Source: Pseudomonas taiwanensis
GTDB taxonomy: Bacteria; Pseudomonadota; Gammaproteobacteria; Pseudomonadales; Pseudomonadaceae
Assembly (NCBI RefSeq): GCF_013393345.1
Contig: NZ_QJRF01000031.1
Location: 62,001 to 126,000, forward strand
Direction of reading: 5' to 3'
DNA: 64,000 bases
Shown one piece after another: positions 1-64,000 of the stretch. The translations under genes and the position numbers were made by a program. Under the pieces are notes generated by a model, which was given only the letters and a program-made list of their open reading frames with translations, searched no databases and had not been told where the DNA came from. Position 1 is the stretch's first letter. The number at the start of each line of letters is the position of its first letter.

Positions 1-1059
1 CATCCACATCTTCTGCGAGAACAGCGATTCCTCGCACTCGATCTGGGTGGTCAGCAGCCAGCTCTGGCAGGTGGCGAGCACGGCAGCGTAATGGCGGGTG
101 TCACCCCAGTTGTCGGTGACGGCGAGGCTGCCATCGGCGGCCCGGGCGATGCGCTTCACGCCTGGACGCGGGGCGCCGTTGTGCAGGGACGCGAGGCTGG
201 TGCCCGCCGGCCAATGCACGCATTTCTCGGGGACGTGGCGCCAGATGCCCATGGGAACCTGTTGCACGCCGCCGACGATCAGGTGCTGGTTGTCGTCGCA
301 GGCGGTCATCACCACGCGGAAGATTTCCAACATCGAGTTGGGGAAGTCCGAGTCCCAGCCGCCGGTGCCGAAGCCCACCTGACCGAACACTTCGCGGTGA
401 TGGAAGGACAGCTTGGCGAAAGCCTTGGAGCTGGCCACGAAGTCGTAGAAGGTGCGGTCGTCCCACAGCGGTACCAGGGTGTCCCACAGCTCCTTCAGGC
501 GTTTCACATCGCGGTCGCGGATGGCCTGCTGGATGTCGCCGAAGCGGGCGCCGTCCTCCAGCGCATCGGCCCAGGCGTCGGCCACTTCCTGGAACAGCGC
601 CGGCAGGTCGGCCATCTTCTCGGCGTAGTAGGTCTTGCCTTCGAGATCGATCACCGTGCTGCCCGAAGCTGGGGTCAGCGGGTTGGGGAAGGGCTGGGTC
701 TTGAGGCCGAGCATGTCCACGTAGTGGTAGAAGGCGGTGGAGGACGCCGGGAAACGCATGCCGCCCAGCTCCGCGATGATGCCGTCGGTGCCTTCGAAGG
801 TCTGCGAACGCAGGCGCCCGCCCATTTTCGAAGCTTCGTACACCACGGGTTTCAGGCCCAGCTTCATCAACTCGTAAGCCGCCACCAGCCCGGCGATACC
901 GGCGCCGACGATGGCCACCTCGGCACCATGCTGTTCGGCCGGGATGCTCCCCAGGCCCGCAGGATGTTCGATCCAGTCATCGAAGGCGAAGGGGAAGTCC
1001 GGACCGAAGATGGTGATGGGTTTCTTGCCGTCGGCGGGGTGGCGATTGTTGTTGTTCAT
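1..1059 (-). CDS. davB: L-lysine 2-monooxygenase (flavin amine oxidase), N-terminal 353 residues
   Basis: Oxidative decarboxylation of L-lysine to 5-aminovaleramide, the first step of the aminovalerate route; cytosolic flavoprotein. The reading frame starts at ATG 1059 and runs off the left edge without a stop, so about 200 residues are missing. The dinucleotide-binding motif VAIVGAGIAGLVAAYEL lies near residue 32, followed by an acidic residue (VVYEA) and a GGR motif, as in flavin monoamine oxidases. The start (MNNNNRHPADGKKPITIFG) and the stretch GFGTGGWDSDFPNSMLE closely match my recollection of Pseudomonas DavB. The partner amidase davA would be expected off the left edge. It is transcribed away from the AraC gene upstream. 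Confidence 0.85.
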   Translation of the reverse strand, partial: MNNNNRHPADGKKPITIFGPDFPFAFDDWIEHPAGLGSIPAEQHGAEVAIVGAGIAGLVAAYELMKLGLKPVVYEASKMGGRLRSQTFEGTDGIIAELGGMRFPASSTAFYHYVDMLGLKTQPFPNPLTPASGSTVIDLEGKTYYAEKMADLPALFQEVADAWADALEDGARFGDIQQAIRDRDVKRLKELWDTLVPLWDDRTFYDFVASSKAFAKLSFHHREVFGQVGFGTGGWDSDFPNSMLEIFRVVMTACDDNQHLIVGGVQQVPMGIWRHVPEKCVHWPAGTSLASLHNGAPRPGVKRIARAADGSLAVTDNWGDTRHYAAVLATCQSWLLTTQIECEESLFSQKMWM

Positions 1060-1146
1060 GCTGGACCTTGAAGGCTTGTGGGAGAGCGGCCCGTTGGGCG
1101 CGGTGGGGCCATTCTAGGGAGCGTCGTTTTCGTCCATAAGACGCAA

Positions 1147-1208
1147 AGTGTCGTCATTTGGAGCGCTGGTAATACAAAGTGACGATAGAAAAGTTAATAG
1201 TGACGAAT
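1147..1208. promoter_or_regulatory. Candidate AraC-type operator upstream of davB
   Basis: The 239-bp gap between davB and the AraC-type gene holds two direct repeats of AGTGACGA(T/A)(A/T), at 1178-1187 and 1199-1208, offset by exactly 21 bp (two helical turns). A related inverted copy (TGTCGTCATT on the plus strand) lies at about 1148-1158. Tandem half-sites with 21-bp phasing are the usual binding arrangement of AraC-family dimers. The repeats are seen directly; the assignment to the neighbouring regulator is inferred. The rest of the gap shows nothing recognisable. Confidence 0.45.
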
Positions 1209-1298
1209 ATGCTTCACGCGTCCCTTCCTCAGGCTAGTCGCGGAGAGAAGAAGCCGTAGGCTGAGCTTGCTCGCGAAGGGCTGCACCTGCCCATGGCG

Positions 1299-2072
1299 CT
1301 ATCTGCTGGCCGCGGTCGCTTGCCGATACTGCCGGGGTGTGAACCCGGTCAGCAGCTTGAACTGCCGGCTGAATGCGCTGTGGTCGGTGTAGCCGCACTG
1401 CAGGGCGACTTCCGTGATCGGCAGATCGGTCTGCAACAGGCGATGGGCGTGCTCGAGCCGCACCTTGTTGATCATCTGTCGTGGCGTCAGGTGGAACACA
1501 CGCTTGCAGTAGCGTTCCAGTTGGGCGACGGAGATGCCGGCGATCCGCGTCAGCGTGTCCAGGGTGATGGGCTCGTGGAAGTGCGTGCGGATGTGCTCGT
1601 CCACTGCGGCGAGACGCTCATAGGCCGGGTGCGTATGGCTCGCGGACTGCAGATCCATCGAGATGCCCGCCAGGCCGATGATCTCGCCTGCGCGACTATG
1701 CAGGGGGCGCTTGTGCGTCAGGCACCAGCCCGGCTCCCGGCTGCCATACAGGTGCAGTTCCAATTGGTCTTCCAACACCTGGCCCTGTTCCAGCACCCGC
1801 CGGTCCTGCTCGGTGTAGCCAGGGCCGAATTGTGCGGGGAACACCTCGGCGCTGGTCTTGCCCAGAAGAGGCTTCACGCCACAGCGCTGGACCAGCGTGC
1901 GATTGGCCATTACGTAACGGGCCTGGGCGTCCTTGATGAAGATCGCCGCGCTGGAGATCGCATCCAGCATCGGCAGCAGCATCTGCACGCTCGCCAGCAG
2001 TTCATCCATGGTTTCGGGGCGCTTCAGGTCGCTCTCTGAGCAGAGTGCCGCAAGTGCGCTACGCGACATCAT
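1299..2072 (-). CDS. PAS-domain AraC-family transcriptional regulator
   Basis: DNA-binding regulator of about 257 residues. An N-terminal PAS-like sensor (SSAAIFIKDAQARYVMANR, residues about 35-125) precedes two C-terminal helix-turn-helix motifs of the AraC type (TLTRIAGISVAQLERYCKRVF and ITEVALQCGYTDHSAFSRQF). I chose ATG 2072 because a GGGGAGG ribosome-binding site ends 6 nt upstream of it; longer starts overlap that site. The gene lies between davB (same strand, downstream) and the divergent hydroxyproline operon. It could control either or both: divergence favours the hydroxyproline genes, while the 21-bp-phased repeats favour davB. A single related motif (GTGACGAAA, reverse strand, about 2185-2193) also lies upstream of the operon. 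The ligand is unknown. Confidence 0.8.
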   Translation of the reverse strand: MMSRSALAALCSESDLKRPETMDELLASVQMLLPMLDAISSAAIFIKDAQARYVMANRTLVQRCGVKPLLGKTSAEVFPAQFGPGYTEQDRRVLEQGQVLEDQLELHLYGSREPGWCLTHKRPLHSRAGEIIGLAGISMDLQSASHTHPAYERLAAVDEHIRTHFHEPITLDTLTRIAGISVAQLERYCKRVFHLTPRQMINKVRLEHAHRLLQTDLPITEVALQCGYTDHSAFSRQFKLLTGFTPRQYRQATAASR

Positions 2073-2369
2073 TTCCATCCTCCCCAAGGTTGGCCGGCGA
2101 TGCCCAGCCGGCAGCTTGCCCCAGGGCCAGCGGCCTGTCGAGCGCCAACCGGAACGGGCTGCGCGGCTGTCCGGACTGTGCTGATTTCGTCACCCGAAGC
2201 GGGGAAAGGCATCAAGCGCGAAGGCGCGCCGCCCGTCCACTCTATGGCCATCGCCCCGGTCGGCGAATCCAGGGAATACGCACTCACCAAGGGGCAGCAT
2301 TCACACGCCGATCCAAGCCCCGAATGGCGATCCACCAGCCCGTCCAATAACTCACAAGAAGGCGACGCC
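2073..2369. promoter_or_regulatory. Divergent intergenic region, AraC gene / APC permease
   Basis: This 297-bp stretch separates the AraC regulator (leftward) from the APC permease (rightward) and must hold both promoters. It contains one copy of the GTGACGAAA motif on the minus strand (about 2185-2193), shared with the davB upstream repeats, and an AAGAAGG ribosome-binding site just before ATG 2370. I see no convincing -35/-10 pair and no long palindrome. Confidence 0.3.
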
Positions 2370-3998
2370 ATGTCTGGAAAATTCAAGAAGCAGCTCTCGT
2401 TGATGGACCTGACCTTCATCGGTCTAGGGGCCATCTTCGGCTCCGGTTGGCTATTCGCGGCCAGCCACGTCTCGGCGATCGCCGGACCGGCGGGGATCAT
2501 CTCCTGGTTCCTCGGCGGGTTCGCCGTACTGCTGCTCGGCATCATCTACTGCGAACTGGGTGCAGCGCTGCCGCGTGCCGGCGGCGTGGTGCGGTATCCG
2601 GTGTTCTCCCATGGCCCGCTGCTGGGCTACCTGATGGGGTTCATCACCCTGATTGCCTTCTCCAGCCTGGTGGCGATCGAAGTGGTCGCCTCCCGCCAGT
2701 ACGCCGCGGCCTGGTTCCCGTCGCTGACCGAGCCGGGCTCCAGCGCCCCGACCATCCTCGGCTGGTTCGTGCAGTTCGGCCTGCTGTGCCTGTTCTTCTG
2801 GCTCAACTACCGCAGCGTCAAGACTTTCGCCAGGGCCAACAACCTGGTCAGCGTGTTCAAGTTCATCGTGCCGCTGCTGGTCATCGGCGTGCTGTTCGCC
2901 TTCTTCAAACCGGAGAACTTCGCAGTCCAGGGCTTCGCGCCCTTCGGCCTTTCGGGCATTGAGATGGCGGTCTCGGCGGGTGGCATCATCTTCGCCTACC
3001 TGGGGCTCACGCCGATCATCTCGGTGGCCAGCGAGGTGAAGAACCCGCAGCGCACTATCCCCATCGCGCTGATCCTCTCGGTCCTGCTCTCCACCGCCAT
3101 CTATGTGCTGTTGCAACTGGCCTTCCTCGGTGCCGTGCCCACGGAAATGCTGGCCAACGGCTGGGCCGGTATCTCCAAAGAGTTCGCCCTGCCGTACAGG
3201 GACATCGCCCTGGTCCTCGGTGTGGGCTGGCTGGCCTACCTGGTGGTCGCCGATGCGGTGATCTCACCCAGCGGTTGCGGCAACATCTACATGAATGCCA
3301 CGCCTCGGGTCGTCTATGGCTGGGCGCAGACCGGCACCTTCTTCAGGATCTTCACCCGCATCGACGAACAGTCTGGCATCCCGCGCCCGGCGCTCTGGCT
3401 GACCTTCGCCCTGTCGGTGTTCTGGACCCTGCCGTTCCCCTCCTGGGAGGCCCTGATCAACGTGGTGTCGGCCGCGCTGGTGCTGAGCTATGCCGTTGCA
3501 CCGGTGACCGTCGCTGCCCTGCGCCGCAATGCTCCCGATATGCCGCGTCCGTTCCGGGTAAGGGGCCTGGGCGTGATGGGGCCGCTGTCCTTCGTCATCG
3601 CTGCGCTGATCGTCTACTGGTCAGGCTGGAGCACCGTTTCCTGGCTGCTGGGCCTGCAGATCCTGATGTTCGTGATCTACCTGCTGTGCCGGCGCTTCGT
3701 ACCCACCGAGCACCTGAGCATCGCCCAGCAGGTGCGCTCGTCCGCGTGGTTGATCGGCTTCTACGCCACCACCCTGCTGCTCTCCTGGCTCGGCAGTTTC
3801 GGCGGCCTGGGCGTGCTCGGCCATCCGTTCGACACCCTCGTCGTGGCCGCCTGCGCCACCGCCATCTACTACTGGGGCGCAGCCACCGGCGTGCCGGCTC
3901 ATCTGATCGTTCTCAGTGGAGAGGATGAAAGCGAAGAGGGCGCCGACACCGAGACGGGCCTGCATCCGGCCACGGCCCGCACCCAGGCCTCGTCCTGA
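2370..3998 (+). CDS. APC-family amino acid permease
   Basis: Inner-membrane secondary transporter of 542 residues in the amino acid-polyamine-organocation superfamily. Around a dozen hydrophobic segments are visible, beginning with LSLMDLTFIGLGAIFGSGWL, which carries the characteristic G(A)xxGSG of TM1. ATG 2370 is preceded by AAGAAGG at proper spacing; upstream in-frame ATGs lie in low-quality sequence before that site. It is the first gene of a rightward operon for 4-hydroxyproline breakdown, so hydroxyproline or proline uptake is the likely job, inferred from context. The family also includes aspartate and putrescine carriers. The C-terminal tail after about residue 515 is hydrophilic and probably cytoplasmic. 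Confidence 0.8.
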   Translation: MSGKFKKQLSLMDLTFIGLGAIFGSGWLFAASHVSAIAGPAGIISWFLGGFAVLLLGIIYCELGAALPRAGGVVRYPVFSHGPLLGYLMGFITLIAFSSLVAIEVVASRQYAAAWFPSLTEPGSSAPTILGWFVQFGLLCLFFWLNYRSVKTFARANNLVSVFKFIVPLLVIGVLFAFFKPENFAVQGFAPFGLSGIEMAVSAGGIIFAYLGLTPIISVASEVKNPQRTIPIALILSVLLSTAIYVLLQLAFLGAVPTEMLANGWAGISKEFALPYRDIALVLGVGWLAYLVVADAVISPSGCGNIYMNATPRVVYGWAQTGTFFRIFTRIDEQSGIPRPALWLTFALSVFWTLPFPSWEALINVVSAALVLSYAVAPVTVAALRRNAPDMPRPFRVRGLGVMGPLSFVIAALIVYWSGWSTVSWLLGLQILMFVIYLLCRRFVPTEHLSIAQQVRSSAWLIGFYATTLLLSWLGSFGGLGVLGHPFDTLVVAACATAIYYWGAATGVPAHLIVLSGEDESEEGADTETGLHPATARTQASS

Positions 3999-4021
3999 TG
4001 TCCAGCGAAAGGAGTACGGAT

Positions 4022-5035
4022 ATGAGCGACCTCATCAACCTCAGCCTCGACCAGGTCCATGCCCTGGCGACGCGCGCACTGACCCATAACGGTATGGGCG
4101 AGGACCATGCCCGCGCCATTGCCGACACCATCACCCGGGGGCAGCGCGACGAGTGCCACTCCCATGGCCTCTACCGAGTCCTGGTGTGCGTGCATTCGCT
4201 GCGCTCCGGCAAGATCGACCCGCTGGCACGCCCGACGCTGAGCCGGCCCGCGCCCGCCGTCGTCAGCGTCGACGCCCACCGAGGCTATTCGCTGCTGGCG
4301 TTTCAGAGTGGCCTGCCGCTGCTGGTGGAACAGGCCCGTGAATTGGGCGTCGCCGCTCTGGTGATCCGCAACTGCTTCCACTTTTCCGCGCTTTGGCCGG
4401 AGGTGGAAGCCATTGCCGCCGAAGGGCTGGTCGGGCTGGCCATGACCCCCAGCCACGCCTGGGTGGCGCCGGAGGGTGGCAGCAGGGGCGTGTTCGGCAC
4501 CAACCCCTTGGCGTTCGCCTGGCCCCGGAATGGCCGCGAGCCCTTCGTCTTCGATTTCGCCACCAGCGCCATCGCGCGGGGCGATATCGAGCTGCACGCC
4601 CGCCAGGGCAAGCCCATTCCCCTGGGGTGGGGCCTGGATGCCGAGGGACTACCCACCACCGATGCGCGGGCCGCGCTGGAGGGTGCCATGCAGACCTTCG
4701 GCGGACACAAAGGCTCGGCGCTCGCCGCCATGATCGAGCTCATGGCCGGTGCGCTGATCGGCGACATGACCAGCGCCGAATCCCTGGCCTTTGATGCGGG
4801 TGCCGGCGCTACGCCCTGCCACGGCGAGCTGCTGCTGGCCTTCGACCCCGCCCGCTTCCTCGGCGGCGCGATGGAAGACGGCCAACGGCGTGCCGAGCAA
4901 CTGTTCGCCGCCATCACCGACCAGGGGGCACGCCTGCCGTCTCAGCGACGTTTCGCGGCCCGCCAACGCAGCGAGCGTGATGGCGTCTGGGTGGGGCGAG
5001 CCCTGCTGGACGACATCGAGCGGCTGATGGCCTAG
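4022..5035 (+). CDS. Ldh/malate dehydrogenase-family oxidoreductase, probable imino-acid reductase
   Basis: NAD(P)H-dependent enzyme of 337 residues in the malate/L-lactate/ureidoglycolate dehydrogenase superfamily. The family member Delta1-piperideine-2-carboxylate/Delta1-pyrroline-2-carboxylate reductase (DpkA) reduces cyclic imino acids to L-pipecolate or L-proline. Visible family motifs are DECHSHGLYR (about residue 42), RNCFHFSALWPE, GTNPLAFAWPR and FGGHKGSALA. An earlier ATG at 3998 overlaps the permease stop; ATG 4022 is chosen because AAAGGAG precedes it at good spacing. Within a hydroxyproline operon it probably handles a pyrroline-2-carboxylate from a 3-hydroxyproline or D-amino-acid branch. 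The nearby davB leaves a lysine/pipecolate role possible. Confidence 0.7.
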   Translation: MSDLINLSLDQVHALATRALTHNGMGEDHARAIADTITRGQRDECHSHGLYRVLVCVHSLRSGKIDPLARPTLSRPAPAVVSVDAHRGYSLLAFQSGLPLLVEQARELGVAALVIRNCFHFSALWPEVEAIAAEGLVGLAMTPSHAWVAPEGGSRGVFGTNPLAFAWPRNGREPFVFDFATSAIARGDIELHARQGKPIPLGWGLDAEGLPTTDARAALEGAMQTFGGHKGSALAAMIELMAGALIGDMTSAESLAFDAGAGATPCHGELLLAFDPARFLGGAMEDGQRRAEQLFAAITDQGARLPSQRRFAARQRSERDGVWVGRALLDDIERLMA

Positions 5036-5077
5036 CAAGTTCCCCGAACCTTACCCGGCCACTGAATGGACCAGCTC

Positions 5078-6004
5078 ATGAAGCGCATACACGTCATCGA
5101 CTCCCACACCGGCGGTGAACCCACCCGCCTGGTGATGAAAGGCTTTCCCGAACCGGCCGGCGCTACCCTGGCCGAGCAGCGCGATGCACTGCGCGAGCGG
5201 CATGACCAATGGCGTCGAGCCTGCCTGCTCGAACCACGGGGCAACGACGTACTGGTGGGCGCCCTGTACCGCCCGCCGGTATCACCCGGCGCCACGTGCG
5301 GGGTGATCTTCTTCAACAACGCCGGCTACCTCGGCATGTGCGGCCACGGCACCATCGGCCTGGTCGCCTCCCTGCATCACCTGGGGCTGATCGGCCCGGG
5401 CGAGCACCGGATCGACACACCGGTGGGCACGGTCAGCGCCACCCTGCATGAAGACGGTGCCGTGACCATCGGCAACGTACCGGCCTACCGGTACCGCCGG
5501 CAGGTGCCGGTCGAGGTCCCCGGGCACGGCCTTGTCCACGGCGACATCGCCTGGGGCGGCAACTGGTTCTTCCTGGTGTCCGAACACGGCCAGCGGCTGC
5601 AACTCGACAACGTCGAAGCCCTGACCGCGTTCACCTGGGCGATGCTCAGGGCACTGGAAGCGCAAGGCATCCACGGTGAAGGCGGCGCGTTGATCGACCA
5701 CGTCGAGCTCTTCGCCGATGACGACGAAGCTGACAGCCGCAACTTCGTCATGTGCCCGGGCAAGGCCTACGACCGCTCGCCCTGCGGCACCGGCACCAGC
5801 GCCAAACTGGCGTGCCTGGCCGCCGATGAAAAGCTCGCGCCCGGCCAGACCTGGGTCCAGGCCGGCATCACTGGCAGCCGCTTCGAGGGCCGCTACGAAA
5901 CGGACGGAGAACGCATCCGTCCCTTCATCACCGGCCGCGCTTACCTGACGGCCGACAGCACCCTGCTCATCGATGAACAGGACCCCTTTGCGTGGGGCAT
6001 CTGA
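5078..6004 (+). CDS. lhpA: 4-hydroxyproline 2-epimerase
   Basis: Cofactor-independent racemase-fold enzyme of 308 residues that converts trans-4-hydroxy-L-proline to cis-4-hydroxy-D-proline, the entry step of bacterial hydroxyproline catabolism. The two catalytic cysteines of the proline racemase family are both present: Cys88 in [12 protein letters not shown] and Cys236 in [12 protein letters not shown]. Having both supports an epimerase rather than a 3-hydroxyproline dehydratase, which lacks one of them. The start [19 protein letters not shown] matches the usual family N-terminus, so ATG 5078 is preferred over ATG 5066, which would add four residues. It lies 42 bp after the reductase and is followed by the deaminase gene. 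Confidence 0.9.
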
Positions 6005-6047
6005 GTCTCCACGCCTTCTTCATCCCCCTGCACCAAGGAGCAGAACA

Positions 6048-6995
6048 ATGAACGACAGCATCTTCACCGGTTGCATTCCCGCCCTGATGACACCCTGCAC
6101 CGCCGAGCGCACGCCGGACTTCGACGCCCTGGTGGCCAAGGGCCGCGAGCTGATCGATATCGGCATGAGCGCGGTGGTCTACTGCGGTTCCATGGGCGAC
6201 TGGCCGCTGCTCAGCGAAGCCCAGCGCCAGGAAGGCGTGGCGCGCCTGGTGAAGGCCGGCGTACCCACCATCGTCGGCACTGGTGCGGTCAGCACCCGCG
6301 AGGCGGTTGCCCATGCCGCGCACGCCGCCAAGGTGGGTGCCCACGGACTCATGGTGATCCCGCGCCTGCTCTCCCGCGCCGCTTCGCCGGCCGCGCAGAA
6401 GGCCCACTTCTCCGCCGTGCTCGGCGCCGCCCCCGCGCTGCCGGCGGTGATCTACAACAGCCCCTACTACAGCTTCTCCACCCGCGCCGACCTGTTCTTC
6501 GAACTGCGCGGCCAGTTCTCCAACCTGATCGGCTTCAAGGAGTTCGGCGGCGCCGCCGACATGCGCTACGCCGCCGAGCACATCACCTCCCGTGACGACG
6601 ACGTGATCCTCATGGCCGGCGTGGATACCCAAGTGTTCCACGGCTACGTCAACTGCAACGCCACCGGCACCATCACCGGCATCGGCAACGTGCTGCCACG
6701 CGAGGTGCTGCAGCTGGTGGCGCTGAGCCGGCAGGCCGCCAAGGGCGATACCCGCGCGCGTCGCCTCGCCCTGGAGCTGAGCGCGGCGCTGGACGTGTTG
6801 TCGTCCTTCGACGAGGGCTGCGACCTGGTGCTGTTCTACAAGTACCTGATGGTGCTCAACGGCGACCGCGAATACAGCCTGCACTTCAACGAGAGCGACG
6901 CGCTCAGCGACTCCCAGCGCCGCTACGCCGAGCAGCAGTACGCGCTCTTCCGCCAGTGGTACGCCAACTGGTCGGTGGAGCAGAACCTCGTCTGA
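6048..6995 (+). CDS. lhpC: 1-pyrroline-4-hydroxy-2-carboxylate deaminase (DHDPS family)
   Basis: Class I aldolase-fold enzyme of 315 residues that deaminates Delta1-pyrroline-4-hydroxy-2-carboxylate to alpha-ketoglutarate semialdehyde. The Schiff-base lysine is Lys164 in NLIGFKEFGG, and the conserved tyrosine is Tyr136 in VIYNSPYY. Both are arranged as in dihydrodipicolinate synthase and N-acetylneuraminate lyase. A GCG-rich GSMGDWPLL loop replaces the GTTGE motif of true lysine-biosynthetic DapA enzymes, consistent with a catabolic deaminase. ATG 6048 follows AAGGAGCAGAAC. The assignment rests on family plus position between the epimerase and the semialdehyde dehydrogenase. Confidence 0.85.
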   Translation: MNDSIFTGCIPALMTPCTAERTPDFDALVAKGRELIDIGMSAVVYCGSMGDWPLLSEAQRQEGVARLVKAGVPTIVGTGAVSTREAVAHAAHAAKVGAHGLMVIPRLLSRAASPAAQKAHFSAVLGAAPALPAVIYNSPYYSFSTRADLFFELRGQFSNLIGFKEFGGAADMRYAAEHITSRDDDVILMAGVDTQVFHGYVNCNATGTITGIGNVLPREVLQLVALSRQAAKGDTRARRLALELSAALDVLSSFDEGCDLVLFYKYLMVLNGDREYSLHFNESDALSDSQRRYAEQQYALFRQWYANWSVEQNLV

Positions 6996-7058
6996 CACAG
7001 GCCCGCCGCGGAGCCCCCGCTCCGCGGCGGAGCGCACCTCGCACACCCAGGAAGCACC

Positions 7059-8636
7059 ATGAAACTGACAGGCAACATGCTGATCGGCCGTCAGGCCGTA
7101 ACTGGCAGCCGCGAAGCGATCCGCGCCATCGATCCCGCCACCGGCACCCCGCTCGAACCCGCCTATCCGGGCGGCAGCCAGGCCAAGGTGGAGCAGGCCT
7201 GCGCCCTGGCCTGGGCCGCCTTTGGCGGCTACCGGGAAACCTCGCTGGAGGCACGCGCCGGATTCCTCGAAACCATCGCCGAGGAGATCGAAGCGCTGGG
7301 GGACGAACTGATCCAGCGCGCTGTGGCCGAAACCGGGCTGCCCCAGGCGCGCATCCAGGGCGAGCGGGGCCGCACCTGCCAACAGCTGCGCACCTTTGCC
7401 CGTACCGTGCGGGCGGGCGAATGGCTGGATGTGCGGGTCGACACGGCCCAACCGGATCGCCAGCCCCTGCCAAGGCCAGACCTGCGCCAGCGCCAAGTGC
7501 CTCTGGGACCGGTGGCGGTGTTCGGCGCCAGCAACTTTCCCTTGGCCTTCTCCGTGGCCGGCGGCGACACCGCCTCGGCGCTGGCGGCCGGCTGCCCGGT
7601 GGTGGTCAAGGCCCATGGCGCACACCCCGGCACCAGCGAACTGGTGGGGCGTGCCGTGGCCAGCGCCGCGGAGCGTTGCGCCATGCCCGAGGGCGTGTTC
7701 TCGCTGCTGTTCGGTGCCGGGCGCGAGGTGGGCATCGCCCTGGTCAGCGACCCGCGCATCAAGGCCGTGGGCTTTACTGGCTCGCGCAGCGGCGGCCTGG
7801 CCCTGTGTCGGGCGGCCCAGGCCCGGCCGGAACCGATCCCGGTGTATGCGGAGATGAGTTCGATCAACCCGGTGTTCCTGCTTCCTGCCGCCTTGCAGGC
7901 CCGTGGCGAGGGCCTGGCCCAGGGCTTCGTCGCCTCGCTGACCCAGGGTGCCGGCCAGTTTTGCACCAACCCTGGCCTGGTGATCGCTCGCCGGGGCGCG
8001 GCACTGGATGCCTTCATCGCGGCGGCTGCCAAGCAACTGCAGAGCAGCCCGGCACAGACCATGCTCACGCCGGGCATCTTCGGCGCCTTCGAATCCGGCG
8101 CCGGCGCGCTGGCCGGGCACGCCGAGGTACGGCGTGTGGCCATCGGGCTGCCGGGCGAGGGTCCCAACCGCTGCCAGGCGCAACTGTTCGTCACCTGCGC
8201 CGAAGCCTTCCTGGCCGACCCGGCATTGCAGGCCGAAGTCTTCGGTGCGGCCGCGCTGATCGTGCAGTGCCGCGACGAGGAGCAGATACGCGAAATCGCC
8301 GAGCACTTCGAAGGCCAGCTCACAACGACCCTGCACCTGGACGAGGCGGACTTCGACGCCGCCCGGGCCCTGCTGCCGACCCTGGAGCTCAAGGCTGGCC
8401 GCGTGCTGGTCAACGGCTGGCCGACAGGCGTCGAGGTGTGCGACGCCATGGTCCACGGCGGCCCGTTCCCGGCCACCTCGGACACGCGCAGCACCTCGGT
8501 AGGCACTGCCGCGATCCGCCGCTTCCTGCGGCCGGTCTGCTATCAGGGCTTCCCGGATGGCCTGCTGCCCACCGAGCTCAGGCAAGACAATCCCTTGCGG
8601 TTGCGGCGTCTGCTCGATGGCGAGAGGGAGGTCTAG
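7059..8636 (+). CDS. Alpha-ketoglutarate semialdehyde dehydrogenase (NADP+)
   Basis: Aldehyde dehydrogenase superfamily enzyme of 525 residues that oxidises 2,5-dioxovalerate (alpha-ketoglutarate semialdehyde) to 2-oxoglutarate, the last step of the hydroxyproline route. The nucleophile Cys302 lies in AGQFCTNPG and the general base Glu265 in [23 protein letters not shown] marks the cofactor domain. The [10 protein letters not shown] variant of the usual ELGGK motif is typical of the hydroxyproline/aldarate-linked subfamily. ATG 7059 is preceded by AGGAAGC. It sits 63 bp after the deaminase and 4 bp before the oxidoreductase. Confidence 0.87.
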
Positions 8637-8640
8637 CGCC

Positions 8641-9924
8641 ATGGCAAACGCTTCCGTTCCCGCTCAGGCCGAGATCGATATCGCGGTGGTCGGCGCCGGC
8701 ATCATCGGTGTCGCCTGCGCCCTGCAATTGGCCCGGAAGGGCAGGCACGTCCTGGTCATCGACCCGCAAGGGCCGGGGCAGGGCGCCTCGTTCGGCAATG
8801 CCGGGCACCTGGCCACCGAGCAGGTCTTTCCCATCGCCGACCTGTCGATCCTCAAGCGACTGCCGGCGATGCTCATGGACCCCATGGGCCCGCTGCGTCT
8901 GGACTGGAAGTACCTGCCCTTCGCCTTGCCCTGGTTCACGCGCCTGCTGCTCAACCTGCGGCCGGCACCCTTCCAGCGCACAGTCGCCGGACTGCGCGGG
9001 CTCAACGAAGCCAGCCTGGGTGCCTGGCAACGGCTGCTGGCGGCCATCGACCGTCCGGGTCTGCTGAAGGAGGACGGCTCCCTGCTGATGTACGAGCGCC
9101 CCGAATCCCGCCAGGCGCTCGAAGCGCTACAGGCCCGCATGGCCGGTCAGGGCGTGCCGGTGGATTTCTGGGAGTCCGGCGCCGTGCGCGACGCCGCGCC
9201 CCACTTGAACGAGCGGATACGCGGCGGGTTGTTCTTCCCCCGTACCGGGCACTTCATCGACCCGTTCCGGGTGGTCTGCGAACTAGCCACTGCCGCCGAG
9301 AGGGCGGGTGTTCGTTTCCTCCGTCAGCGCATGCTCGGTGGGCGGTTGACCGAGGATGGCGTCGCGCTGAGCACCGGGGAGGGCAGCGTACGGGCCCGCC
9401 AGGTCTTGATTGCCTGCGGCGCCCATTCGGCCGGTCTTACCTCCGGGTTGACTGGCAAGCGGGTACCGCTGGATACCGAGCGGGGCTATCACCTGATGTT
9501 GCCCCAGGAGCACGGGCGACTGCCGTTCGCCGTCACCTCGTTCGAGCGCAAGTTCATCATGTCGCCCATGGCCGACGGCCTGCGTCTGGCCGGCACCGTT
9601 GAGTTCGCCGGCTTGGCGCGATCACCGAACATGGAACGCGCCTGGCAGTTGCTCCGCCTCGGCAAAGGTCTGTTCCGCCGTGAACTGAATGCCGAAGGGG
9701 CAACCCCCTGGATGGGATTCCGGCCATCCCTGCCGGACTCGCTGCCCATCATCGACCGGGTGTGCGAGGGGCGGGTGCTGCTCGCTTTTGGCCACCAGCA
9801 CCTGGGGCTGACTCAGGCAGCGATCACCGCCGAGCACATCGCCGGGCTGGCGGGGCTGCCGGTAGCGGCGGGCGCGTCGCACGGTGTGCCGGATCTGGCG
9901 CCTTTCCGGCTGGCTCGCTTCTGA
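8641..9924 (+). CDS. FAD-dependent D-hydroxyproline oxidoreductase (DadA-like)
   Basis: Single-chain flavoprotein of 427 residues that would oxidise cis-4-hydroxy-D-proline to Delta1-pyrroline-4-hydroxy-2-carboxylate. IAVVGAGIIGVACALQL near residue 15 is the dinucleotide-binding fold, and DPQGPGQGASFGNAGHL is the DadA/glycine-oxidase-type second motif. The C-terminus carries LAFGHQHLGLTQAAITA, usual for D-amino acid dehydrogenases. The three-subunit enzyme known from P. aeruginosa is not seen here; this operon resembles the single-subunit arrangement of P. putida. ATG 8641 follows a GGGAGG site and lies 4 bp after the previous stop. It is the last gene of the operon. Confidence 0.83.
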   Translation: MANASVPAQAEIDIAVVGAGIIGVACALQLARKGRHVLVIDPQGPGQGASFGNAGHLATEQVFPIADLSILKRLPAMLMDPMGPLRLDWKYLPFALPWFTRLLLNLRPAPFQRTVAGLRGLNEASLGAWQRLLAAIDRPGLLKEDGSLLMYERPESRQALEALQARMAGQGVPVDFWESGAVRDAAPHLNERIRGGLFFPRTGHFIDPFRVVCELATAAERAGVRFLRQRMLGGRLTEDGVALSTGEGSVRARQVLIACGAHSAGLTSGLTGKRVPLDTERGYHLMLPQEHGRLPFAVTSFERKFIMSPMADGLRLAGTVEFAGLARSPNMERAWQLLRLGKGLFRRELNAEGATPWMGFRPSLPDSLPIIDRVCEGRVLLAFGHQHLGLTQAAITAEHIAGLAGLPVAAGASHGVPDLAPFRLARF

Positions 9925-9947
9925 GCGGGGGGGGCGCCGTGGCGGCG

Positions 9948-10415
9948 TCAGGTGGCCGGCGGCGCCAGCGGCTGGCCACGGTCGATCTTGCAACTGAGGA
10001 TGATCGAGGTGGTGGTCTTCTCCACCCCGTCGACGCTGCCGATCAGGTCCAGCAACTCGTCGAGGCGCTCGGGGGAGTCGGCGCGCAGCCAGGCGACGTA
10101 ATCGAACTCGCCGCTCACCGCGCAGAGCACCTGTACTTCCGCCATGCCGGTCAGGCGCCGCAGCACGTCCTTGCCGCTGCGCGGTTTCACGGTGATCCCC
10201 ACGTAGGCCTGCAGGCCGCCATCGGCGACGCGCCGGCCCAGGCGCACGCCGTAGCCGGTGATGACCTGTGCCTTCTCCAGCCGTGCCAGTCGCGAAGTCA
10301 CCGTGGTGCGCGCAATGCCCAGGTGCCGGGCCAGCGTGGCCACGCTCTCGCGGGCGTTGATCTGCAGCGCGGCGATCAGCTGGCGGTCGATTTCGTCGAG
10401 GGACAGGTCGGACAT
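9948..10415 (-). CDS. Lrp/AsnC-family transcriptional regulator
   Basis: DNA-binding regulator of 155 residues. The N-terminal helix-turn-helix (DEIDRQLIAALQINARESVATLARHLGIARTTVTSRLARLE) is followed by an Lrp/AsnC ligand-binding ferredoxin-like domain (LQAYVGITVKPRSGKDVLRRL ... CAVSGEFDYVAWLRADSPERLDELLD). It runs convergently toward the D-hydroxyproline oxidoreductase with 23 bp between the stops. Lrp-type regulators often sense amino acids and sit beside their catabolic genes. Here it may respond to proline or hydroxyproline derivatives, but the sequence alone does not show this. Confidence 0.88.
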   Translation of the reverse strand: MSDLSLDEIDRQLIAALQINARESVATLARHLGIARTTVTSRLARLEKAQVITGYGVRLGRRVADGGLQAYVGITVKPRSGKDVLRRLTGMAEVQVLCAVSGEFDYVAWLRADSPERLDELLDLIGSVDGVEKTTTSIILSCKIDRGQPLAPPAT

Positions 10416-10592
10416 GGACGGGCTCGTTGGTGGCGTGCTTGGAGGTTAGCGGGTGCGCAAGGCTACCTGAAGCCGATGGGTCGCGCCCATTGGTCGGCGC
10501 CGCTGTCGCGCCACCCGTAGCCGAACCAGACTGAACACGACATGGTCGGAGACACGTCGGCCCCATCCACTTCCCTCGAGAGCCTCACCACC

Positions 10593-11045
10593 ATGATCTC
10601 CATCGCCCCTTGCCGCTGGACCCTGCTCGCCTCGCTCATCTGCCTGCCCGCCTTCGCCGAAACCGTGGTGCCGTTGCAGGGGCAGACCCAGCAGCAGGTC
10701 CAGCAGGATATCGCCAACTGCCAGGCCCAGGCCGGCAGTTCCACGAGCACCACTACCTCCAACCCGAGCGGCGGTCGAGTCCGGGGCGCCGCGACGGGGG
10801 CCATGGCCGGTGCCGTTGTTGGCCAGGCGCGCAGCAACGACTACGACCGCATCGATGACGATCTGCAGAAGGAGTACCGGCAGGAGAAAGCCAAGGACGC
10901 CGCGGTGGCCGGTGCCGTGGTCGGTGGTTCGCGTCAGCGCCAGGAGCGCAGGCAGGACCGCCGCACCAACGAGCAGGCCAGCAGCACGGCGTCCTCGGCT
11001 TATACGAGTTGCCTGCAGCAGCGCGGCTACCAGGTAACGCCCTAG
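10593..11045 (+). CDS. Secreted glycine-zipper protein
   Basis: Small periplasmic or outer-membrane-associated protein of 150 residues, function unknown. ATG 10593 gives a clean signal peptide (MISIAPCRWTLLASLICLPAFA, cleavage after AFA); the in-frame ATG at 10542 would bury it. The mature part begins with a Gln-rich helix (QGQTQQQVQQD) and contains two small-residue glycine-zipper stretches, GAATGAMAGAVVGQA and DAAVAGAVVGGS, separated by a charged segment. Two cysteines, one early and one near the C-terminus, may pair. Its stop overlaps the stop of the convergent DUF533 gene by 4 bp. Confidence 0.65.
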   Translation: MISIAPCRWTLLASLICLPAFAETVVPLQGQTQQQVQQDIANCQAQAGSSTSTTTSNPSGGRVRGAATGAMAGAVVGQARSNDYDRIDDDLQKEYRQEKAKDAAVAGAVVGGSRQRQERRQDRRTNEQASSTASSAYTSCLQQRGYQVTP

Positions 11046-11773
11046 GCAGTGCCGCGCGCCTGCTGCTCCAGCTGCGCCTGCAGGTTCGGATCGAGCCTGA
11101 GCTGATAGGCCAGTTCGTCCAGGTAGGCGCGTTCGGCGGATTGCTGGTCATCTACCAGCATCACGCTGGCCAGGTACATCTCGGCCGCCATGCCGGGGTC
11201 CGATGCGGCCTGCGCCACTTCGGCGGCGTCCAGCGGCCGTTGCACTTCCTGGTCCAGCCACGCCTGCAATTGTGGGTCGTCGGTGTGCCGGGAAATCTCG
11301 GCATAGATCGTCTGTTTTTCCTGCTCGTCGATGCGACCATCGGCCTTGGCCGCGGCGATCAGTGCGCGGAGGATGGCCAGGCTGTGGTCATCGGCCTCGG
11401 CACCGGAAAGCTGGTCCACCGTGCTGATCGCCTGCTGGGGTGCGGAAGATTGCTGGCGCTGCCAGGCCTGGTACGCCTGGAAAGCCATCATGCCGAGGGA
11501 CGCCAGCGCGGCGTAATTCGGTCCCCCGGCGCGCCCGCCACCACCGCCCATCGAACCACCGCCCATGGAGGCACCGCTCTGGCCCCCACCGAGGATGCCG
11601 CCGAGCAGGCCGCCCAGTCCGGCATTGGCGCCGCCGCCACCTCCCATGAGCCCGCCCAGCAGGCCACCGAGCCCGCCCAGAGGGTCCTGCGACGCCATCC
11701 CTGCGCCGCCCCGTTGTGCTGCGCCGGCCTGGCCGGACCGCAGTAGTTGTTCGAGCAGATCACTGGTGTTCAT
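11042..11773 (-). CDS. DUF533/TerB-like inner membrane or cytoplasmic protein
   Basis: Protein of 243 residues of the YebE/DUF533 family. The N-terminal 90 residues are extremely glycine-rich (GGLGGLLGGLMGGGGG repeats). The C-terminal half (HSLAILRALIAAAKADGRIDEQEKQTIYAEI ... AEMYLASVMLVDDQQSAERAYLDELAYQL) is a TerB-like helical domain with an acidic loop, AKADGRIDEQE. Known family members have no established biochemical function, although YebE is linked to envelope stress in enterobacteria. It is convergent with the glycine-zipper gene, with a 4-bp overlap of stop codons. Confidence 0.75.
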   Translation of the reverse strand: MNTSDLLEQLLRSGQAGAAQRGGAGMASQDPLGGLGGLLGGLMGGGGGANAGLGGLLGGILGGGQSGASMGGGSMGGGGGRAGGPNYAALASLGMMAFQAYQAWQRQQSSAPQQAISTVDQLSGAEADDHSLAILRALIAAAKADGRIDEQEKQTIYAEISRHTDDPQLQAWLDQEVQRPLDAAEVAQAASDPGMAAEMYLASVMLVDDQQSAERAYLDELAYQLRLDPNLQAQLEQQARGTA

Positions 11774-11994
11774 GGCCTCGTCCTCGCGGTGGCCGTTTTC
11801 CGGTCAGGGAACGATAGACCCGGCCAGAAGCAGGGGCATGACCGTCGGGCGGCGAAGATTGTTGCGCGCCACGGAAAAGCGCTTTCAGCAAAGGCGTCTT
11901 TTTCCCGCGCCTTGCCTGGAGTCGAATTGGCACATCGGCCGAATGCGCATCGCCAGCGATGCCCGGGGCCTTCCAGGCAAACAGGAGAACCACC

Positions 11995-12252
11995 ATGAAC
12001 CGTGCAATCGCCACCAGTACCACCTTGCTGCTCGCCTTCCTGGCCAGCGGCAGCGTCTTCGCGGCTAAATCCGCCGAGTCCGTGCCCTACAGCTACGGCA
12101 TGCCGCTGGACGTCGCCCGCGTGATCTCCATCGACGAACCGAACTCGGTGACCTGCGAAACCATCCAGGCGAAGATGACCTACGTCGATTCCCAGGGCGA
12201 AGAGAAATCCGTGACCTACCTGAAAGAGTCCAGCGCCTGCGCCAATAGCTGA
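11995..12252 (+). CDS. Small secreted DUF2790-type protein
   Basis: Exported protein of 85 residues. The signal peptide MNRAIATSTTLLLAFLASGSVFA is followed by a mature domain of about 60 residues (VPYSYGMPLDVARVISI ... CETIQAKMTYVDSQGEEKSVTYLKESSAC), the DUF2790 pattern common in pseudomonads. Two cysteines could form a disulfide. An AGGAG site lies 6 nt before ATG 11995. No function is established; family members are often single genes with their own promoters, as here. The 221 bp upstream of it (11774-11994) show no palindrome or clear promoter that I could recognise. Confidence 0.72.
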   Translation: MNRAIATSTTLLLAFLASGSVFAAKSAESVPYSYGMPLDVARVISIDEPNSVTCETIQAKMTYVDSQGEEKSVTYLKESSACANS

Positions 12253-12772
12253 TGTGGGGACGTGAATCGTCCGGCGCCAGACGGCAGGACTGCGTCCTGC
12301 ACAGCGATTGAAATCGCCCCCACAGAGAGGGGCAACAGGATTGTGCCGCCGTTGGCCCGAGAGTCACCCCTCTCCATTCAGGGAGAGGGGCCGGGGGTGA
12401 GGGGGGCCGGCCAGCTCCGAGCTAGCTCCCCATCGCGAATGAATTCGCTCCCACAAGAGCTAGGCAGCCCTGCGGCCTGCTTGGCGAATGAATTCGCCCC
12501 CACAGGGTTTGTGCACAGCCAGACCAAGGTGTCAGTGGTGCAGGGCGTTGCAGGCGCGAGTCACCCCTCTCCATTCAGGGGCGAAGAGGCACGCTTTTGG
12601 AAGCACCGCTTCCAGTGCCGATGAGCGACTGAGCGCGAAGGCGATCAGGCCGGGGCGCAGGGCGGGGGCCGGGGGTGAGGGGGAACAGGCCAGCGCCGAG
12701 CCAACCCCCATCGCGAATGAATTCGCCCCCTACGGAGAAGCGAGCTGGATTGCGTTGTGGGTGAGGCGCCAG
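12253..12772. repeat. Intergenic repeat cluster (520 bp, no gene)
   Basis: No credible coding region. It holds three copies of the palindrome GCGAATGAATTCGC (12435-12448, 12484-12497, 12713-12726), each followed by CCCCCACA or a variant. It also has an interrupted hairpin CCCCTCTCC...GGAGAGGGG (12367-12390). A second CCCCTCTCC left arm (about 12566) has its right side replaced by an element of about 85 bp containing TGGAAGC-N3-GCTTCCA. A near-copy of that extended form lies in inverse orientation at about 25867-25985. Confidence 0.75.
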
Positions 12773-13645
12773 TCACCCCACTACCTCTGCCACAAACGCC
12801 TCGAACGATGTCGCCGTGGTGTTTTCCGGACGCCGTCCTTCCAGCGACTTCACCGTCCGTTCGTTGATGCCATGGGCCAGTTCCGCATAGAGCTCGGCGA
12901 GATTGGCCGAGAACCCTGCCTCCTGCAGCATCCCCGCCATTTCGCCATAGGGCAGTTGAACGTAGGGCAGGTCCGGCCGGCCCAGATGCTCGCCGAAGAT
13001 GCGTGTGGCCTCGCCGTAGCTGATGTCCCGCTGTCCCAATAGCTCGCGCACCTGGAACCCGGCCCAGTCACGGTCGAGCAGCGCGGCGAGGGCCGCATCG
13101 GCGATATCCTTCGAGGCGATCATCGGCACCGGCACGTCCGCGCCGACGCCATCGGCCACCAGGCCGTGCTGTTCGATCATGTACAGCGCCGGTAGCAGGT
13201 TTTCGAAGAAGGCCCCGGCACGCAGGATCAGCACATCCACCCCCGTCAGTTCGCGCAGTCGCCCTTCCTGTTCATGCATGCTGGCGATGGGACCGTTGCC
13301 CGAAGTCAGTTCGGCACCGACGCTGGAAAGCGCTACCACGCGGCGTACGCCGCTGGCGCGTATCGCCTTCACGATGGCTTCGCCCACCTCCGCCTGCTGC
13401 GCCATGTAGTCCGTTACCGATGGGTCGTAGGGCAGCAATGTGTAAACCACCTCGGCGCCGTGGAAAGATTCCGTCAGATACGCCGCATCGTTCGGCTCAC
13501 CCACCATCACCTCGGCTCCGGCGTTCTTCAGCGTGGCCAGGCGTTCAGCCGAACGACCCAGTGCGCGAACCGGCTGACCGGCTTTCAACAGTTGCTCGAC
13601 GATGCGTTTGCCCGTGTGTCCGCTGGCGCCCATTACCGTGATCAT
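12773..13645 (-). CDS. NmrA-like NAD(P)-binding protein (atypical SDR)
   Basis: Cytosolic Rossmann-fold protein of 290 residues. The N-terminus MITVMGASGHTGKRIVEQLL carries the GxxGxxG cofactor-binding pattern of the NmrA/HSCARG-like atypical short-chain dehydrogenases. The usual YxxxK catalytic pair is not evident, which suggests a redox-sensor or quinone-reductase-like role. ATG 13645 is chosen because GAGGAAGAA precedes it and it begins directly with the Rossmann motif. It is transcribed divergently from an AraC-type regulator, a common pairing in which the regulator controls the NmrA gene. Confidence 0.8.
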   Translation of the reverse strand: MITVMGASGHTGKRIVEQLLKAGQPVRALGRSAERLATLKNAGAEVMVGEPNDAAYLTESFHGAEVVYTLLPYDPSVTDYMAQQAEVGEAIVKAIRASGVRRVVALSSVGAELTSGNGPIASMHEQEGRLRELTGVDVLILRAGAFFENLLPALYMIEQHGLVADGVGADVPVPMIASKDIADAALAALLDRDWAGFQVRELLGQRDISYGEATRIFGEHLGRPDLPYVQLPYGEMAGMLQEAGFSANLAELYAELAHGINERTVKSLEGRRPENTTATSFEAFVAEVVG

Positions 13646-13717
13646 TTCTTCCTCCAGGTCGCGCTTGTCTGTTCGGCACATGCCTGCGCGCTTGGGTTCA
13701 AGTCTCGGCTGGGAGTG

Positions 13718-13765
13718 CTGGACGAACAATGATTCTGGGTCGATGATTCATGATCATTCGTCCAG
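13718..13765. promoter_or_regulatory. Inverted-repeat operator between NmrA-like and AraC genes
   Basis: Nine-base arms CTGGACGAA (13718-13726) and TTCGTCCAG (13757-13765) form a perfect inverted repeat centred near 13741.5, in the only divergent space between the two genes. An ATGATCAT palindrome lies inside (13750-13757). The right arm would fall within the coding region if the AraC gene began at ATG 13750, which argues for a start further downstream. Likely the AraC-type regulator's own site; inferred. Confidence 0.45.
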
Positions 13766-13767
13766 AG

Positions 13768-14739
13768 ATGAGCAAGCCCATGGACCCAAACGCCCCCTGG
13801 CAATCCCGCGATCCCCTGGGCGAGGCGCTGCACCTGCTGCGCATGAGCGGGACGCTCTATTGCGCGTCGGAATTCACCGCGCCCTGGGGGCTGGGGCTGC
13901 CGCCGATGGAGGACTGCCTGATGTTCCATGTGGTGACATCCGGCGAATGCTGGCTCGACGTGGGCGGGCACGAACCGCTGCTGCTGCGGGCAGGCGACCT
14001 GGCGCTGGTGCCCCATGGTCACGGCCATAGCCTGCTGAGCGGCAAGGGTGTGGCGGCGGTGCCGTTGTTCGACCTGCCACGGGAGTGCCTGAGCGAGCGC
14101 TACGAGATCATCCGCCATGGTGGCGGTGGGGAGCCGGTGAGCCTGGTCTGCGGCGCGGTCCGCTTCGACCATCCGGTGGCCCGGCAACTGGTGCGCTTGC
14201 TGCCGGCGTTGCTGCATGTGGAGGCGGCCAGCGCCGAGCACGCCGACTGGTTGCAGGGCACCTTGCGCTTCATGCGCGACGAAGCCCGTGCGCTGCGCCC
14301 TGGAGGCGAGACGGTGGTGACGCGACTGGCCGACATCCTGGTGATCCAGGCCATTCGCGCCTGGATCGAGCGCGACCCCGCCGCCCAGACTGGCTGGCTC
14401 GGTGCCTTGCAGGACCGCCAGATCGGCCGCGCCATCGGCCTGATCCACCGCGATCCGGCGCGCGACTGGAGTCTCGTGTCCCTGGCCGAGGCTGCCGCCA
14501 TGTCGCGCTCCGCCTTCGCCGCGCGCTTCACCGCCCTGGTGGGCGAACCGGCCATGCAATACCTCACCCGCTGGCGCATGAACCTCGCGCTGGGCTGGTT
14601 GCAGGAAGGGGATATGGGCATCGCTGTCTTGGCCGAGCGTCTGGGCTACCAGTCGGAAGCGGCCTTCAGCCGAGCATTCAAGCGCTGCCATGGCATGGCG
14701 CCTGGTGCTGCACGACATGCCACGAAAATCAATCGGTAA
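13768..14739 (+). CDS. AraC-family regulator with cupin sensor domain
   Basis: Transcription factor of about 323 residues. The N-terminal cupin_6-type domain (TLYCASEFTAPWGLGLPPMEDCLMFHVVTSGECWLDVGG ... LLLRAGDLALVPHGHGH) is followed by a C-terminal AraC double helix-turn-helix (WSLVSLAEAAAMSRSAFAARF and IAVLAERLGYQSEAAFSRAFKR). The start is uncertain among ATGs at 13750, 13768 and 13780; 13768 avoids the inverted repeat upstream. Family members usually repress or activate an adjacent oxidoreductase gene, here the divergent NmrA-like gene. The siderophore receptor downstream on the same strand has its own Fur-box region, so co-regulation is uncertain. Confidence 0.82.
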   Translation: MSKPMDPNAPWQSRDPLGEALHLLRMSGTLYCASEFTAPWGLGLPPMEDCLMFHVVTSGECWLDVGGHEPLLLRAGDLALVPHGHGHSLLSGKGVAAVPLFDLPRECLSERYEIIRHGGGGEPVSLVCGAVRFDHPVARQLVRLLPALLHVEAASAEHADWLQGTLRFMRDEARALRPGGETVVTRLADILVIQAIRAWIERDPAAQTGWLGALQDRQIGRAIGLIHRDPARDWSLVSLAEAAAMSRSAFAARFTALVGEPAMQYLTRWRMNLALGWLQEGDMGIAVLAERLGYQSEAAFSRAFKRCHGMAPGAARHATKINR

Positions 14740-14778
14740 AATTTACCATTCGCGAATTATTTACATTTGATTTACAAA

Positions 14779-14793
14779 TGCTAATTGTTACCA
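14779..14793 (+). promoter_or_regulatory. Candidate Fur box before the siderophore receptor
   Basis: TGCTAATTGTTACCA matches 11 of the 14 defined positions of the 7-1-7 Fur consensus TGATAAT-N-ATTATCA. It sits in an AT-rich stretch (14738-14800) that contrasts with the GC-rich surroundings, 35 bp before the receptor start. The position fits iron repression of the receptor. Confidence 0.6.
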
Positions 14794-14827
14794 TTTGTTC
14801 TTTCTTCCAACGATCAAGGAACTCGTG

Positions 14828-16948
14828 GTGGCTAGAAAGCGTATTGCCCCGGCATCTCTGCCGATGCTGGGCCTGCTGGTAATTCCCGCTGTCCAGGCTG
14901 AAACCAAAGAGGCGCTGGCCATTCCGGCGACCTCAGTGACCAGTGCTTACGAGCAGCAAAGCTACAAGGCCACCGAGAGCCGCAGCGCGCTGAAGATCGA
15001 CGCGCCGCTGCGCGACATTCCCCAGACCGTCAACGTGGTGCCTGAGAGCGTGATCAAGGATCAGGGCGCCCAGTCGATGGAAGACGTCCTGAAAAACGTT
15101 CCCGGCATTGGTCTTTCCAACGGTGACGGCCAGCGCGACCAGGTCACCATCCGCGGCTTCAGCGCCATCGGCGACATGTTCATCGACGGTATCCGTGACG
15201 ATGCGCTGTACTTCCGCGACCTCTCCAACATCGAGCGCGTCGAGGTCATCAAGGGCCCGGCCGCGGTGCTTTACGGGCGTGGTTCTTCCGGTGGCCTGAT
15301 CAACAGCGTGAGCAAGAAACCCGGTTTCGATCCCAAGCATGAACTGGGGGTCAGCTTCGACAGCGAAGGCAAGCGCCGCACGCAGTTCGATGCTGGCTGG
15401 GCCGACCAGCAACAGCGCGACAAGGCATTCCGCGTCACTGGTGCGTTCGAAGACAGCGACACCTTCCGCGACGACGGCTACATCGACCGCAAGGCCATCG
15501 CGCCGTCCGCCTTCTTCAAGCTCTCCGACGACCTGGAGCTGAACCTCGGGGCCACCTACCTCTACGACAAGCGCCTGATCGATTTCGGTATTCCTGCACT
15601 CGGCGATCGTCCGGTGCACGTCGATCGCGAGAAGCGCTTCGGCTCCGGCGACGCGGACCAGGATTACGCCCGCAGTGAGGTGTTTTCCTTCACCGCCGGC
15701 CTGGACTACCGGATCAACGACGAGCTGACGCTGAGCAACACCACCCGCTACTACCGCTACGACCTGGACCGTAACAACACCCTGGCCGACAGCAGCCCGA
15801 CCCGCTTCGTCACCGCGCCCAACGGTGAGCTGCTGGTGAAGCTGAACCGTGGCAACGTGGCGCGTGACGAATACGGTGTGTTCAACCAGACCGAACTGAA
15901 GCAGCAGGCCCAACTGGCCGGCATGCAGCACAGCCTGCTCTACGGTGTCGAACTGGGTCACCAGGACAAGTACCAGCGCGTGTTCAGCCAGAACAACGTG
16001 GCCCAGGTGCCTGTCTACCGTGACGCCCTGGTTCCGGTGCCGGAACACGCCAACAGCCTGTCGTCCAAGGGCACCAACTTCCAGGACACCGCCGGCTTCT
16101 ACGTGCAGGACCTGATCGAGCTGACCTCGCAGTGGAAGGCCCTGCTCGGCGTGCGCTACGACATCTTCGGCCAGGAGTACGACGACGATCGCGTGCAGAA
16201 CGTCGATCTCGATCGCACCGACAAGACCTGGAGCCCGCGTGCCGGCCTGGTCTTCCAGCCGGATCAGATCCAGTCCTACTACGCCTCGGTGAGCCGTGGT
16301 TATCAGCCGTCGGGTGAAGTGTTCGCCCTGGCTCCGACCAACCAGCATCTCGAACCCGAGGAAACCACCAACTACGAGGTGGGCGCCAAGTGGGATCTGC
16401 TCGACAACCGTCTCTCGGTTACCGCCGCGGTGTTCCGTCTCGAACGCACCAACATGAAGACCACCGACCCGACCACCAACCTGACGGTGCTGGCCGGTGA
16501 GCAGCGTACCGACGGTTTCGAAGCGACCTTCAGTGGCCAGATCACCGAGAAGTGGAACGTGTACGGTGGCTACGCGTACCTGGACGCGGAAATCACCAAG
16601 TCCACCAACAAGACCAATGGCGTGCCCAACGAAGGTCAGACCCCGACCCTGACCCCACGCAACAGCGCCAACCTCTGGGTGGTGCGCTCGCTGACCCCGG
16701 AATGGCGTCTCGGCATGGGCGCCAACTATGTGGATGACCGCTACACCGCACTGGACAACAAGGTCGTGATGCCCAGCTACACGACCTTCGACGCGGCGCT
16801 GCTGTACAACCTTCCGCAATGGGACATGGCACTGCGTCTGCACAACGTGTTCGACCGCGATTACTACGCCTCGGCCCACGGCTCGGTGGACCTGATCACC
16901 CCCGGCGCGCCCCGTACCCTGGAGCTCAGCGCCAACTACCGGTTCTGA
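14828..16948 (+). CDS. TonB-dependent siderophore receptor (catecholate/Fiu-like)
   Basis: Outer-membrane gated channel of 706 residues for ferric siderophore import. A signal peptide ending AVQA is followed by a plug domain (DIPQTVNVVPESVIKDQGAQ, VTIRGFSAIGDMFIDGIRDD, VEVIKGPAAVLYGRGSSGG) and a 22-strand-type barrel. The C-terminus ends in NYRF with a terminal aromatic residue, as outer-membrane proteins do. GTG 14828 is chosen because AAGGA lies 7 nt upstream and it yields a normal signal peptide; TTG 14795 would lengthen the N-terminus without a signal. It lacks the extra N-terminal signalling domain of FpvA-type transducers. Probably iron-regulated through the Fur box upstream. The actual siderophore is not determined. 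Confidence 0.87.
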   Translation: MARKRIAPASLPMLGLLVIPAVQAETKEALAIPATSVTSAYEQQSYKATESRSALKIDAPLRDIPQTVNVVPESVIKDQGAQSMEDVLKNVPGIGLSNGDGQRDQVTIRGFSAIGDMFIDGIRDDALYFRDLSNIERVEVIKGPAAVLYGRGSSGGLINSVSKKPGFDPKHELGVSFDSEGKRRTQFDAGWADQQQRDKAFRVTGAFEDSDTFRDDGYIDRKAIAPSAFFKLSDDLELNLGATYLYDKRLIDFGIPALGDRPVHVDREKRFGSGDADQDYARSEVFSFTAGLDYRINDELTLSNTTRYYRYDLDRNNTLADSSPTRFVTAPNGELLVKLNRGNVARDEYGVFNQTELKQQAQLAGMQHSLLYGVELGHQDKYQRVFSQNNVAQVPVYRDALVPVPEHANSLSSKGTNFQDTAGFYVQDLIELTSQWKALLGVRYDIFGQEYDDDRVQNVDLDRTDKTWSPRAGLVFQPDQIQSYYASVSRGYQPSGEVFALAPTNQHLEPEETTNYEVGAKWDLLDNRLSVTAAVFRLERTNMKTTDPTTNLTVLAGEQRTDGFEATFSGQITEKWNVYGGYAYLDAEITKSTNKTNGVPNEGQTPTLTPRNSANLWVVRSLTPEWRLGMGANYVDDRYTALDNKVVMPSYTTFDAALLYNLPQWDMALRLHNVFDRDYYASAHGSVDLITPGAPRTLELSANYRF

Positions 16949-16955
16949 TCGACGT

Positions 16956-16991
16956 GCAAGAAGCCCGGCCAATGCCGGGCTTCTTGCTTTT
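16956..16991 (+). terminator. Rho-independent terminator of the siderophore receptor
   Basis: A perfect 14-bp stem GCAAGAAGCCCGGC / GCCGGGCTTCTTGC with a CAAT loop and a short T run begins 8 bp after the receptor stop codon. Confidence 0.85.
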
Positions 16992-17237
16992 CATGCAGCG
17001 AATTGTTGGGCTTCGCTCCGCTCTGACCAACCTACAAGAGCTTCCTTGTAGGGGCGAATTCATTCGCCAAGGGCCGCGCAGCGACCCAGTAGGTTGGTCC
17101 GAGCCTGCGAGGCCCAACGTGGTCAGTCACAGGCGCCGCAACGTTGGGCTTCGCTGCGCTCTGCCCAACCTACAAGAGCCCGCTCGGTGCCGTAGGTTGT
17201 GGCTGAGCTGTGCGAAGCCCAACATTCCTCCAAGCGC
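16992..17237. repeat. Intergenic repeats (GTAGGTTGG family and GCGAATTCATTCGC)
   Basis: Non-coding. It holds one GCGAATTCATTCGC palindrome (17054-17067) and units of the family that pairs TTGGGCTTCGC...CCAACCTAC with GTAGGTTGG. One full unit, 17089-17173, resembles the 121-bp tandem units at 33246-33594. Confidence 0.7.
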
Positions 17238-17801
17238 TCAATTCGCCTGCAATTTTTTCAACGCTTCGCAGCTCGGTGCGTACTGCTTGTCGCACGCACT
17301 CTGGAACAACGCGCGCGCCTGGTTGGGGTCCTGCTTCAGGCCTTCGGCGCCTTGGGCATACATGCTGCCCAACACGTGCTGCGCCATGGCATTGCCGGCG
17401 GCGGAGGACTGGGCGAGGTACTTGTGCATGGCGCGCTGGTCGGCGAAGGCGGGATCGGCGCGGCCGGTGTAGAGGAAGGCGAGACTGAACGCCGACTGGG
17501 AATGCCCCTTGTCGGCAGCCTGCTTCCACCAGTACTCGGCTTGCTTGAGGTCCTTCTGCGGCTTGCCCACGAAGTACAGGCTGCCGAGTTGGTACTGCGC
17601 GTCGGGGTCGCCACGTCCGGCCTGTTGCTTGATCCGTTCGAACTCGCTGGCTTGCTGGTCCTGCGGCGTAGTCGCCGGGGCCTGGGGTTGGTCGGCTGGC
17701 GGCGTGGCGGGCTGTTGTTGCTGTTGTTGCTGCGTGCATGCACCCAGCAGGGCGAGTGCGGCGATGCAGGCAAGTCGCGGCAAGGCGCGTTGAATGGACA
17801 T
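17238..17801 (-). CDS. Sel1-repeat (TPR-like) lipoprotein
   Basis: Predicted lipoprotein of 187 residues. The signal peptide MSIQRALPRLACIAALALLGAC ends in the lipobox LGAC. A Gln/Pro/Ala-rich linker (a run of seven Q) and three to four Sel1-like repeats follow (GRGDPDAQYQLGSLYF, AADKGHSQSAFSLAFLY, SSAAGNAMAQHVLGSMYAQG). Sel1 proteins mediate protein contacts; family members in Gram-negatives often act in the periplasm. The residue after the lipid Cys is Thr rather than Asp, consistent with outer-membrane sorting. ATG 17801 is preferred over longer starts because it opens on the signal peptide. Confidence 0.82.
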   Translation of the reverse strand: MSIQRALPRLACIAALALLGACTQQQQQQQPATPPADQPQAPATTPQDQQASEFERIKQQAGRGDPDAQYQLGSLYFVGKPQKDLKQAEYWWKQAADKGHSQSAFSLAFLYTGRADPAFADQRAMHKYLAQSSAAGNAMAQHVLGSMYAQGAEGLKQDPNQARALFQSACDKQYAPSCEALKKLQAN

Positions 17802-17952
17802 GGGCGGAGTTCTCCCTGGCAGATCAGGAGGAGGGTAGTTGCATCCGCTGGCCCCGTCACCCGGCGTGTTGATGGTGCGCGGACGTCTTGCGCATGTTGG
17901 TGGATCGGTGAAGCCTGATCCACCCTGCGCAGCGGAGGTAGTCGGTGGGTAG

Positions 17953-17978
17953 GGTGGATGTCGCTTTTTACATCCACC
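17953..17978. repeat. GGTGGATGT hairpin repeat
   Basis: GGTGGATGT and ACATCCACC form a perfect 9-bp stem around CGCTTTTT, within the 255-bp gap 17802-18056. A related TGGATC...GATCCACC pair precedes it (about 17902-17921). Such hairpins are dispersed repeats in pseudomonads rather than terminators of a specific gene. The rest of the gap shows no gene. Confidence 0.55.
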
Positions 17979-18056
17979 ATCCCAGCCAGGCTTCGCCACT
18001 CGACTCATGTGAAAATCCCGGCTATCAAGGGCAGGATATTTGCTCGGAAGTCACGA

Positions 18057-18959
18057 ATGAAAACCACCCTGGACGAACTCCAAGCCTTCACCGCCGTAGT
18101 CGACACGGGCTCCATCACGGCTGCCGCCGAGCAGCTGGCGCAGACCGCCTCCGGCGTCAGCCGTGCACTCAGCCGCCTGGAAGACAAGCTCGACGTCACC
18201 CTGCTGCGACGTACCACCCGCCGACTGGAACTGACCGAGGAGGGCGAAGTGTTTCTGGGCCAGGCGCGACGCATCCTCGCGCAGGTGGAAGAAGCGGAGG
18301 AGCAGATGACCCTGCGTCGGCAGAAGCCGGCCGGCCGCCTGCGGGTCAATGCCGCTTCGCCCTTCATGCTGCATGTACTGGTGCCGCTGGTGGCGGGATT
18401 TCGTGAACGCTTTCCGGAAATCGGACTGGAACTGCACACCAGCGACCAGATCATCGACCTGATCGAGCACCGCACCGACATCGCCCTGCGCCTGGGTACC
18501 CTGCGAGATTCTTCCCTTCATGCCCGCCCTCTGGGCAGCAATCGCATGCGCATCCTGGCCAGCCCCGCCTACCTGGCGGCCCACGGCGCACCGAAGACAG
18601 TGGAAGAATTGCAGCAATGCTGCCTGCTGGGTTTCACCCATCCGGACAGCCTCAACTTCTGGCCACTGCGCCATGCCCAGGGAGAGAGCCTGCAGATCAC
18701 CCCGACTGTCAGGGCGTCCAGTGGCGAAACCCTGCGTCAACTGGCACTGGAGGGTATCGGCATCGTCTACCTGTCGGACTTCATGACCCATGCCGACCGC
18801 GCTTCCGGCCGGCTCGTGCAAGTACTCGTCGACGCGACGGTCGAGCACCGTCAGCCGATCAACGCCGTCTACTACCGCAACACCGCGCTGGCTTCGCGCA
18901 TCACCTGCTTTCTCGACTATGTGGCCGGGTGCCTGAAAGAACAGGTCTGGGCCCAGTAG
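18057..18959 (+). CDS. LysR-family transcriptional regulator
   Basis: Regulator of 300 residues. The N-terminal winged helix-turn-helix (LDELQAFTAVVDTGSITAAAEQLAQTASGVSRALSRLEDKLDVTLLRRTTRRLELTEEG, shown here by its key segments) is followed by a LysR substrate-binding domain from about residue 90. It belongs to the large group whose DNA-binding helix reads SGVSRALSRLE. It is not divergent from a clear target: the Sel1 gene is leftward and the polyamine oxidase lies 166 bp downstream on the same strand. The target is therefore unassigned. Confidence 0.85.
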   Translation: MKTTLDELQAFTAVVDTGSITAAAEQLAQTASGVSRALSRLEDKLDVTLLRRTTRRLELTEEGEVFLGQARRILAQVEEAEEQMTLRRQKPAGRLRVNAASPFMLHVLVPLVAGFRERFPEIGLELHTSDQIIDLIEHRTDIALRLGTLRDSSLHARPLGSNRMRILASPAYLAAHGAPKTVEELQQCCLLGFTHPDSLNFWPLRHAQGESLQITPTVRASSGETLRQLALEGIGIVYLSDFMTHADRASGRLVQVLVDATVEHRQPINAVYYRNTALASRITCFLDYVAGCLKEQVWAQ

Positions 18960-19066
18960 CGCTCGCCCGTCTGTCCGTAATTTCAATCACGAACCATCCA
19001 AATGACCTGTTCTCATGCGGATTTCAGGCATTCGTGTTGTTTATTTCAAACAAATGCCTTGGCTGA

Positions 19067-19116
19067 GTGAATATTTTTGTGTAAATTTTCATGAAATTTA
19101 TAAATCAAATATTCAC
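19067..19116 (+). promoter_or_regulatory. Nested symmetric operator before the polyamine oxidase gene
   Basis: GTGAATATTT (19067-19076) and AAATATTCAC (19107-19116) form a perfect 10-bp inverted repeat. The palindrome TTTCATGAAA (19087-19096) lies exactly at the same centre, 19091.5. The three blocks are spaced 20 bp centre to centre, and the last ends 9 bp before ATG 19126. The AT-rich stretch stands out in this GC-rich region. It is probably the binding array of a dimeric repressor; the PuuR-like gene two positions downstream is the obvious candidate. Confidence 0.6.
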
Positions 19117-19125
19117 GAGGCACCC

Positions 19126-20415
19126 ATGTTCAAGCAGTCCGCCCAGCATGTCGGCACCTACTACGCCCAGACCTACCCCGGCAGCATTCCATTGCGCCCG
19201 GTCCAGTCCGGTAGCGAGGAAACCGATGTCCTGATCATCGGTGCCGGCTTCAGCGGTTTGCATACCGCTCTGCGTCTGGCTGAGGCCGGCAAGCGCGTGA
19301 CCCTGCTGGAAGCCAGCCGTGTGGCCTGGGCCGCCTCCGGCCGCAATGGCGGGCAGGCATTGCTGGGCTGGTCCTGCGATATGCCGCCGCTGGAGAAGGC
19401 GCTGGGGCTGGAACGCACCCGCCGCCTGTGGGACAGCATGCGCTGGGCCGCCGATGAGATGCGCGAGCTGCCCGGCCGCCACGGCTTCGACGTGGACTAC
19501 CGCGTCGGCAGCCTCTGGACCGCCGTGATGGAACGTCGGGTGAAGTTCCTGGAAGAAGCCCAGGAAGACGCCATCCACAAATGGGGCTACGACCGGATGC
19601 GCCTGCTCCGCCGCGACGAACTGTCCGAGTGGATCGACAGTCCACGCTACCAGGCTGCGCTGTACGACCCGGAAGCCGCCCACCTCAACCCACTCAAACT
19701 GGCCCAGGGCCTGGCCGCCGCGATCGAAGCCCGGGGCGGACGCATCTACGAACAGAGCCAGGTGCTGGAATACCGCGAAACGACGTCCGGCTATGTCGCC
19801 CGTACCGCCCAGGGCGAAGTACGCGGCAGCATCCTGGTGATGGCCTGCAACGCCTACGTCGACCGCCTCGATCGCCAGCTTTCCAGTCGCCTGTTGCCCG
19901 TGGGCTCCTACCAGGTCGCTACCGCACCGCTGGACGCCGAACTCGCGCAATCGCTGCTGCCGAAGAACAGCTGCGTGATCGACAACCAGTTCGTGCCCGA
20001 TTATTTCCGCCTCACCCCGGACCATCGCCTGTTGTTCGGCGGCGGCTGCACCTACCTCGGCGGCCTACCCAAGGATGTGCCGGCGGCCACGCGTCCTTAC
20101 CTGGAACGCGTCTTCCCGCAGCTCAAGGGTGTGGAGATCGAGTTCGGCTGGGGCGGCCATATCGACGTCAGCATGAAACGCACCCCGGACATCGGTCGGC
20201 AAGGCTCGCGCTATTGGCTGCAGGGCTTCTCCGGTCACGGAATCCTGCCCACCCTGGCCGGCGCCAAGGCGGTGAGCGACGCGATTCTCGGTAATGACGA
20301 CCTGCTCGACCTCTACCAGGCCATCGGCAACCCGCGCTTCCCCGGCGGCTCCCTGCTGGCGGCGCCGCTGGAAGCGGCCGGCAAGGCCTATTACCGCTTG
20401 AGGGATGTGATTTAA
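19126..20415 (+). CDS. FAD-dependent gamma-glutamylputrescine oxidase-like enzyme
   Basis: Flavoprotein of 429 residues of the PuuB/PauB group in the D-amino acid oxidase superfamily, expected to oxidise gamma-glutamyl-polyamine to the aldehyde. The conserved start (SYYAQTYPGSIP-like, here VGTYYAQTYPGSIPLRP) precedes the dinucleotide fold TDVLIIGAGFSGLHTALRL. SGRNGGQALLGWSCD and the C-terminal LQGFSGHGILPTLAGAKAVSDAI are hallmarks of this group. It lies upstream of a cupin repressor and a glutamine synthetase-like ligase, as expected for gamma-glutamylated polyamine degradation. Exact polyamine preference cannot be read from the sequence. Confidence 0.82.
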   Translation: MFKQSAQHVGTYYAQTYPGSIPLRPVQSGSEETDVLIIGAGFSGLHTALRLAEAGKRVTLLEASRVAWAASGRNGGQALLGWSCDMPPLEKALGLERTRRLWDSMRWAADEMRELPGRHGFDVDYRVGSLWTAVMERRVKFLEEAQEDAIHKWGYDRMRLLRRDELSEWIDSPRYQAALYDPEAAHLNPLKLAQGLAAAIEARGGRIYEQSQVLEYRETTSGYVARTAQGEVRGSILVMACNAYVDRLDRQLSSRLLPVGSYQVATAPLDAELAQSLLPKNSCVIDNQFVPDYFRLTPDHRLLFGGGCTYLGGLPKDVPAATRPYLERVFPQLKGVEIEFGWGGHIDVSMKRTPDIGRQGSRYWLQGFSGHGILPTLAGAKAVSDAILGNDDLLDLYQAIGNPRFPGGSLLAAPLEAAGKAYYRLRDVI

Positions 20416-20452
20416 GGTCGCGCCTTTCGAGTCCGGTAGTCGGAGTTCCCAA

Positions 20453-21010
20453 ATGGACAAGCAAGACGAAATTGAAAGCCTCGCGATCCTGATTCGCGAC
20501 CTGCGCAAGCACAAGAACGTGACCCTCGGGGACCTCGCCACGCGTATCGATCGCTCGGTGGGCTTCCTCTCCCAGGTGGAGCGCGGGCTGTCGCGTCCGA
20601 CGGTGGCCGACCTGACCGCCATCAGCGAGGCGTTGGGCGTACCCACGACCTACTTCTACAACCTGAGCAAGCCTCGCGAGACGCCCTGGGTCACCCGCCC
20701 GGGCGAGCGTCGCACGCTCTACTACGCCGGCGGCATTACCGACGTGCTGGCCTCGCCGACCATGTCCGGCGGCTTCTCCATGCTGGAAAGCCACCTGGAG
20801 CCCGGCGCCACCAGTGGCGAGGGCCACCTGGATGACAGTTCCGAGCAGGGCGGCTTCGTCCTCGAAGGCGAATTGACGGTCTGGTACGGCGACGACACCA
20901 AGCCCGTGACCCTCCACGCCAACGACAGCTTCCAGCTGCCGCCCCATGCCCAGTTCCGCTACGCCAATCTTTCCGACAAACCGACGCGAGTATTGTGGGT
21001 CTTCACCTGA
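20453..21010 (+). CDS. XRE-cupin regulator (PuuR/PauR-like)
   Basis: Transcription factor of 185 residues, the same length as E. coli PuuR. The N-terminal helix-turn-helix (DLATRIDRSVGFLSQVERGLSRPTVADLTAISEALGV) is joined to a C-terminal cupin (GGFSMLESHLEPGATSGEGHLDDSSEQGGFVLEGELTVWYG). Regulators of this kind repress polyamine catabolic genes until the polyamine or its glutamylated form binds. It lies between oxidase and ligase in one rightward operon, 37 bp after the oxidase and 25 bp before the ligase. It probably acts on the nested operator before the oxidase. Confidence 0.83.
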   Translation: MDKQDEIESLAILIRDLRKHKNVTLGDLATRIDRSVGFLSQVERGLSRPTVADLTAISEALGVPTTYFYNLSKPRETPWVTRPGERRTLYYAGGITDVLASPTMSGGFSMLESHLEPGATSGEGHLDDSSEQGGFVLEGELTVWYGDDTKPVTLHANDSFQLPPHAQFRYANLSDKPTRVLWVFT

Positions 21011-21035
21011 AGCCCCAGCTCGCAGGACTGCAGTG

Positions 21036-22388
21036 ATGACAACAGCAAACCAGTACCCCGACCTGCTCAGCGAAGTACGTGCTTTCCGTGCCCAGTACCC
21101 GGAAATCCGCTACATCGACCTGATCTGCCTGGACATTCCCGGTCATTTCTACGGCAAGCGCTACCCCGTGGAAATGGTGGAAAAAGTCGCTGCAGGCAGC
21201 CCGCTCAAGGTGCCGCAGAACTGCGTGCTGCTGGGCACCCAGGGGGGGCTCTATCCGATTGGCGACTACTGCTTCGCAGACGGCGACCCGGACGCGCCGC
21301 GCCGCCTGGTGCCCGGCACGCTGAAGCCGGTGCGCTGGGAGAAGGAGCCGCTGGGGCAGATGCTCATCACGTCGGACGGTACTGAAGCCCCCATCGAGTT
21401 CGAACCGCGCGAGGTGCTGGCGCGGGTACTGCAGCGCCTGGAAAAGCGTGGCATCCGCCCGGTGGTGGCCTTCGAACTGGAGTTCTACCTGTTCGACCGC
21501 AAGCTCAAGGACGGCCTGCCGCAGTTCCCCCGCGACCCGCTCTGCGAGGACGAGGACGACCAGCCGAACATGCACATCGAGCGCCTGTCGCGCTTCTCCA
21601 GCGTGCTGCATGAGATGGTCGACGCCGCCAACGAGCAGGGCGTCGCCGCCAACGTCATCACCGCCGAACTCGGCCCGGGCCAGTTCGAGATCAACTTCGG
21701 CCATTGCGACGACGGCCTCAAGGCCGCCGACTGGGCCGCCCTGTTCTGCCGCAGCACCCGTGGCGTGGCGATGAAGCACGGCCACCGCGCCAGCTTCATG
21801 AGCAAGCCCTACCTGAACGCGCCGGGCAGCGGCATGCATGTCCACGTGAGCCTCTACGACCAGGACGGCAATAACCTGCTGGCCGCCAGCGACCAGCGCC
21901 CGCTGCGCCACGCCGTGGCCGGCTGTCTGGATCTGCTGCCGCACTGCATGCCGATCTTCGCCGCCAACCACAACGCCTTCCGCCGCTACGGCGCCATGGT
22001 CAACGCCGCCAGCCGTGCGAGCTGGGGCTTCGAGGACCGCGATGCGTGCATCCGCATCCCCGAATCCGATGGCCGAAACCTGCGCATCGAACACCGCCTG
22101 GCAGGCGCCGACGCCAACCCCTACCTGGTGCTGGCTGCGATCCTCAGCGGAATGGAACACGGCCTGGACGCCGCCCGCGAACCCATCGCCCCGCTCAACG
22201 AAGACCGCGAAAGCGGCATCGACTTCCCCAAGGACATGCTCACCGCCGTCGCCGCCATGCGCAGCCATCCCGTGGTGAACGAAGGCCTGGGCAGCGAGTT
22301 CGTGATGGTCTACTGCGAGAACAAGCGGCAGGAGTACCTGGACTTCATGAACGAAGTCAGTGCGCGGGAATATCGTTGGTACATGTAA
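21036..22388 (+). CDS. Glutamine synthetase-like gamma-glutamylpolyamine ligase
   Basis: ATP-dependent ligase of 450 residues in the glutamine synthetase fold, expected to join glutamate to putrescine or another polyamine (PuuA/PauA type). It has the catalytic-domain motifs VAFELEFYLFD, PGSGMHVHVSLYDQDGNNL, FAANHNAFRRYG and NLRIEHRLAGADANPYLVLAAI. It lacks the adenylylation-site segment of true GlnA, and the protein is preceded by a short N-terminal beta-grasp domain. ATG 21036 follows a weak GGACTGCAG stretch. Position after the oxidase and regulator supports the polyamine role rather than ammonia assimilation. Confidence 0.83.
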   Translation: MTTANQYPDLLSEVRAFRAQYPEIRYIDLICLDIPGHFYGKRYPVEMVEKVAAGSPLKVPQNCVLLGTQGGLYPIGDYCFADGDPDAPRRLVPGTLKPVRWEKEPLGQMLITSDGTEAPIEFEPREVLARVLQRLEKRGIRPVVAFELEFYLFDRKLKDGLPQFPRDPLCEDEDDQPNMHIERLSRFSSVLHEMVDAANEQGVAANVITAELGPGQFEINFGHCDDGLKAADWAALFCRSTRGVAMKHGHRASFMSKPYLNAPGSGMHVHVSLYDQDGNNLLAASDQRPLRHAVAGCLDLLPHCMPIFAANHNAFRRYGAMVNAASRASWGFEDRDACIRIPESDGRNLRIEHRLAGADANPYLVLAAILSGMEHGLDAAREPIAPLNEDRESGIDFPKDMLTAVAAMRSHPVVNEGLGSEFVMVYCENKRQEYLDFMNEVSAREYRWYM

Positions 22389-22638
22389 CCCCGGAGTCCC
22401 TGTAGGTTGGGCAGAGCGCAGCGAAGCCCAACATTCGAGGCATCATGCGAGCTTCGCATAGCTCAGCCCAACCTACGTTCTTGGCGAATGAATTCGCCCC
22501 TACAGGGATTGCACCCGGATCGACCCAGGCACAGACAGCCCCCTCTCCCTCTGGGAGAGGGTTGGGGTGAGGGTGTTCGCCGGCCTGCGCGGCGCAAGTC
22601 CATTTCGCGAATGAATTCGCCCCCACAAAAAATCGCCC
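22389..22638. repeat. Intergenic repeat cluster
   Basis: Non-coding, 250 bp. It contains a GTAGGTTGGGCAGAGCG...CCCAACCTAC unit (22402-22476), two GCGAATGAATTCGC palindromes (22484-22497 and 22607-22620) and the hairpin CCCTCTCCC-TCT-GGGAGAGGG (22541-22561) followed by TTGGGGTGAGGG. This is the intact form of the hairpin whose right arm is replaced at 12.6 and 25.9 kb. Confidence 0.75.
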
Positions 22639-23538
22639 CTACACATCCCCGAACGCAGCCAGCAAATCCTCCACGAACGCCAGCTGCGCCTCACTCGGTT
22701 GTCGTCCGCGATGGCTGCTGAGGTGGAAGTTGACGCGGTAGCCGGTTTGCTCCGGCAGCAAGGCCCGCAGCTGTCCGCTGGCCTCCCAGGGCGCGGCGAT
22801 GTGTTCCGGCAGGTAGCCGATATGCGCGCCTGACAGGATGAAGGCGAGGCTGCACTCGACCTGTTCGGTGCGGGCGCTACTCGGGCCGCTCTGGAAGGGC
22901 TCCATTGCCTCGCCGAAGCGATAGGGGTGCTGCACCAGGTCGCAGCGTGAAAGCTCATCGAGGCTGACCTGGTCGCGGTGAAATAGCGGGTGTCCGACGG
23001 CGCAGTAAAGTCGTTCCTGCTCGCCGAACAGGGGCTGATGGTCCAGCGCGGCCTGCGTCCTGGAGAAGTAGCCGATCGCGAGATGCAGCTGGTCTTGCAG
23101 CAGGCGCCGCTCCAGTTCGGCGGGCATGGCGCTGATCAGCTCGAAATGCACCGCCTGGTTGCGTTGACGGAAGCGCCCGATCGCTTTGCCGAGCCTTTGC
23201 AGCACCTGATTGTCCAGCGCTTCGGAAAGACCGATGCGCAGCTCCCCCAGAAGCAGCCCGGACATGCCCCGCGCTTCACCCTTGAAGGTCTCGATGGCCC
23301 CGAACAGCTTGCGGGTGGCGGCCAGTACCTGCTCCCCCTTGGGCGTCAGGCGGAACCCTGCCTTGCCGCGTTCGCAGAGGCGAAAGCCCAGGCGCGTTTC
23401 CAGCTTGGCCATCTGCGTGCTGATGGTGGACTGACCGATCCCCAGCTCGCCCTGGGCTGCACTGAAGCCGCCGCTTTCCACCACCGTGATGAAGATGCGC
23501 AGCAGTTGCAGGTCGAGGTCATGGAGCTGGCTGAGCAT
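22639..23538 (-). CDS. LysR-family transcriptional regulator
   Basis: Regulator of about 299 residues. The helix-turn-helix segment LDLQLLRIFITVVESGGFSAAQGELGIGQSTISTQMAKLE is followed by a LysR effector domain. I chose ATG 23538 (MLSQLHDLDLQLLRIF), which is the usual distance before the first helix; ATG 23553 would add five residues. It is divergent from the PotF-like gene, with 110 bp between starts, and so probably controls polyamine uptake or agmatinase. The gap contains TTCATATTTATTCA, which resembles one arm of the operator at 19.1 kb. Confidence 0.85.
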   Translation of the reverse strand: MLSQLHDLDLQLLRIFITVVESGGFSAAQGELGIGQSTISTQMAKLETRLGFRLCERGKAGFRLTPKGEQVLAATRKLFGAIETFKGEARGMSGLLLGELRIGLSEALDNQVLQRLGKAIGRFRQRNQAVHFELISAMPAELERRLLQDQLHLAIGYFSRTQAALDHQPLFGEQERLYCAVGHPLFHRDQVSLDELSRCDLVQHPYRFGEAMEPFQSGPSSARTEQVECSLAFILSGAHIGYLPEHIAAPWEASGQLRALLPEQTGYRVNFHLSSHRGRQPSEAQLAFVEDLLAAFGDV

Positions 23539-23648
23539 GGCGGCACCAAACATTGATAGTTGTAGATGCCAAAGTAGAACACTTCATATTTATTCAAAGC
23601 AAAGCTCGGCGCAGCATGGCCCCACCTGCAATCCCCCAGGAGTCCATC

Positions 23649-24731
23649 ATGCGTTGTCCCTTGTTGCTTGCCGCCCTGTTCGCCTGTGCCTTGCCGGTGC
23701 ATGCCGAAGACAAGGCGCTGAACCTCTACAGCTGGTCGGCCTACATCCCGGAAAAGGCCCTGCAAGGCTTCAAGGACGAAAGCGGCATCGAGGTCAAATA
23801 CGACATCTTCGACAGCGCCGAAGCCCTCGACGCCAAGCTGATGACCGGCGGTAGCGGCTATGACGTCGTCTTCCCCGCCAGCAGTGGCCTGGCCCGCGCC
23901 ATCCAGGCCAAGGCGGTGCAACCGCTGCAGCGCGAGCGCCTGAAGAACTTCGCCAACCTCGACCCGGAACTGCTGGCGAAGCTCGCCACCGTCGACCCCG
24001 ACAACCGTTTCGGCGTGCCCTACACCTGGGGCACCGTGGGCCTGGGCATCAACAAGGAAGCGGTGGAGAAGCGCATCCCCGACGCGCCGCTGAACAGCCT
24101 CGACCTGCTGTTCAAGCCCGAGTACGCCAGCCGGTTGAAGGATTGCGGCATTGCCGTGATCGACTCGCCGCAGGAAGTGATCAGCGTCGCCCTGCATTAC
24201 CTCGGCAAGGACCCCTACAGCACCGACAAGGCCGATCTGAAAGCGGTGCAGGAGTTGTTCGCGCAACTGCAGCCCAATGTGCGTTATGTCGGCGCCGGCA
24301 AGCACATCAACGACCTGGCCAAGGGCGAAATCTGCCTGGCCCTGACCTACAACGGCGATGCCGCCATCGCCGCCGACCAGGCCCGCCAGGCGAAGATGCC
24401 CTTCGAGGTGATCTACCGCATTCCCCGTGAGGGCACGCTGATCTGGTTCGACACCATGGTCATTCCCGCCGACGCGCCGCACCCCCAGGCGGCCCACGCC
24501 TTCATCGACTACATGCTGCGTCCCGAGGCCATCGCCGAACTGACCAACAGCCAGTTCTTCGCCAACGCCAACAAGGCCGCGACTCCGCTGCTGACACCAG
24601 ACGTAGCCGGTGATCCGGACATCTACCCGAGCAAGGATGTGCGCGACCGCCTGTTCGGCGAGCAGATCCAGTCGCTCAAGGACCAGCGCACCCGCACCCG
24701 TCTCTGGACCAGTTTCCGTACTCAGTACTGA
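23649..24731 (+). CDS. Periplasmic spermidine/putrescine-type binding protein (PotD/PotF-like)
   Basis: Periplasmic solute-binding protein of 360 residues. A signal peptide (MRCPLLLAALFACALPVHA) is followed by KALNLYSWSAYIPEKALQGFKDESGIEVKYD, the family signature. Other typical parts are GGSGYDVVFPASSGLARAIQA and FGVPYTWGTVGLGINK. No permease or ATPase genes lie next to it, so it may feed a transporter encoded elsewhere. It is followed after a 49-bp gap by agmatinase, which suggests agmatine or a related guanidino compound as the ligand; inferred only. Confidence 0.85.
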   Translation: MRCPLLLAALFACALPVHAEDKALNLYSWSAYIPEKALQGFKDESGIEVKYDIFDSAEALDAKLMTGGSGYDVVFPASSGLARAIQAKAVQPLQRERLKNFANLDPELLAKLATVDPDNRFGVPYTWGTVGLGINKEAVEKRIPDAPLNSLDLLFKPEYASRLKDCGIAVIDSPQEVISVALHYLGKDPYSTDKADLKAVQELFAQLQPNVRYVGAGKHINDLAKGEICLALTYNGDAAIAADQARQAKMPFEVIYRIPREGTLIWFDTMVIPADAPHPQAAHAFIDYMLRPEAIAELTNSQFFANANKAATPLLTPDVAGDPDIYPSKDVRDRLFGEQIQSLKDQRTRTRLWTSFRTQY

Positions 24732-24747
24732 TTGCCCTCTCCCCCAG

Positions 24748-24770
24748 CCCCTCTCCCAGAGGGAGAGGGG
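24748..24770. repeat. CCCCTCTCCC hairpin repeat
   Basis: A perfect 10-bp stem CCCCTCTCCC-AGA-GGGAGAGGGG lies between the binding-protein gene and speB. It ends 10 bp before the speB ATG and could affect translation or stabilise the upstream message. It belongs to a dispersed family with copies at 12367, 22541 and 25783. Confidence 0.75.
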
Positions 24771-24780
24771 ACCCCTACCG

Positions 24781-25755
24781 ATGGAGCCCGATATGGACCA
24801 CGCCTTCGACAACGACCAGGCCATTACCCGCGACAGCCTTTATGGCACCGCTGCCGAATCCACCTACGCCGGCATCACCAGCTTCATGCGCCGCCGCTAT
24901 AGCCGCGACCTGCGCGGTGTGGACCTGGTGGTGAGCGGAGTGCCTTTCGACACTGCCACCACCAATCGACCCGGTAGTCGCTTCGGACCGCGCGCCATTC
25001 GTGCCGCCTCGGTGCAGATGGCCTGGGCGCGGCATTTCCCCTGGGAGTTCGACCCCTTCGATCATCTGGCGGTGATCGACTACGGCGACTGCTCGTTCGA
25101 CCACGGCACGCCCCAGGACACGCCGGAAACCATCCAGGCCCATGCGGCGCGCATCCTCGAATCCGGCGCGGCCATGCTCACCCTGGGCGGCGACCACTTC
25201 ATCAGCTACCCACTGCTGAAGGCCCACGCGGCGAAGCACGGTCCGCTGTCGCTGATCCACTTCGACGCCCACAGCGACACCTGGCCAGACGAAGAGGTCA
25301 AGCGCATCGACCACGGCACCATGTTCTATCACGCCGCCCGCGAGGGCCTGGTGGACCCGGCGCGCTCGGTGCAGGTGGGCCTGCGCACCACCAACGACGA
25401 CGTGATGGGCTTCCAGGTATTGGACGCCCGTGAAGTACACCGCCACAGCCCCGAGCAGATCGCCGAACGCATCCGCGCGCGGGTGGGCGACAACCCCGTG
25501 TACCTGACCTTCGACATCGACTGCCTCGACCCCGCGTTCGCACCCGGCACCGGCACACCGGTATGCGGCGGGCTGTCCAGCCACCAGGCACTGGAAATAC
25601 TCCGCGGCCTGCGCGGCATCAACCTGGTGGGCATGGATGTGGTGGAAGTGGCGCCGCCCTACGACAACGCCGAAGTCACCGCCCTGGCTGGCGCCACCCT
25701 GGCGATGGAGATGGTTTGCCTGTATGCGGCGCGGCATAAGTTGGGGATGCGCTGA
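24781..25755 (+). CDS. speB: Agmatinase
   Basis: Binuclear manganese ureohydrolase of 324 residues that cleaves agmatine to putrescine and urea. All metal-binding motifs are intact: LGGDHFISYP, HFDAHSDTWPDE and TFDIDCLDPAFAPGTGTP, followed by VGMDVVEVAPPYDNAEVTALAGA. The pattern GVPFDTATTNRPGSRFGPRAIR is closer to E. coli SpeB than to guanidinobutyrase, though related guanidino substrates cannot be excluded. Start ATG 24781 or 24793. Its product would feed the oxidase/ligase pair encoded at 19.1-22.4 kb. Confidence 0.87.
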   Translation: MEPDMDHAFDNDQAITRDSLYGTAAESTYAGITSFMRRRYSRDLRGVDLVVSGVPFDTATTNRPGSRFGPRAIRAASVQMAWARHFPWEFDPFDHLAVIDYGDCSFDHGTPQDTPETIQAHAARILESGAAMLTLGGDHFISYPLLKAHAAKHGPLSLIHFDAHSDTWPDEEVKRIDHGTMFYHAAREGLVDPARSVQVGLRTTNDDVMGFQVLDAREVHRHSPEQIAERIRARVGDNPVYLTFDIDCLDPAFAPGTGTPVCGGLSSHQALEILRGLRGINLVGMDVVEVAPPYDNAEVTALAGATLAMEMVCLYAARHKLGMR

Positions 25756-25782
25756 GCCGCGACGAAGGTGGGCTTGTAGTCA

Positions 25783-25985
25783 CCCCTCTCCCACCGGGAG
25801 AGGGGTTGGGGCGGGCTGCGTTCAGATGAGGGGAGTTTGAGTTGGCAGGATGCTTCGAGTGAAGCGAAGCCGCCCTCACCCCAGCCCCGCTTCGCGCCCC
25901 AGCCTGATCGCTTCGCGCTTAGGCGCTCATCGGCACTGGAAGCGGTGCTTCCAAAGACGTGCCTCTTCGCCCCAGAGGGAGAGGG
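25783..25985. repeat. Hairpin repeat plus inverted extended copy
   Basis: Within the 290-bp gap after speB. One part is an intact hairpin CCCCTCTCCC-ACC-GGGAGAGGGG (25783-25805). The other, on the reverse strand at about 25867-25985, is the same hairpin with its right arm replaced by an element of about 85 bp that includes TGGAAGC-N3-GCTTCCA. The element nearly matches the copy at about 12580-12665. No gene. Confidence 0.65.
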
Positions 25986-25997
25986 AGCCGTCCGTGC

Positions 25998-26031
25998 CAA
26001 AAAAGACGCGGGCCCAACCACAGACCCGCGT
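25998..26031 (-). terminator. Terminator of the CoA-transferase gene
   Basis: On the minus strand, ACGCGGG (26031-26025) pairs with CCCGCGT (26012-26006) around a 12-nt loop, and is followed by C and a run of six T. It lies 16 bp after the CoA-transferase stop. Confidence 0.75.
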
Positions 26032-26046
26032 TTCACGCACGAAACT

Positions 26047-27606
26047 TCAATCAGGCTGGATCAACTCACGCAACCCAATCCGCGCCTCGCGAAACAGCCG
26101 CGCATCCATCAACTTCGGCTCGCGCACGATGGGGCGGAAATCCATGCGTTGCAGGATGTCCCGCTCTAGCTCCACGCCCGGCGCGATCTCGATCAACTCC
26201 AAGCCTTCGGTCGTCAGGCGGAACACGCAGCGCTCGGTGACATAGAGCACCGGCTTTCCGGATTCCGCAGCCAGGCGACCGGCGAAGGTACGGTGTTCCA
26301 CCTCGCGGACGAACTTGCGCACGTCGCCGTCCTTCACGATGCGCAGCGCGCCATCCTCGATGCGAATGTCCTGGCTGCCAGTGCTGAAGGTGCCAACGAA
26401 CACCACCGCCTTGGCGTTCTGGCTGATGTTGATGAAGCCGCCGGCACCGGCCAATCGACTGCCGAAGCGGGAGACGTTGAGGTTGCCTTCGGCGTCCGCC
26501 TGGGCGAGGCCGAGGAAGGCGATGTCCAGGCCGCCGCCGTCGTAGAAGTCGAACTGGTAGGGCTGGTCGATCAGCGCGCTGTGGTTGCTCGCCGCGCCGA
26601 AGTCGAGACCCGAAGCAGGGACGCCGCCGATGACACCGGGTTCGGCGGTCAGGGTCAGCAGGTCGATTACCCCTTCCTCGGCGGCCACCGCTGCCACCCC
26701 TTCGGGCATGCCGATACCGAGGTTGACCACTGCCCCTGGCAGTAGCTCCAGTGCGGCGCGGCGGGCGATCAGCTTGCGCAGGTCCAGCGGCATGGGCGCC
26801 AGGCTGTCCACCGGCACCCGCACCTCGGCGGCAAAGGCCGGGTTGTAGTGGGTGGCGAAGGTCTGCTGGTGGTTTTCCGGTTGGGCCACCACCACGCAAT
26901 CCACGAGGATGCCGGGGATCTTCACCTCACGTGGATTCAGCGAGCCGCGCGACACCACGCGCTCCACCTGGGCGATCACCAGACCGCCGGAATTACGCGC
27001 GGCCATGGCGATGGCGAGGCTCTCGATGGTCAGTGCCTCGCGCTCCATGGACAGGTTGCCGTCCTCGTCGGCGCTGGTGGCGCGGATCACCCCGACGTTG
27101 ATCGGGAAGGCCTTGTAGAACAGGTAGTCCTCGCCCTCGATGGGCATGCGCCGCACCAGTTCCTCGGTGGTCCGCGCATTCAGCTTGCCGCCGCCGAACT
27201 CGGGGTCGACGAAGGTGCCGAGGCCAACCCTGGACAACTGCCCTGGCTTGCCCGCAGCGATGTCGCGGAACAGCTGGGAGATCACCCCCTGAGGCAGGTT
27301 GTAGGCCTCGATGCGGTTTTCCACGGCGAGCTTCTGCAAGCCAGGCACCAGGCCCCAGTGGCCGCCGATCACCCGACGCACCAGGCCTTCATGGGCCAGG
27401 TGGTTGAGACCACGACCCTTGCCGTCGCCTTGCCCGGCCGCATACACCAGGGTCAGTCCTTGCGGCGCCTGTTCTGCGGCGAAGCGCTGTTCCAGGGCGA
27501 TGGCGATTTCCTCGGCGAATCCGATGCCGACGAAGCCCCCGGTGGCCAGGTTGGCGTTGTCCGGAATCCTGGCCACCGCTTCGGCGGCGCTCATCACTTT
27601 GCTCAT
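26047..27606 (-). CDS. Acyl-CoA:acetate CoA-transferase (YdiF/Pct-like, fused alpha-beta)
   Basis: Single-chain CoA-transferase of 519 residues in which the alpha (about 1-270) and beta (about 275-519) subunit domains are fused. It activates a short-chain acid by transferring CoA from acetyl-CoA or a similar donor. The candidate nucleophile is Glu322 in [14 protein letters not shown]; the alpha-domain signature [14 protein letters not shown] and beta-domain signature [13 protein letters not shown] are present. It lies 165 bp downstream of a GntP-type permease on the same strand and probably belongs to the sigma54-controlled unit. Likely substrates are hydroxy- or keto-acids of four or so carbons; not determined. 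Confidence 0.85.
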
Positions 27607-27639
27607 GGTTGTCCTCGAGCGGTTGAAGCTGAATACGGG

Positions 27640-27746
27640 GGAGCTGCTTTTCCTGTGGGGGCGATTTCAATCGCTGAGGGCTGCGCAGCGGCCCCATAGG
27701 GCAACCCTTCGGGCTGCTTAGCGAATGAATTCGCCCCCACAAGTGA
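27640..27746. repeat. Paired GTGGGGGCGA / TCGCCCCCAC repeat
   Basis: CTGTGGGGGCGATT... opens and ...GCGAATGAATTCGCCCCCAC (palindrome at 27721-27734) closes an element of about 100 bp with inverted ends, located between the GntP permease and CoA-transferase genes. Confidence 0.65.
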
Positions 27747-27771
27747 AGGCCCATGACAGTGGGGTGGTGCA

Positions 27772-29160
27772 TCAGAAACTGCCGAACGCGGTACCCAGCA
27801 CGATCACCAACACCAGCGGCACCACTGGCAGCAGGGCGCTGGTCATGAACACGTACTTGTAGGAGTCGCGGTGGGTCAGCTTGCAGATGGCAAGCAGGGT
27901 GATAACCGCGCCGTTGTGCGGCAGGGTGTCGAGGCTGCCGGAGGCCAGGGCGGCGACGCGGTGCAGCAGCTCGGGGCTGATGCCGGCGGCATTGGCCATT
28001 TCCAGGTACTGGGCGCCGAGGGCCTTGAGGGCGATGGACATGCCACCGGAGGCCGAGCCGGTGATACCGGCCAGGGCGCTGACGGTCAGGGCTTCGGACA
28101 CCAGCGGGTTGCCCGGCGCCACGTTGAGCAGAAGGTCGCGGAGCACCACGAAGCCCGCCAGCGAGGCAATAACACTGCCGTAGCCCACCTCGGAGGCGGT
28201 ATTTAGCACCGGCAGCATGGCGCCGAAGGTGCCGTCGTTGACGCTCTTCTTCAGGTTGACCCAGCGCCGCCAGTGCAGCACCACCAGCAGCAGAATGGCG
28301 GCGGTGAGGGCGATGATGATGGCCCAGATACCGATCACCGAGCGGGCGTCCTGCAGGCCGCCGAACTCCGGTTTGGCCAGGTAGCTGGTGTCGAGGCCGG
28401 GCAGGTAGACCTTGGCCATCAGGAAGTTCAGCACGATCACCACCAGGATCGGCAGCAGCGCCACCCAGAAGCCGGAGCTCGGCTGGTTGTCCTGCCCGTG
28501 CGGATCGTCGGCGTGGTCGCCGTAGCCTTCACCGGCGGCAATCAGCTTGCGGGCCTCGTTGCTCAGCCACCAGGAACCCAGGGCGAAGATCACCACGCCC
28601 GCGAGCAGACCGAGGCCGGGCGCGGCGAAGGTATCGGTGCCGAAGAAGGGGATCGGGATGGCGTTGGTGATGGCGGGGGTGCCGGGCAGGGCCGTCATGG
28701 TGAAGGTGAAGGAGCCCAGGGCGATGGCGCCCGGCAGGATGCGCTTGGGAATGCCCGCCTCGCGGAACAGCGCCGCGCCAATGGGATAGACCGCGAAAGC
28801 CACCACGAACAGCGATACACCGCCGTAAGTGAGGATGCCGCAGGCGATGACGATGGCCAGCACGGCACGGGAGCTGCCGATCCTGCTGACGATGTTGTGG
28901 GCGATGGCGCGGGCGGAGCCGGAGTCGTCCATCAACTTGCCGAAGATGGCGCCGAGCATGAACAGCGGGAAGAACTGGATCAGGTAGCCGCCGAGCGCCT
29001 TCATGAAGACCTGGGTGTAGGTCGGCAGCAGCAGCGCCGCGTCACCGGTGAACAACACCGCGAGCAGGGCCAGCAGGGGTGCGAGAAGCAGGACGTTGAT
29101 GCCTCGGTAGGCGAGGTACATCAGCAGAGCGAGCGAAATCAGGATGCCTAGGGTGCCCAT
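27772..29160 (-). CDS. GntP-family permease
   Basis: Inner-membrane carboxylate/proton symporter of 462 residues with about 12-14 hydrophobic segments, beginning LGILISLALLMYLAYRGINVLLLAPLLALLAV. Family motifs include GGYLIQFFPLFMLGAIFGKLMDDSGSA and a conserved ASGSLDTLPHNGAVITLL near the C-terminus. ATG 29160 is preceded by AAGAAGGAAG; a longer frame upstream would run through the sigma54 promoter. Such permeases near CoA-transferases and sigma54 regulators typically import hydroxybutyrate or similar acids, as in the P. aeruginosa HbcR locus known to me. The exact substrate is inferred. Confidence 0.85.
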   Translation of the reverse strand: MGTLGILISLALLMYLAYRGINVLLLAPLLALLAVLFTGDAALLLPTYTQVFMKALGGYLIQFFPLFMLGAIFGKLMDDSGSARAIAHNIVSRIGSSRAVLAIVIACGILTYGGVSLFVVAFAVYPIGAALFREAGIPKRILPGAIALGSFTFTMTALPGTPAITNAIPIPFFGTDTFAAPGLGLLAGVVIFALGSWWLSNEARKLIAAGEGYGDHADDPHGQDNQPSSGFWVALLPILVVIVLNFLMAKVYLPGLDTSYLAKPEFGGLQDARSVIGIWAIIIALTAAILLLVVLHWRRWVNLKKSVNDGTFGAMLPVLNTASEVGYGSVIASLAGFVVLRDLLLNVAPGNPLVSEALTVSALAGITGSASGGMSIALKALGAQYLEMANAAGISPELLHRVAALASGSLDTLPHNGAVITLLAICKLTHRDSYKYVFMTSALLPVVPLVLVIVLGTAFGSF

Positions 29161-29220
29161 GGGGACTTCCTTCTTGTTGTTGTTTTCCGCTGCGTCGGGG
29201 CGGCGGGTGGAAGGCGTTAG

Positions 29221-29238
29221 AGCGAAAGCTGTGCCAAG
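29221..29238 (-). promoter_or_regulatory. Sigma54 (-24/-12) promoter of the GntP permease gene
   Basis: Read on the minus strand: CTTGGCACAGCTTTCGCT. It matches the sigma54 consensus (C/T)TGGCACG-N4-TTGC(A/T), with the invariant GG and GC separated by exactly 10 nt. It lies about 60 bp upstream of ATG 29160. The adjacent gene encodes a sigma54 activator, which strongly supports the call. Confidence 0.75.
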
Positions 29239-29313
29239 TGTTGAGGGAAGGGGCAGGACGGCTCTGGGGCGGTGGTTACAGGGAAATGGTGGTATTTGGT
29301 AGGAAAATGGATT

Positions 29314-29373
29314 GTCCATTTTTTTGGGCAGTGCCCAGAAACTTGGACGCTCGATGTGTCCATAAATTTGGAC
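29314..29373 (-). promoter_or_regulatory. Three GTCCA-N6-TGGAC dyads: candidate enhancer for the sigma54 activator
   Basis: Three dyads of the same form occur at 29314-29329 (GTCCA-N6-TGGGC), 29333-29348 (GCCCA-N6-TGGAC) and 29358-29373 (GTCCA-N6-TGGAC, perfect). They lie roughly 75-150 bp upstream of the -24/-12 promoter, the usual place for activator sites. Seen directly; binding is inferred. Confidence 0.6.
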
Positions 29374-29394
29374 GATCCGGCTGGACTGATCCTT

Positions 29395-29496
29395 GTGGGG
29401 GCGAATTCATTCGCTAAGGGACGCGCAGCGTCCCCCTTGGGATTCAGAAGGGCAGCCCTGCGGCCTGCTTAGCGAATGAATTCGCCCCCACAGGAA
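29395..29496. repeat. Paired GTGGGGGCGA / TCGCCCCCAC repeat
   Basis: Two inverted GCGAATTCATTCGC-type palindromes (29401-29414 and 29472-29485) with flanking GTGGGGG / CCCCCAC bound an element of about 100 bp. It lies just downstream of the sigma54 activator gene and upstream of the enhancer dyads. Confidence 0.7.
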
Positions 29497-29514
29497 AAGC
29501 AAAGGCCCGCGTCG

Positions 29515-30960
29515 TTACAACCCATGCACCTGCAACTTGTTGTACAGGCTGGCCCGGGCGATACCGAGGCGTTCGGCGGCCTGGGTGCGGTTGCCATTGC
29601 AGGCCGCCAGGGCGGCGAGGATGGCCTGGCGTTCGGCGGCGGCCATGCTGTCGGCCAGGGCGCGGACATCGCCTGTCATGGGCGTGAGAGCGGGGTTGGT
29701 CGCCGGCAGCGGATTCACCAGCAGCGTGCGCAGGGACTCGCCACTGAGCGGTCCGGCTTCACTGAGCATCTGCGCGCGCTCCAGCAGGTTGCGCAGCTCG
29801 CGCACATTCCCCGGCCAACGCTGGGCCTGGAGCAACTGCTGGGCGCCTTCGGCCAGTTCCAGCGGTGGCTGGCCGGAGCGGCTGGCGATGTCGTCCAGCA
29901 GGTGCTCGATCAGTACCGGCAGATCCTCGCGGCGTTCGCGCAGGGGCGGCAGGCGCAGGGCCAGCACGTTGAGGCGGTAGTAGAGGTCTTCGCGGAACTG
30001 CCCGGCGGCCACCTTGGCTTCCAGGTCCACATGGGTGGCAGCGATCACCCGTACGTTCAGCGCTTTCACCTGATTGGAGCCCAGGGGCTCCACCTCCTGT
30101 TCCTGCAGCACGCGGAGCATCTTCGCCTGCAGGGGCAGCGGCAGGTCGCCGATCTCGTCGAGGAACAGCGTACCGCCATCGGCCAATTCGAACTTGCCGG
30201 CGCGGGCGCGCTTGTCGGCGCCGGTAAAGGCGCCAGGGGCGGTGCCGAAGAGTTCGGCTTCCACCAGGGATTCCGGAATCGCCGCCACGTTCACCGCCAC
30301 GAAGGGCCCGTTGGCGCGCAGGGACTGGTTGTGGATGCCCTGGGCCAGCAGTTCCTTGCCAGTGCCGGTTTCGCCACGCAGCAGCACGGTGGCGTCTAGC
30401 TGTGCGGCACGGCGGGCCTGGCGCTTGACCTCGGCAGCGGCGGCGCTGCTGCCGATGAAGCCGGCGATGGTGTAGCGGGCGCGACGGGCCTTGGCCAGTT
30501 CGCGCTGCGCGGCGGCGAGCTGGGTCTGCAGCTGGTTGTACTTGGCCATGACCGGCTGCAGGTGGCGGGCGCGGTCGAACAGCACGAAACCGAGCGCCCC
30601 CACCAGCGTGCCGTCTTCATCGCGCAGCGGAATGCGGGTGACCACGAAGTGCTCGTCGCCGAAGGCCATCAGGTCGAGCATGCTCGGCTGGCCGTTCTGC
30701 ACCACTTCGCGGAGGCGGCTGGCGGGCAGCACTTCCTCGATTTCCTTGCCGAGCACGCTGCGCGGATCGCGGATGCCGACCTTCTCGGCGTATTTGTCGT
30801 TGATCCAGACGATCCGTGCCTGGCGATTCACCGCGATGGTGCCTTCGCACTGGGCATTGAGGTGATCGAACAGCAGCGGCATCGCCACTTCGCGGAAGCG
30901 TTCGGGAGAGACGCCGATGACCAGACCGTTGTGGTCGATGTCTTCGCTGGCGATGGGCAT
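29515..30960 (-). CDS. Sigma54-dependent enhancer-binding regulator with PAS sensor
   Basis: Activator of 481 residues. A PAS domain (about 30-130; EGTIAVNRQARIVWINDKYAEKVG) is followed by a short coiled region and an AAA+ domain with Walker A GETGTGKE (196-203) and the sigma54-contacting GAFTGA (243-248). A Fis-type helix-turn-helix ends the protein (CNGNRTQAAERLGIARASLYNKL). GAFTGA is intact, so it should activate sigma54 promoters; the -24/-12 site before the GntP gene is the natural target. Architecture recalls HbcR of hydroxybutyrate catabolism. The ligand is unknown. Confidence 0.88.
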   Translation of the reverse strand: MPIASEDIDHNGLVIGVSPERFREVAMPLLFDHLNAQCEGTIAVNRQARIVWINDKYAEKVGIRDPRSVLGKEIEEVLPASRLREVVQNGQPSMLDLMAFGDEHFVVTRIPLRDEDGTLVGALGFVLFDRARHLQPVMAKYNQLQTQLAAAQRELAKARRARYTIAGFIGSSAAAAEVKRQARRAAQLDATVLLRGETGTGKELLAQGIHNQSLRANGPFVAVNVAAIPESLVEAELFGTAPGAFTGADKRARAGKFELADGGTLFLDEIGDLPLPLQAKMLRVLQEQEVEPLGSNQVKALNVRVIAATHVDLEAKVAAGQFREDLYYRLNVLALRLPPLRERREDLPVLIEHLLDDIASRSGQPPLELAEGAQQLLQAQRWPGNVRELRNLLERAQMLSEAGPLSGESLRTLLVNPLPATNPALTPMTGDVRALADSMAAAERQAILAALAACNGNRTQAAERLGIARASLYNKLQVHGL

Positions 30961-31076
30961 GGCAGGGCATCCGGCTGAAACATCAGGCAGCGATTATGGG
31001 GGTGTGCCGGATGAACGCCTAGCCTGTACTAAGGTCGTTAACCAGGCGTACGGCTTTTCACACAAGGAGCAACTTC

Positions 31077-31235
31077 ATGGACCTTCTTCGCATCCTCATC
31101 GCCATCCTCCTGCCGCCGCTGGGCGTGTTCCTGCAGGTGGGCTTTGGCGGCGCCTTCTGGCTGAACATCCTCCTGACCCTGCTGGGCTACATCCCCGGCA
31201 TCGTCCACGCGGTGTACATCATCGCCAAGCGCTGA
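31077..31235 (+). CDS. Pmp3/YqaE-family small membrane protein
   Basis: Peptide of 52 residues with two hydrophobic helices (LLRILIAILLPPLGVFLQVG and FWLNILLTLLGYIPGIVHAVYII), the LPPLGVFLQVG motif marking the UPF0057/Pmp3 family. ATG 31077 follows ACAAGGAGC at good spacing. Members affect membrane potential and salt or cold tolerance in yeast and plants; the bacterial role is poorly known. It stands alone between the sigma54 regulator and a repeat unit. Confidence 0.85.
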   Translation: MDLLRILIAILLPPLGVFLQVGFGGAFWLNILLTLLGYIPGIVHAVYIIAKR

Positions 31236-31253
31236 GACCGAGGTTGCTCTCCT

Positions 31254-31332
31254 GTAGGTTGGGCAGAGCGCAGCGAAGCCCAACAATTGCGAGCTGAGTC
31301 GTTGGGCTTCGCGTAGCTCAGCCCCAACCTAC
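31254..31332. repeat. GTAGGTTGGGCAGAGCG repeat unit
   Basis: GTAGGTTGGGCAGAGCGCAG... and its inverse ...CCCAACCTAC bound a 79-bp unit, between the Pmp3 gene and the EamA gene. It is the same family as 22402-22476. Confidence 0.7.
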
Positions 31333-31345
31333 CGCTGCACCGAGG

Positions 31346-32194
31346 CTAATCCACCATCTTGATCAGCAGGATGCCGGCGGTGACCACGCAGGCGGCGAGG
31401 ATGCGGCGGATGCCGAAGGGCTCCTTGAACACCAGGCTGGCGATGATGGCGGCGATGATCACGCTGCTTTCGCGCAGGGCGGCGACCTTGGCCACGTTGT
31501 CCAGGGTCATGGCGAACAGCACCAGGCCGTAGGCCACGCAGTAGTTGAAGCCGCCGAACAGACCGATGCGCCAGTTGTCGCGGGCAAAACGCAGGACCAG
31601 CGGGCCACGGCGCATCCAGGCCACCACCGGAATGGTCATGCTCTGCATCAGCGTCAGGTAGACCACGAACTGCAGGACGCTGTCGGCACGGCGCACGCCC
31701 TGGGCGTCGATCAGCGTGTAGAGCGCCACCCCGGCGCCGGCCAGCGCCGCGCAGCCCAGGGCTTTCAGCGCATTGGATTCGAGGCGGGTGGAGAGCAGGC
31801 TGAGGATACCGACAGAAATCAGCACGATGCCCAGCAGCATGGCGCCTGACAGGTGCTCGCCAAACACCAGCCCCGCAGATAGCGCCACCAACAGCGGTGG
31901 CAGGCCGCGCACCACCGGGTAGACCTGGCCGAAATCACCGTAGTGGTAGGCGCGGATCAGCAGCAGCCGGTAGAGGGTGTTCACCACCACCGACAAGCCG
32001 ATCAGCCCCCAGACCACCAGCGGCGGTGGGCCCACCAGGGGGAGCAGGGCAATGCTGAAGCAGAAGGCCACGCTATCCACCAGCGCCATGGAGGACAGCC
32101 GGTCGCTGCCGGCCTTGATCACCGCGTTCCAGCTCGCGTGCATCAGCGCGGAAAGCAGCACCACCAGCGTGGCGAGGTCGGTATCGGCGAGCAC
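31346..32194 (-). CDS. EamA/DMT-family membrane transporter
   Basis: Inner-membrane protein of 282 residues with ten hydrophobic helices in two EamA repeats (VVLLSALMHASWNAVIKAGSD at the start; GGFNYCVAYGLVLFAMTLDNVAKVAALRESSVIIAAIIASLVFKEPFG, key part of the second repeat). Family members export amino acids, metabolites or drugs. It is divergent from a LysR-type gene, which probably regulates it. The substrate cannot be deduced. Confidence 0.85.
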   Translation of the reverse strand: MLADTDLATLVVLLSALMHASWNAVIKAGSDRLSSMALVDSVAFCFSIALLPLVGPPPLVVWGLIGLSVVVNTLYRLLLIRAYHYGDFGQVYPVVRGLPPLLVALSAGLVFGEHLSGAMLLGIVLISVGILSLLSTRLESNALKALGCAALAGAGVALYTLIDAQGVRRADSVLQFVVYLTLMQSMTIPVVAWMRRGPLVLRFARDNWRIGLFGGFNYCVAYGLVLFAMTLDNVAKVAALRESSVIIAAIIASLVFKEPFGIRRILAACVVTAGILLIKMVD

Positions 32195-32310
32195 GGGAAA
32201 CTCCAGGGCGGGAAAGCTAAGGCAGGTGGCAGCTAGCGTGCGGGTTCATCGATCTATCATTCAAATCGTTTATCGTTATCCGTCGAATAAGTCTTGCTGA
32301 TGGGGTGGCC

Positions 32311-33189
32311 ATGAACCTGTTCCAGCTCCGCGCTTTCGATGCGGTGGTCCGCGAAGGTAGCTTCACCCGCGCCGCTGAGCGCCTGTGCATCAGCCAGCCG
32401 GCAGTGACGGGGCATGTGAAGGCACTGGAGGAGCATTACCAGGTGCAGCTCTTGCGCCGCAGCGCCCGGCAGGTGGAACCCACCGAACTGGGCCGGCGCC
32501 TGGCTGCCATCAGCCACCAGTTGTTCGCCCTGGCGGACCGTGCCGAAGACTTGCTGGACAGCAGCCAGGCGCTGACGTCGGGTCGCCTGGACCTGGCAGC
32601 AGACAGTCCGCACCTGGTCATGCCGCTGCTGGCGCGGATGCGCGAGCGCTACCCCGGCGTGCGCATCAACCTGCGCCTGGGCAACACCCAGGAAACCCTG
32701 ACGGCGCTGTATGGCGAACGGGTGGACCTGGCCCTGGTCAGCGATATCGCGCCGCGTGCCGGCCTGCACCTGATGCCGCTGGGGGAAGCGCGGCTCTGCC
32801 TGCTGCTGCCGGCAGCACATCCCTGGGTTGACCGCCGCGATGCAGTGGCGCTGAACGAATTGCGGGGCCAGGTCCTGCTGCAACGAGAGCCCGGTTCACT
32901 GACCCGGCGCACCTTCGAGCGGGCCTGCGCCAGCCAGGAGCTGGAGTTGCCGGCAGACCTGGAGCTGAACAGCCGCGAAGCGATGATCGAGGCGGTGGCC
33001 GCCGGTATCGGGGTGAGCATCCTCTATGACCAGGAGGTGCCCAAGGACCCCCGGGTGAAAGTGCTTCCGCTCAAGGGCGAAGGGATGGTGAGCCGGCACT
33101 TCCTCGCCTGCCAGCAGCGGCACGCGGAGTTGCGAGCGGTGAAGGCGTTCTTCGAGGTGGCCGGGGATGTGGGGTATCCGAGCCCGTAG
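32311..33189 (+). CDS. LysR-family transcriptional regulator
   Basis: Regulator of 292 residues. The N-terminus FQLRAFDAVVREGSFTRAAERLCISQPAVTGHVKALE is a clear LysR helix-turn-helix, and the effector domain extends from about residue 90 to 285. ATG 32311 is used; a GTG two codons earlier is possible. It is divergent from the EamA gene with 116 bp between starts, so it likely governs that exporter and itself. Confidence 0.87.
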   Translation: MNLFQLRAFDAVVREGSFTRAAERLCISQPAVTGHVKALEEHYQVQLLRRSARQVEPTELGRRLAAISHQLFALADRAEDLLDSSQALTSGRLDLAADSPHLVMPLLARMRERYPGVRINLRLGNTQETLTALYGERVDLALVSDIAPRAGLHLMPLGEARLCLLLPAAHPWVDRRDAVALNELRGQVLLQREPGSLTRRTFERACASQELELPADLELNSREAMIEAVAAGIGVSILYDQEVPKDPRVKVLPLKGEGMVSRHFLACQQRHAELRAVKAFFEVAGDVGYPSP

Positions 33190-33204
33190 GCTCGGCTTTT
33201 CCTT

Positions 33205-33594
33205 GTGGGGGCGAATTCATTCGCCAAGAGCCACACAGCGGCCCCGTAGGTTGGTCCGAGCCAGCGAGGCCCAACGTGGCCAGGCACAGGCGTCGCAGCG
33301 TTGGGTTTCGCTACGCTCTACGCCAACCTACAAAAGCCGCCCCTCGCCAAGGCCGCGCAACGGCCCGTAGGTTGGTCCGAGCCCGTGAGGCCCTACGCGG
33401 CCAGGCGCAGGCTCTGCAACGTTGGGTTTCGCTACGCTCTACGCCAACCTACAAAAGCCGTCCCTCGCCAAGGCCGCGCAACGGCCCGTAGGTTGGTCCG
33501 AGCCCGCGAGGCCCAACGTGACCAGGCACAGGCTCTGCAGCGTTGGGCTTCGCTTCGCTCTGACGGAACGCCGCCCGCACCACCTACAAAAGCC
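33205..33594. repeat. Tandem 121-bp repeat array (three units) with a leading palindrome
   Basis: Starts of GTAGGTTGGTCCGAGCC occur at 33246, 33367 and 33488, exactly 121 bp apart. Each unit continues through GAGGCCC(A/T)ACG, GCGTTGGGTTTCGCT-like sequence and CCAACCTACAAAAGCC. The third unit is incomplete and diverged at its end, next to the solute-binding gene stop. A GCGAATTCATTCGC palindrome (33211-33224) precedes the array. No coding region is credible. Confidence 0.8.
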
Positions 33595-34374
33595 TCACTG
33601 AATCAGCTTGCTGACCTCGCCCTGGGGGAAGTAGCTGTCGTAGATCTTCTGGTAGGTGCCGTCGCGGCCGATGTTGACCAGGGACTGGTTGAAGCGGTCA
33701 CGCAGGGCCTCGTTGCCTTTGCGGAAGGCGATGCCGGCGCCTTTGCCGAAGTACTCCTCCTCGTCGTAGCTCGGGCCATTGAAGGCGAAGCCCTTGCCGC
33801 CTTCGCTCTGCAGGAAGTTTTCCTTGAGGTTGATGGCGTCGGCCATCATGGCGTCGACGCGGCCGGAGATCAGGTCCAGGTCGGCTTCCTGTTGCGAGCC
33901 GTACTGCACCATCTGCACACCGCGCGGCACGAGTTTGTCCTGCACGTAGCGGGCGTGAACGCTGCCGCGCAACACAGCCACGCGCAGGCCGTCGAGGGGA
34001 CCCTCGGCAGTGATCTCGGGGCGGTCCTTGCGGGTGACGAAGCGGGCCGGGGTCTTGTAGTAGCTCTGACTGAAATCGACCACCTTGAGACGGACTTCGG
34101 TGACGGTCATCGACGACATGATGGCGTCGATCTTCTTCACCCGCAGCGCCGGGATGAGGCCATCGAAGGGCTGCTCGACCCAGGTGCAGGTGACTTTCAT
34201 CTCCGCGCAGAGCGCGTTGCCAACGTCGATCTCGAAGCCGGCCAGGCTGCCGTCGGCTTTCTTGTAGGAGAAGGGCGGGTAGCTGGCTTCGACGCCGATG
34301 CGCAGGCTGTCCTGGGCCATGGCCTGGGTACCGGCGAGCAGGGCGAGGACGCCGACGAGAATGTGCTTTTTCAT
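33595..34374 (-). CDS. Periplasmic amino acid-type solute-binding protein (family 3)
   Basis: Periplasmic binding protein of 259 residues of the lysine/arginine/ornithine-cystine type. Signal peptide MKKHILVGVLALLAGTQAMA, then DSLRIGVEASYPPFSYKKADGSLAGFEIDVGNALC, with the FDGLIPALRVKKIDAIMSSMTVTEVR hinge region. No cognate permease or ATPase is adjacent. It lies 25 bp downstream of a cytosine deaminase-like gene on the same strand, so it is probably part of the degradative unit and recognises its substrate or a product. ATG 34372-34374 opens on the signal peptide; longer starts do not. Confidence 0.85.
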   Translation of the reverse strand: MKKHILVGVLALLAGTQAMAQDSLRIGVEASYPPFSYKKADGSLAGFEIDVGNALCAEMKVTCTWVEQPFDGLIPALRVKKIDAIMSSMTVTEVRLKVVDFSQSYYKTPARFVTRKDRPEITAEGPLDGLRVAVLRGSVHARYVQDKLVPRGVQMVQYGSQQEADLDLISGRVDAMMADAINLKENFLQSEGGKGFAFNGPSYDEEEYFGKGAGIAFRKGNEALRDRFNQSLVNIGRDGTYQKIYDSYFPQGEVSKLIQ

Positions 34375-34399
34375 GCTGGATGATCTCGGGTGGTTAAGT

Positions 34400-35587
34400 T
34401 CAGAGGGCGAGGAAGTGACCGTCGCGGGCAATCAATCGCCCCTTGCTGATCACGCTGCGGCGGTGGGTTCGGGACACCACGGCTTCGGCGACATTGCGCA
34501 CCGGCAATAGGACGCCGCTGGCATGGCAGCCGGGTTCCAGTCCGTAGTGGGCAAGCCCTAGGGCGCGGGCGCCGTTGACTGTGGCTGCGCGCAGGCAGGC
34601 GACGATTTCCTCGTCGCGGCGCAGGTTGAAGCGGAAGGCCAGGAGCATGGCGCGTTCGAGCATGTCGCCATTGCCCATGGGGGACCAGGCGTCGCGGATG
34701 CCATCGGAGCCGAGGCAGAGGTTCACGCCGCGCGCGTCCAGTTCCAGGTAAGGCGGTACTTCGATATCCGCCGGCGCGGTGCTGACGATGGAAATGCGCT
34801 GCGCCGCCAGGCGTTCGGCAATGGTCTGGAGACTCGCTGGCCGGGCCTGGCCCAGGCAGAAAGCGTGGCTGATCGCGACCCGTCCCTGCAACTGGTGGCG
34901 TTCGGTGAAGTCGATGATGCGCTCGATCTGCCAGAGGCCCAGTTCGCCTTCGTCGTGCAGGTGAATGTCGACGCCGCGCTGGTGAGTGCTGGCCAGTTCG
35001 AACACCCGCGTAAGGTGCGCAATGGGATCGTTGTCGATTCCGCAGGGGTCGAGCCCACCGACGTTCTCCGCCCCCATGAGCAGGGCGTGCTCCAGGGCGT
35101 CGACGGTGCCCGGATCTCGCAGCAGCCCGGTTTGCGGGAAGGCCACGAACTCCATGTCGATCAGGTCGCCGAAGTGTTCGCGTACCCGCAGCATGGCTTC
35201 CAGGTGACGGCTGCCGAGTTGGGCGTCGACGTCCACATGGCAGCGGAAATGCAGCGAGCCGTGGGCGATGCATTCGCGGATCAGCGCACTGGCACGTTCC
35301 TCGATCGGTGTGTCGATACTGCGCAACAGGCTGCGTTCGTTGGCAATGCGCTGGCTCAGGCTGTCGCCGGCGGCGTGGCTGTGCCAGTCCACGCCCCAGA
35401 GGGTCTTGTCGAAGTGGGCGTGGGCCTCCACCAGCGGCGGCAGCATGATCTGCCCGTTGCCTTCCACCAGCACCGATTCGGGGGCGCGTGGCGACGGTGG
35501 GCTCAGTGCGGCGATGCGGCCGTTGTCGACGGCGATATCCACCGCTGCGCCGCCCCATGGGCGGACCTGGGTAATCCATTGGGTCAT
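34400..35587 (-). CDS. Cytosine deaminase-like amidohydrolase (copy A)
   Basis: Metal-dependent hydrolase of 395 residues of the cytosine/isocytosine/creatinine deaminase group, acting in the cytosol on a cyclic C=N or amide substrate. The HxH metal ligands are His56 and His58 (VEAHAHFDKTLWG); further ligands are in VDIHLHDEGELGLW, ISHAFCLG and CLGSDGIRDAWSPMGNGDM. ATG 35587 is used; TTG 35605 would add six residues. It is a paralogue of the gene at 37781-38977 and shares a 75-bp identical stretch with it. Substrate unassigned; cytosine itself is not assured, because the pathway neighbours are not those of pyrimidine salvage. Confidence 0.82.
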   Translation of the reverse strand: MTQWITQVRPWGGAAVDIAVDNGRIAALSPPSPRAPESVLVEGNGQIMLPPLVEAHAHFDKTLWGVDWHSHAAGDSLSQRIANERSLLRSIDTPIEERASALIRECIAHGSLHFRCHVDVDAQLGSRHLEAMLRVREHFGDLIDMEFVAFPQTGLLRDPGTVDALEHALLMGAENVGGLDPCGIDNDPIAHLTRVFELASTHQRGVDIHLHDEGELGLWQIERIIDFTERHQLQGRVAISHAFCLGQARPASLQTIAERLAAQRISIVSTAPADIEVPPYLELDARGVNLCLGSDGIRDAWSPMGNGDMLERAMLLAFRFNLRRDEEIVACLRAATVNGARALGLAHYGLEPGCHASGVLLPVRNVAEAVVSRTHRRSVISKGRLIARDGHFLAL

Positions 35588-35611
35588 CTGGGTGTTCTCG
35601 AACAAAGGGGG

Positions 35612-36274
35612 TCAGCTGGCTGGCGGCCACTGGCGCTCACCGCCGTGGGGGTCGTCGCGCCAGGCCTGCAGGGAACGGGTCGGCAGATCGAAATACTCCC
35701 GCGTGCGGGCATAGCCGTGGCCGCCCATGCGGCCGATGGCGTCCAGGCCGAGCTGGTCGATGTAGAGGGTGGCGGGGTCGATCAGGTCGTCGCGCACGTG
35801 AACCATCAGCACTTCACCGAGGATGATTTCCCGTGACTGGCCGATGGACAGGCCCATCATTCGCCGGCACTCCAGGGCGACCGGAGCTTCGGCGATGTAG
35901 GGGCAGCCGACGCGGCTGCCGGGCAATGCAGTGAGCCCCGCCGCCACCAGTTCGTCGAAGCCCGGTTCGAAGGGCACGGCGCAGACATTCATGGCTTCCA
36001 CCAGGGCATCGTTGACGATGTTCACGGTGAATTCCTGATTCAGCTGGGCATTGCGCGTGGTGTCCTTGGGTCTGAGGTCGGCGTGGTTTTCCACCCCCAG
36101 GGCGAGGATCGGCGGGTCGGCGGACAGCGCGTTGAAGAAGCTGAAGGGCGCAGCGTTGGCGCGGCCTTCGGCGTCCACCGTGGTGACCAGGGCGATGGGC
36201 CGAGGCACCACGCTGCCAATGAGGATCTTGTATTTCTCGCGGGGGCTCAGTTTGGCGAAGTCGAAGCTCAGCAT
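35612..36274 (-). CDS. Flavin reductase-like FMN-binding protein
   Basis: Protein of 220 residues of the flavin reductase/DIM6-NTAB split-barrel family. The signature SVVPRPIALVTTVDAEGRANAAPFSFFNALSADPPIL binds FMN. Such proteins either supply reduced flavin to a monooxygenase or act as oxidoreductases themselves; no monooxygenase is seen nearby. ATG 36274 is chosen because the family domain begins directly there and the upstream frame overlaps the next gene. It lies 4 bp after the stop of the preceding amidohydrolase gene, so the two are translationally close. Confidence 0.8.
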   Translation of the reverse strand: MLSFDFAKLSPREKYKILIGSVVPRPIALVTTVDAEGRANAAPFSFFNALSADPPILALGVENHADLRPKDTTRNAQLNQEFTVNIVNDALVEAMNVCAVPFEPGFDELVAAGLTALPGSRVGCPYIAEAPVALECRRMMGLSIGQSREIILGEVLMVHVRDDLIDPATLYIDQLGLDAIGRMGGHGYARTREYFDLPTRSLQAWRDDPHGGERQWPPAS

Positions 36275-36278
36275 GGCG

Positions 36279-37784
36279 TCATCTCTTGTCGTCGTTCGGG
36301 CTGGCGAGGGTGCAGAGCGGGCGGTCCGCGCTCCAGGCGTCGGCGAAGGGAATCGCCGGCTGGAACAGGGTGCGCCAGTCGGGTTGGCCGAATGCCCGGT
36401 CGGCATGGCTTTGCATCAGCCTGTGGAACTGCCGTTGGGCTTGCTGTTGGAGGCTGGCGTAGTCGACGCCGTTGACCTGGCCGTCCTGCATCACGCAGCG
36501 GCCGTCGATCCAGCTGGCGATGCAGTCGTCGCCGCGGCCGGCGAGGATCAGGTTCTTCAGCGGGTCGAACAGAGGGCCCAGGTGCAGGCCGTCGAGGCTG
36601 AACACGGTGATGTCGGCCTTGCTACCGGGTGCCAGGCGGCCGAGGTCGTCGCGCCCCAGGGCCTTGGCGCCGCCGAGGGTGGCGGCGTTGTAGAGGTCGA
36701 GGGCGGAGGTGCTGGCGCTGCCACCTTCCTTGAGCCGTGCGATGTTCAGGCCCTGGCGCATGTTGTCCAGCAGGTCCGCCGGCCAGGTATCGGTGCCGAG
36801 GGCGAAGTTGACGCCGTGGGCGCGGTAGCGGCCAAAGGAATCGAGTGCCTCGCCGTCACGGGCAAACACCACCGGGCAGTGCACCAGGCTGGCGCCGCTA
36901 TGCGCCAGGCGTGCGAGGTCGTCGTCACCTTCGATGTAGATGCCGTGAGGCAGCACGGCGCGTGGGCCGAGCAGGTCCAGCTCCTCCAGCCAGGCCAGTG
37001 GCGCCTTGCCGCGCATTGCCTTGACCAGGGCGACCTCGCCAGGACCCTGGCAGCAATGCAGGCGCACCGGTGCGGCCAGTTCGCGGCTGAGGGCGGCGGT
37101 GCGTTGCAGTAGCGCCGGGGTGCAGGTCTGGATACGGTCGGGCAGCAGGGCGCCACGGATCAGCCCGCTCTGGGTGCCATCGAAATCGCGGAAGAAGCGC
37201 TCGGCGGCGTCCAGTCCGGCCAGGCCGCGCGCTTCGTCCCAGTGTTCGGCGCGGCTGCCGTCCGCCTGCAGGTACTGCATGCCGCTCATGTAGCAGGGGC
37301 CGAGGTAGGTACGCAGTCCCAACTCGGCGGCGACGCCGGCCACGGCGGCGAATTCGTCGTAGGTTTCCGCCCACTCGCGGTAGTACATGGAGGTGATCGG
37401 CATGGCGGTGGTGATGCCATTGCGGATCAGTTGGGTGAAGGCGTAGCGGTATTTGAAAACTTCTTCGTCGAAGCTGTAGCTCTCTTTCGGCCCGCGGGCG
37501 AGGTACTCCGCCGACCACATGCGGCCCATGGCGTTCTCGTCGCCGTTGTCCAGGCAGAGCACGGTGGAGTCGAGGTCGCCGAGGGCGTCGAGGTCGATGA
37601 AGCCGGGACCGAGCAGGGCATTGCCGTAGTCGATCCACTGGTCCACCGGGCCGGGAAAGCCCCGGCCGACGAAGAGCACGCGCGAGCCTTCGATCACCAC
37701 TTCGCCGTCGCGCCAGAGCACATGACGAGTGCCATCGAAGCCCACCACGCAGCTGGCTTTCAGGCCGATGCGGGGTGCGCTCAC
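36279..37784 (-). CDS. TRZ/ATZ-type amidohydrolase lacking the HxH motif
   Basis: Amidohydrolase-fold protein of 501 residues related to chlorohydrolases and guanine/triazine deaminases. GTG 37784 overlaps the stop of the upstream gene by 4 bp (GTGA), so translation is probably coupled. The N-terminal metal motif normally written GFxDxHxH reads GFIDLDALGD (residues 61-70): the two histidines are Asp66 and Leu68. The later ligands look conserved: His243 (RLHCCQ), His280 (LPHGIYI) and Asp332 (LGTDTWPADLLDNMRQG). The enzyme may bind one metal, as some family members do, or have changed chemistry. The reaction is unknown. Confidence 0.78.
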   Translation of the reverse strand: MSAPRIGLKASCVVGFDGTRHVLWRDGEVVIEGSRVLFVGRGFPGPVDQWIDYGNALLGPGFIDLDALGDLDSTVLCLDNGDENAMGRMWSAEYLARGPKESYSFDEEVFKYRYAFTQLIRNGITTAMPITSMYYREWAETYDEFAAVAGVAAELGLRTYLGPCYMSGMQYLQADGSRAEHWDEARGLAGLDAAERFFRDFDGTQSGLIRGALLPDRIQTCTPALLQRTAALSRELAAPVRLHCCQGPGEVALVKAMRGKAPLAWLEELDLLGPRAVLPHGIYIEGDDDLARLAHSGASLVHCPVVFARDGEALDSFGRYRAHGVNFALGTDTWPADLLDNMRQGLNIARLKEGGSASTSALDLYNAATLGGAKALGRDDLGRLAPGSKADITVFSLDGLHLGPLFDPLKNLILAGRGDDCIASWIDGRCVMQDGQVNGVDYASLQQQAQRQFHRLMQSHADRAFGQPDWRTLFQPAIPFADAWSADRPLCTLASPNDDKR

Positions 37785-38977
37785 AGGCGGCTCTCCAGCA
37801 GGCGGCCCTGGGCGGCGATCAGCTTGCCGGCGCGGTAGACCTGGCGAGGCGGCCGCGTGACCACGGCATCGCCCAGGCTTTGCGCATCCATCAGCAGGAA
37901 GTCCGCAGCGCCGCCGATGACCAGGCCGTGCTCAGCCAGGCCAAGGGCCTTGGCGCCGTGTTGGCTGGCAGCATCGAAGGCGGTGGCCAGTTCTTCGTCC
38001 TTGTTCAGGTCGAAGCGGAAGGCCAGGAGCATGGCGCGTTCGAGCATGTCGCCATTGCCCATGGGGGACCAGGCGTCGCGGATGCCGTCCGAGCCCAGGC
38101 AGAGGTTCACGCCGGCCTCGTGCAGGGCGAGGAAGGGCGGCACGGAGCAGTCGGCGGGCGCCGAACTCATCAGCGAGATGTTCAGCGCGGCGAGGCGTTC
38201 GGCCAGGGGCTTCACCTGGCTCCAGGGCGCCATGCCCAGGCAGTAGGCGTGGCTGATCATCACGCGGCCCTGGCGGTTGAACCGCTCGGTGTAGTCGGCG
38301 ATGCGGGCGATCTGCCAGAGGCCCAGCTCGCCCTTGTCGTGCAGGTGAATGTCGACGCCCCGGTCGAACTCGCTGGCCAGGCCGAAGACGATGTCGAGCT
38401 GGGCGATGGGGTCGTTGTCGATGCCGCAGGGATCGAGTCCGCCGACGTTCTCGACGCCCAGGCCCATGGCTTCGCGCATCAGCTCGGCGGTGCCGGGGCG
38501 GCTGACCAGTCCGGTCTGCGGGAATACCACCAGTTCCAGGTCGATCAGGTCGCGGTAGCGCTCGCGCAGGGCTTGCATGGCCTCCACGTGGCGCAGGCCG
38601 AATTCGGGGTCGATGTCCACGTGGCAGCGCATGGTCAGCGAGCCACGGGCGATGCAATTTTCCAGCAGTGCGCCAGCGCGCTCGGCAATGGGCGCGGTGA
38701 CTTCGCGCAGCACACGGCGCTCGTTGGCGATGTAGTCCTTCAGTGTTGGGCCCGCGCTGTTGGAGCGCCAGGGCTGGCCCCAGAGGGTCTTGTCGAGGTG
38801 GATGTGGCTTTCCACCAGGGCGCAGGTCATCAGCTGGCCGGCACCGTCGATGTCAGCGGCGGCGAGCGGCGCATCACTGGCAGGACGGCGCTCGGCGAAG
38901 CGGCCGTTCTGGATGAGGAAGTCTTCAGCCGCGCCGCCGAAGGGGCGGACGTTGCGCAGCCAGTAGGTGTCGGTCAT
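37781..38977 (-). CDS. Cytosine deaminase-like amidohydrolase (copy B)
   Basis: Hydrolase of 398 residues, paralogous to the 34400-35587 product along its entire length. His58 and His60 (VESHIHLDKTLWG) form the HxH pair; VDIHLHDKGELGLW, ISHAYCLG and CLGSDGIRDAWSPMGNGDM supply the other ligands. ATG 38977 begins MTDTYWLRNVRPFGG. It is the first of five same-strand genes (to 33595) that are close or overlapping. Presence of two copies suggests action on two related ring compounds or successive steps. Confidence 0.82.
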   Translation of the reverse strand: MTDTYWLRNVRPFGGAAEDFLIQNGRFAERRPASDAPLAAADIDGAGQLMTCALVESHIHLDKTLWGQPWRSNSAGPTLKDYIANERRVLREVTAPIAERAGALLENCIARGSLTMRCHVDIDPEFGLRHVEAMQALRERYRDLIDLELVVFPQTGLVSRPGTAELMREAMGLGVENVGGLDPCGIDNDPIAQLDIVFGLASEFDRGVDIHLHDKGELGLWQIARIADYTERFNRQGRVMISHAYCLGMAPWSQVKPLAERLAALNISLMSSAPADCSVPPFLALHEAGVNLCLGSDGIRDAWSPMGNGDMLERAMLLAFRFDLNKDEELATAFDAASQHGAKALGLAEHGLVIGGAADFLLMDAQSLGDAVVTRPPRQVYRAGKLIAAQGRLLESRL

Positions 38978-39156
38978 GGGGACCTCAAAGGCAAAGTGCA
39001 AAGGTTGGGGGACCGCTGCGCGGCCCTTCGCGAATGAATTCGCTCCCACAGGTGGCTCAGTTCGTAGGATGGGTAGAGCGGATCGAAACCCATGCTGCTG
39101 TGCGCGGGGCGATGGGTTTCGCAGGCTCAACCACATCCTACGAATACGGTTCGATG
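38978..39156. repeat. Intergenic repeats
   Basis: Contains GCGAATGAATTCGC (39030-39043) and a unit bounded by CGTAGGATGGGTAGAGCG and its inverse ...CATCCTACG (about 39061-39143), which includes CGAAACCCAT / ATGGGTTTCG. This is another dispersed family seen once here. No gene; the promoter of the deaminase-like operon would have to lie in or next to it. Confidence 0.6.
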
Positions 39157-40209
39157 TCAGCCCTTCAGCTTGGACCAGATGCGGTCCTGCAGTTCGCGGG
39201 CCTGGTTGCTGCATTCCTTCTCCGGGCGCAGGCGTTCGGCGAACTCGTCGGGCATGTTGATGGCGTCCATCACCTTCCACTTCTTGTCCAGCAGCGCATC
39301 GCTGTCGACGCCGTTGGCGTAGGCGATGGAGTTGGACACGGCGGCGGCGTTCTCGGGCTTCATCATCCAGTCGATGAACACCTTGGCGTTGCCCGGGTGT
39401 GGCGCGCTCTTCGGCACGGCGAAGTTGTCCTGGAACATGGCCACGCCTTCACGCGGGTAGACGTACTTGATGGTGCTCTTCTGCAGCGTGGCGCGGGCGG
39501 TTGAGCCGTTCCAGTTCTGCATCATGATCACTTCGCCCGAGGCCATGCGGTCCACGGTGTTGTCGGAGCTGTACATCTTCAGGAAGGGTTTCTGTTTCTG
39601 CAGCAGTTCGAGGATGCGCTTGGCGTCCTGTGGGTTTTCGGTGCACTCGTCCACGCCCAGGTAGTGGCTGGCGGCGTTGATCACGCTGCTCGGGGTATCC
39701 AGCGCGGCGAGCTGACCCTGCAGTTCGGGACGCGGCTCGAAGAACTCCTTCCAGGAGTCATCCAGCTTGCCGCCCGGCACCCTTGCGCTGTCGTAGGAGA
39801 AGCCGGTGGTGCCCCAGAGATAGGGCGCCGAGTACTTGCGGCCGGGGTCGAAGTCGGGGTTGCGGAAGGCTGGCTTCACATGGGCGAAGTTCGGCAGGCT
39901 GGGGGAGTCGATTTCCTGCAGCAGATTCTGCTCGATCAGGGTGCGCATGATGGAGTGGGACGGCACGATCACGTCGTAGGCGGCGCCGCCGGCCTGGAGC
40001 TTGGCCAGCAGGGTCTCGTTGCTGTCGTAGCCATCCATGGTGACCTTGATGCCGGTTTCCTTTTCGAACTTGGCCAGCAGTTCCACCGGGTAGTAGTCGG
40101 TCCAGTTGTAGAAGAACAGCTCCTTGGGCTCGTCCGCCTGGGCGACGGTGGCGGCGAAACAGCTGAGGGCGAATCCGGCTACCCCATGACGCAATGCTTT
40201 CAACTTCAT
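39157..40209 (-). CDS. Polyamine-type ABC transporter periplasmic binding protein
   Basis: Periplasmic protein of 350 residues of the PotD/PotF family. A signal peptide (MKLKALRHGVAGFALSCFAATVAQA) precedes KELFFYNWTDYYPVELLAKFEKETGIKVTMDGYDSNETLLAKL, the family start. It is the last gene of a four-gene importer (ATPase, two permeases, this protein) on the minus strand. A CGGAGAAA site precedes ATG 40209. The ligand is probably a cationic nitrogen compound linked to the neighbouring deaminase-like enzymes. Confidence 0.87.
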   Translation of the reverse strand: MKLKALRHGVAGFALSCFAATVAQADEPKELFFYNWTDYYPVELLAKFEKETGIKVTMDGYDSNETLLAKLQAGGAAYDVIVPSHSIMRTLIEQNLLQEIDSPSLPNFAHVKPAFRNPDFDPGRKYSAPYLWGTTGFSYDSARVPGGKLDDSWKEFFEPRPELQGQLAALDTPSSVINAASHYLGVDECTENPQDAKRILELLQKQKPFLKMYSSDNTVDRMASGEVIMMQNWNGSTARATLQKSTIKYVYPREGVAMFQDNFAVPKSAPHPGNAKVFIDWMMKPENAAAVSNSIAYANGVDSDALLDKKWKVMDAINMPDEFAERLRPEKECSNQARELQDRIWSKLKG

Positions 40210-40257
40210 TGTTTTTCTCCGGGTTGAAGAACAGGTTGGGCAGTGGTGGAACAAGGT

Positions 40258-41049
40258 TCAGGCGGCTGGTTTGCCTCGCTGGCCGAGCCAGTACGAGAGC
40301 ACCACCAGGACGATGGAGATCACCAGCATCAGAGTGGAGATCGCGTTGATCTCCGGCGTTACCCCGGCCTTGATGGCCGAGAAGATGTAGACCGGCAGCG
40401 TCGTCGAGCCGGGGCCCGCGACGAAGAAGGTCATGATGAAGTCGTCCAGGCTGACCACGAACGCCAGCACCGCGCCGGACAGCACCGCCGGGAACAGCAG
40501 CGGCAGGGTGACGCGGCGGAAGGTGTGGAAGGGGTTGGCGTAGAGGTCGTTGGCCGCCTCCAGCAGGCTCTTGTCGAGGTCGTTCAGGCGGGCGCGGATC
40601 GGCAGGTAGGCGAAGGGGATGCAGAAGCCGATATGGGCGACGATCACCGTCAGCAGACCGAGCTTGATACCGAGCGCCATGAACAGCAGCAGCGTGGCCA
40701 CGGCGGTGACGATCTCCGGCAGGATCAGCGGCAGGTTGATCCCGCCTTCCACCATCTTCTGTCCGTAGAACGGCTTGTAGGTGGCCAGCGCCGCCAGCAG
40801 CGCGATGGCGGTGGCGCAGACGGTGGCGATGCCGGCGACGATCACCGAGTTCAGTGCTGCCGCCTGGATCGACGGGTTGGCGAGGATGCGCCCGTACCAG
40901 GCGAAGGAGAACTCGGTCCATACCGTGGCGGTGCGGTTGGCGTTGAAGCTGTAGGCGATCAACACCAGGATCGGCAGGTACAGGTAGGCCAGTACCAGCA
41001 GGCTGGTTTCGCGGGTCAGCGGCAGTTTCTTCAAGTGCGAGGCGATCAT
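40258..41049 (-). CDS. ABC transporter permease (PotC/YdcV-like)
   Basis: Inner-membrane permease of 263 residues with six hydrophobic helices. The cytoplasmic EAA loop (LLEAANDLYANPFHTFRRVTLPLLFPAVLSG) contacts the ATPase. Its ATG overlaps the stop of the preceding permease gene (ATGA at 41049), so the two are translationally coupled. Partner of the 41049-41963 product. Confidence 0.88.
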   Translation of the reverse strand: MIASHLKKLPLTRETSLLVLAYLYLPILVLIAYSFNANRTATVWTEFSFAWYGRILANPSIQAAALNSVIVAGIATVCATAIALLAALATYKPFYGQKMVEGGINLPLILPEIVTAVATLLLFMALGIKLGLLTVIVAHIGFCIPFAYLPIRARLNDLDKSLLEAANDLYANPFHTFRRVTLPLLFPAVLSGAVLAFVVSLDDFIMTFFVAGPGSTTLPVYIFSAIKAGVTPEINAISTLMLVISIVLVVLSYWLGQRGKPAA

Positions 41050-41963
41050 CAGCGGGCTCCCTGGCGAACGGCCTTGGCGGCCTTCTTGGCGTAGAGGGCG
41101 TAAAGCACCAGGGCCAGCAGCATCAGCCCGAGCAGGAGGAAGGACAGTGAGCTGCCCAGCGGCCAGTTCCGTGCGGTGCCGAACTGCTGCTGGATCAGGT
41201 TGCCGATCATCAGGGTCTTGCCGCCGCCGAGGATGGCGGGGGTGATGAAGGCACCGAGGCTCGGCACGAACACCAGCAGGGAACCGGCGACCACGCCTGG
41301 CATCGACAGCGGCAGGATCACCCGGCGCAGGGCCTTCCAGCGGTTGGCGCCGAGGTCATAGGCGGCTTCCACCAGGCGCCAGTCGAGCTTCTCCAGGGTG
41401 GAGTAGATCGGTAGGATCATGAACGGCAGGAAGCTGTAGACCAGCCCGACCACCACGGCGAAATCGTTGTACAGCAGGGTGATGCCGCCGGCCTGCGGGA
41501 ACAGGGCATTGATGCTCTGGGCCAGCCAGCCGTGCTCGCGCAGGATGATCAGCCAGGCGTAGTTGCGGATCAGCAGGTTGGTCCAGAAGGGGATGGTGAT
41601 CAGCAGCACCATGATGTTGCGCGAGCGCTCGCTGAGGCTGCTCATCCACAGGGCCACGGGGAAGCCGACGATAAAGCACAGCAGGGTCGTGCCGCCGGCC
41701 TGCAGCACCGAGCGCAGCAGGGCCTGGGCGTAGACCCAGTTCAGCTCCAGGTTGCCGTCGAAATCTTCCTGGAAGAACAGCTGGATGTAGCTCTGCCACT
41801 GCCAGTTGGCGCTCCAGTCGACTCCGCCGTAAAGGTTGCGTGGCAGCAGGCTGATATAGCCCATGATGCCCAGCGGAATGGCGATCAGGCAGAGCAGGGT
41901 GAGCAGCACCGGCGACAGCAGCAACAGCCGGTTGAGGCTTGGGGAGGTGGCGCTGACGCTCAT
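41049..41963 (-). CDS. ABC transporter permease (PotB/YdcU-like)
   Basis: Inner-membrane permease of 304 residues with six helices. The EAA loop reads LVEAAYDLGANRWKALRRVILPLSMPGVVAG. It starts 1 bp after the ATPase stop and overlaps the next permease, the compact arrangement usual for polyamine importers. Confidence 0.88.
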   Translation of the reverse strand: MSVSATSPSLNRLLLLSPVLLTLLCLIAIPLGIMGYISLLPRNLYGGVDWSANWQWQSYIQLFFQEDFDGNLELNWVYAQALLRSVLQAGGTTLLCFIVGFPVALWMSSLSERSRNIMVLLITIPFWTNLLIRNYAWLIILREHGWLAQSINALFPQAGGITLLYNDFAVVVGLVYSFLPFMILPIYSTLEKLDWRLVEAAYDLGANRWKALRRVILPLSMPGVVAGSLLVFVPSLGAFITPAILGGGKTLMIGNLIQQQFGTARNWPLGSSLSFLLLGLMLLALVLYALYAKKAAKAVRQGAR

Positions 41964-41964
41964 C

Positions 41965-43053
41965 TCAGGCCTCCATCAGCAGGCAAGCGTGGGGCGGCAG
42001 GTGCACGGCCACGGGCGAGCCCACGGGGCGGGAGCTGGTGGCGCCTTCATTGCTCTCGCGCAGCATCACCTTGAGGTCGTTGGCCAGCCGGCACTGGTAG
42101 AGCGTGGCGGTGCCGACGTAGAGCACGGCTTCGACCACGCCGCGCAGGTGGTGCGGCTCGGACGGGTCCACCAGCTTCGAGCGCTCCGGGCGGAAGGCCA
42201 GTTGCGCCTTGCCGCTGTCCAGTCCGTTGGCGGAAGCGCAGGGGATTTCCACCGGCAGTCCTTCAGGCTGGAACAGGTTGCCGTTCTGGGTGCAGCGCTT
42301 GAGGTTGCCGGGGAGGAAGTTGATGTCGCCGATGAAGTGGGCGACGAAGCGGTGCTGCGGGCGTTCGTAGATGTCGTTGGGGGTGCCGATCTGCAGGATC
42401 TTGCCGCTGGACATCACGGCGATGCGGTCGGAGAGGGTCAGCGCTTCTTCCTGGTCGTGGGTGACGAAGATGAAGGTGATGCCGGCTTCCTGCTGAACGC
42501 GCTTGAGCTCCACCTGCATTTCCTTGCGCAGCTTCAGGTCCAACGCGGAAAGGGGTTCGTCCAGCAGCAGCACATCAGGGCGCGGCGCCAGGGCGCGGGC
42601 CAGGGCCACCCGCTGCTGCTGACCGCCAGAAAGCTCGGCGGGGCGACGGCGGGCCAGGTGCTCCATCTGCACCAGGGCCAGCATCTCCTTGACCCGACCG
42701 GGGATGGCGTTGCGCTCCAGCCCCTGCATCTCCAGGCCGAAGGCGATATTCTCGGCCACGCTCATGTGCGGGAAGAGCGCGTAGTTCTGGAACACGGTAT
42801 TGACCCGGCGCTTGTAGGGCGGGAGCTGGTCCACGCGCTGGCCGCCGATCTGGATGGAGCCGGACGTGACCTGCTCGAAACCGGCGATGGAGCGCAGCAG
42901 GGTGGTCTTGCCGCAGCCCGACGGGCCGAGGAGGGTGAAGAACTCGTTGTGGCGGATGCTGACCGAAACATCGTCGAGCGCGGGAGCCACTTCGGGGTCA
43001 TCGGTGTAGCGCTTGCTGACGCGTTGCACCTCGATGGAGGACGTGTGCTTCAT
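41965..43053 (-). CDS. ABC transporter ATP-binding protein (PotA-like)
   Basis: ATPase of 362 residues. Walker A GPSGCGKTT, the Q-loop, signature LSGGQQQRVALARAL, Walker B DVLLLDEPLSALD and the switch histidine in FIFVTHDQEE are all present. The C-terminal part (about 245-362) is a TOBE-type regulatory domain. It is the first gene of the importer, divergent from the GntR regulator across 142 bp that contain two TTGNATGCAA sites. Confidence 0.9.
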   Translation of the reverse strand: MKHTSSIEVQRVSKRYTDDPEVAPALDDVSVSIRHNEFFTLLGPSGCGKTTLLRSIAGFEQVTSGSIQIGGQRVDQLPPYKRRVNTVFQNYALFPHMSVAENIAFGLEMQGLERNAIPGRVKEMLALVQMEHLARRRPAELSGGQQQRVALARALAPRPDVLLLDEPLSALDLKLRKEMQVELKRVQQEAGITFIFVTHDQEEALTLSDRIAVMSSGKILQIGTPNDIYERPQHRFVAHFIGDINFLPGNLKRCTQNGNLFQPEGLPVEIPCASANGLDSGKAQLAFRPERSKLVDPSEPHHLRGVVEAVLYVGTATLYQCRLANDLKVMLRESNEGATSSRPVGSPVAVHLPPHACLLMEA

Positions 43054-43071
43054 AATGGTGCATTCCTCTTG

Positions 43072-43097
43072 TTTTTGTATGCAAAAATTGAATGCAA
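43072..43097. promoter_or_regulatory. Twin TTGNATGCAA sites in the importer/GntR divergent region
   Basis: TTGTATGCAA (43075-43084), inside the wider imperfect palindrome TTTTTG-TATG-CAAAAA (43072-43087), is followed 13 bp on by TTGAATGCAA (43088-43097). FCD-type GntR regulators bind short TTG...CAA palindromes of this kind. The sites lie just upstream of the ATPase ATG (43053), where bound regulator would block the importer promoter. Seen directly; regulator assignment inferred. Confidence 0.55.
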
Positions 43098-43195
43098 TCT
43101 AGAAATACTCGGATTATGCTGACAACGCAACCGGGTTTTTCTGCCTGCTTGTTTCCTGCAGGAGCCGGGTTGCACACGCACTTACGGAGTCACGA

Positions 43196-43885
43196 ATGGC
43201 AGACAAGAAACTGGAAACCACGGTGGACCGCGTCTACCAGGGGGTTTACCAGGCCATCAGCAACCGCTCGCTACGGCCTGGTATGAAACTGGGGGAAGCC
43301 TCCCTGGCGGAGCTGTTCAACGTGAGCCGCACCTCGGTGCGGGCGGCGCTGAAGCAACTGGAGGCCGATGGCCTGGTGTCCTCCGAACCGAACAAGGGCT
43401 GCTGGGTGTCACTGCCCAGCGATGATGAAATCCGCTTGCTGTTCGAAACGCGGCGTCTGATCGAGATCGGCGTTGTCACCGAGCTCTGCCGGCGTCGCGA
43501 CAGCGCGGCCATGCTCGACCTGCGCGAGCACCTGCTACTGGAAGAGGAAGCCCGGCGCAACCATGACCACGAGCGCCTGATCTACCTGCTTGGCGAGTTC
43601 CACATAAAGCTGGCCGAGGCGCTGAACAACCCGGTGCTGCTGGACTGGTTCCGCAAGCTCATCTCGCGCGCCTCGCTCTATGTCGCCGCCCTGGATGACG
43701 AGCGCCATGACGCCTGCCGCGACGACGAGCACCTGCGCCTGATCGAGTTCATCGAGGCCGGCAACCAGAACGCCGCCATCGAGTTGACCTGCTTCCACCT
43801 GGGGGCCATCGAGAACGCCATCGTCGAGTCGGCCGGCAAGCTCAAGGCCAACTACCACCCGCTGAAACACCTGATCGAGACCTGA
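43196..43885 (+). CDS. GntR-family (FCD) transcriptional regulator
   Basis: Regulator of 229 residues. The winged helix-turn-helix (VYQAISNRSLRPGMKLGEASLAELFNVSRTSVRAALKQLEADGLV) is followed by an all-helical FCD domain with candidate metal-binding residues (HIKLAEALNNPVL and a later HLRLIEFIEAGN and FHLGAIENAI). It is divergent from the importer and 8 bp upstream of the racemase gene, which it accompanies in one transcript. It probably represses both directions until a pathway intermediate binds. Confidence 0.87.
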   Translation: MADKKLETTVDRVYQGVYQAISNRSLRPGMKLGEASLAELFNVSRTSVRAALKQLEADGLVSSEPNKGCWVSLPSDDEIRLLFETRRLIEIGVVTELCRRRDSAAMLDLREHLLLEEEARRNHDHERLIYLLGEFHIKLAEALNNPVLLDWFRKLISRASLYVAALDDERHDACRDDEHLRLIEFIEAGNQNAAIELTCFHLGAIENAIVESAGKLKANYHPLKHLIET

Positions 43886-43893
43886 CCTCGGCC

Positions 43894-44631
43894 ATGAAAA
43901 TCCAGCTGATCAACCCGAACACCAGCGTGGCGATGACCTCCGGTATTGCCGAAGCCGCCAGCCACCTGCTGCGCCCCGGCAATCAGTTGCTGGCCGTGAC
44001 CAACAGCGCAGGTCCGGCTTCCATCGAGGGGCATTACGACGAAGCGCTTGCCGTGCCCGGGTTGCTTCAGGCCATTCGCGACGGCGAGCGGGACGGCGCA
44101 GAAGGACACGTGATCGCCTGCTTCGGTGACCCCGGCCTGCTGGCGGCGCGGGAAATCGCACGGTACCCGGTGATCGGCATCGCCGAAGCGGCCATGCACC
44201 TGGCTACCTGGGTCGCCACCGGTTTCAGCGTCGTCACCACGCTTGGCCGCACCAAGGTCATCGCCCGCCACCTGGTGGAGCGCTACGGCTTTCACCAACA
44301 CTGCCGAGGCATCCATGCCGTGGAGATTCCGGTGCTGGCGCTGGATGAAGACCCGGACGGGCTGTTCCGCATCATGCGTGGGGCCTGCCTGGAAGCGCTG
44401 GAGTGCGATGAGTCGGGCGCCATCGTCCTCGGCTGCGCCGGCATGAGCCATCTGGCTGCCGCGCTGCAGGAGGAGATCGGCGTGCCGGTGATCGACGGCG
44501 TCAGCGCTGCGTTGAAGATGGTGGAAATGCTGGGTGAACTGCGGCTTTCCACCAGCAAGCGCGGCGACCTGGACTTTCCCCTGCCCAAGCCTTATGCGGG
44601 TTTTCTGCGGGGGTTTGCGGTCGGCGCTTGA
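43894..44631 (+). CDS. Asp/Glu/hydantoin racemase-family protein
   Basis: Protein of 245 residues of the aspartate/glutamate racemase superfamily, closest in pattern to hydantoin or allantoin racemases (start MKIQLINPNTSVAMT). The two catalytic cysteines are Cys76 (IACFGDPGL) and Cys181 (VLGCAGMSHL). It would racemise a chiral ring compound such as a 5-substituted hydantoin, though no hydantoinase or carbamoylase gene is in the window. Its link to the deaminase-like operon is by shared divergent regulator. Maleate isomerase-like chemistry cannot be excluded. Confidence 0.83.
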   Translation: MKIQLINPNTSVAMTSGIAEAASHLLRPGNQLLAVTNSAGPASIEGHYDEALAVPGLLQAIRDGERDGAEGHVIACFGDPGLLAAREIARYPVIGIAEAAMHLATWVATGFSVVTTLGRTKVIARHLVERYGFHQHCRGIHAVEIPVLALDEDPDGLFRIMRGACLEALECDESGAIVLGCAGMSHLAAALQEEIGVPVIDGVSAALKMVEMLGELRLSTSKRGDLDFPLPKPYAGFLRGFAVGA

Positions 44632-44649
44632 GGGGACTCGCGGGCGGCT

Positions 44650-44756
44650 TTTCCTGTGGGGGCGATTTCAATCGCTAATCAGGTCGAAGACCTGCCCTAC
44701 GAAGTCCCAAGGGGCAGCTGCGCTGCCGTCAGCGAATGAATTCGCCCCCACAGGGT
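44650..44756. repeat. Paired GTGGGGGCGA / TCGCCCCCAC repeat
   Basis: CCTGTGGGGGCGATTTCAATCGC opens (key part at 44655-44666) and GCGAATGAATTCGCCCCCACAGG closes (palindrome at 44732-44745), giving inverted ends about 100 bp apart after the racemase gene. It is the same element type as at 27640 and 29395. Confidence 0.65.
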
Positions 44757-44883
44757 CAGGGTGCTGAGGTGAGGCCCTTCCCCTCGACTGCTTATGGCGT
44801 TGTGCATTCCGCTCGTGTTCGGGATTCCACCCCCGGCCGCAACCAAGCCTGCGACGCGGGAGGAGGCAACCGATGCCCCTTGT

Positions 44884-44930
44884 GAGCCGAATAGGAGGGC
44901 TTATTCGGCTCATCAGATGAGCCGAATAAA
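44884..44930. repeat. Triple GAGCCGAATA palindrome
   Basis: GAGCCGAATA (44884-44893), TATTCGGCTC (44902-44911) and GAGCCGAATA (44919-44928) alternate in orientation, so two mutually exclusive hairpins are possible. The stronger has 13-bp arms (TTATTCGGCTCAT / ATGAGCCGAATAA) around a CAG loop. It lies in the 483-bp gap 44632-45114. It may be a dispersed repeat, a terminator for the racemase, or an RNA switch; none is shown. Confidence 0.6.
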
Positions 44931-45044
44931 GAAATTCCAGACGCTGCGGGGTGGGGCGGGACGGACTCAGGCCAGGCTCGCCAAGTGCTCCATGGTCTCC
45001 GGGTACTGTTGCACCACACGAATCAGCGTGGCGGCCTGGGCATT
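44931..45044 (-). pseudogene. Possible decayed antitoxin C-terminus
   Basis: On the minus strand one frame reads THCNAQAATLIRVVQQYP then ETMEHLASL, which resembles the C-terminal helix of XRE-type antitoxins (such as the NadS/HigA group). A stop codon stands immediately upstream in frame, so no helix-turn-helix domain remains, and the frame continues into the palindromic repeat. It is a short relic at best. Confidence 0.25.
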
Positions 45045-45114
45045 GCAGTGCGTCTACGCACCTCACGCAGCCCCGGCTTCCAGCGCTGCAACCACGGTGC
45101 TAGAGTCGCTGCCC

Positions 45115-45498
45115 ATGAAAATCGCCCGCCCTGACCGCTCGCTGATTGCCTGGATGCTCTATGCCTGCGTCCTGTTCAATCTGTTCGCCTGCGGACTGCA
45201 CCACGGGCAGGCGATGGGCCTGGAGTTGAGCGGCCTGGGCGGCGCGTTCTGCTCCGGCCAGTCCAATGCCGGCCCGGGTCTCGATGGCGACCTGGGCGGT
45301 AGCGCCGCCAGTGGTTGGTCCGGCGTTTTCAAATGCCCGTTCTGCGGGACGATCCCTCTGGCAATGGCCGCGCTGTTCGCCCTGGCCTGGCTGTTGGGTG
45401 TTCGCGATGCCCGCCCGAGCACCTTCGAAACGCGGCGCAAGGCGCCCCCGCGCTATCTCTGGCCTTCGGCCAATCCTCGCGCCTCTCCTCTTCGCTGA
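45115..45498 (+). CDS. DUF2946-family protein (copy 1)
   Basis: Small protein of 127 residues. An N-terminal hydrophobic segment (SLIAWMLYACVLFNLFACGLHHGQAMGLELSGLGG) is followed by a CPFCG motif near residue 82 (VFKCPFCGTIPLAMAALFALAWLLG) and a basic, Pro-rich tail. DUF2946 proteins are thought to be membrane or periplasmic and are often found beside copper-related or TonB receptor genes. Metal-binding through the CxxC and a His pair is plausible but unproven. It is nearly identical in its first half to the next gene. Confidence 0.7.
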   Translation: MKIARPDRSLIAWMLYACVLFNLFACGLHHGQAMGLELSGLGGAFCSGQSNAGPGLDGDLGGSAASGWSGVFKCPFCGTIPLAMAALFALAWLLGVRDARPSTFETRRKAPPRYLWPSANPRASPLR

Positions 45499-45687
45499 AT
45501 CCGTCGCCGGTACGCCCGGCTTTGCACTCGACGACCGAATTGCCTCCTGGCCTGACGTACGCGCAGGAATGCTGGATGGCCGGTGCGCACGAGTGTGCGG
45601 TGCGCTGGAAAAGCGCATCTATGCTGAGTCTGAAATCAGCTCGACCAAGGCCCTTCAGGGTCAGCAACATGATGGATGGAACCAGGC

Positions 45688-46071
45688 ATGACTGATTTGG
45701 ATGCCTTCCGACGCAACCGCTCGCTGATTGCCTGGATGCTCTATGCGTGCGTCCTGTTCAATCTGTTCGCCTGCGGTCTGCACCATGGGAAGGCGATGGG
45801 CCTGGAACTGAGCGGCCTGGGTGGTGCGTTCTGCTCAGGCGAATCCAATGCCGGCCCGAGCCTTGATGGCGATCTGGACGGCAGCGCTGCCAGTGGCTTG
45901 TCCGGCATTTTCAAATGCCCCCTGTGCGGGACGATCCCTCTGGCAATGGCCGCGCTCTTCGTGCTGGCTTGGCTGCTGGGTGTGCGCGATGCCCGCCCCA
46001 TATCCTTCGAGCCGCGCAACAAGACTTCACCCCGCCACACCTGGCCCCCCGCCAACCCCCGCGCTCCCTAG
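45688..46071 (+). CDS. DUF2946-family protein (copy 2)
   Basis: Paralogue of the preceding gene, 127 residues, with the same hydrophobic start (SLIAWMLYACVLFNLFACGLHHGKAMGLELSG) and a CPLCG motif. ATG 45688 is chosen because TGGATGGA lies 7 nt upstream; ATG 45676 is an alternative. The nucleotide sequences are close to identical over the first 90 or so codons, pointing to a recent tandem duplication of a unit of about 573 bp. It lies 111 bp before a TonB-dependent receptor and is probably functionally tied to it. Confidence 0.7.
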   Translation: MTDLDAFRRNRSLIAWMLYACVLFNLFACGLHHGKAMGLELSGLGGAFCSGESNAGPSLDGDLDGSAASGLSGIFKCPLCGTIPLAMAALFVLAWLLGVRDARPISFEPRNKTSPRHTWPPANPRAP

Positions 46072-46182
46072 CCGTCTTCGTGCTGTCTTCTTCCCGCTGT
46101 GACGCCGGGCGCTTGCCCGTGCGCGATGCGGGTCCGTGCAACACCTGAAAAGACTGCCAAGACAAGACCCAAGGAGTGCGCC

Positions 46183-48222
46183 ATGCGCCAATTTCCTTTG
46201 CTGAGCCTGCTCGCCCTGAGCGTGAGCCTGGCCAGTTTCGCCCATGCCGAGCACGTAGAACTCGGCAAGACCGTCGTGACGGACGAGTACCAAAGCGACC
46301 CGACTTCGCCGACCATCGCCGAGAAGAAAGAAGACTTCTCCCACATTCCCGGAGGCGCCGGTGTGGTGGATGCCGAGACCTACAAGAATGGCCGCAGCAG
46401 CACCCTGCAGGACGCCTTGGGGATGGCGACGGGTGTATTCATCCAGCCGCGCTTCGGCGCCGAGGAAGCTCGCCTGTCCATTCGCGGCTCCGGCCTGCAA
46501 CGCACCTTCCATGGCCGTGGCTTGCTGCTGATGCAGGACGGCGCGCCGGTCAATCTCGCGGACGGGAGCTTCGACTTCCAGACCATCGAGCCACTGGCGA
46601 CCGACCACATCGAAGTGCTGCGCGGCGCCAACGCCTGGCGCTATGGTTCGGCCACCCTGGGTGGCGCCATCAACTTCGTCAGCCCCACCGGCAAGACCGC
46701 GCCACCGGTGACCCTGCGTGCGGAAGGGGGCAGCTTCGGCTATCAGCGAATCTATGGCGCGGCGGCCCAGGACTTCGGTGACTGGGATGGCTTTGTCAGC
46801 GCGAACGGATATAGCCAGGACGGCTATCGTGACCATTCCTGGCAGGGCAACGAGCGCTACTTCGCCAACCTGGGCGGGCGTATCAACGAGCGGCTGGCCA
46901 CGCGTTTCTACCTGACCCATGTGGAGTCCGACTCGGACCTGCCGGGCAACCTGACCCTGGCGCAGATGCGTCGTGATCCGAAGCAGGCGGCGCCAGGCAA
47001 CATTACCGGCGACCAGCAGCGCGACTTCAATCTCGACCGCCTGGGGAATATCAGCGTGCTGCAGCTGGACGACGGCCACAGCCTGGAGTTCGCCAGCTTC
47101 TACAGCACCAAGTCGCTGTTCCACCCCATCTTCCAGGTGCTCGATGTCGACAGCGAGGACTACGGCCTGCGCGTTTCCCACAAGTGGATGAACGAGCAGG
47201 GCTGGCGCTGGACCGGCGGCGTGGAGGCCAGCCAGGGGCGCAACTGGGATTCGCGCTACGTCAACGTCGGAGGAGAGAAAGGCCGCAAGGTCAACGAGCT
47301 GCACCAGACCGCACGCAACCTCAATGCCTTCGGCGAATTGGAGATTCCGCTGGCCGAACGCTGGGCGCTGATCGGTGGCCTGGCCTGGCTGCACCAGGAG
47401 CGCGACGTGGATGACCGCCTGCGTTGCAATGCCTTCGTCACGGCGTTCTGCCTGCCCCAGGATGAGTCCTTCAACAAGAGCTACCTCGGGCGAATCGGCC
47501 GCATCGGATTGCGCCACGACCTGAGCGAGGAGATGCAGCTGTTCGCCAACCTCAGCCAGAGCTTCGAGCCGCCGACTTTCAGCGAACTTACCGGCGGCCA
47601 GGTGGTGACTGCCAACGATGCGCAGAAGGCCAATACCGTGGAACTCGGTATGCGTTGGCAGCGGGATAGCGTGGACATGGACCTGGCGGTCTACCGCAGC
47701 GAAATCCGCGATGAGCTGCTGGCGCTGAACGATGCCAATGGCCAGCCACTCGGCACCGTCAACGCCGACCGCACCATCCACCAGGGCATCGAACTCGGCG
47801 GCGCCTGGACCATCGGCGAGTTCGTCCTGCGCGGACAGTATCTGTTCAACGACTTCCGCTTCGACAACGACGACACCTACGGCGACAACCGCCTGGCCGG
47901 CCTACCGCGCCAGTTCATCAAGGGCGAGGCCTTGTGGCAGCGTGAAGGCTGGTACGCCGGGCCGACTTTCGAGTGGGTGCCGACCCACTACAACGTCGAT
48001 CAGGCAGAAACCCTCTACGCAGCTGGCTACGCCATCTGGGGGCTCAAGGCGGGCTACCGTCCGGGCGAGGGATTCGGCTTCTTCGTGGAGGGACGCAACT
48101 TGTCCGACAAGACCTACGTCGCCACCACCGGGGTGATCGCCGACGCCCAGGGCCGTGACAGCGCGCAGTTCCTGCCGGGCGATGGCCGGGCGGTCTATGC
48201 CGGCCTGGAGTGGCGGATGTAA
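46183..48222 (+). CDS. TonB-dependent outer-membrane receptor
   Basis: Outer-membrane receptor of 679 residues. A signal peptide (MRQFPLLSLLALSVSLASFAHA) precedes a plug domain (SSTLQDALGMATGVFIQPRFG, RLSIRGSGLQRTFHGRGLLLMQDGAP, HIEVLRGANAWRYGSATLGGAINFVSPTG) and a long beta-barrel ending VYAGLEWRM. A Cys pair (about residue 408-416) may form an extracellular loop disulfide. ATG 46183 follows AAGGAG. The ligand is unknown: neighbouring DUF2946 genes hint at copper, and the downstream cobF gene hints at cobalt or a corrinoid; neither is demonstrated. Confidence 0.85.
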   Translation: MRQFPLLSLLALSVSLASFAHAEHVELGKTVVTDEYQSDPTSPTIAEKKEDFSHIPGGAGVVDAETYKNGRSSTLQDALGMATGVFIQPRFGAEEARLSIRGSGLQRTFHGRGLLLMQDGAPVNLADGSFDFQTIEPLATDHIEVLRGANAWRYGSATLGGAINFVSPTGKTAPPVTLRAEGGSFGYQRIYGAAAQDFGDWDGFVSANGYSQDGYRDHSWQGNERYFANLGGRINERLATRFYLTHVESDSDLPGNLTLAQMRRDPKQAAPGNITGDQQRDFNLDRLGNISVLQLDDGHSLEFASFYSTKSLFHPIFQVLDVDSEDYGLRVSHKWMNEQGWRWTGGVEASQGRNWDSRYVNVGGEKGRKVNELHQTARNLNAFGELEIPLAERWALIGGLAWLHQERDVDDRLRCNAFVTAFCLPQDESFNKSYLGRIGRIGLRHDLSEEMQLFANLSQSFEPPTFSELTGGQVVTANDAQKANTVELGMRWQRDSVDMDLAVYRSEIRDELLALNDANGQPLGTVNADRTIHQGIELGGAWTIGEFVLRGQYLFNDFRFDNDDTYGDNRLAGLPRQFIKGEALWQREGWYAGPTFEWVPTHYNVDQAETLYAAGYAIWGLKAGYRPGEGFGFFVEGRNLSDKTYVATTGVIADAQGRDSAQFLPGDGRAVYAGLEWRM

Positions 48223-48237
48223 CTGCGGCGTCGGGAA

Positions 48238-48284
48238 GCGCAAAAATCGTTGACAGCGACAGGTATCGCGACGACCTTTTGCGC
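48238..48284 (+). other. Nested stem-loop before cobF
   Basis: GCGCAAAA / TTTTGCGC (48238-48245 and 48277-48284), TCGT / ACGA (48247-48250 and 48271-48274) and GCGA / TCGC (48256-48259 and 48266-48269) stack into one hairpin, starting 15 bp after the receptor stop and ending 90 bp before cobF. There is no T run, so it is not an ordinary terminator. It does not match the cobalamin riboswitch. It may stabilise mRNA ends or attenuate read-through into cobF. Confidence 0.45.
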
Positions 48285-48374
48285 TCCCATATTCCCGCCT
48301 GCCCACGGGGCCAGCCTCACCGGCTGCACCCAACCCGTTGGCAGGCGGTGCGTTCGCCCACGACGGATCTACCC

Positions 48375-49145
48375 ATGAAGAAGCTGCTCATCATCGGCAT
48401 CGGCGCCGGCAACCCCGAGTACATCACCATCCAGGCCGTGAAGGCACTGAACCAGGTCGATGTGTTCTTCATCATGGACAAGGGCAACAGCAAGGAAAAA
48501 CTCATCCACCTGCGCCAGGAAATCTGCGAGCGCTACATCACCGAACGCGACTATCGATTCGTCGAGGCCAGCAGCCCCGAACGTCAGCGCGAGGGTGGCG
48601 ACTACCGGGCCAATGTCAGGGACCTGAACCTGGCCAAGCAGCAGGTGTTCGAGCGCCTGATCGACGAAGAACTGGCCGATGGCGAGTGCGGGGCCTTCCT
48701 GGTCTGGGGCGATCCGTCGCTCTACGACAGCACCATCCGAATCCTGGAATCCATCCTCCGAGGCGGCCGGCTCCAGTTCGAGTTCGATGTGATCCCCGGC
48801 ATCACCAGCGTCCAGGCGCTGACGGCCCGTCACAAGGTGCCGCTCAACCGCATCGGCAAGCCCGTCCAGATCACTACGGGCCGCCGGCTGGCCGAGGGTT
48901 TCCCGGAGAACGCCGACAGTGTCGTGGTGATGCTCGATGCGGAAGATACCTACCAGCAGTTGAATGATCCGCAGCTGGAAATCTACTGGGGTGCCTATGT
49001 GGGCACGCCGGACGAAATCCTCATTTCCGGCAAGCTCAATGAAGTGGCCGATGAGATTCGCCGGGTACGGCACGACGCTCGGGAGGCCAATGGCTGGATC
49101 ATGGACACCTATCTGCTGCGTCGCTCGGATGGTGGCGAAGACTGA
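48375..49145 (+). CDS. cobF: Precorrin-6A synthase (deacetylating)
   Basis: S-adenosylmethionine-dependent methyltransferase of 256 residues in aerobic cobalamin synthesis; it methylates precorrin-5 at C-1 and releases acetate. The tetrapyrrole methylase pattern is present: LLIIGIGAGNPEYITIQAVKAL at the start, then GAFLVWGDPSLYDSTIRIL and VIPGITSVQALTARH. The stretch FFIMDKGNSKEKLIHLRQEIC is typical of CobF. ATG 48375 starts on the conserved motif; the longer frame overlaps the receptor gene. No other cob genes are in the window. It stands just before metE, the B12-independent methionine synthase. Confidence 0.85.
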   Translation: MKKLLIIGIGAGNPEYITIQAVKALNQVDVFFIMDKGNSKEKLIHLRQEICERYITERDYRFVEASSPERQREGGDYRANVRDLNLAKQQVFERLIDEELADGECGAFLVWGDPSLYDSTIRILESILRGGRLQFEFDVIPGITSVQALTARHKVPLNRIGKPVQITTGRRLAEGFPENADSVVVMLDAEDTYQQLNDPQLEIYWGAYVGTPDEILISGKLNEVADEIRRVRHDAREANGWIMDTYLLRRSDGGED

Positions 49146-49149
49146 TGTC

Positions 49150-49202
49150 CTCTCATCATGAGAGAAACTTGATTTCATGACGAAATAATTGAGTTTTACT
49201 CA
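49150..49202 (+). promoter_or_regulatory. Dyad symmetries in the metE upstream region
   Basis: CTCTCAT-C-ATGAGAG (49150-49164) is a perfect 15-bp palindrome, and TGAG-TTTTA-CTCA (49190-49202) is a perfect 13-bp dyad. MetR sites have the form TGAA-N5-TTCA, also 13 bp; the second dyad keeps the outer TGA...TCA. Both lie in the 111 bp between cobF and metE, within the likely promoter. Confidence 0.45.
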
Positions 49203-49256
49203 TGCGTGGGTGCGCCGGACAATTCCCCCAATGATTTTTCAATGGAGGAATTTCCC

Positions 49257-51548
49257 ATGGCATTGGCACACAACCTCGGCTTCCCGCGTATCGGCGGCGA
49301 TCGCGAACTGAAGAAGGCTCAGGAAGCCTTCTGGAAGGGCGAGCTGGACGAGGCCGGGCTGCGTGCGGTTGGCCGCAAGCTGCGTGCTGAGCATTGGCGG
49401 ATCCAGAAGGAGGCCGGGATCGACCTGCTGCCGGTCGGCGATTTCGCCTGGTACGACCAGGTGCTGACGCACTCCCTGACCTTCGGCGTCATCCCCGAGC
49501 GCTTCCGTGGCCATGGCAACGCCAAGCCGACCCTGCAAACCCTGTTCGGCATGGCCCGTGGTGTCAGCGACAGTTGCTGCGGCGGCGCCCACGCGCAGGA
49601 GATGACGAAGTGGTTCGACACCAATTACCACTACCTGGTCCCCGAGTTTTCCGCTGACCAGCAGTTCGTCCTGAGCTGGGAGCAATTGTTCGAGGAAGTG
49701 GCTGAAGCCCAGGCCCTCGGCCACAACGTTAAGCCGGTGCTGATCGGTCCGCTGACCTACCTCTGGCTGGGCAAGGCCAAGGGTGGCGAGTTCGACAAGC
49801 TCGACCTGCTGGAGCGTCTGTTGCCGTTGTATGGGGAGATCCTCCAGCGCCTCGACGCCCAAGGCGTGGAGTGGGTGCAGATCGACGAACCGATTCTTGT
49901 GCTCGACCTGCCCCAGGACTGGAAGAATGCTTTCGAACGTGCCTACAACCTGCTGCAGAAAGAACCGCTGAAGAAGCTGGTCGCCACCTACTTCGGCGGC
50001 CTGGAAGACAACCTCGGCCTCGCCGCCGGCCTGCCGGTGGACGGTCTGCATATCGACCTGGTGCGTGCGCCCGACCAGTACCCGACCATTCTCGACCGTG
50101 TGCCGGGCTACAAGGTGCTGTCCCTCGGCCTGGTGAACGGCCGCAACGTCTGGCGCTGCGATCTGGAGAAAGCACTCGACGTCCTGCGCCATGCTCATGA
50201 GCGTCTGGGTGACCGCCTCTGGGTCGCGCCGTCCTGCTCGCTGCTGCACAGCCCCGTGGATCTCGCTCGCGAAGACAAGCTGGATGCCGAGCTGAAGAGC
50301 TGGTTGGCGTTCGCCGTGCAGAAGTGCGAGGAAGTCGCCGCGCTGTCCCGCGCCCTGACCGAACCGGAGGCGCCAGGGGTGCTGGAGGCCTTGGCCGTCA
50401 GCCAAGCCGTGCAGGCCAGCCGTGCCGCATCACCACGCATTCACAAGCCGGCAGTCCAGGCCCGCGTGGCCGCGCTGAAACCGGAAGACGACAAGCGTCC
50501 GGCACCTTTCGCCGTGCGCATCGAGAAACAGCGTGCGGAGCTTTATCTGCCGGCTTTCCCGACTACTACCATCGGTTCCTTCCCGCAGACCTCCGCCATC
50601 CGCCTGGCGCGCCAGGCGTTCAAGGCGGGCAAGCTATCCGAGGCCGAGTACACCGAAGCGATGCACAGCGAAATCCGCCATGCCGTGGAAGTGCAGGAAA
50701 GGCTGGGCCTGGACGTCCTGGTGCACGGCGAGGCCGAGCGTAACGACATGGTTGAATACTTCGCCGAGCAGTTGGATGGCTATGCCTTCACCCGCTTTGG
50801 CTGGGTCCAGAGCTACGGCTCCCGCTGCGTGAAACCGGCGGTGATCGTGGGTGATCTCAGCCGTCCGAAAGCCATGACCGTGGAGTGGATCCGCTATGCA
50901 CAGGGTCTGACGTCCAAATGGATGAAGGGCATGTTGACCGGTCCCGTGACCATGCTGATGTGGTCCTTCCCGCGCGAGGACGTGTCCCGCGAGGTGCAGG
51001 CCCGGCAACTGGCGCTGGCCATTCGTGATGAAGTGCTGGATCTGGAAGCAGCCGGTATCCGTATCGTGCAGATCGACGAGGCGGCGTTCCGCGAAGGCCT
51101 GCCGCTGCGCAAGGCTGGCTGGCAGGCCTATCTGGACTGGGCCACCGAGGCCTTCCGCCTGACCGCGAGCGGCGTGAAGGACGAAACCCAGATCCATACC
51201 CACATGTGCTACAGCGAGTTCAACGACGTGATCGAGTCCATCGCCGCCATGGACGCCGACGTCATCACCATCGAGACCTCGCGCTCGGACATGGAACTGC
51301 TGGATGCCTTCGAGGCCTTCGCCTATCCGAACGAGATCGGCCCGGGCGTCTACGACATCCACTCGCCGCGCGTGCCCGGCAAGGACGAGATCATCAAGCT
51401 GCTGCGCAAGGCCGCCCAGCGGGTTCCCGCCGAGCGCCTCTGGGTCAACCCGGACTGCGGCCTGAAGACCCGCGCCTGGCCGGAAACCGAAGCGGCCCTG
51501 GTGAACATGGTGGCAGCGGCCAACGAACTGCGCGCTGAGTTCGTCTAG
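49257..51548 (+). CDS. metE: 5-methyltetrahydropteroyltriglutamate-homocysteine methyltransferase
   Basis: Cobalamin-independent methionine synthase of 763 residues; transfers a methyl group from methyltetrahydrofolate triglutamate to homocysteine in the cytosol. Two homologous barrel domains are seen. The C-terminal zinc ligands are in [12 protein letters not shown] (His and Cys) and [11 protein letters not shown] (Cys). The catalytic-domain motif [13 protein letters not shown] and the N-terminal [13 protein letters not shown] are typical. ATG 49257 has a strong GGAGGAA site. The neighbouring cobF offers an interesting contrast: one gene serves B12 synthesis and the next replaces a B12 enzyme. 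Confidence 0.95.
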
Positions 51549-51572
51549 TAAGCCGGACAAGGATGTGTGTGA

Positions 51573-51603
51573 AAAACGGGACGCCTGACGTCCCGTTTTG
51601 TTT
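51573..51603 (+). terminator. Terminator of metE
   Basis: AAAACGGGACG / CGTCCCGTTTT (51573-51583 and 51589-51599) with a CCTGA loop, followed by GTTTG, starts 25 bp after the metE stop. Confidence 0.85.
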
Positions 51604-51616
51604 GCTGCAGACACGC

Positions 51617-51641
51617 AAAAGCCGCGCAATGCGCGGCTTTT
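51617..51641 (-). terminator. Terminator downstream of the tRNA gene (bidirectional)
   Basis: AAAAGCCGCGC / GCGCGGCTTTT with an AAT loop is a perfect 11-bp stem with A/T-rich ends on both strands. It lies 5 bp past the 3' CCA end of the minus-strand tRNA and also backs up the metE terminator from the other side. Confidence 0.8.
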
Positions 51642-51645
51642 GATT

Positions 51646-51722
51646 TGGTGGGCCCACACGGACTCGAACCGTGGACCAAAGGATTATGAGTCCTCTGCTC
51701 TAACCGACTGAGCTATAGGCCC
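51646..51722 (-). tRNA. tRNA with CAU anticodon (Ile2, lysidine-modified, or Met)
   Basis: A 77-nt cloverleaf with encoded CCA. The acceptor is GGGCCTA / TGGGCCC, the D-arm AGCTCAGTCGGTTAGAGC, the anticodon loop CTCATAA (CAU), and the T-arm carries GGTTCGAGTCC. The non-formyl-methionine features (a first base pair that is formed) exclude initiator tRNA. Choosing between Ile2 and elongator Met needs identity elements I cannot score with certainty; the GGGCC acceptor is more like Ile2. It lies 15 bp after rmcA on the same strand and may be co-transcribed. Confidence 0.9.
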
Positions 51723-51737
51723 CAGAAGGCCGGCGGA

Positions 51738-54700
51738 TTATACAGGCGCCTTTTGCTGGGTGCCAATCGCAGGTAGAGGGCTTAGGAATTTGCGCGCGAA
51801 AGCCTCGGCGGGCAGGGCTGCGCTGACGATAAAGCCTTGAATCTGTTCGCATCCTTCTGCAGCGAGGAAATATTCCTGCGCCTTGGTTTCGACGCCTTCG
51901 GCGATGACGGTGAGTTGCATGCTGCGGCCGAGGGCGATGATGGCGCGGCTGATGGCGGCGTCGTTGGGATCGTCCGGCAGGCCGCGTACGAAGGACTTGT
52001 CGATCTTCAGCACATCCAGTGGCAGGCGTTTGAGGTAGCTGAGCGAGGAGTAGCCGGTGCCGAAGTCGTCGATGGCCAGTTGCACGCCGAGGGCCTTGAG
52101 GCTGTGCAGCACGCTGAGGGCTTCTTCGGCCTGGCTCATGATGAAGCTTTCGGTGATTTCCAGTTGCAGGCGCTGAGGTTCGAGGCCCAGTCCGTGAATG
52201 AGTTTTTGCAAACGCTCCATCAGGAGCGGCTGGCGCAGTTGGGCGCCAGCGAGGTTGACCGAGAGCGGACCAAACGGGGCGTGGTCTTCCTGCCATTGCT
52301 GCATCTGCCGGCAGGCATGGTCCAGCACCCAGTCGCCCAGGGGGAGGATCAGGCCGCATTCTTCCGCGAGGGGGATGAAGCGTTCGGGAGGGATTTCGCC
52401 GAGCTGCGGGTGATACCAGCGCACCAGGGCTTCGGCACCCACCAGCGTCTGGTGCTGGAGGCTGAACTTGGGTTGGTAGCTCAGGGACAGTTCGTTGCGT
52501 TCCAGTGCCCGGCGCAATTCGGTCTCGAGGGCCATCCGCTCGGTCGCCTGGCTGGTGAGGTCGCGGGTATAGAACTCGATGCGGTTGCGGCCACGGGCCT
52601 TGGCCCGGTACATGGCGGCGTCGGCATTCTTCACCACGGTCGCGACGTCCAGGCCGTGTTCGGGGAACAGGCTGATGCCGATGCTGGCGCTCATGAAGAA
52701 CTCATGCTGGCCGGCGGGAATGGGCGCTTCGAAGCAGGCCAGCAGCTTGTTGGCCACGGTTTGTGCGTCGCTGGCGTTGTGCAGTCCGGGTAGGAGGATG
52801 ATGAATTCATCGCCACCGAGGCGGGCCACGGTATCGATGTCGCGCAGTTGCTCGCGCAAGCGGGTGGCGATGCCCTTGAGCAACAGGTCGCCCACCGGGT
52901 GGCCGAGGCTGTCGTTGATGTGCTTGAAACGGTCCAGGTCTATGAACAGGACAGCGCCGTGATGGTGGTCGGTGGTGGCGTCGGCCAGCGCCAGTTGCAG
53001 GCGGCTTTCGAACAGCAGGCGATTGGGCAGGCCGGTGAGGGAGTCGTGGTGGGCCTGGAAGTCGAGTCGGGCCTGCGCATGCTTGAGGGGTGAGATGTCG
53101 GCGAACACGCCGACGTAATGCGTGACCTGCTGATGGCGGTCGCGCACGGCGCTGATGGTGAGCCATTCGGGGTAGGGCTCACCGTTCCGGCGGCGGTTCC
53201 AGATCTCGCCTTGCCAGTGCCCTTCGCGTTCGAGTTGATGCCACATGGCAGCGTAGAACGCGCTGTCGTGCTGGCCGGAGGCGAGCAAGCGGGGCGACTG
53301 GCCGAGGGCCTCGCTTTCGCTGTAGCCGGTGATCTCGCTGAAGGCGCGATTGACGGCCGTGATGCGTTGTTCGGTGTCGGTGATCATCACGCCTTCGGCC
53401 GTGCTTTCGAACACGGTGGCGGCCTGCTGCAACTTTTCCTGCATCTGCTGGCGCTCGGTGACGTCGCGGGCAATGGTCAGCATGCAGGGTTCGCCGCCGA
53501 TGGGCATCGGTTGGGCGGAGAGTTCGCAGACGCGTATCTGGCCAGTCTTGGTACGCACGGCAGTGGTGTAGTGGTGCAGGCTGCCGTGTTCCTGGATGGC
53601 CTGGATCATGAGCGCGCGGTCGGCCGGGTTGGCCCACAAGCCGAGTTCGAGGGTGGAGCGGTCGGCGATCTCTCGCTGGCTGTAGCCGGTGATCCGGGTG
53701 AAGCCACCGTTGGCCTCAAGCAGGCGCCCGTCGCTCATGCGGGTGATGAGCAGGCCGTCTGGCGAGGCATGGAAGGCGCGGGCGAACTTCTCTTCGGAAA
53801 CCTGCAGCAGCTGTTGGGTTTCCTTGAGTTGGGTGATGTCGCGGACGACCACGACCAGGGACGGGATGTTGTCCAGGTCGATGCTCTGCGCGGAAATCAG
53901 GCCGATGAAGGTTTCCCCATTGGCGCGGCGGAAGGGCATCTCCAGGTTGTGCAGCGGATTGCCTTGTTGCAGACGCTGGAGGAGTTTCGGGCCGATGCCG
54001 GGAATGCCCCAGATATCCAGCTCAGTGGCGGTACGGCCGAGGGCTTCACTGGCCTTGAGTCCGATCTGTTGCTCGAAGGTCTGGTTGATCGCCAGGAGAT
54101 TGCCGTCGGTGCGGCGTGCGATGACGATGATGTCGGGGCAATTGTGGAAAACCGAGGCGAACTTCTGCTCGGAGAGTTGCAGCGCCTGCTCGGTCTGTTT
54201 GGCCTCGGTGATGTCGATCATCAAGCCACGCATCATCTGCGTCTCCCCGTGGGGGATGAGCGTGATGATGTCGCGCACCCATAGCACCCGGCCGTCGGCA
54301 GCGATCATGCGGTAGTCGAGGCTGTGGTCGCGGCCGGCAATGGTTTCGGCTTCGCAGAAAGCGTTGGCCCATCCTGCGTCGTCGGGGTGCAGGGTGCGCC
54401 GCCAGAAGCCGGGCTCCAACCAGTTGCTCAAGGGGTAGCCAAGCAGGCGTTCGGCGTGGGGCGAAACATAGGTGTAACAGTAATCTTCGACGCGCATCTC
54501 CCAGGCGATGGCGTTGAGGCTCTCCACCAGGCCGCGGTAATGCTGTTCGCTGCTGCGCAGCTCTTCCTGCAGGGCGGCGCGGCTGGTCATTTCATTGCTG
54601 AGGCGGCGATTGACGCGCATGACGAAGGCAAGCACGCCGGCCAGCAGCAGCACGGCCGGCAGTCCGTAGAGCAGGATGCGATGCCAGTCGATGTGCGGGT

Positions 54701-55475
54701 AGAGGGCATCGCCCACCCAGCGTTCCTGGATGGCCGCGGTTTCTTCCGGGGTGATCTCGGCGAATACCCTGTCGAGGATGCCGGCGAGTAGCGGATGGAT
54801 TTTCGGCGTCGCCATGGCCAGTTGATAGCGATAAGGCGTCTCGCCGCTGATGCTGATGCCGTTCAGCTTGAGCTGGCGCAGGCTCCAGACACTGGAGGCA
54901 AGGTCACCGACGAAGGCGTCTACCTGACCGGTGGCCAGGGCCTGGAGCGCGGCGGCCACTGTGGGGTAGCCCTGCAGGCTGAGGTCGGGGTGCTGGTTGC
55001 GCAGTAGTTCATGGGGGGCATAGTCGGATACGACGCCAACACGCAGGCCGTAGAGGTCCTGGATGTTCGATGGCTGGGGGCCCCGTGTCTGGGAAAGGAT
55101 GACGATGGGGAAGTCGAGATAGGGCCGCGTGAAGTTCAGGTACTGCTGGCGTTCCGGGGTGGACATGACGCCGGGGAGGATATCCAGTTCACCTTCGCGG
55201 GCTCGCTTGAGCACTTCGCCCCAATTGTCGGACTCGACCGGGGTGAGCTTGAGCTTCAGCTTGCGACGGATCAGCTCGACGTAGTCGGCAGCCAGGCCTT
55301 GGTGCCGGCCTTGGGAGTCCTGGAATTCGAAGGGGGGCCAGGAGGTGTCGATGCCGAGTTGCAGCTCGCCGTGAGTGTCGAGCCAGGCCTGTTCTTCCGG
55401 AGTGAGCGTCAGGGCGCCGGCCGGGAAGGTCCAGAGTGCCAGCCAAAGGATCAGTAGGGCCCGCGCTCGCGCCAT
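51738..55475 (-). CDS. rmcA: RmcA-like c-di-GMP protein (SBP-PAS-GGDEF-EAL)
   Basis: Inner-membrane signalling protein of 1245 residues, the length I recall for P. aeruginosa RmcA (PA0575), which lies in the same place next to rpoD. Order: signal peptide or first helix; periplasmic solute-binding domain (about 25-265, LQLGIDTSWPPFEFQD); a membrane helix (LLYGLPAVLLLAGVLAFVM, about 275-295); four PAS domains (about 310-790); GGDEF (intact GGDEF near residue 885, in ARLGGDEFIILLP); and EAL (intact EAL near 1014, with LEITESF, IDDFGTGYSSLSYL and EGVET). RmcA is known to lower c-di-GMP in response to redox state. ATG 55475 is preferred; ATG 55487 has the AAGGA directly abutting it. Confidence 0.87.
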   Translation of the reverse strand: MARARALLILWLALWTFPAGALTLTPEEQAWLDTHGELQLGIDTSWPPFEFQDSQGRHQGLAADYVELIRRKLKLKLTPVESDNWGEVLKRAREGELDILPGVMSTPERQQYLNFTRPYLDFPIVILSQTRGPQPSNIQDLYGLRVGVVSDYAPHELLRNQHPDLSLQGYPTVAAALQALATGQVDAFVGDLASSVWSLRQLKLNGISISGETPYRYQLAMATPKIHPLLAGILDRVFAEITPEETAAIQERWVGDALYPHIDWHRILLYGLPAVLLLAGVLAFVMRVNRRLSNEMTSRAALQEELRSSEQHYRGLVESLNAIAWEMRVEDYCYTYVSPHAERLLGYPLSNWLEPGFWRRTLHPDDAGWANAFCEAETIAGRDHSLDYRMIAADGRVLWVRDIITLIPHGETQMMRGLMIDITEAKQTEQALQLSEQKFASVFHNCPDIIVIARRTDGNLLAINQTFEQQIGLKASEALGRTATELDIWGIPGIGPKLLQRLQQGNPLHNLEMPFRRANGETFIGLISAQSIDLDNIPSLVVVVRDITQLKETQQLLQVSEEKFARAFHASPDGLLITRMSDGRLLEANGGFTRITGYSQREIADRSTLELGLWANPADRALMIQAIQEHGSLHHYTTAVRTKTGQIRVCELSAQPMPIGGEPCMLTIARDVTERQQMQEKLQQAATVFESTAEGVMITDTEQRITAVNRAFSEITGYSESEALGQSPRLLASGQHDSAFYAAMWHQLEREGHWQGEIWNRRRNGEPYPEWLTISAVRDRHQQVTHYVGVFADISPLKHAQARLDFQAHHDSLTGLPNRLLFESRLQLALADATTDHHHGAVLFIDLDRFKHINDSLGHPVGDLLLKGIATRLREQLRDIDTVARLGGDEFIILLPGLHNASDAQTVANKLLACFEAPIPAGQHEFFMSASIGISLFPEHGLDVATVVKNADAAMYRAKARGRNRIEFYTRDLTSQATERMALETELRRALERNELSLSYQPKFSLQHQTLVGAEALVRWYHPQLGEIPPERFIPLAEECGLILPLGDWVLDHACRQMQQWQEDHAPFGPLSVNLAGAQLRQPLLMERLQKLIHGLGLEPQRLQLEITESFIMSQAEEALSVLHSLKALGVQLAIDDFGTGYSSLSYLKRLPLDVLKIDKSFVRGLPDDPNDAAISRAIIALGRSMQLTVIAEGVETKAQEYFLAAEGCEQIQGFIVSAALPAEAFARKFLSPLPAIGTQQKAPV

Positions 55476-55570
55476 TGGCGGCCTCATTCCTTGAAGGGAT
55501 GTAGGACCGAAGTGTAGACGTGACCGCTTGTCGGCTGGAAGTGAAATGAACGCGCTGAGCAATGCGACAC

Positions 55571-55602
55571 ACAAAAGAAAACCCCCGGACTGGCCGGGGG
55601 TT
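55571..55602 (-). terminator. Terminator of rpoD
   Basis: On the minus strand AACCCCCGG / CCGGGGGTT (9 bp, 5-nt loop) is followed by TTCTTTTG. It starts 10 bp after the rpoD stop and separates the operon from rmcA. Confidence 0.85.
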
Positions 55603-55612
55603 CTCGTATCGC

Positions 55613-57463
<1,851 letters not shown>

Positions 57464-57530
57464 AGCACCCTATCCATTTAAGGTCTTGGCGGGCTGAAAA
57501 CAAGCCGAGGATTATACCTGATCCGGGGCC

Positions 57531-59522
57531 TTACGCGCCAGTTGGGGTCGGAGTCAGGGGAGAAGTGTTGCGGCTGAGGAGGTCGCGCAGCTGATCTTTT
57601 TCCTCTGCGCTGAGTTCGCTTTGCCGCGCTTTTCGCAGCAGCTTTTCCAGGCGGCGTTCCCGCTGGCGAGCCGACAACCTAGTTATAGTGTCGAAAAACT
57701 GTTGTTCAAGGTTGTCTTCGGAAATCAGCCATTCCTTTTCCGCCAGGGCCCGTAACAGACGGCCCTGATCGGTGCCGTGCCAGCGGGCGATCAGCTGCAG
57801 CGAACGAAGTTTCGGATTCTTCTGAACGGCTTCCACGAGTGCCACCATGAGCTGGGCATACGTGTCGTCTTCGGCGGCGAAGTGGCTGGCATCCTCGACT
57901 TTCTGCGCCAATGACGGGTGGTGCAGCAAAGTGCGCAGTGCCGTGAGAGTGGGCGATTCCACCTTCACTTCGGTGCGCGGTGGCTGCCTGAAATCATCAC
58001 GGCCCTGCTTGCTCCATTTCTTGCCGTTTTTCTTCCAGTCGTCCTTTTTCCAGCCTTCCTTGCGCCGTTCGTCCTTCTGCCAGGTGCCCTGCTGGGCGGC
58101 TGGCTGCTCGAAGTAGTGCGAATGGTCCGGCTCGTGCTGCTGGTCGTCGTAGCCGGAGAACGATGCGTAGTAGGCGTCGTCCGGGTGGTCGTGGCTTTCG
58201 CTTCTCGCCGGTGTCGCGCTGCGGGCGAACTGGCCGAGTGCGTCGCCATTGAGACCGGTGATCTCGGCCAGGCGCTGACGCATCAGGACCTTGAGATTTG
58301 CGCCGGGAATTCGCTCGATCAGCGGCGCGGCCAGCGTAGCCAGGTGAGCCTTGCCTTCCAGTGAGCTGGGGTCGGCTTCCTGAGTCAGTTGCTGGAAGAA
58401 GTAGTCCGCGAGCGGTTGTGCATGCTGGGTGATCCGCGCGCGGAATGCGTCGGTGCCTTCCTTGCGGACCAGGCTGTCCGGGTCTTCGCCCTCGGGCAGG
58501 AAGAGGAAGCGCGCGCGGCGTCCGTCCTCAAGTCCGGATAGGGCAGCTTCCAGGGCGCGCCAGGCGGCTTTGCGTCCTGCCTGGTCGCCGTCGAAACAGA
58601 AGAGGATGTTCGGCACCAGGCGGAACAGGCGGCGGATGTGTTCTTCGCTGGTGGCGGTGCCCAGCGTGGCGACGGCATTGCGCAGGCCCTGTTGGGCGAG
58701 GGCGATGACGTCCATGTACCCCTCGACGACCATGATTTCGTCGAGGTTGCGATTGTGCTTGCGTGCTTCGAACAGCCCGTAGAGTTCCTGGCCCTTGTGG
58801 AAGACCGGGGTTTCCGGCGAGTTCAGGTACTTGGGCTTGTCGTCGCCAAGCACCCGGCCACCGAAGGCGATGATCCGTCCACGGTTGTCACGGATCGGGA
58901 ACATCACCCGGTCGCGGAAGCGGTCGTAGCGCTTGCCGGTATCGGCGTTTTCGATCAGCAAGCCGGCGTCGATCATGTGCTTCTGCTGCAGGCTGTCCCC
59001 GCCCATGTGCTTGAGCAGGTTGTCCCAGCCGGGCGGGGCGAAGCCGAGGCCGAAGTCGCGGGCGATTTCGCCGGTCAGGCCGCGTCCTTTCAGGTATTCG
59101 ACGGCGGCCTTGCGGGTCGGGTGTTGCTTCAACGCATGGCGATAGAAGTCCGATGCAGCGGTAAGCAGGGCGTAGAGCGGCGAATCGCTCGGCTGACGCG
59201 GCCCGCTGCTGCGGCCGCCTTCTTCTCTGGGGACTTCCAGGCCTGCGCGCTTGGCCAGTTCCTCGACCGCCTGGGGGAAGTCCAGGTGATCGTGATCCAT
59301 GACGAAGCCGAGGGCATTGCCGCCGGCGCCGCAGCCGAAGCAGTAATAGAACTGCTTGTCCGGGCTGACGCTGAAGGAGGGCGTCTTTTCGTTATGGAAG
59401 GGGCAGCGAGCGGTGTAGTTCTTGCCGGCCTTTTTCAGCTGCACGCGGGCGCCGACCACTTCGACTATGTCGGTGCGGTTCAGCAGATCGTCGATGAAGC
59501 CTTGGGGAATCAGGCCGGCCAT
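57531..59522 (-). CDS. dnaG: DNA primase
   Basis: Primase of 663 residues that makes RNA primers at the replication fork. The N-terminal zinc-binding CHC2 domain has Cys40, His43, Cys61 and Cys64 (CPFHNEKTPSFSVS ... YYCFGCGAGG). The TOPRIM catalytic core follows (IMVVEGYMDVIAL, near residue 265, and FCFDGDQAGRKAAWRALE). The C-terminal helicase-binding domain ends the protein after a Lys/Gln/Trp-rich, low-complexity linker (about 465-520, with KDERRKEGWKKDDWKKN). It sits 67 bp upstream of rpoD. Confidence 0.96.
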   Translation of the reverse strand: MAGLIPQGFIDDLLNRTDIVEVVGARVQLKKAGKNYTARCPFHNEKTPSFSVSPDKQFYYCFGCGAGGNALGFVMDHDHLDFPQAVEELAKRAGLEVPREEGGRSSGPRQPSDSPLYALLTAASDFYRHALKQHPTRKAAVEYLKGRGLTGEIARDFGLGFAPPGWDNLLKHMGGDSLQQKHMIDAGLLIENADTGKRYDRFRDRVMFPIRDNRGRIIAFGGRVLGDDKPKYLNSPETPVFHKGQELYGLFEARKHNRNLDEIMVVEGYMDVIALAQQGLRNAVATLGTATSEEHIRRLFRLVPNILFCFDGDQAGRKAAWRALEAALSGLEDGRRARFLFLPEGEDPDSLVRKEGTDAFRARITQHAQPLADYFFQQLTQEADPSSLEGKAHLATLAAPLIERIPGANLKVLMRQRLAEITGLNGDALGQFARSATPARSESHDHPDDAYYASFSGYDDQQHEPDHSHYFEQPAAQQGTWQKDERRKEGWKKDDWKKNGKKWSKQGRDDFRQPPRTEVKVESPTLTALRTLLHHPSLAQKVEDASHFAAEDDTYAQLMVALVEAVQKNPKLRSLQLIARWHGTDQGRLLRALAEKEWLISEDNLEQQFFDTITRLSARQRERRLEKLLRKARQSELSAEEKDQLRDLLSRNTSPLTPTPTGA

Positions 59523-59603
59523 AGGGTGCTCGGGGCGCAGGAAGGTTCAAAGCATACCCGCGCCTGGCCAGTGAAGTCAGGCGGGAGTCTTGAGCTGGAA
59601 AGC

Positions 59604-59643
59604 AAAAAACTCCGCCATTCGCAAAAGCGAAGCGGAGTTTCTT
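59604..59643 (-). terminator. Internal terminator between rpsU and dnaG
   Basis: On the minus strand AAACTCCGC / GCGGAGTTT forms a 9-bp stem around a smaller TTCGC...GCGAA hairpin, followed by TTTGC. In E. coli a partial terminator at this position lets rpsU be expressed more than dnaG; the same logic is likely here. Confidence 0.75.
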
Positions 59644-59711
59644 GTGTGCCCAGCATGCACTCGCCCGGCCGGAGCCGGGCGATGCGTGAGCGTGCGGCGT
59701 AGCCTGCTAAC

Positions 59712-59927
59712 TCAGTACAGGCGCTCGCGGCGACGCTGCTCGCGCTGCACTTTCTTGGCGTGACGCTTGACCGCGGCGGCGGCTTTGCGCTTGCGCTCTG
59801 CAGTGGGCTTCTCGTAGAACTCACGGCTGCGAACTTCGGCCAGTACGCCGGCTTTCTCGCAGGAGCGCTTGAAACGACGCAGAGCTACGTCGAAGGGTTC
59901 GTTCTCTTTAACTTTGACGGCTGGCAT
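59712..59927 (-). CDS. rpsU: 30S ribosomal protein S21
   Basis: Basic ribosomal protein of 71 residues ([19 protein letters not shown], then [29 protein letters not shown]). S21 sits at the 30S platform near the 3' end of 16S rRNA and helps initiation. ATG 59927 is the family start; a longer in-frame start at 60005 is not credible. First gene of the rpsU-dnaG-rpoD operon, with a strong promoter upstream. Confidence 0.97.
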
Positions 59928-60014
59928 CCAGGTCGTACCTTCATCAATTACCGAATGGTCGACGCATTCCGGCAAAAGCTGGCTCGGTGGCGCGTCGGAT
60001 TTCAAGGGCTGCGG

Positions 60015-60043
60015 ATATTAACGCCTCAGGGCACGGAATGCAA
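60015..60043 (-). promoter_or_regulatory. Sigma70 promoter of the rpsU operon
   Basis: On the minus strand, -35 TTGCAT (60043-60038) and -10 TAATAT (60020-60015) are separated by exactly 17 bp. It lies 88 bp before the rpsU start in the divergent region with tsaD. No matching promoter for tsaD was recognised. Confidence 0.65.
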
Positions 60044-60133
60044 AGCCTTCAGTCGAAAACCGCTGGTCGGCGCAGGGGGCGGCGATTATGATTCGCGCCT
60101 TCTTCTTTTGCCAGGCCAGAAAGGCGCGTACCC

Positions 60134-61159
60134 ATGCTAGTGCTGGGGTTGGAAACCTCCTGCGACGAAACCGGCGTCGCCCTTTATGACAGTGAACGCG
60201 GCCTCCTGGCCGATGCGCTGTTCAGTCAGATCGACCTGCATCGGGTCTACGGCGGCGTCGTGCCCGAGCTGGCGTCCCGTGACCATGTGAAGCGTCTGCT
60301 ACCGCTGCTGCGCGAAGTCCTGGAAGAGGCTGATCGCAAGCCCGAGGATATCGACGGCATCGCCTACACCGCGGGTCCCGGCCTGGTGGGCGCGTTGCTG
60401 GTGGGGGCGTCCTGCGCCCAGGCCCTGGCATTCGCCTGGGGCGTACCGGCGCTTGGTGTCCACCATATGGAAGGCCACTTGCTGGCGCCCATGCTGGAAG
60501 AAACGCCTCCGGAGTTCCCGTTCATCGCCTTGCTGGTTTCGGGTGGTCACACCCAGCTGGTGCGGGTGGATGGCATTGGCTGCTACCAGTTGCTCGGCGA
60601 ATCGGTGGACGACGCCGCGGGCGAAGCCTTCGACAAGACCGCCAAGCTGATTGGGCTCGGTTATCCGGGCGGTCCGGAAATCGCGCGGCTGGCCCAGAGC
60701 GGCACCCCCGGCCGCTTCGTATTCCCACGGCCGATGACCGATCGTCCCGGCCTGGACTTCTCCTTCAGCGGCCTCAAGACCTTCGCCCTCAATACCTGGC
60801 AGCGCTGCCGCGATGCTGGAGACGACGGCGAGCAAACCCGTTGCGACATCGCTCTGGCCTTCGAACAGGCGGTGGTGGAGACTCTCACCATCAAGTGCCG
60901 TCGCGCGCTCAAGCAGACCGGTCTCAAGCGCCTGGTGATCGCCGGCGGTGTCAGCGCCAACCAGTCGTTGCGACAGGCGTTGGCCAAGATGCTCGGTGAG
61001 CTGAAGGGTGATGTGTTCTATGCACGGCCGCGTTTCTGCACCGACAACGGCGCGATGATCGCTTACGCCGGCTGCCAGCGTTTGCTGGCGGGCCAGCAGG
61101 ATGGGCCGGCGATTGGTGTCCAGGCGCGTTGGCCGATGGAGCAGCTGCCCCCCGTCTGA
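60134..61159 (+). CDS. tsaD: tRNA N6-threonylcarbamoyladenosine transferase subunit TsaD
   Basis: Protein of 341 residues that, with TsaB and TsaE, transfers the threonylcarbamoyl group to A37 of ANN-decoding tRNAs. The ASKHA ATPase fold shows [16 protein letters not shown] at the start, metal-binding HMEGH (residues 111-115), [10 protein letters not shown] and [10 protein letters not shown]. The start [12 protein letters not shown] at ATG 60134 is standard. It is divergent from rpsU and convergent with plsY. Its tRNA targets would include the CAU tRNA encoded nearby if that is Ile2 or Met. Confidence 0.96.
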
Positions 61160-61190
61160 TCCACTGGGTGAGCCGATTTCACGCCGACAG

Positions 61191-61769
61191 TCAGAAATGC
61201 CGTTCGCGTCCTGCGAAAAGGTCGCGTAGATTGCCGCGATGGCGCCAGACGATAAGTCCGGTCAGCACTGTCATCGGTAGCAGCGCGCCGGGTTGTTGCC
61301 AGGCCAGCAGCGGCAATGTGAGCGGCGTGGCGATCAAGGCCGCCAGCGAACTGGTGCGAGTCAGGTAGAAGGTCAGCGCCCAGGCGCAAATGGCCAGCAG
61401 TGCTGCCGGTGGATACAGGCCGAGCAGCATGCCGGCAGCGGTGGCGACACCCTTGCCGCCGCGAAATCGGAAGTAAATGGGATAAAGGTGCCCGAGCACC
61501 GCTGCGAGGCCGACCCAGGCCTGCTGCTGGATGTCGAAGCCACAGAGATAGGCGACCAGGACCGGCAACAAGCCTTTGAGCAGGTCGCCAAGCAGGGTCA
61601 GGACCGCAAGTTTCTTTCCCGCCACCCGTAACATATTGGTGGCGCCAGGGTTGCCGGAACCCTGGGCACGTGGGTCGCCCGTGCCGAAGAGTCGGCTGAG
61701 CAGAATGGCGAAGGACAACGATCCGAGCAGGTAGGCGAGAGTCGCCAGCAGCCAAAACATGGTATCCAT
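61191..61769 (-). CDS. plsY: Acyl-phosphate:glycerol-3-phosphate acyltransferase
   Basis: Integral inner-membrane acyltransferase of 192 residues that makes lysophosphatidate from acyl-phosphate. Its five helices and three conserved motifs are seen: GSGNPGATN (motif 1), [20 protein letters not shown] (motif 2) and the later [14 protein letters not shown] region. ATG 61769 ([21 protein letters not shown]) is the usual start; ATG 61760 is possible. Divergent from folB over 42 bp. Confidence 0.94.
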
Positions 61770-61811
61770 TCCGGGGCGAGGAAGTCCCGATTCTAGCGGG
61801 GCAGCACTGAC

Positions 61812-62165
61812 GTGGACACGGTTTTCATCGAGGGTCTGGAAGTGGACACCGTAATCGGTGCCTATGACTGGGAGCGCAGTATCCGCCAGTGCCTGCGGCT
61901 GGACCTGCAGCTGGCCTGGGACAACCGACCGGCCGCCGCTGGCGACGATCTCGAGAAAGCACTCGATTATGCCGCTGTTTCCCAGCGCATCCAGGCGTTC
62001 GCCGCCGAGGCGCAGTTCCTCCTGGTGGAAACCTTCGCTGAGCGTCTGGTGGCCGTGCTGATGGCCGAGTTCAATATTCCCTGGGTCCGCCTGAAACTGC
62101 ACAAACCCGGTGCCGTACCGGCAGCCAGCAGCGTTGGCGTGGAGATCGAGCGCGGATGCCGCTGA
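61812..62165 (+). CDS. folB: Dihydroneopterin aldolase
   Basis: Folate-pathway enzyme of 117 residues that cleaves 7,8-dihydroneopterin to 6-hydroxymethyl-dihydropterin and glycolaldehyde. Start codon is GTG 61812. Motifs: [21 protein letters not shown] at the N-terminus, [30 protein letters not shown] (catalytic Glu) and [19 protein letters not shown] (catalytic Lys). Its 3' end overlaps folK by 10 bp, so the two are coupled and perform consecutive steps. Confidence 0.94.
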
Positions 62166-62698
62166 CTCCTATCTACCTTGGCCTCGGCAGCAATATCGAG
62201 CGTGAGCGGAATCTGACCGCCGGGCTCGAGGCGCTGGACGGATTCCTCCAGGACATTCGCTGCTCTCCGGTGTTCGAAAGCTTTCCCGTGGGTATCAAGA
62301 GCGGGAATTTCTTCAATTTCGTGGTGGCCGCCCTTACCGACCTGTCTTTGCACGAACTGGATCGCCGCTTGAAGGAGATCGAGGCTGACAATGGTCGCTA
62401 TGCGCCGGGCCGCAAGGGCCTGCCGCTGGACATCGACGTGCTGCTGTATGGCGATCGCGTGGGGAACTTCGACGGCCTCATCCTGCCGCGCCCGGAAGTG
62501 CTGAAGAATGCTTTCGTGCTCTGGCCCCTGTCGCTGCTGGCGCCTGACCTTCAGCACCCCGGCGAACATCGAGGCTTCGCCGAGCTTTGGGAGCGTGCCG
62601 CTATCGAGCAGGCACTGTGGCCGGCATCCTTCTCCTGGCGCGGCGTCGAGCTGACGCCGCCCGGACTGATTCAGGCCTTCCCGCCACCTTCCTTGTAA
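62156..62698 (+). CDS. folK: 2-amino-4-hydroxy-6-hydroxymethyldihydropteridine pyrophosphokinase
   Basis: HPPK of 180 residues, the step after FolB in folate synthesis. [21 protein letters not shown] opens the protein; [27 protein letters not shown] and the catalytic segment [16 protein letters not shown] follow (two Asp for magnesium), then [23 protein letters not shown]. It is longer at the C-terminus than the E. coli enzyme by about 20 residues. Its 3' end overlaps the convergent cca gene by 28 bp. Confidence 0.93.
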
Positions 62699-63903
62699 GC
62701 CTTGAGTGCCTTGAGGCGCTCGGCCTTGAGCGCTTCGCCCAATTCCGCCCCCTTCAATCCCTTTTCCAGCAGCGGTTGCACGGCGACTTTGCGGGCAGCC
62801 TGGGCTGCCCCCAGCAGATAGGCGGCTTGCGGATAGTCGCGGTGTTCCAGGCCGGTGCGGCCGCGCGCGTCCATCTCGCTGGCGGCGACGAACTCCTCGA
62901 AGCGCTGCGGCCGGCGGTAGACGTCGAAGCATTGCAGGAGCTCCAGCAGGGTGGAGGCGCGCAGTTCCAGGGCGCGATGGGCGTGGGTGTGATACTCGCC
63001 GACCAACAGTGCCAGTTCCTGGCAGTCGCGGGGCGCCTTGCAGCGCTCATTAATGGCCTTGATCAGTTTCAGGCCGCGCTTTTCGTGGGCGATGTGCCGT
63101 GGCCATTCTTCTTCTGGGGTCAGGCCCTTGCCCAGGTCGTGCAGCAGGCTGGCCCAGCGTACGGTCAGCGGCTGGTCGTGCTCGGCGCACTGGCGCAGGA
63201 CGGCCAGCACGTGGACGCCGGTGTCGACTTCCGGGTGATGCTTCGCCGGCTGCGGCACGCCGAACAAACCGTCCACTTCAGGCAACCAGGCTGCCAGGGC
63301 GCCGCATTCGTGCAGCACCTGGATGAACACGTCCGGGCGTGGCTCCATCAGGGCGCGAGAGATTTCTTTCCAGCTGCGCTCCGGTGTCAGGGCATCCAGT
63401 TCGCCTGATTCGGCGATCTGCCGCATCAGCTCCAGGGTTTCCTGCGCGACGGTGAAGCCCAGGGGCGCATAGCGTGCGGCGAATCGCGCGACGCGTAGCA
63501 CTCGCAGCGGGTCTTCGGCGAAAGCGGGGGAGACGTGGCGCAGTACGCGGGATTCGAGGTCTTTCTGGCCCTCATAGGGGTCGATGAGATTGCCGTGGTT
63601 ATCCTCGGCCATGGCGTTGACCGTGAGGTCTCGGCGGATCAGATCCTGTTCCAGGGTCACATCCGGGCTGGCGTAGAAGGTGAAGCCGCCATAACCGCGT
63701 CCACTCTTGCGCTCGGTGCGCGCCAGGGCATATTCCTCGCCGGTTTGCGGATGCAGGAACACCGGGAAGTCCGCACCCACTGGGCAGTAACCCTTTTCCA
63801 GCATTTCTTCGGCGGTGGCGCCGACCACGACCCAATCGATCTCGGTGATGGCGCGATTCAACAGGCGGTCGCGTACCGCGCCACCGACTTTGTATATCTG
63901 CAT
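62671..63903 (-). CDS. cca: Multifunctional CCA tRNA nucleotidyltransferase
   Basis: Enzyme of 410 residues that adds or repairs the 3' CCA of tRNAs. N-terminal class II nucleotidyltransferase head ([15 protein letters not shown], then EIDWVVVG), neck with [10 protein letters not shown] and the base-selecting region [16 protein letters not shown], and a C-terminal HD phosphohydrolase domain ([15 protein letters not shown] and SLLHDLGKG). The first catalytic carboxylate, Asp21 in E. coli Cca, is Glu21 here (TEIDWV), while Asp23 is kept. Start ATG 63903. Convergent overlap with folK of 28 bp at the 3' end. Confidence 0.94.
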
Positions 63904-63935
63904 GTGTTGCCTCCGTGGCTGCGGAGGATAGCAGT

Positions 63936-64000
63936 CTAGTGGGCTACAGGAATCTGCCCGACCAGCGCCCTTACTGTGTTTTCGAGCAGTTCGGCACTGT
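63936..64000 (-). CDS. Partial gene, C-terminal end only
   Basis: On the minus strand an open frame enters from the right edge and ends [20 protein letters not shown] followed by TAG at 63936. Only about 21 residues are visible, so the product cannot be named. It would lie directly upstream of cca on the same strand, with 32 bp between. Confidence 0.4.

Follow-up and report, generated by a model that had tools for sequence, protein, structure and literature searches.

Several described systems come close to parts of the locus analysed here. PotABCD and SpuD/SpuE-type importers share the fold and gene order of its ABC importer; AtzC (N-isopropylammelide aminohydrolase; structures 2qt3 and 4cqb) resembles two of its enzymes; hyu clusters hold, as it does, a racemase gene; and the family PRK06151 (NF004801, 'chlorohydrolase family protein') takes in a third enzyme. 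We found no tested function behind that family name, and none of the searched literature names PRK06151. The solved structure nearest to the racemase-like protein is 3qvj, a 'putative hydantoin racemase', which we take to be Klebsiella pneumoniae HpxA, presumably acting on allantoin. The initial annotation knew of no described pathway with this gene set, and we found none among the matches listed in the literature searched.

The window, that is, the whole 64,000-nucleotide stretch of Pseudomonas taiwanensis DNA that was analysed, contains all eleven cluster genes (P0001 to P0011) where the initial annotation had placed them:

33595-34374, minus strand: P0001, LAO-type (Lys/Arg/ornithine-type) binding protein, accessory (TIGR01096, 272.6 bits, over the cut-off of 256.35; best solved relative 1lst)
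34400-35587, minus strand: P0002, PRK05985 amidohydrolase (501 bits), second AtzC-type enzyme, accessory paralogue
35612-36274, minus strand: P0003, flavin-reductase-like protein, core (PF01613, 91 bits, cut-off 27)
36279-37784, minus strand: P0004, amidohydrolase without HxH, core (PRK06151, 714.8 bits)
37781-38977, minus strand: P0005, predicted AtzC-type metallo-aminohydrolase, core enzyme (PRK05985, 533 bits, cut-off 408)
39157-40209, minus strand: P0006, PotD-fold binding protein, probably not for polyamines (solved relatives 3ttl and 3ttm)
40258-41049, minus strand: P0009, PotC-type permease (named for its place between potB and potD and for the gene order, which recurs)
41049-41963, minus strand: P0010, PotB-type permease (PRK09497, 223 bits, below cut-off)
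41965-43053, minus strand: P0011, PotA-type ATPase (ABC_tran and TOBE_2 over cut-off)
43075..43097, minus strand: tandem operator-like palindromes TTGCATTCAA/TTGCATACAA, between gntR and potA
43196-43885, plus strand: P0007, GntR/FCD-family regulator (PF00392 and PF07729 over cut-off)
43894-44631, plus strand: P0008, Asp/Glu/hydantoin racemase family protein, accessory (PF01177, 192 bits)

Along the minus strand the importer genes precede the enzyme genes, with 179 bases between potD and the latter. The enzyme genes overlap or lie at most 25 bases apart; in one overlap, 4 bases long, the P0004 gene starts within the end of the P0005 gene.

Conservation and the operator-like pair

Loci were drawn from a scan of genome contigs with at least 514 matches, of which the 80 best were taken; Pseudomonas is over-represented among them. 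Neighbours were counted by tblastn, each role being represented by one or a few reference proteins. Among the matches listed, 63 Pseudomonas loci hold a relative of P0004, some of them ending early at their contig edges. An AtzC-type gene is present in all 63 and PotA with PotD in 62, so the grouping is not due to chance; a GntR-type gene is found in 62 and a flavin-reductase-like gene in 60, the other three lacking it. The racemase gene is seen in 3 of the 63 listed loci, a count to be read with the early ends of some contigs (at least L028 and L045) on that side, and in all eight same-genus neighbourhoods compared, two of which have a second AtzC-type copy. Copies of P0001 (98-99%) occur in L097, L130 and L131.

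We also compared 20 matched HxH-less loci with 20 control regions from the same 20 genomes. AtzC-type genes occur in 17 of the loci and none of the controls, flavin-reductase-like genes in 16 and none, racemase genes in 12 and none, GntR genes in 18 and one, and a Dpp permease in 20 and one, an association far above background. In lineages other than Pseudomonas a Dpp-type importer is found. We conclude that the cluster is a GntR-linked unit found across Pseudomonas, with a version in other proteobacteria in which the importer is swapped, and that its core comprises the importer, the AtzC-type P0005, the HxH-less P0004 and the flavin-reductase-like P0003. The genes for the racemase P0008, P0002 and P0001 lie outside this core and are accessory. 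This refines the earlier view of the gene set, and the racemase is no constant member of the cluster.

HxH-less genes without an AtzC-type gene occur in L094, L099, L178 and L213. A permease adjoins the HxH-less gene in L094 and L099, both metagenome bins; a homospermidine synthase lies beside it in L094, and L099 ends in what appears, judged by eye, to be the start of the same synthase gene.

Allowing up to one mismatch, the window has just two matches, the palindromes TTGCATTCAA and TTGCATACAA themselves (chance expectation 2.8), and no other tandem pair occurs in the 6.69-Mb genome, which was searched with a pattern derived from the window itself. We regard the pair as a candidate operator. 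TTGCATACAA, chosen as the commonest 10-mer, is found in 48 of the 50 intergenic regions examined, these being the window and the 49 of the 63 Pseudomonas loci that passed a filter on length and order. No operator-like match at up to one mismatch lies upstream of the enzyme genes in the window, and importer and enzyme genes share the one pair. That they stay together and have this pair in common supports the proposal of the initial annotation, a degradative unit that is coupled to an importer and acts on an N-heterocycle or cyclic ureide.

Active sites of the amidohydrolases

P0005 and P0002 (58% identical) had been called cytosine-deaminase-like, a description that their active site contradicts. 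The best solved relatives of P0005 are 6nbo and AtzC, the latter a distant one (177 bits). Ten of the eleven AtzC active-site residues are kept in all 30 sequences of this type. The zinc ligands of AtzC (His60 and His62 of the HxH, the strand-5 His217 and the strand-8 Asp303) are matched in P0005 and P0002, and H59, H61, H212 and D298 are present in 30/30; His249, Lys65, Gln160, His219, Asp188 and Trp309 are likewise matched in both proteins. The exception is Asn304, replaced by Gly throughout the 30, and a table in PMC4577212 gives the AtzC N304A variant as retaining activity. H214 and K64, invariant in the 30 sequences, correspond to AtzC His219 and Lys65, which an excerpt of the same paper contrasts with Glu217 and Thr66 of the cytosine deaminase CodA (PMC4577212). 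Since the catalytic Glu217 of CodA is His in 30/30 and the cytosine deaminase models score below cut-off, we reject the identification with CodA. As far as residues can be matched, P0005 and P0002 carry the active site of AtzC and not that of CodA, and are putative aminohydrolases of subtype III.

P0004 scores far over the NCBIfam cut-off of PRK06151 (416 bits), while its HxH-bearing sister proteins fall below it (341 and 329 bits). As noted earlier, it lacks the HxH that subtype III of the amidohydrolase superfamily has on strand 1, and this is a property of its whole clade (SH-aLRT 100): the motif is absent in 47/47 members and present in 44/44 relatives. All 47 also have Gln246 in place of the expected catalytic Glu, a position three residues beyond the strand-5 His (the role of the Glu is treated in an excerpt of PMC13054789). 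The same position is Gln, or otherwise replaced, in 18 of 19 rows labelled SisHxH or AMH_L021 (our own count), whereas most AMH_L104-type relatives have Glu. Asp64, Asp70, Asp72, His243, His280 and Asp332 are kept in 47/47, and an AlphaFold2 model (mean pLDDT 93.7) places residues 62-68 on a strand. A clade of pseudomonads, betaproteobacteria and alphaproteobacteria has thus lost the hallmark metal motif of a much-studied superfamily of enzymes and kept the rest of the site.

Is P0004 still an enzyme? It is possible, if rather doubtful, that it is a pseudo-enzyme with no catalysis of its own, serving to bind substrate or to keep P0005 stable in a hetero-oligomer, which would be compatible with any substrate. 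The loss of HxH together with Gln246 throughout the clade, the overlap of the two genes, and the AtzC-type gene in every listed Pseudomonas locus and 17 of the 20 matched ones would all suit a partner. The six Asp and His residues, however, are conserved beyond the need of a dead fold, and the HxH-less gene does occur apart from an AtzC-type gene (L094, L099, L178, L213). We discarded a composite active site of P0004 and a third amidohydrolase (AMH3), whose strand-5 His appears lost in an alignment that is shifted there. Because the HxH-less clade mostly travels with an AtzC-like enzyme, it offers a concrete place to seek the natural reaction behind AtzC-type enzymes.

Specificity of the importer

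The best solved relatives of P0006 are the polyamine-binding proteins 3ttl and 3ttm, which we take to be SpuE and SpuD. In polyamine-binding proteins acidic residues hold both amine ends. A Glu common to 3ttm, 3ttl and 7xjm is Ser175 in P0006, and Ser in 72 of 75 relatives; Asp261 is kept in all 75. Moreover, P0006 reaches 184 bits against a PotD equivalog cut-off of 582, and P0010 falls short of the 348 bits of PotB. With the equivalog cut-offs missed and one acidic binding-site residue lost, the importer, polyamine-type by fold as the initial annotation had it, is unlikely to carry polyamines.

We therefore give almost no credence to a true polyamine importer with the enzymes as unrelated neighbours, even with the PotD-type fold and the homospermidine synthase of L094 to suggest it. 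Importer and enzymes occur together in 62 of the 63 listed Pseudomonas loci, a Dpp-type importer takes the place in other lineages, and the enzyme genes have no operator-like match of their own upstream. In the remaining three of the 75 relatives of PotD type, the Glu of the polyamine-binding proteins is retained, which speaks against the function that we favour below.

Proposed function and its rivals

From what is read directly in the DNA, namely the gene set, its conservation, the AtzC-like active site, the HxH loss and the operator-like pair, we infer reactions, their order, a substrate class and the metal. Our tentative preference is for a GntR-linked unit that takes up and hydrolyses a small N-heterocycle with a single positive charge and an amino or alkylamino group on a ring carbon. 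The PotABCD-type importer would take up the heterocycle, and zinc-dependent P0005, with its paralogue P0002, would hydrolyse the ring C-N bond; the amine would be released, a carbonyl would remain, and the ring would thereby turn into a hydantoin-class cyclic ureide. P0003, whose best solved relative is the 2-nitrobenzoate nitroreductase 4z85, may carry out a flavin-dependent redox reaction, either on the compound itself or on what is made from it. P0004, with Gln for the catalytic Glu and its other His and Asp kept, would act on the next intermediate through a site that is rebuilt around Asp or works without metal, or else serve as partner of P0005; the racemase, where present, would epimerise the cyclic ureide. 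Our best guess at the substrate is an amino-substituted cyclic amidine (for example a creatinine- or hydroimidazolone-type 2-aminoimidazolone) converted to a cyclic ureide; creatinine and isocytosine themselves are guesses. In favour of this reading count the neighbourhood association far above background, the AtzC residues of P0005 and P0002, the overlapping or closely spaced enzyme genes, the match of the racemase to 3qvj and the hydantoin links described below.

Against this explanation stand the HxH-less genes of L213, L094 and L099 without an AtzC-type gene, the homospermidine synthase of L094, the 179-base gap between potD and the enzyme genes, the three listed Pseudomonas loci that have no flavin-reductase-like gene, and the 60 of 63 listed Pseudomonas loci (a few of which end early) without a visible racemase.

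A hint of a hydantoin-class intermediate comes from L213, where a family-5 binding protein, a racemase, the HxH-less gene (51% to P0004), an N-carbamoyl-D-amino-acid hydrolase and a second racemase follow on one strand, with a D-hydantoinase convergent to them; the identities of the D-carbamoylase, racemases and D-hydantoinase rest on the L128 copies. Neither an AtzC-type nor a flavin-reductase-like gene was seen in L213. Such hyu-like company is also found in the HxH-bearing sister group (D-carbamoylase in 3 of 19 loci, D-hydantoinase in 2), with all three hyu functions beside the sister-group gene in L128 and both hydrolases in L126. The allantoinase that follows the HxH-less gene in L023 also counts towards this link. 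D-hydantoinase with D-carbamoylase is seen in 1 of 20 'other' HxH-less loci, a group that takes in short contigs, and in none of the 20 matched or the 63 listed Pseudomonas loci. In contrast to hyu clusters, neither kind of hydantoinase passes its cut-off in the window's genome: the D-hydantoinase model (TIGR02033) gives 82 bits at best against 393, the ATP-dependent one (PF01968) 21.6 against 22.9, so a hydantoin could not be opened there by those enzymes.

P0008 matches 3qvj at 293 bits over residues 2-238, its third solved relative is the allantoin racemase 5lfd, and it has paired Cys motifs (Cys76 and Cys181) which we take to be the catalytic pair; by family match and these cysteines it is a putative racemase of the hydantoin/allantoin family. 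These relatives would suit a purine route, which we consider unlikely, in which the unit feeds allantoin catabolism: a deaminase would act on an amino- or imino-substituted product of purine breakdown (for instance iminoallantoin/guanidinohydantoin, or an alkylated oxopurine), the racemase would act on allantoin, and the PuuE-type allantoinase and the allantoate amidohydrolase that the genome encodes would complete the route. The window's genome has two PuuE-type allantoinases over cut-off and one TIGR01879 amidase that passes one allantoate-amidohydrolase model; a guanine-deaminase-like gene is present in 3 of the 20 matched loci; NCS1 transporters in L017 and L193 are nearest to the allantoin permease model (below cut-off); and in L023 (S. 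meliloti pSymA) the HxH-less gene is directly followed by an allantoinase over cut-off. The GntR-racemase pair presumably resembles hpxSA. As a difference from Klebsiella HpxA, the window's cluster includes no allantoinase gene. Against the purine route, 60 of the 63 listed Pseudomonas loci have the core without a visible racemase, and the D-carbamoylase adjoining the HxH-less gene in L213 does not fit allantoate.

It is also rather improbable that the unit serves s-triazine-, pyrimidine- or pterin-type catabolism. It would then be what corresponds in nature to the AtzB/AtzC pair, its substrate would be an alkylated ring resembling an aminopyrimidine, and no hydantoin would arise on the way. 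The AtzC-like active site is known only on six-membered rings, further matches of P0004 include 8-oxoguanine deaminase and TRZ/ATZ models (below cut-off), and AtzB relatives act on N2,N2-dimethylguanine according to an excerpt of PMC13054789. Such a route would leave the racemase and the hydantoinase/carbamoylase links without a role.

Other candidates were set aside: riboflavin/lumichrome catabolism, since the P450, TPP decarboxylase, xanthine oxidase-like and Rieske enzymes described for it in an excerpt of PMC12746152 are unlike this set; ergothioneine, the NCBIfam ErtD and ErtE models matching only neighbours or other genes, below cut-off; and a link to homospermidine synthase, which comes from the two metagenome bins L094 and, by eye, L099. 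Histamine and creatinine routes were set aside on general grounds.

Within the N-heterocycle reading that we favour, one specific form seems very unlikely: degradation of arginine-derived hydroimidazolones that arise by glycation (MG-H1 and G-H1, for example), in which the AtzC-type enzyme, by cutting the exocyclic C-N bond, would give ornithine and a 5-substituted hydantoin, with P0004 catalytic through an aspartate-built metal site or none. If true, it would give a natural role to the hydantoin racemase, D-hydantoinase and D-carbamoylase found in relatives.

Layout and conservation of the unit

The cluster described in the initial annotation was correctly observed, with 11 genes placed at the coordinates given there in the window (G000:C24:62001-126000, from a genome of 6.69 Mb). 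Its divergent importer and regulatory side is arranged as follows:

43196-43885, + strand: gntR, encoding the GntR/FCD regulator P0007
43894-44631, + strand: racemase-family gene, encoding P0008
43053 down to 39157, divergent from gntR: potA-B-C-D-type genes

A gap of 179 bases, in which a terminator scan of the region placed no site (5 sites over the region, against 7.1 in shuffles), separates the potD-type gene from that of the AtzC-type aminohydrolase P0005. The end of the P0005 gene overlaps by 4 bases the start of the gene for P0004, an amidohydrolase without the HxH metal-binding motif; the gene for P0003, a flavin-reductase-like protein, starts 4 bases after it. The gene for the second AtzC-type enzyme, P0002, follows after 24 bases, and that for the binding protein P0001 after a further 25.

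The window's cluster proteins share 98-100% identity with their counterparts in Pseudomonas sp. BN411 (locus L097), and P0004 is present in 12 of the 17 other same-genus genomes searched. At least 514 relatives were detected when genome contigs were scanned with a P0004 alignment, and the best 80 of them were analysed. Among these 80 are 63 Pseudomonas loci (L026-L086, L096 and L097), in which an AtzC-type gene is found in 63/63, PotA and PotD in 62, a GntR gene in 62, a flavin-reductase-like gene in 60, and the racemase in 3, some loci being incomplete (in L028 and L045 it is the racemase side that is cut). Neighbourhoods were fetched from 8 of the 12 same-genus genomes carrying P0004: the racemase is found in all 8, and a second, P0002-type copy in 2, the same 2 that carry P0001. 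Because of these counts, we divide the cluster into a core of importer, P0005, P0004, P0003 and GntR regulator, with P0008, P0002 and P0001 as additions.

The Pot-type importer is mostly swapped for a Dpp-type one in alpha- and betaproteobacteria; L101, L102 and L194 retain it, at 55-65% identity. As a one-to-one control, each of 20 HxH-less loci, from 20 genomes, was paired with a distant region of its own genome. AtzC-type genes were found in 17 loci and no control region, flavin-reductase-like genes in 16 and none, the racemase in 12 and none, GntR in 18 and 1, and the Dpp permease in 20 and 1. PotA-like genes were found in 6 loci and 5 control regions, and PotA-like ATPases are therefore uninformative by themselves. 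The importer-linked hydrolytic unit is real and widely conserved, and we found no earlier description of it; the gene set is not described among the literature matches listed, which comprise titles and abstract openings, most subscription papers lying outside that scope.

The 10-mer TTGCATACAA, chosen as the commonest, is present in 48 of 50 gntR-potA intergenic regions (those of 49 of the 63 Pseudomonas loci, and the window's). At 43075-43097 it forms a tandem pair of candidate operator palindromes, the only two window matches at ≤1 mismatch, a number that does not exceed chance expectation for the single motif; as a tandem pair, it is the sole one in the whole genome (reversed control, 0). 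No site lies before the enzyme genes in the window, searched at the same mismatch limit. This placement would fit a putative operator serving one regulated unit.

In many Pseudomonas (L028-L086), the core unit has a uvrA-like/sensor-kinase-like pair on one side and dnaE2/imuB/lexA-like genes on the other, these flanking families, named by eye, being found in 50, 46, 46, 38 and 35 loci.

Likely ligand and proposed ring chemistry

The best solved relatives of the PotD-fold binding protein P0006 are two proteins that bind polyamines, 3ttl and 3ttm, which we take to be SpuE and SpuD. Aligned with 3ttm, 3ttl and 7xjm, it carries Ser175 in place of their Glu; counting P0006 itself, 72 of 75 relatives have Ser at this position and 3 have Glu, while Asp261 is kept in 75/75. 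These two positions presumably hold the amine ends of polyamines, and the ligand of P0006 is likely to have one cationic end. On the PotD equivalog P0006 scores 184, far under the cut-off of 582. Given this score and the loss of Glu, the label of polyamine-type importer should be dropped.

So should the initial label of cytosine-deaminase-like for P0005 and P0002, both of which pass the PRK05985 cut-off. The best solved relatives of P0005 are AtzC and 6nbo, named by its depositors N-isopropylammelide isopropylaminohydrolase. An excerpt of PMC4577212 gives the AtzC zinc ligands as His60, His62, His217 and Asp303, and the pocket as His249, Lys65, Gln160, His219, Asp188, Asn304 and Trp309; differences from cytosine deaminase include His219 (CodA Glu217) and Lys65 (CodA Thr66). 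When these places are carried over from the P0005 alignment with solved relatives to an alignment of 30 P0005/P0002-type proteins, 11/11 are invariant and 10, His219 and Lys65 included, are identical to AtzC, the Asn304 position being Gly in 30/30. By these residues, P0005 and P0002 are AtzC-like, and we infer that they would take an amine off a ring carbon. The substrate scope of AtzC and cytosine deaminase is, from its excerpt, the subject of PMC12828455.

The HxH-less clade

The most unusual feature of the unit is the clade to which P0004 (715 bits on PRK06151, cut-off 416) belongs. At the HxH ligand places P0004 has Asp66 and Leu68. Among 91 aligned proteins, the motif is missing in 47/47 of its group, where position 66 is Asp/Asn and position 68 Leu/Val, and present in 44/44 others. 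Asp64, Asp70, Asp72, His243, Gln246, His280 and Asp332 are kept in 47/47 of the group, and His302 in 45/47. Gln246 is also found in most of the HxH-bearing sister group, and therefore predates the loss of HxH. With the motif columns left out, a quick-method tree (LG+G4) separates the 47 from the rest by a single branch (SH-aLRT 100), with one change; long branches within the other groups drew a warning from the program. Compared with the Asp, His and Glu catalytic set that an excerpt of PMC13054789 gives for related guanine-deaminase-like enzymes, P0004 retains Asp332 and His280 but has Gln for Glu. In the AlphaFold2 model of P0004 (mean pLDDT 93.7), residues 62-68 lie on one strand, so that the replaced positions are predicted to be strand-borne, as an HxH motif would be.

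Several neighbours of these genes were also recorded. In L094:9992-12950, the HxH-less gene follows an amino-acid permease and directly precedes a homospermidine synthase (720 bits to 4plp), and the L099 contig stops within what by eye seems the same synthase gene. HxH-less genes of L104, L185, L186 and L214 lie near glycine-betaine monooxygenase-type Rieske oxygenases (L104, 410 bits, under the cut-off of 670; L214, 27% identity), hinting at N-methylated compounds. A third amidohydrolase subfamily of these loci, AMH3 (L017:10464-11894 and relatives), keeps HxH; several members seemingly have TQDG instead of the usual strand-5 His, in an uncertain alignment.

Hydantoin and allantoin links

The natural function of hydantoinases is called unclear in an excerpt of PMC3546935. 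In L128, an HxH-bearing P0004 relative has nearby a D-hydantoinase (781 bits on PRK13404, against a cut-off of 647), an N-carbamoyl-D-amino-acid hydrolase (393 bits to 8i99), and flavin-reductase-like and racemase genes; L126 has both hydrolases and the flavin-reductase-like gene, with no racemase match. In L213, from a genome with a completeness rating of 70%, one strand carries in order a family-5 binding protein, a racemase, an HxH-less gene (51% to P0004), a D-carbamoylase (64% to the L128 copy) and a racemase, with a D-hydantoinase (69%) convergent to this run. Beyond this run lie a creatininase-family ORF (123 bits, under the cut-off of 235) and one whose start resembles, by eye, an ATP-dependent hydantoinase. 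In L023, an allantoinase (TIGR03178, 527 bits, cut-off 358) is next after the HxH-less gene.

Counting against the hydantoin link, no D-hydantoinase and no HyuA passes its cut-off in the window's genome, but two PuuE-type allantoinases and one allantoate-amidohydrolase-like gene are present. The racemase may accordingly work on allantoin in the window's species; alternatively, one of the cluster's own enzymes may open the ring. The substrate first guessed, a cationic nitrogen ring or cyclic ureide, is reasonable as to class.

Elsewhere in the window, genes at 3998-10415 resemble by eye hydroxyproline/D-amino-acid catabolism (LDH-like reductase, proline-racemase-like epimerase, FAD oxidase and Lrp regulator). 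Those at 18959-25755 resemble by eye putrescine catabolism (oxidoreductase, cupin-type regulator, glutamine-synthetase-like protein and PotF-like binding protein), and are probably a polyamine locus distinct from the cluster, about 8-15 kb from it. Within 44794-46071, ORFs 44794-45498 and 45676-46071 have a common stretch beginning RSLIAWMLYACVLFNLFACGLHHG, and represent a short duplicated membrane-protein-like gene.
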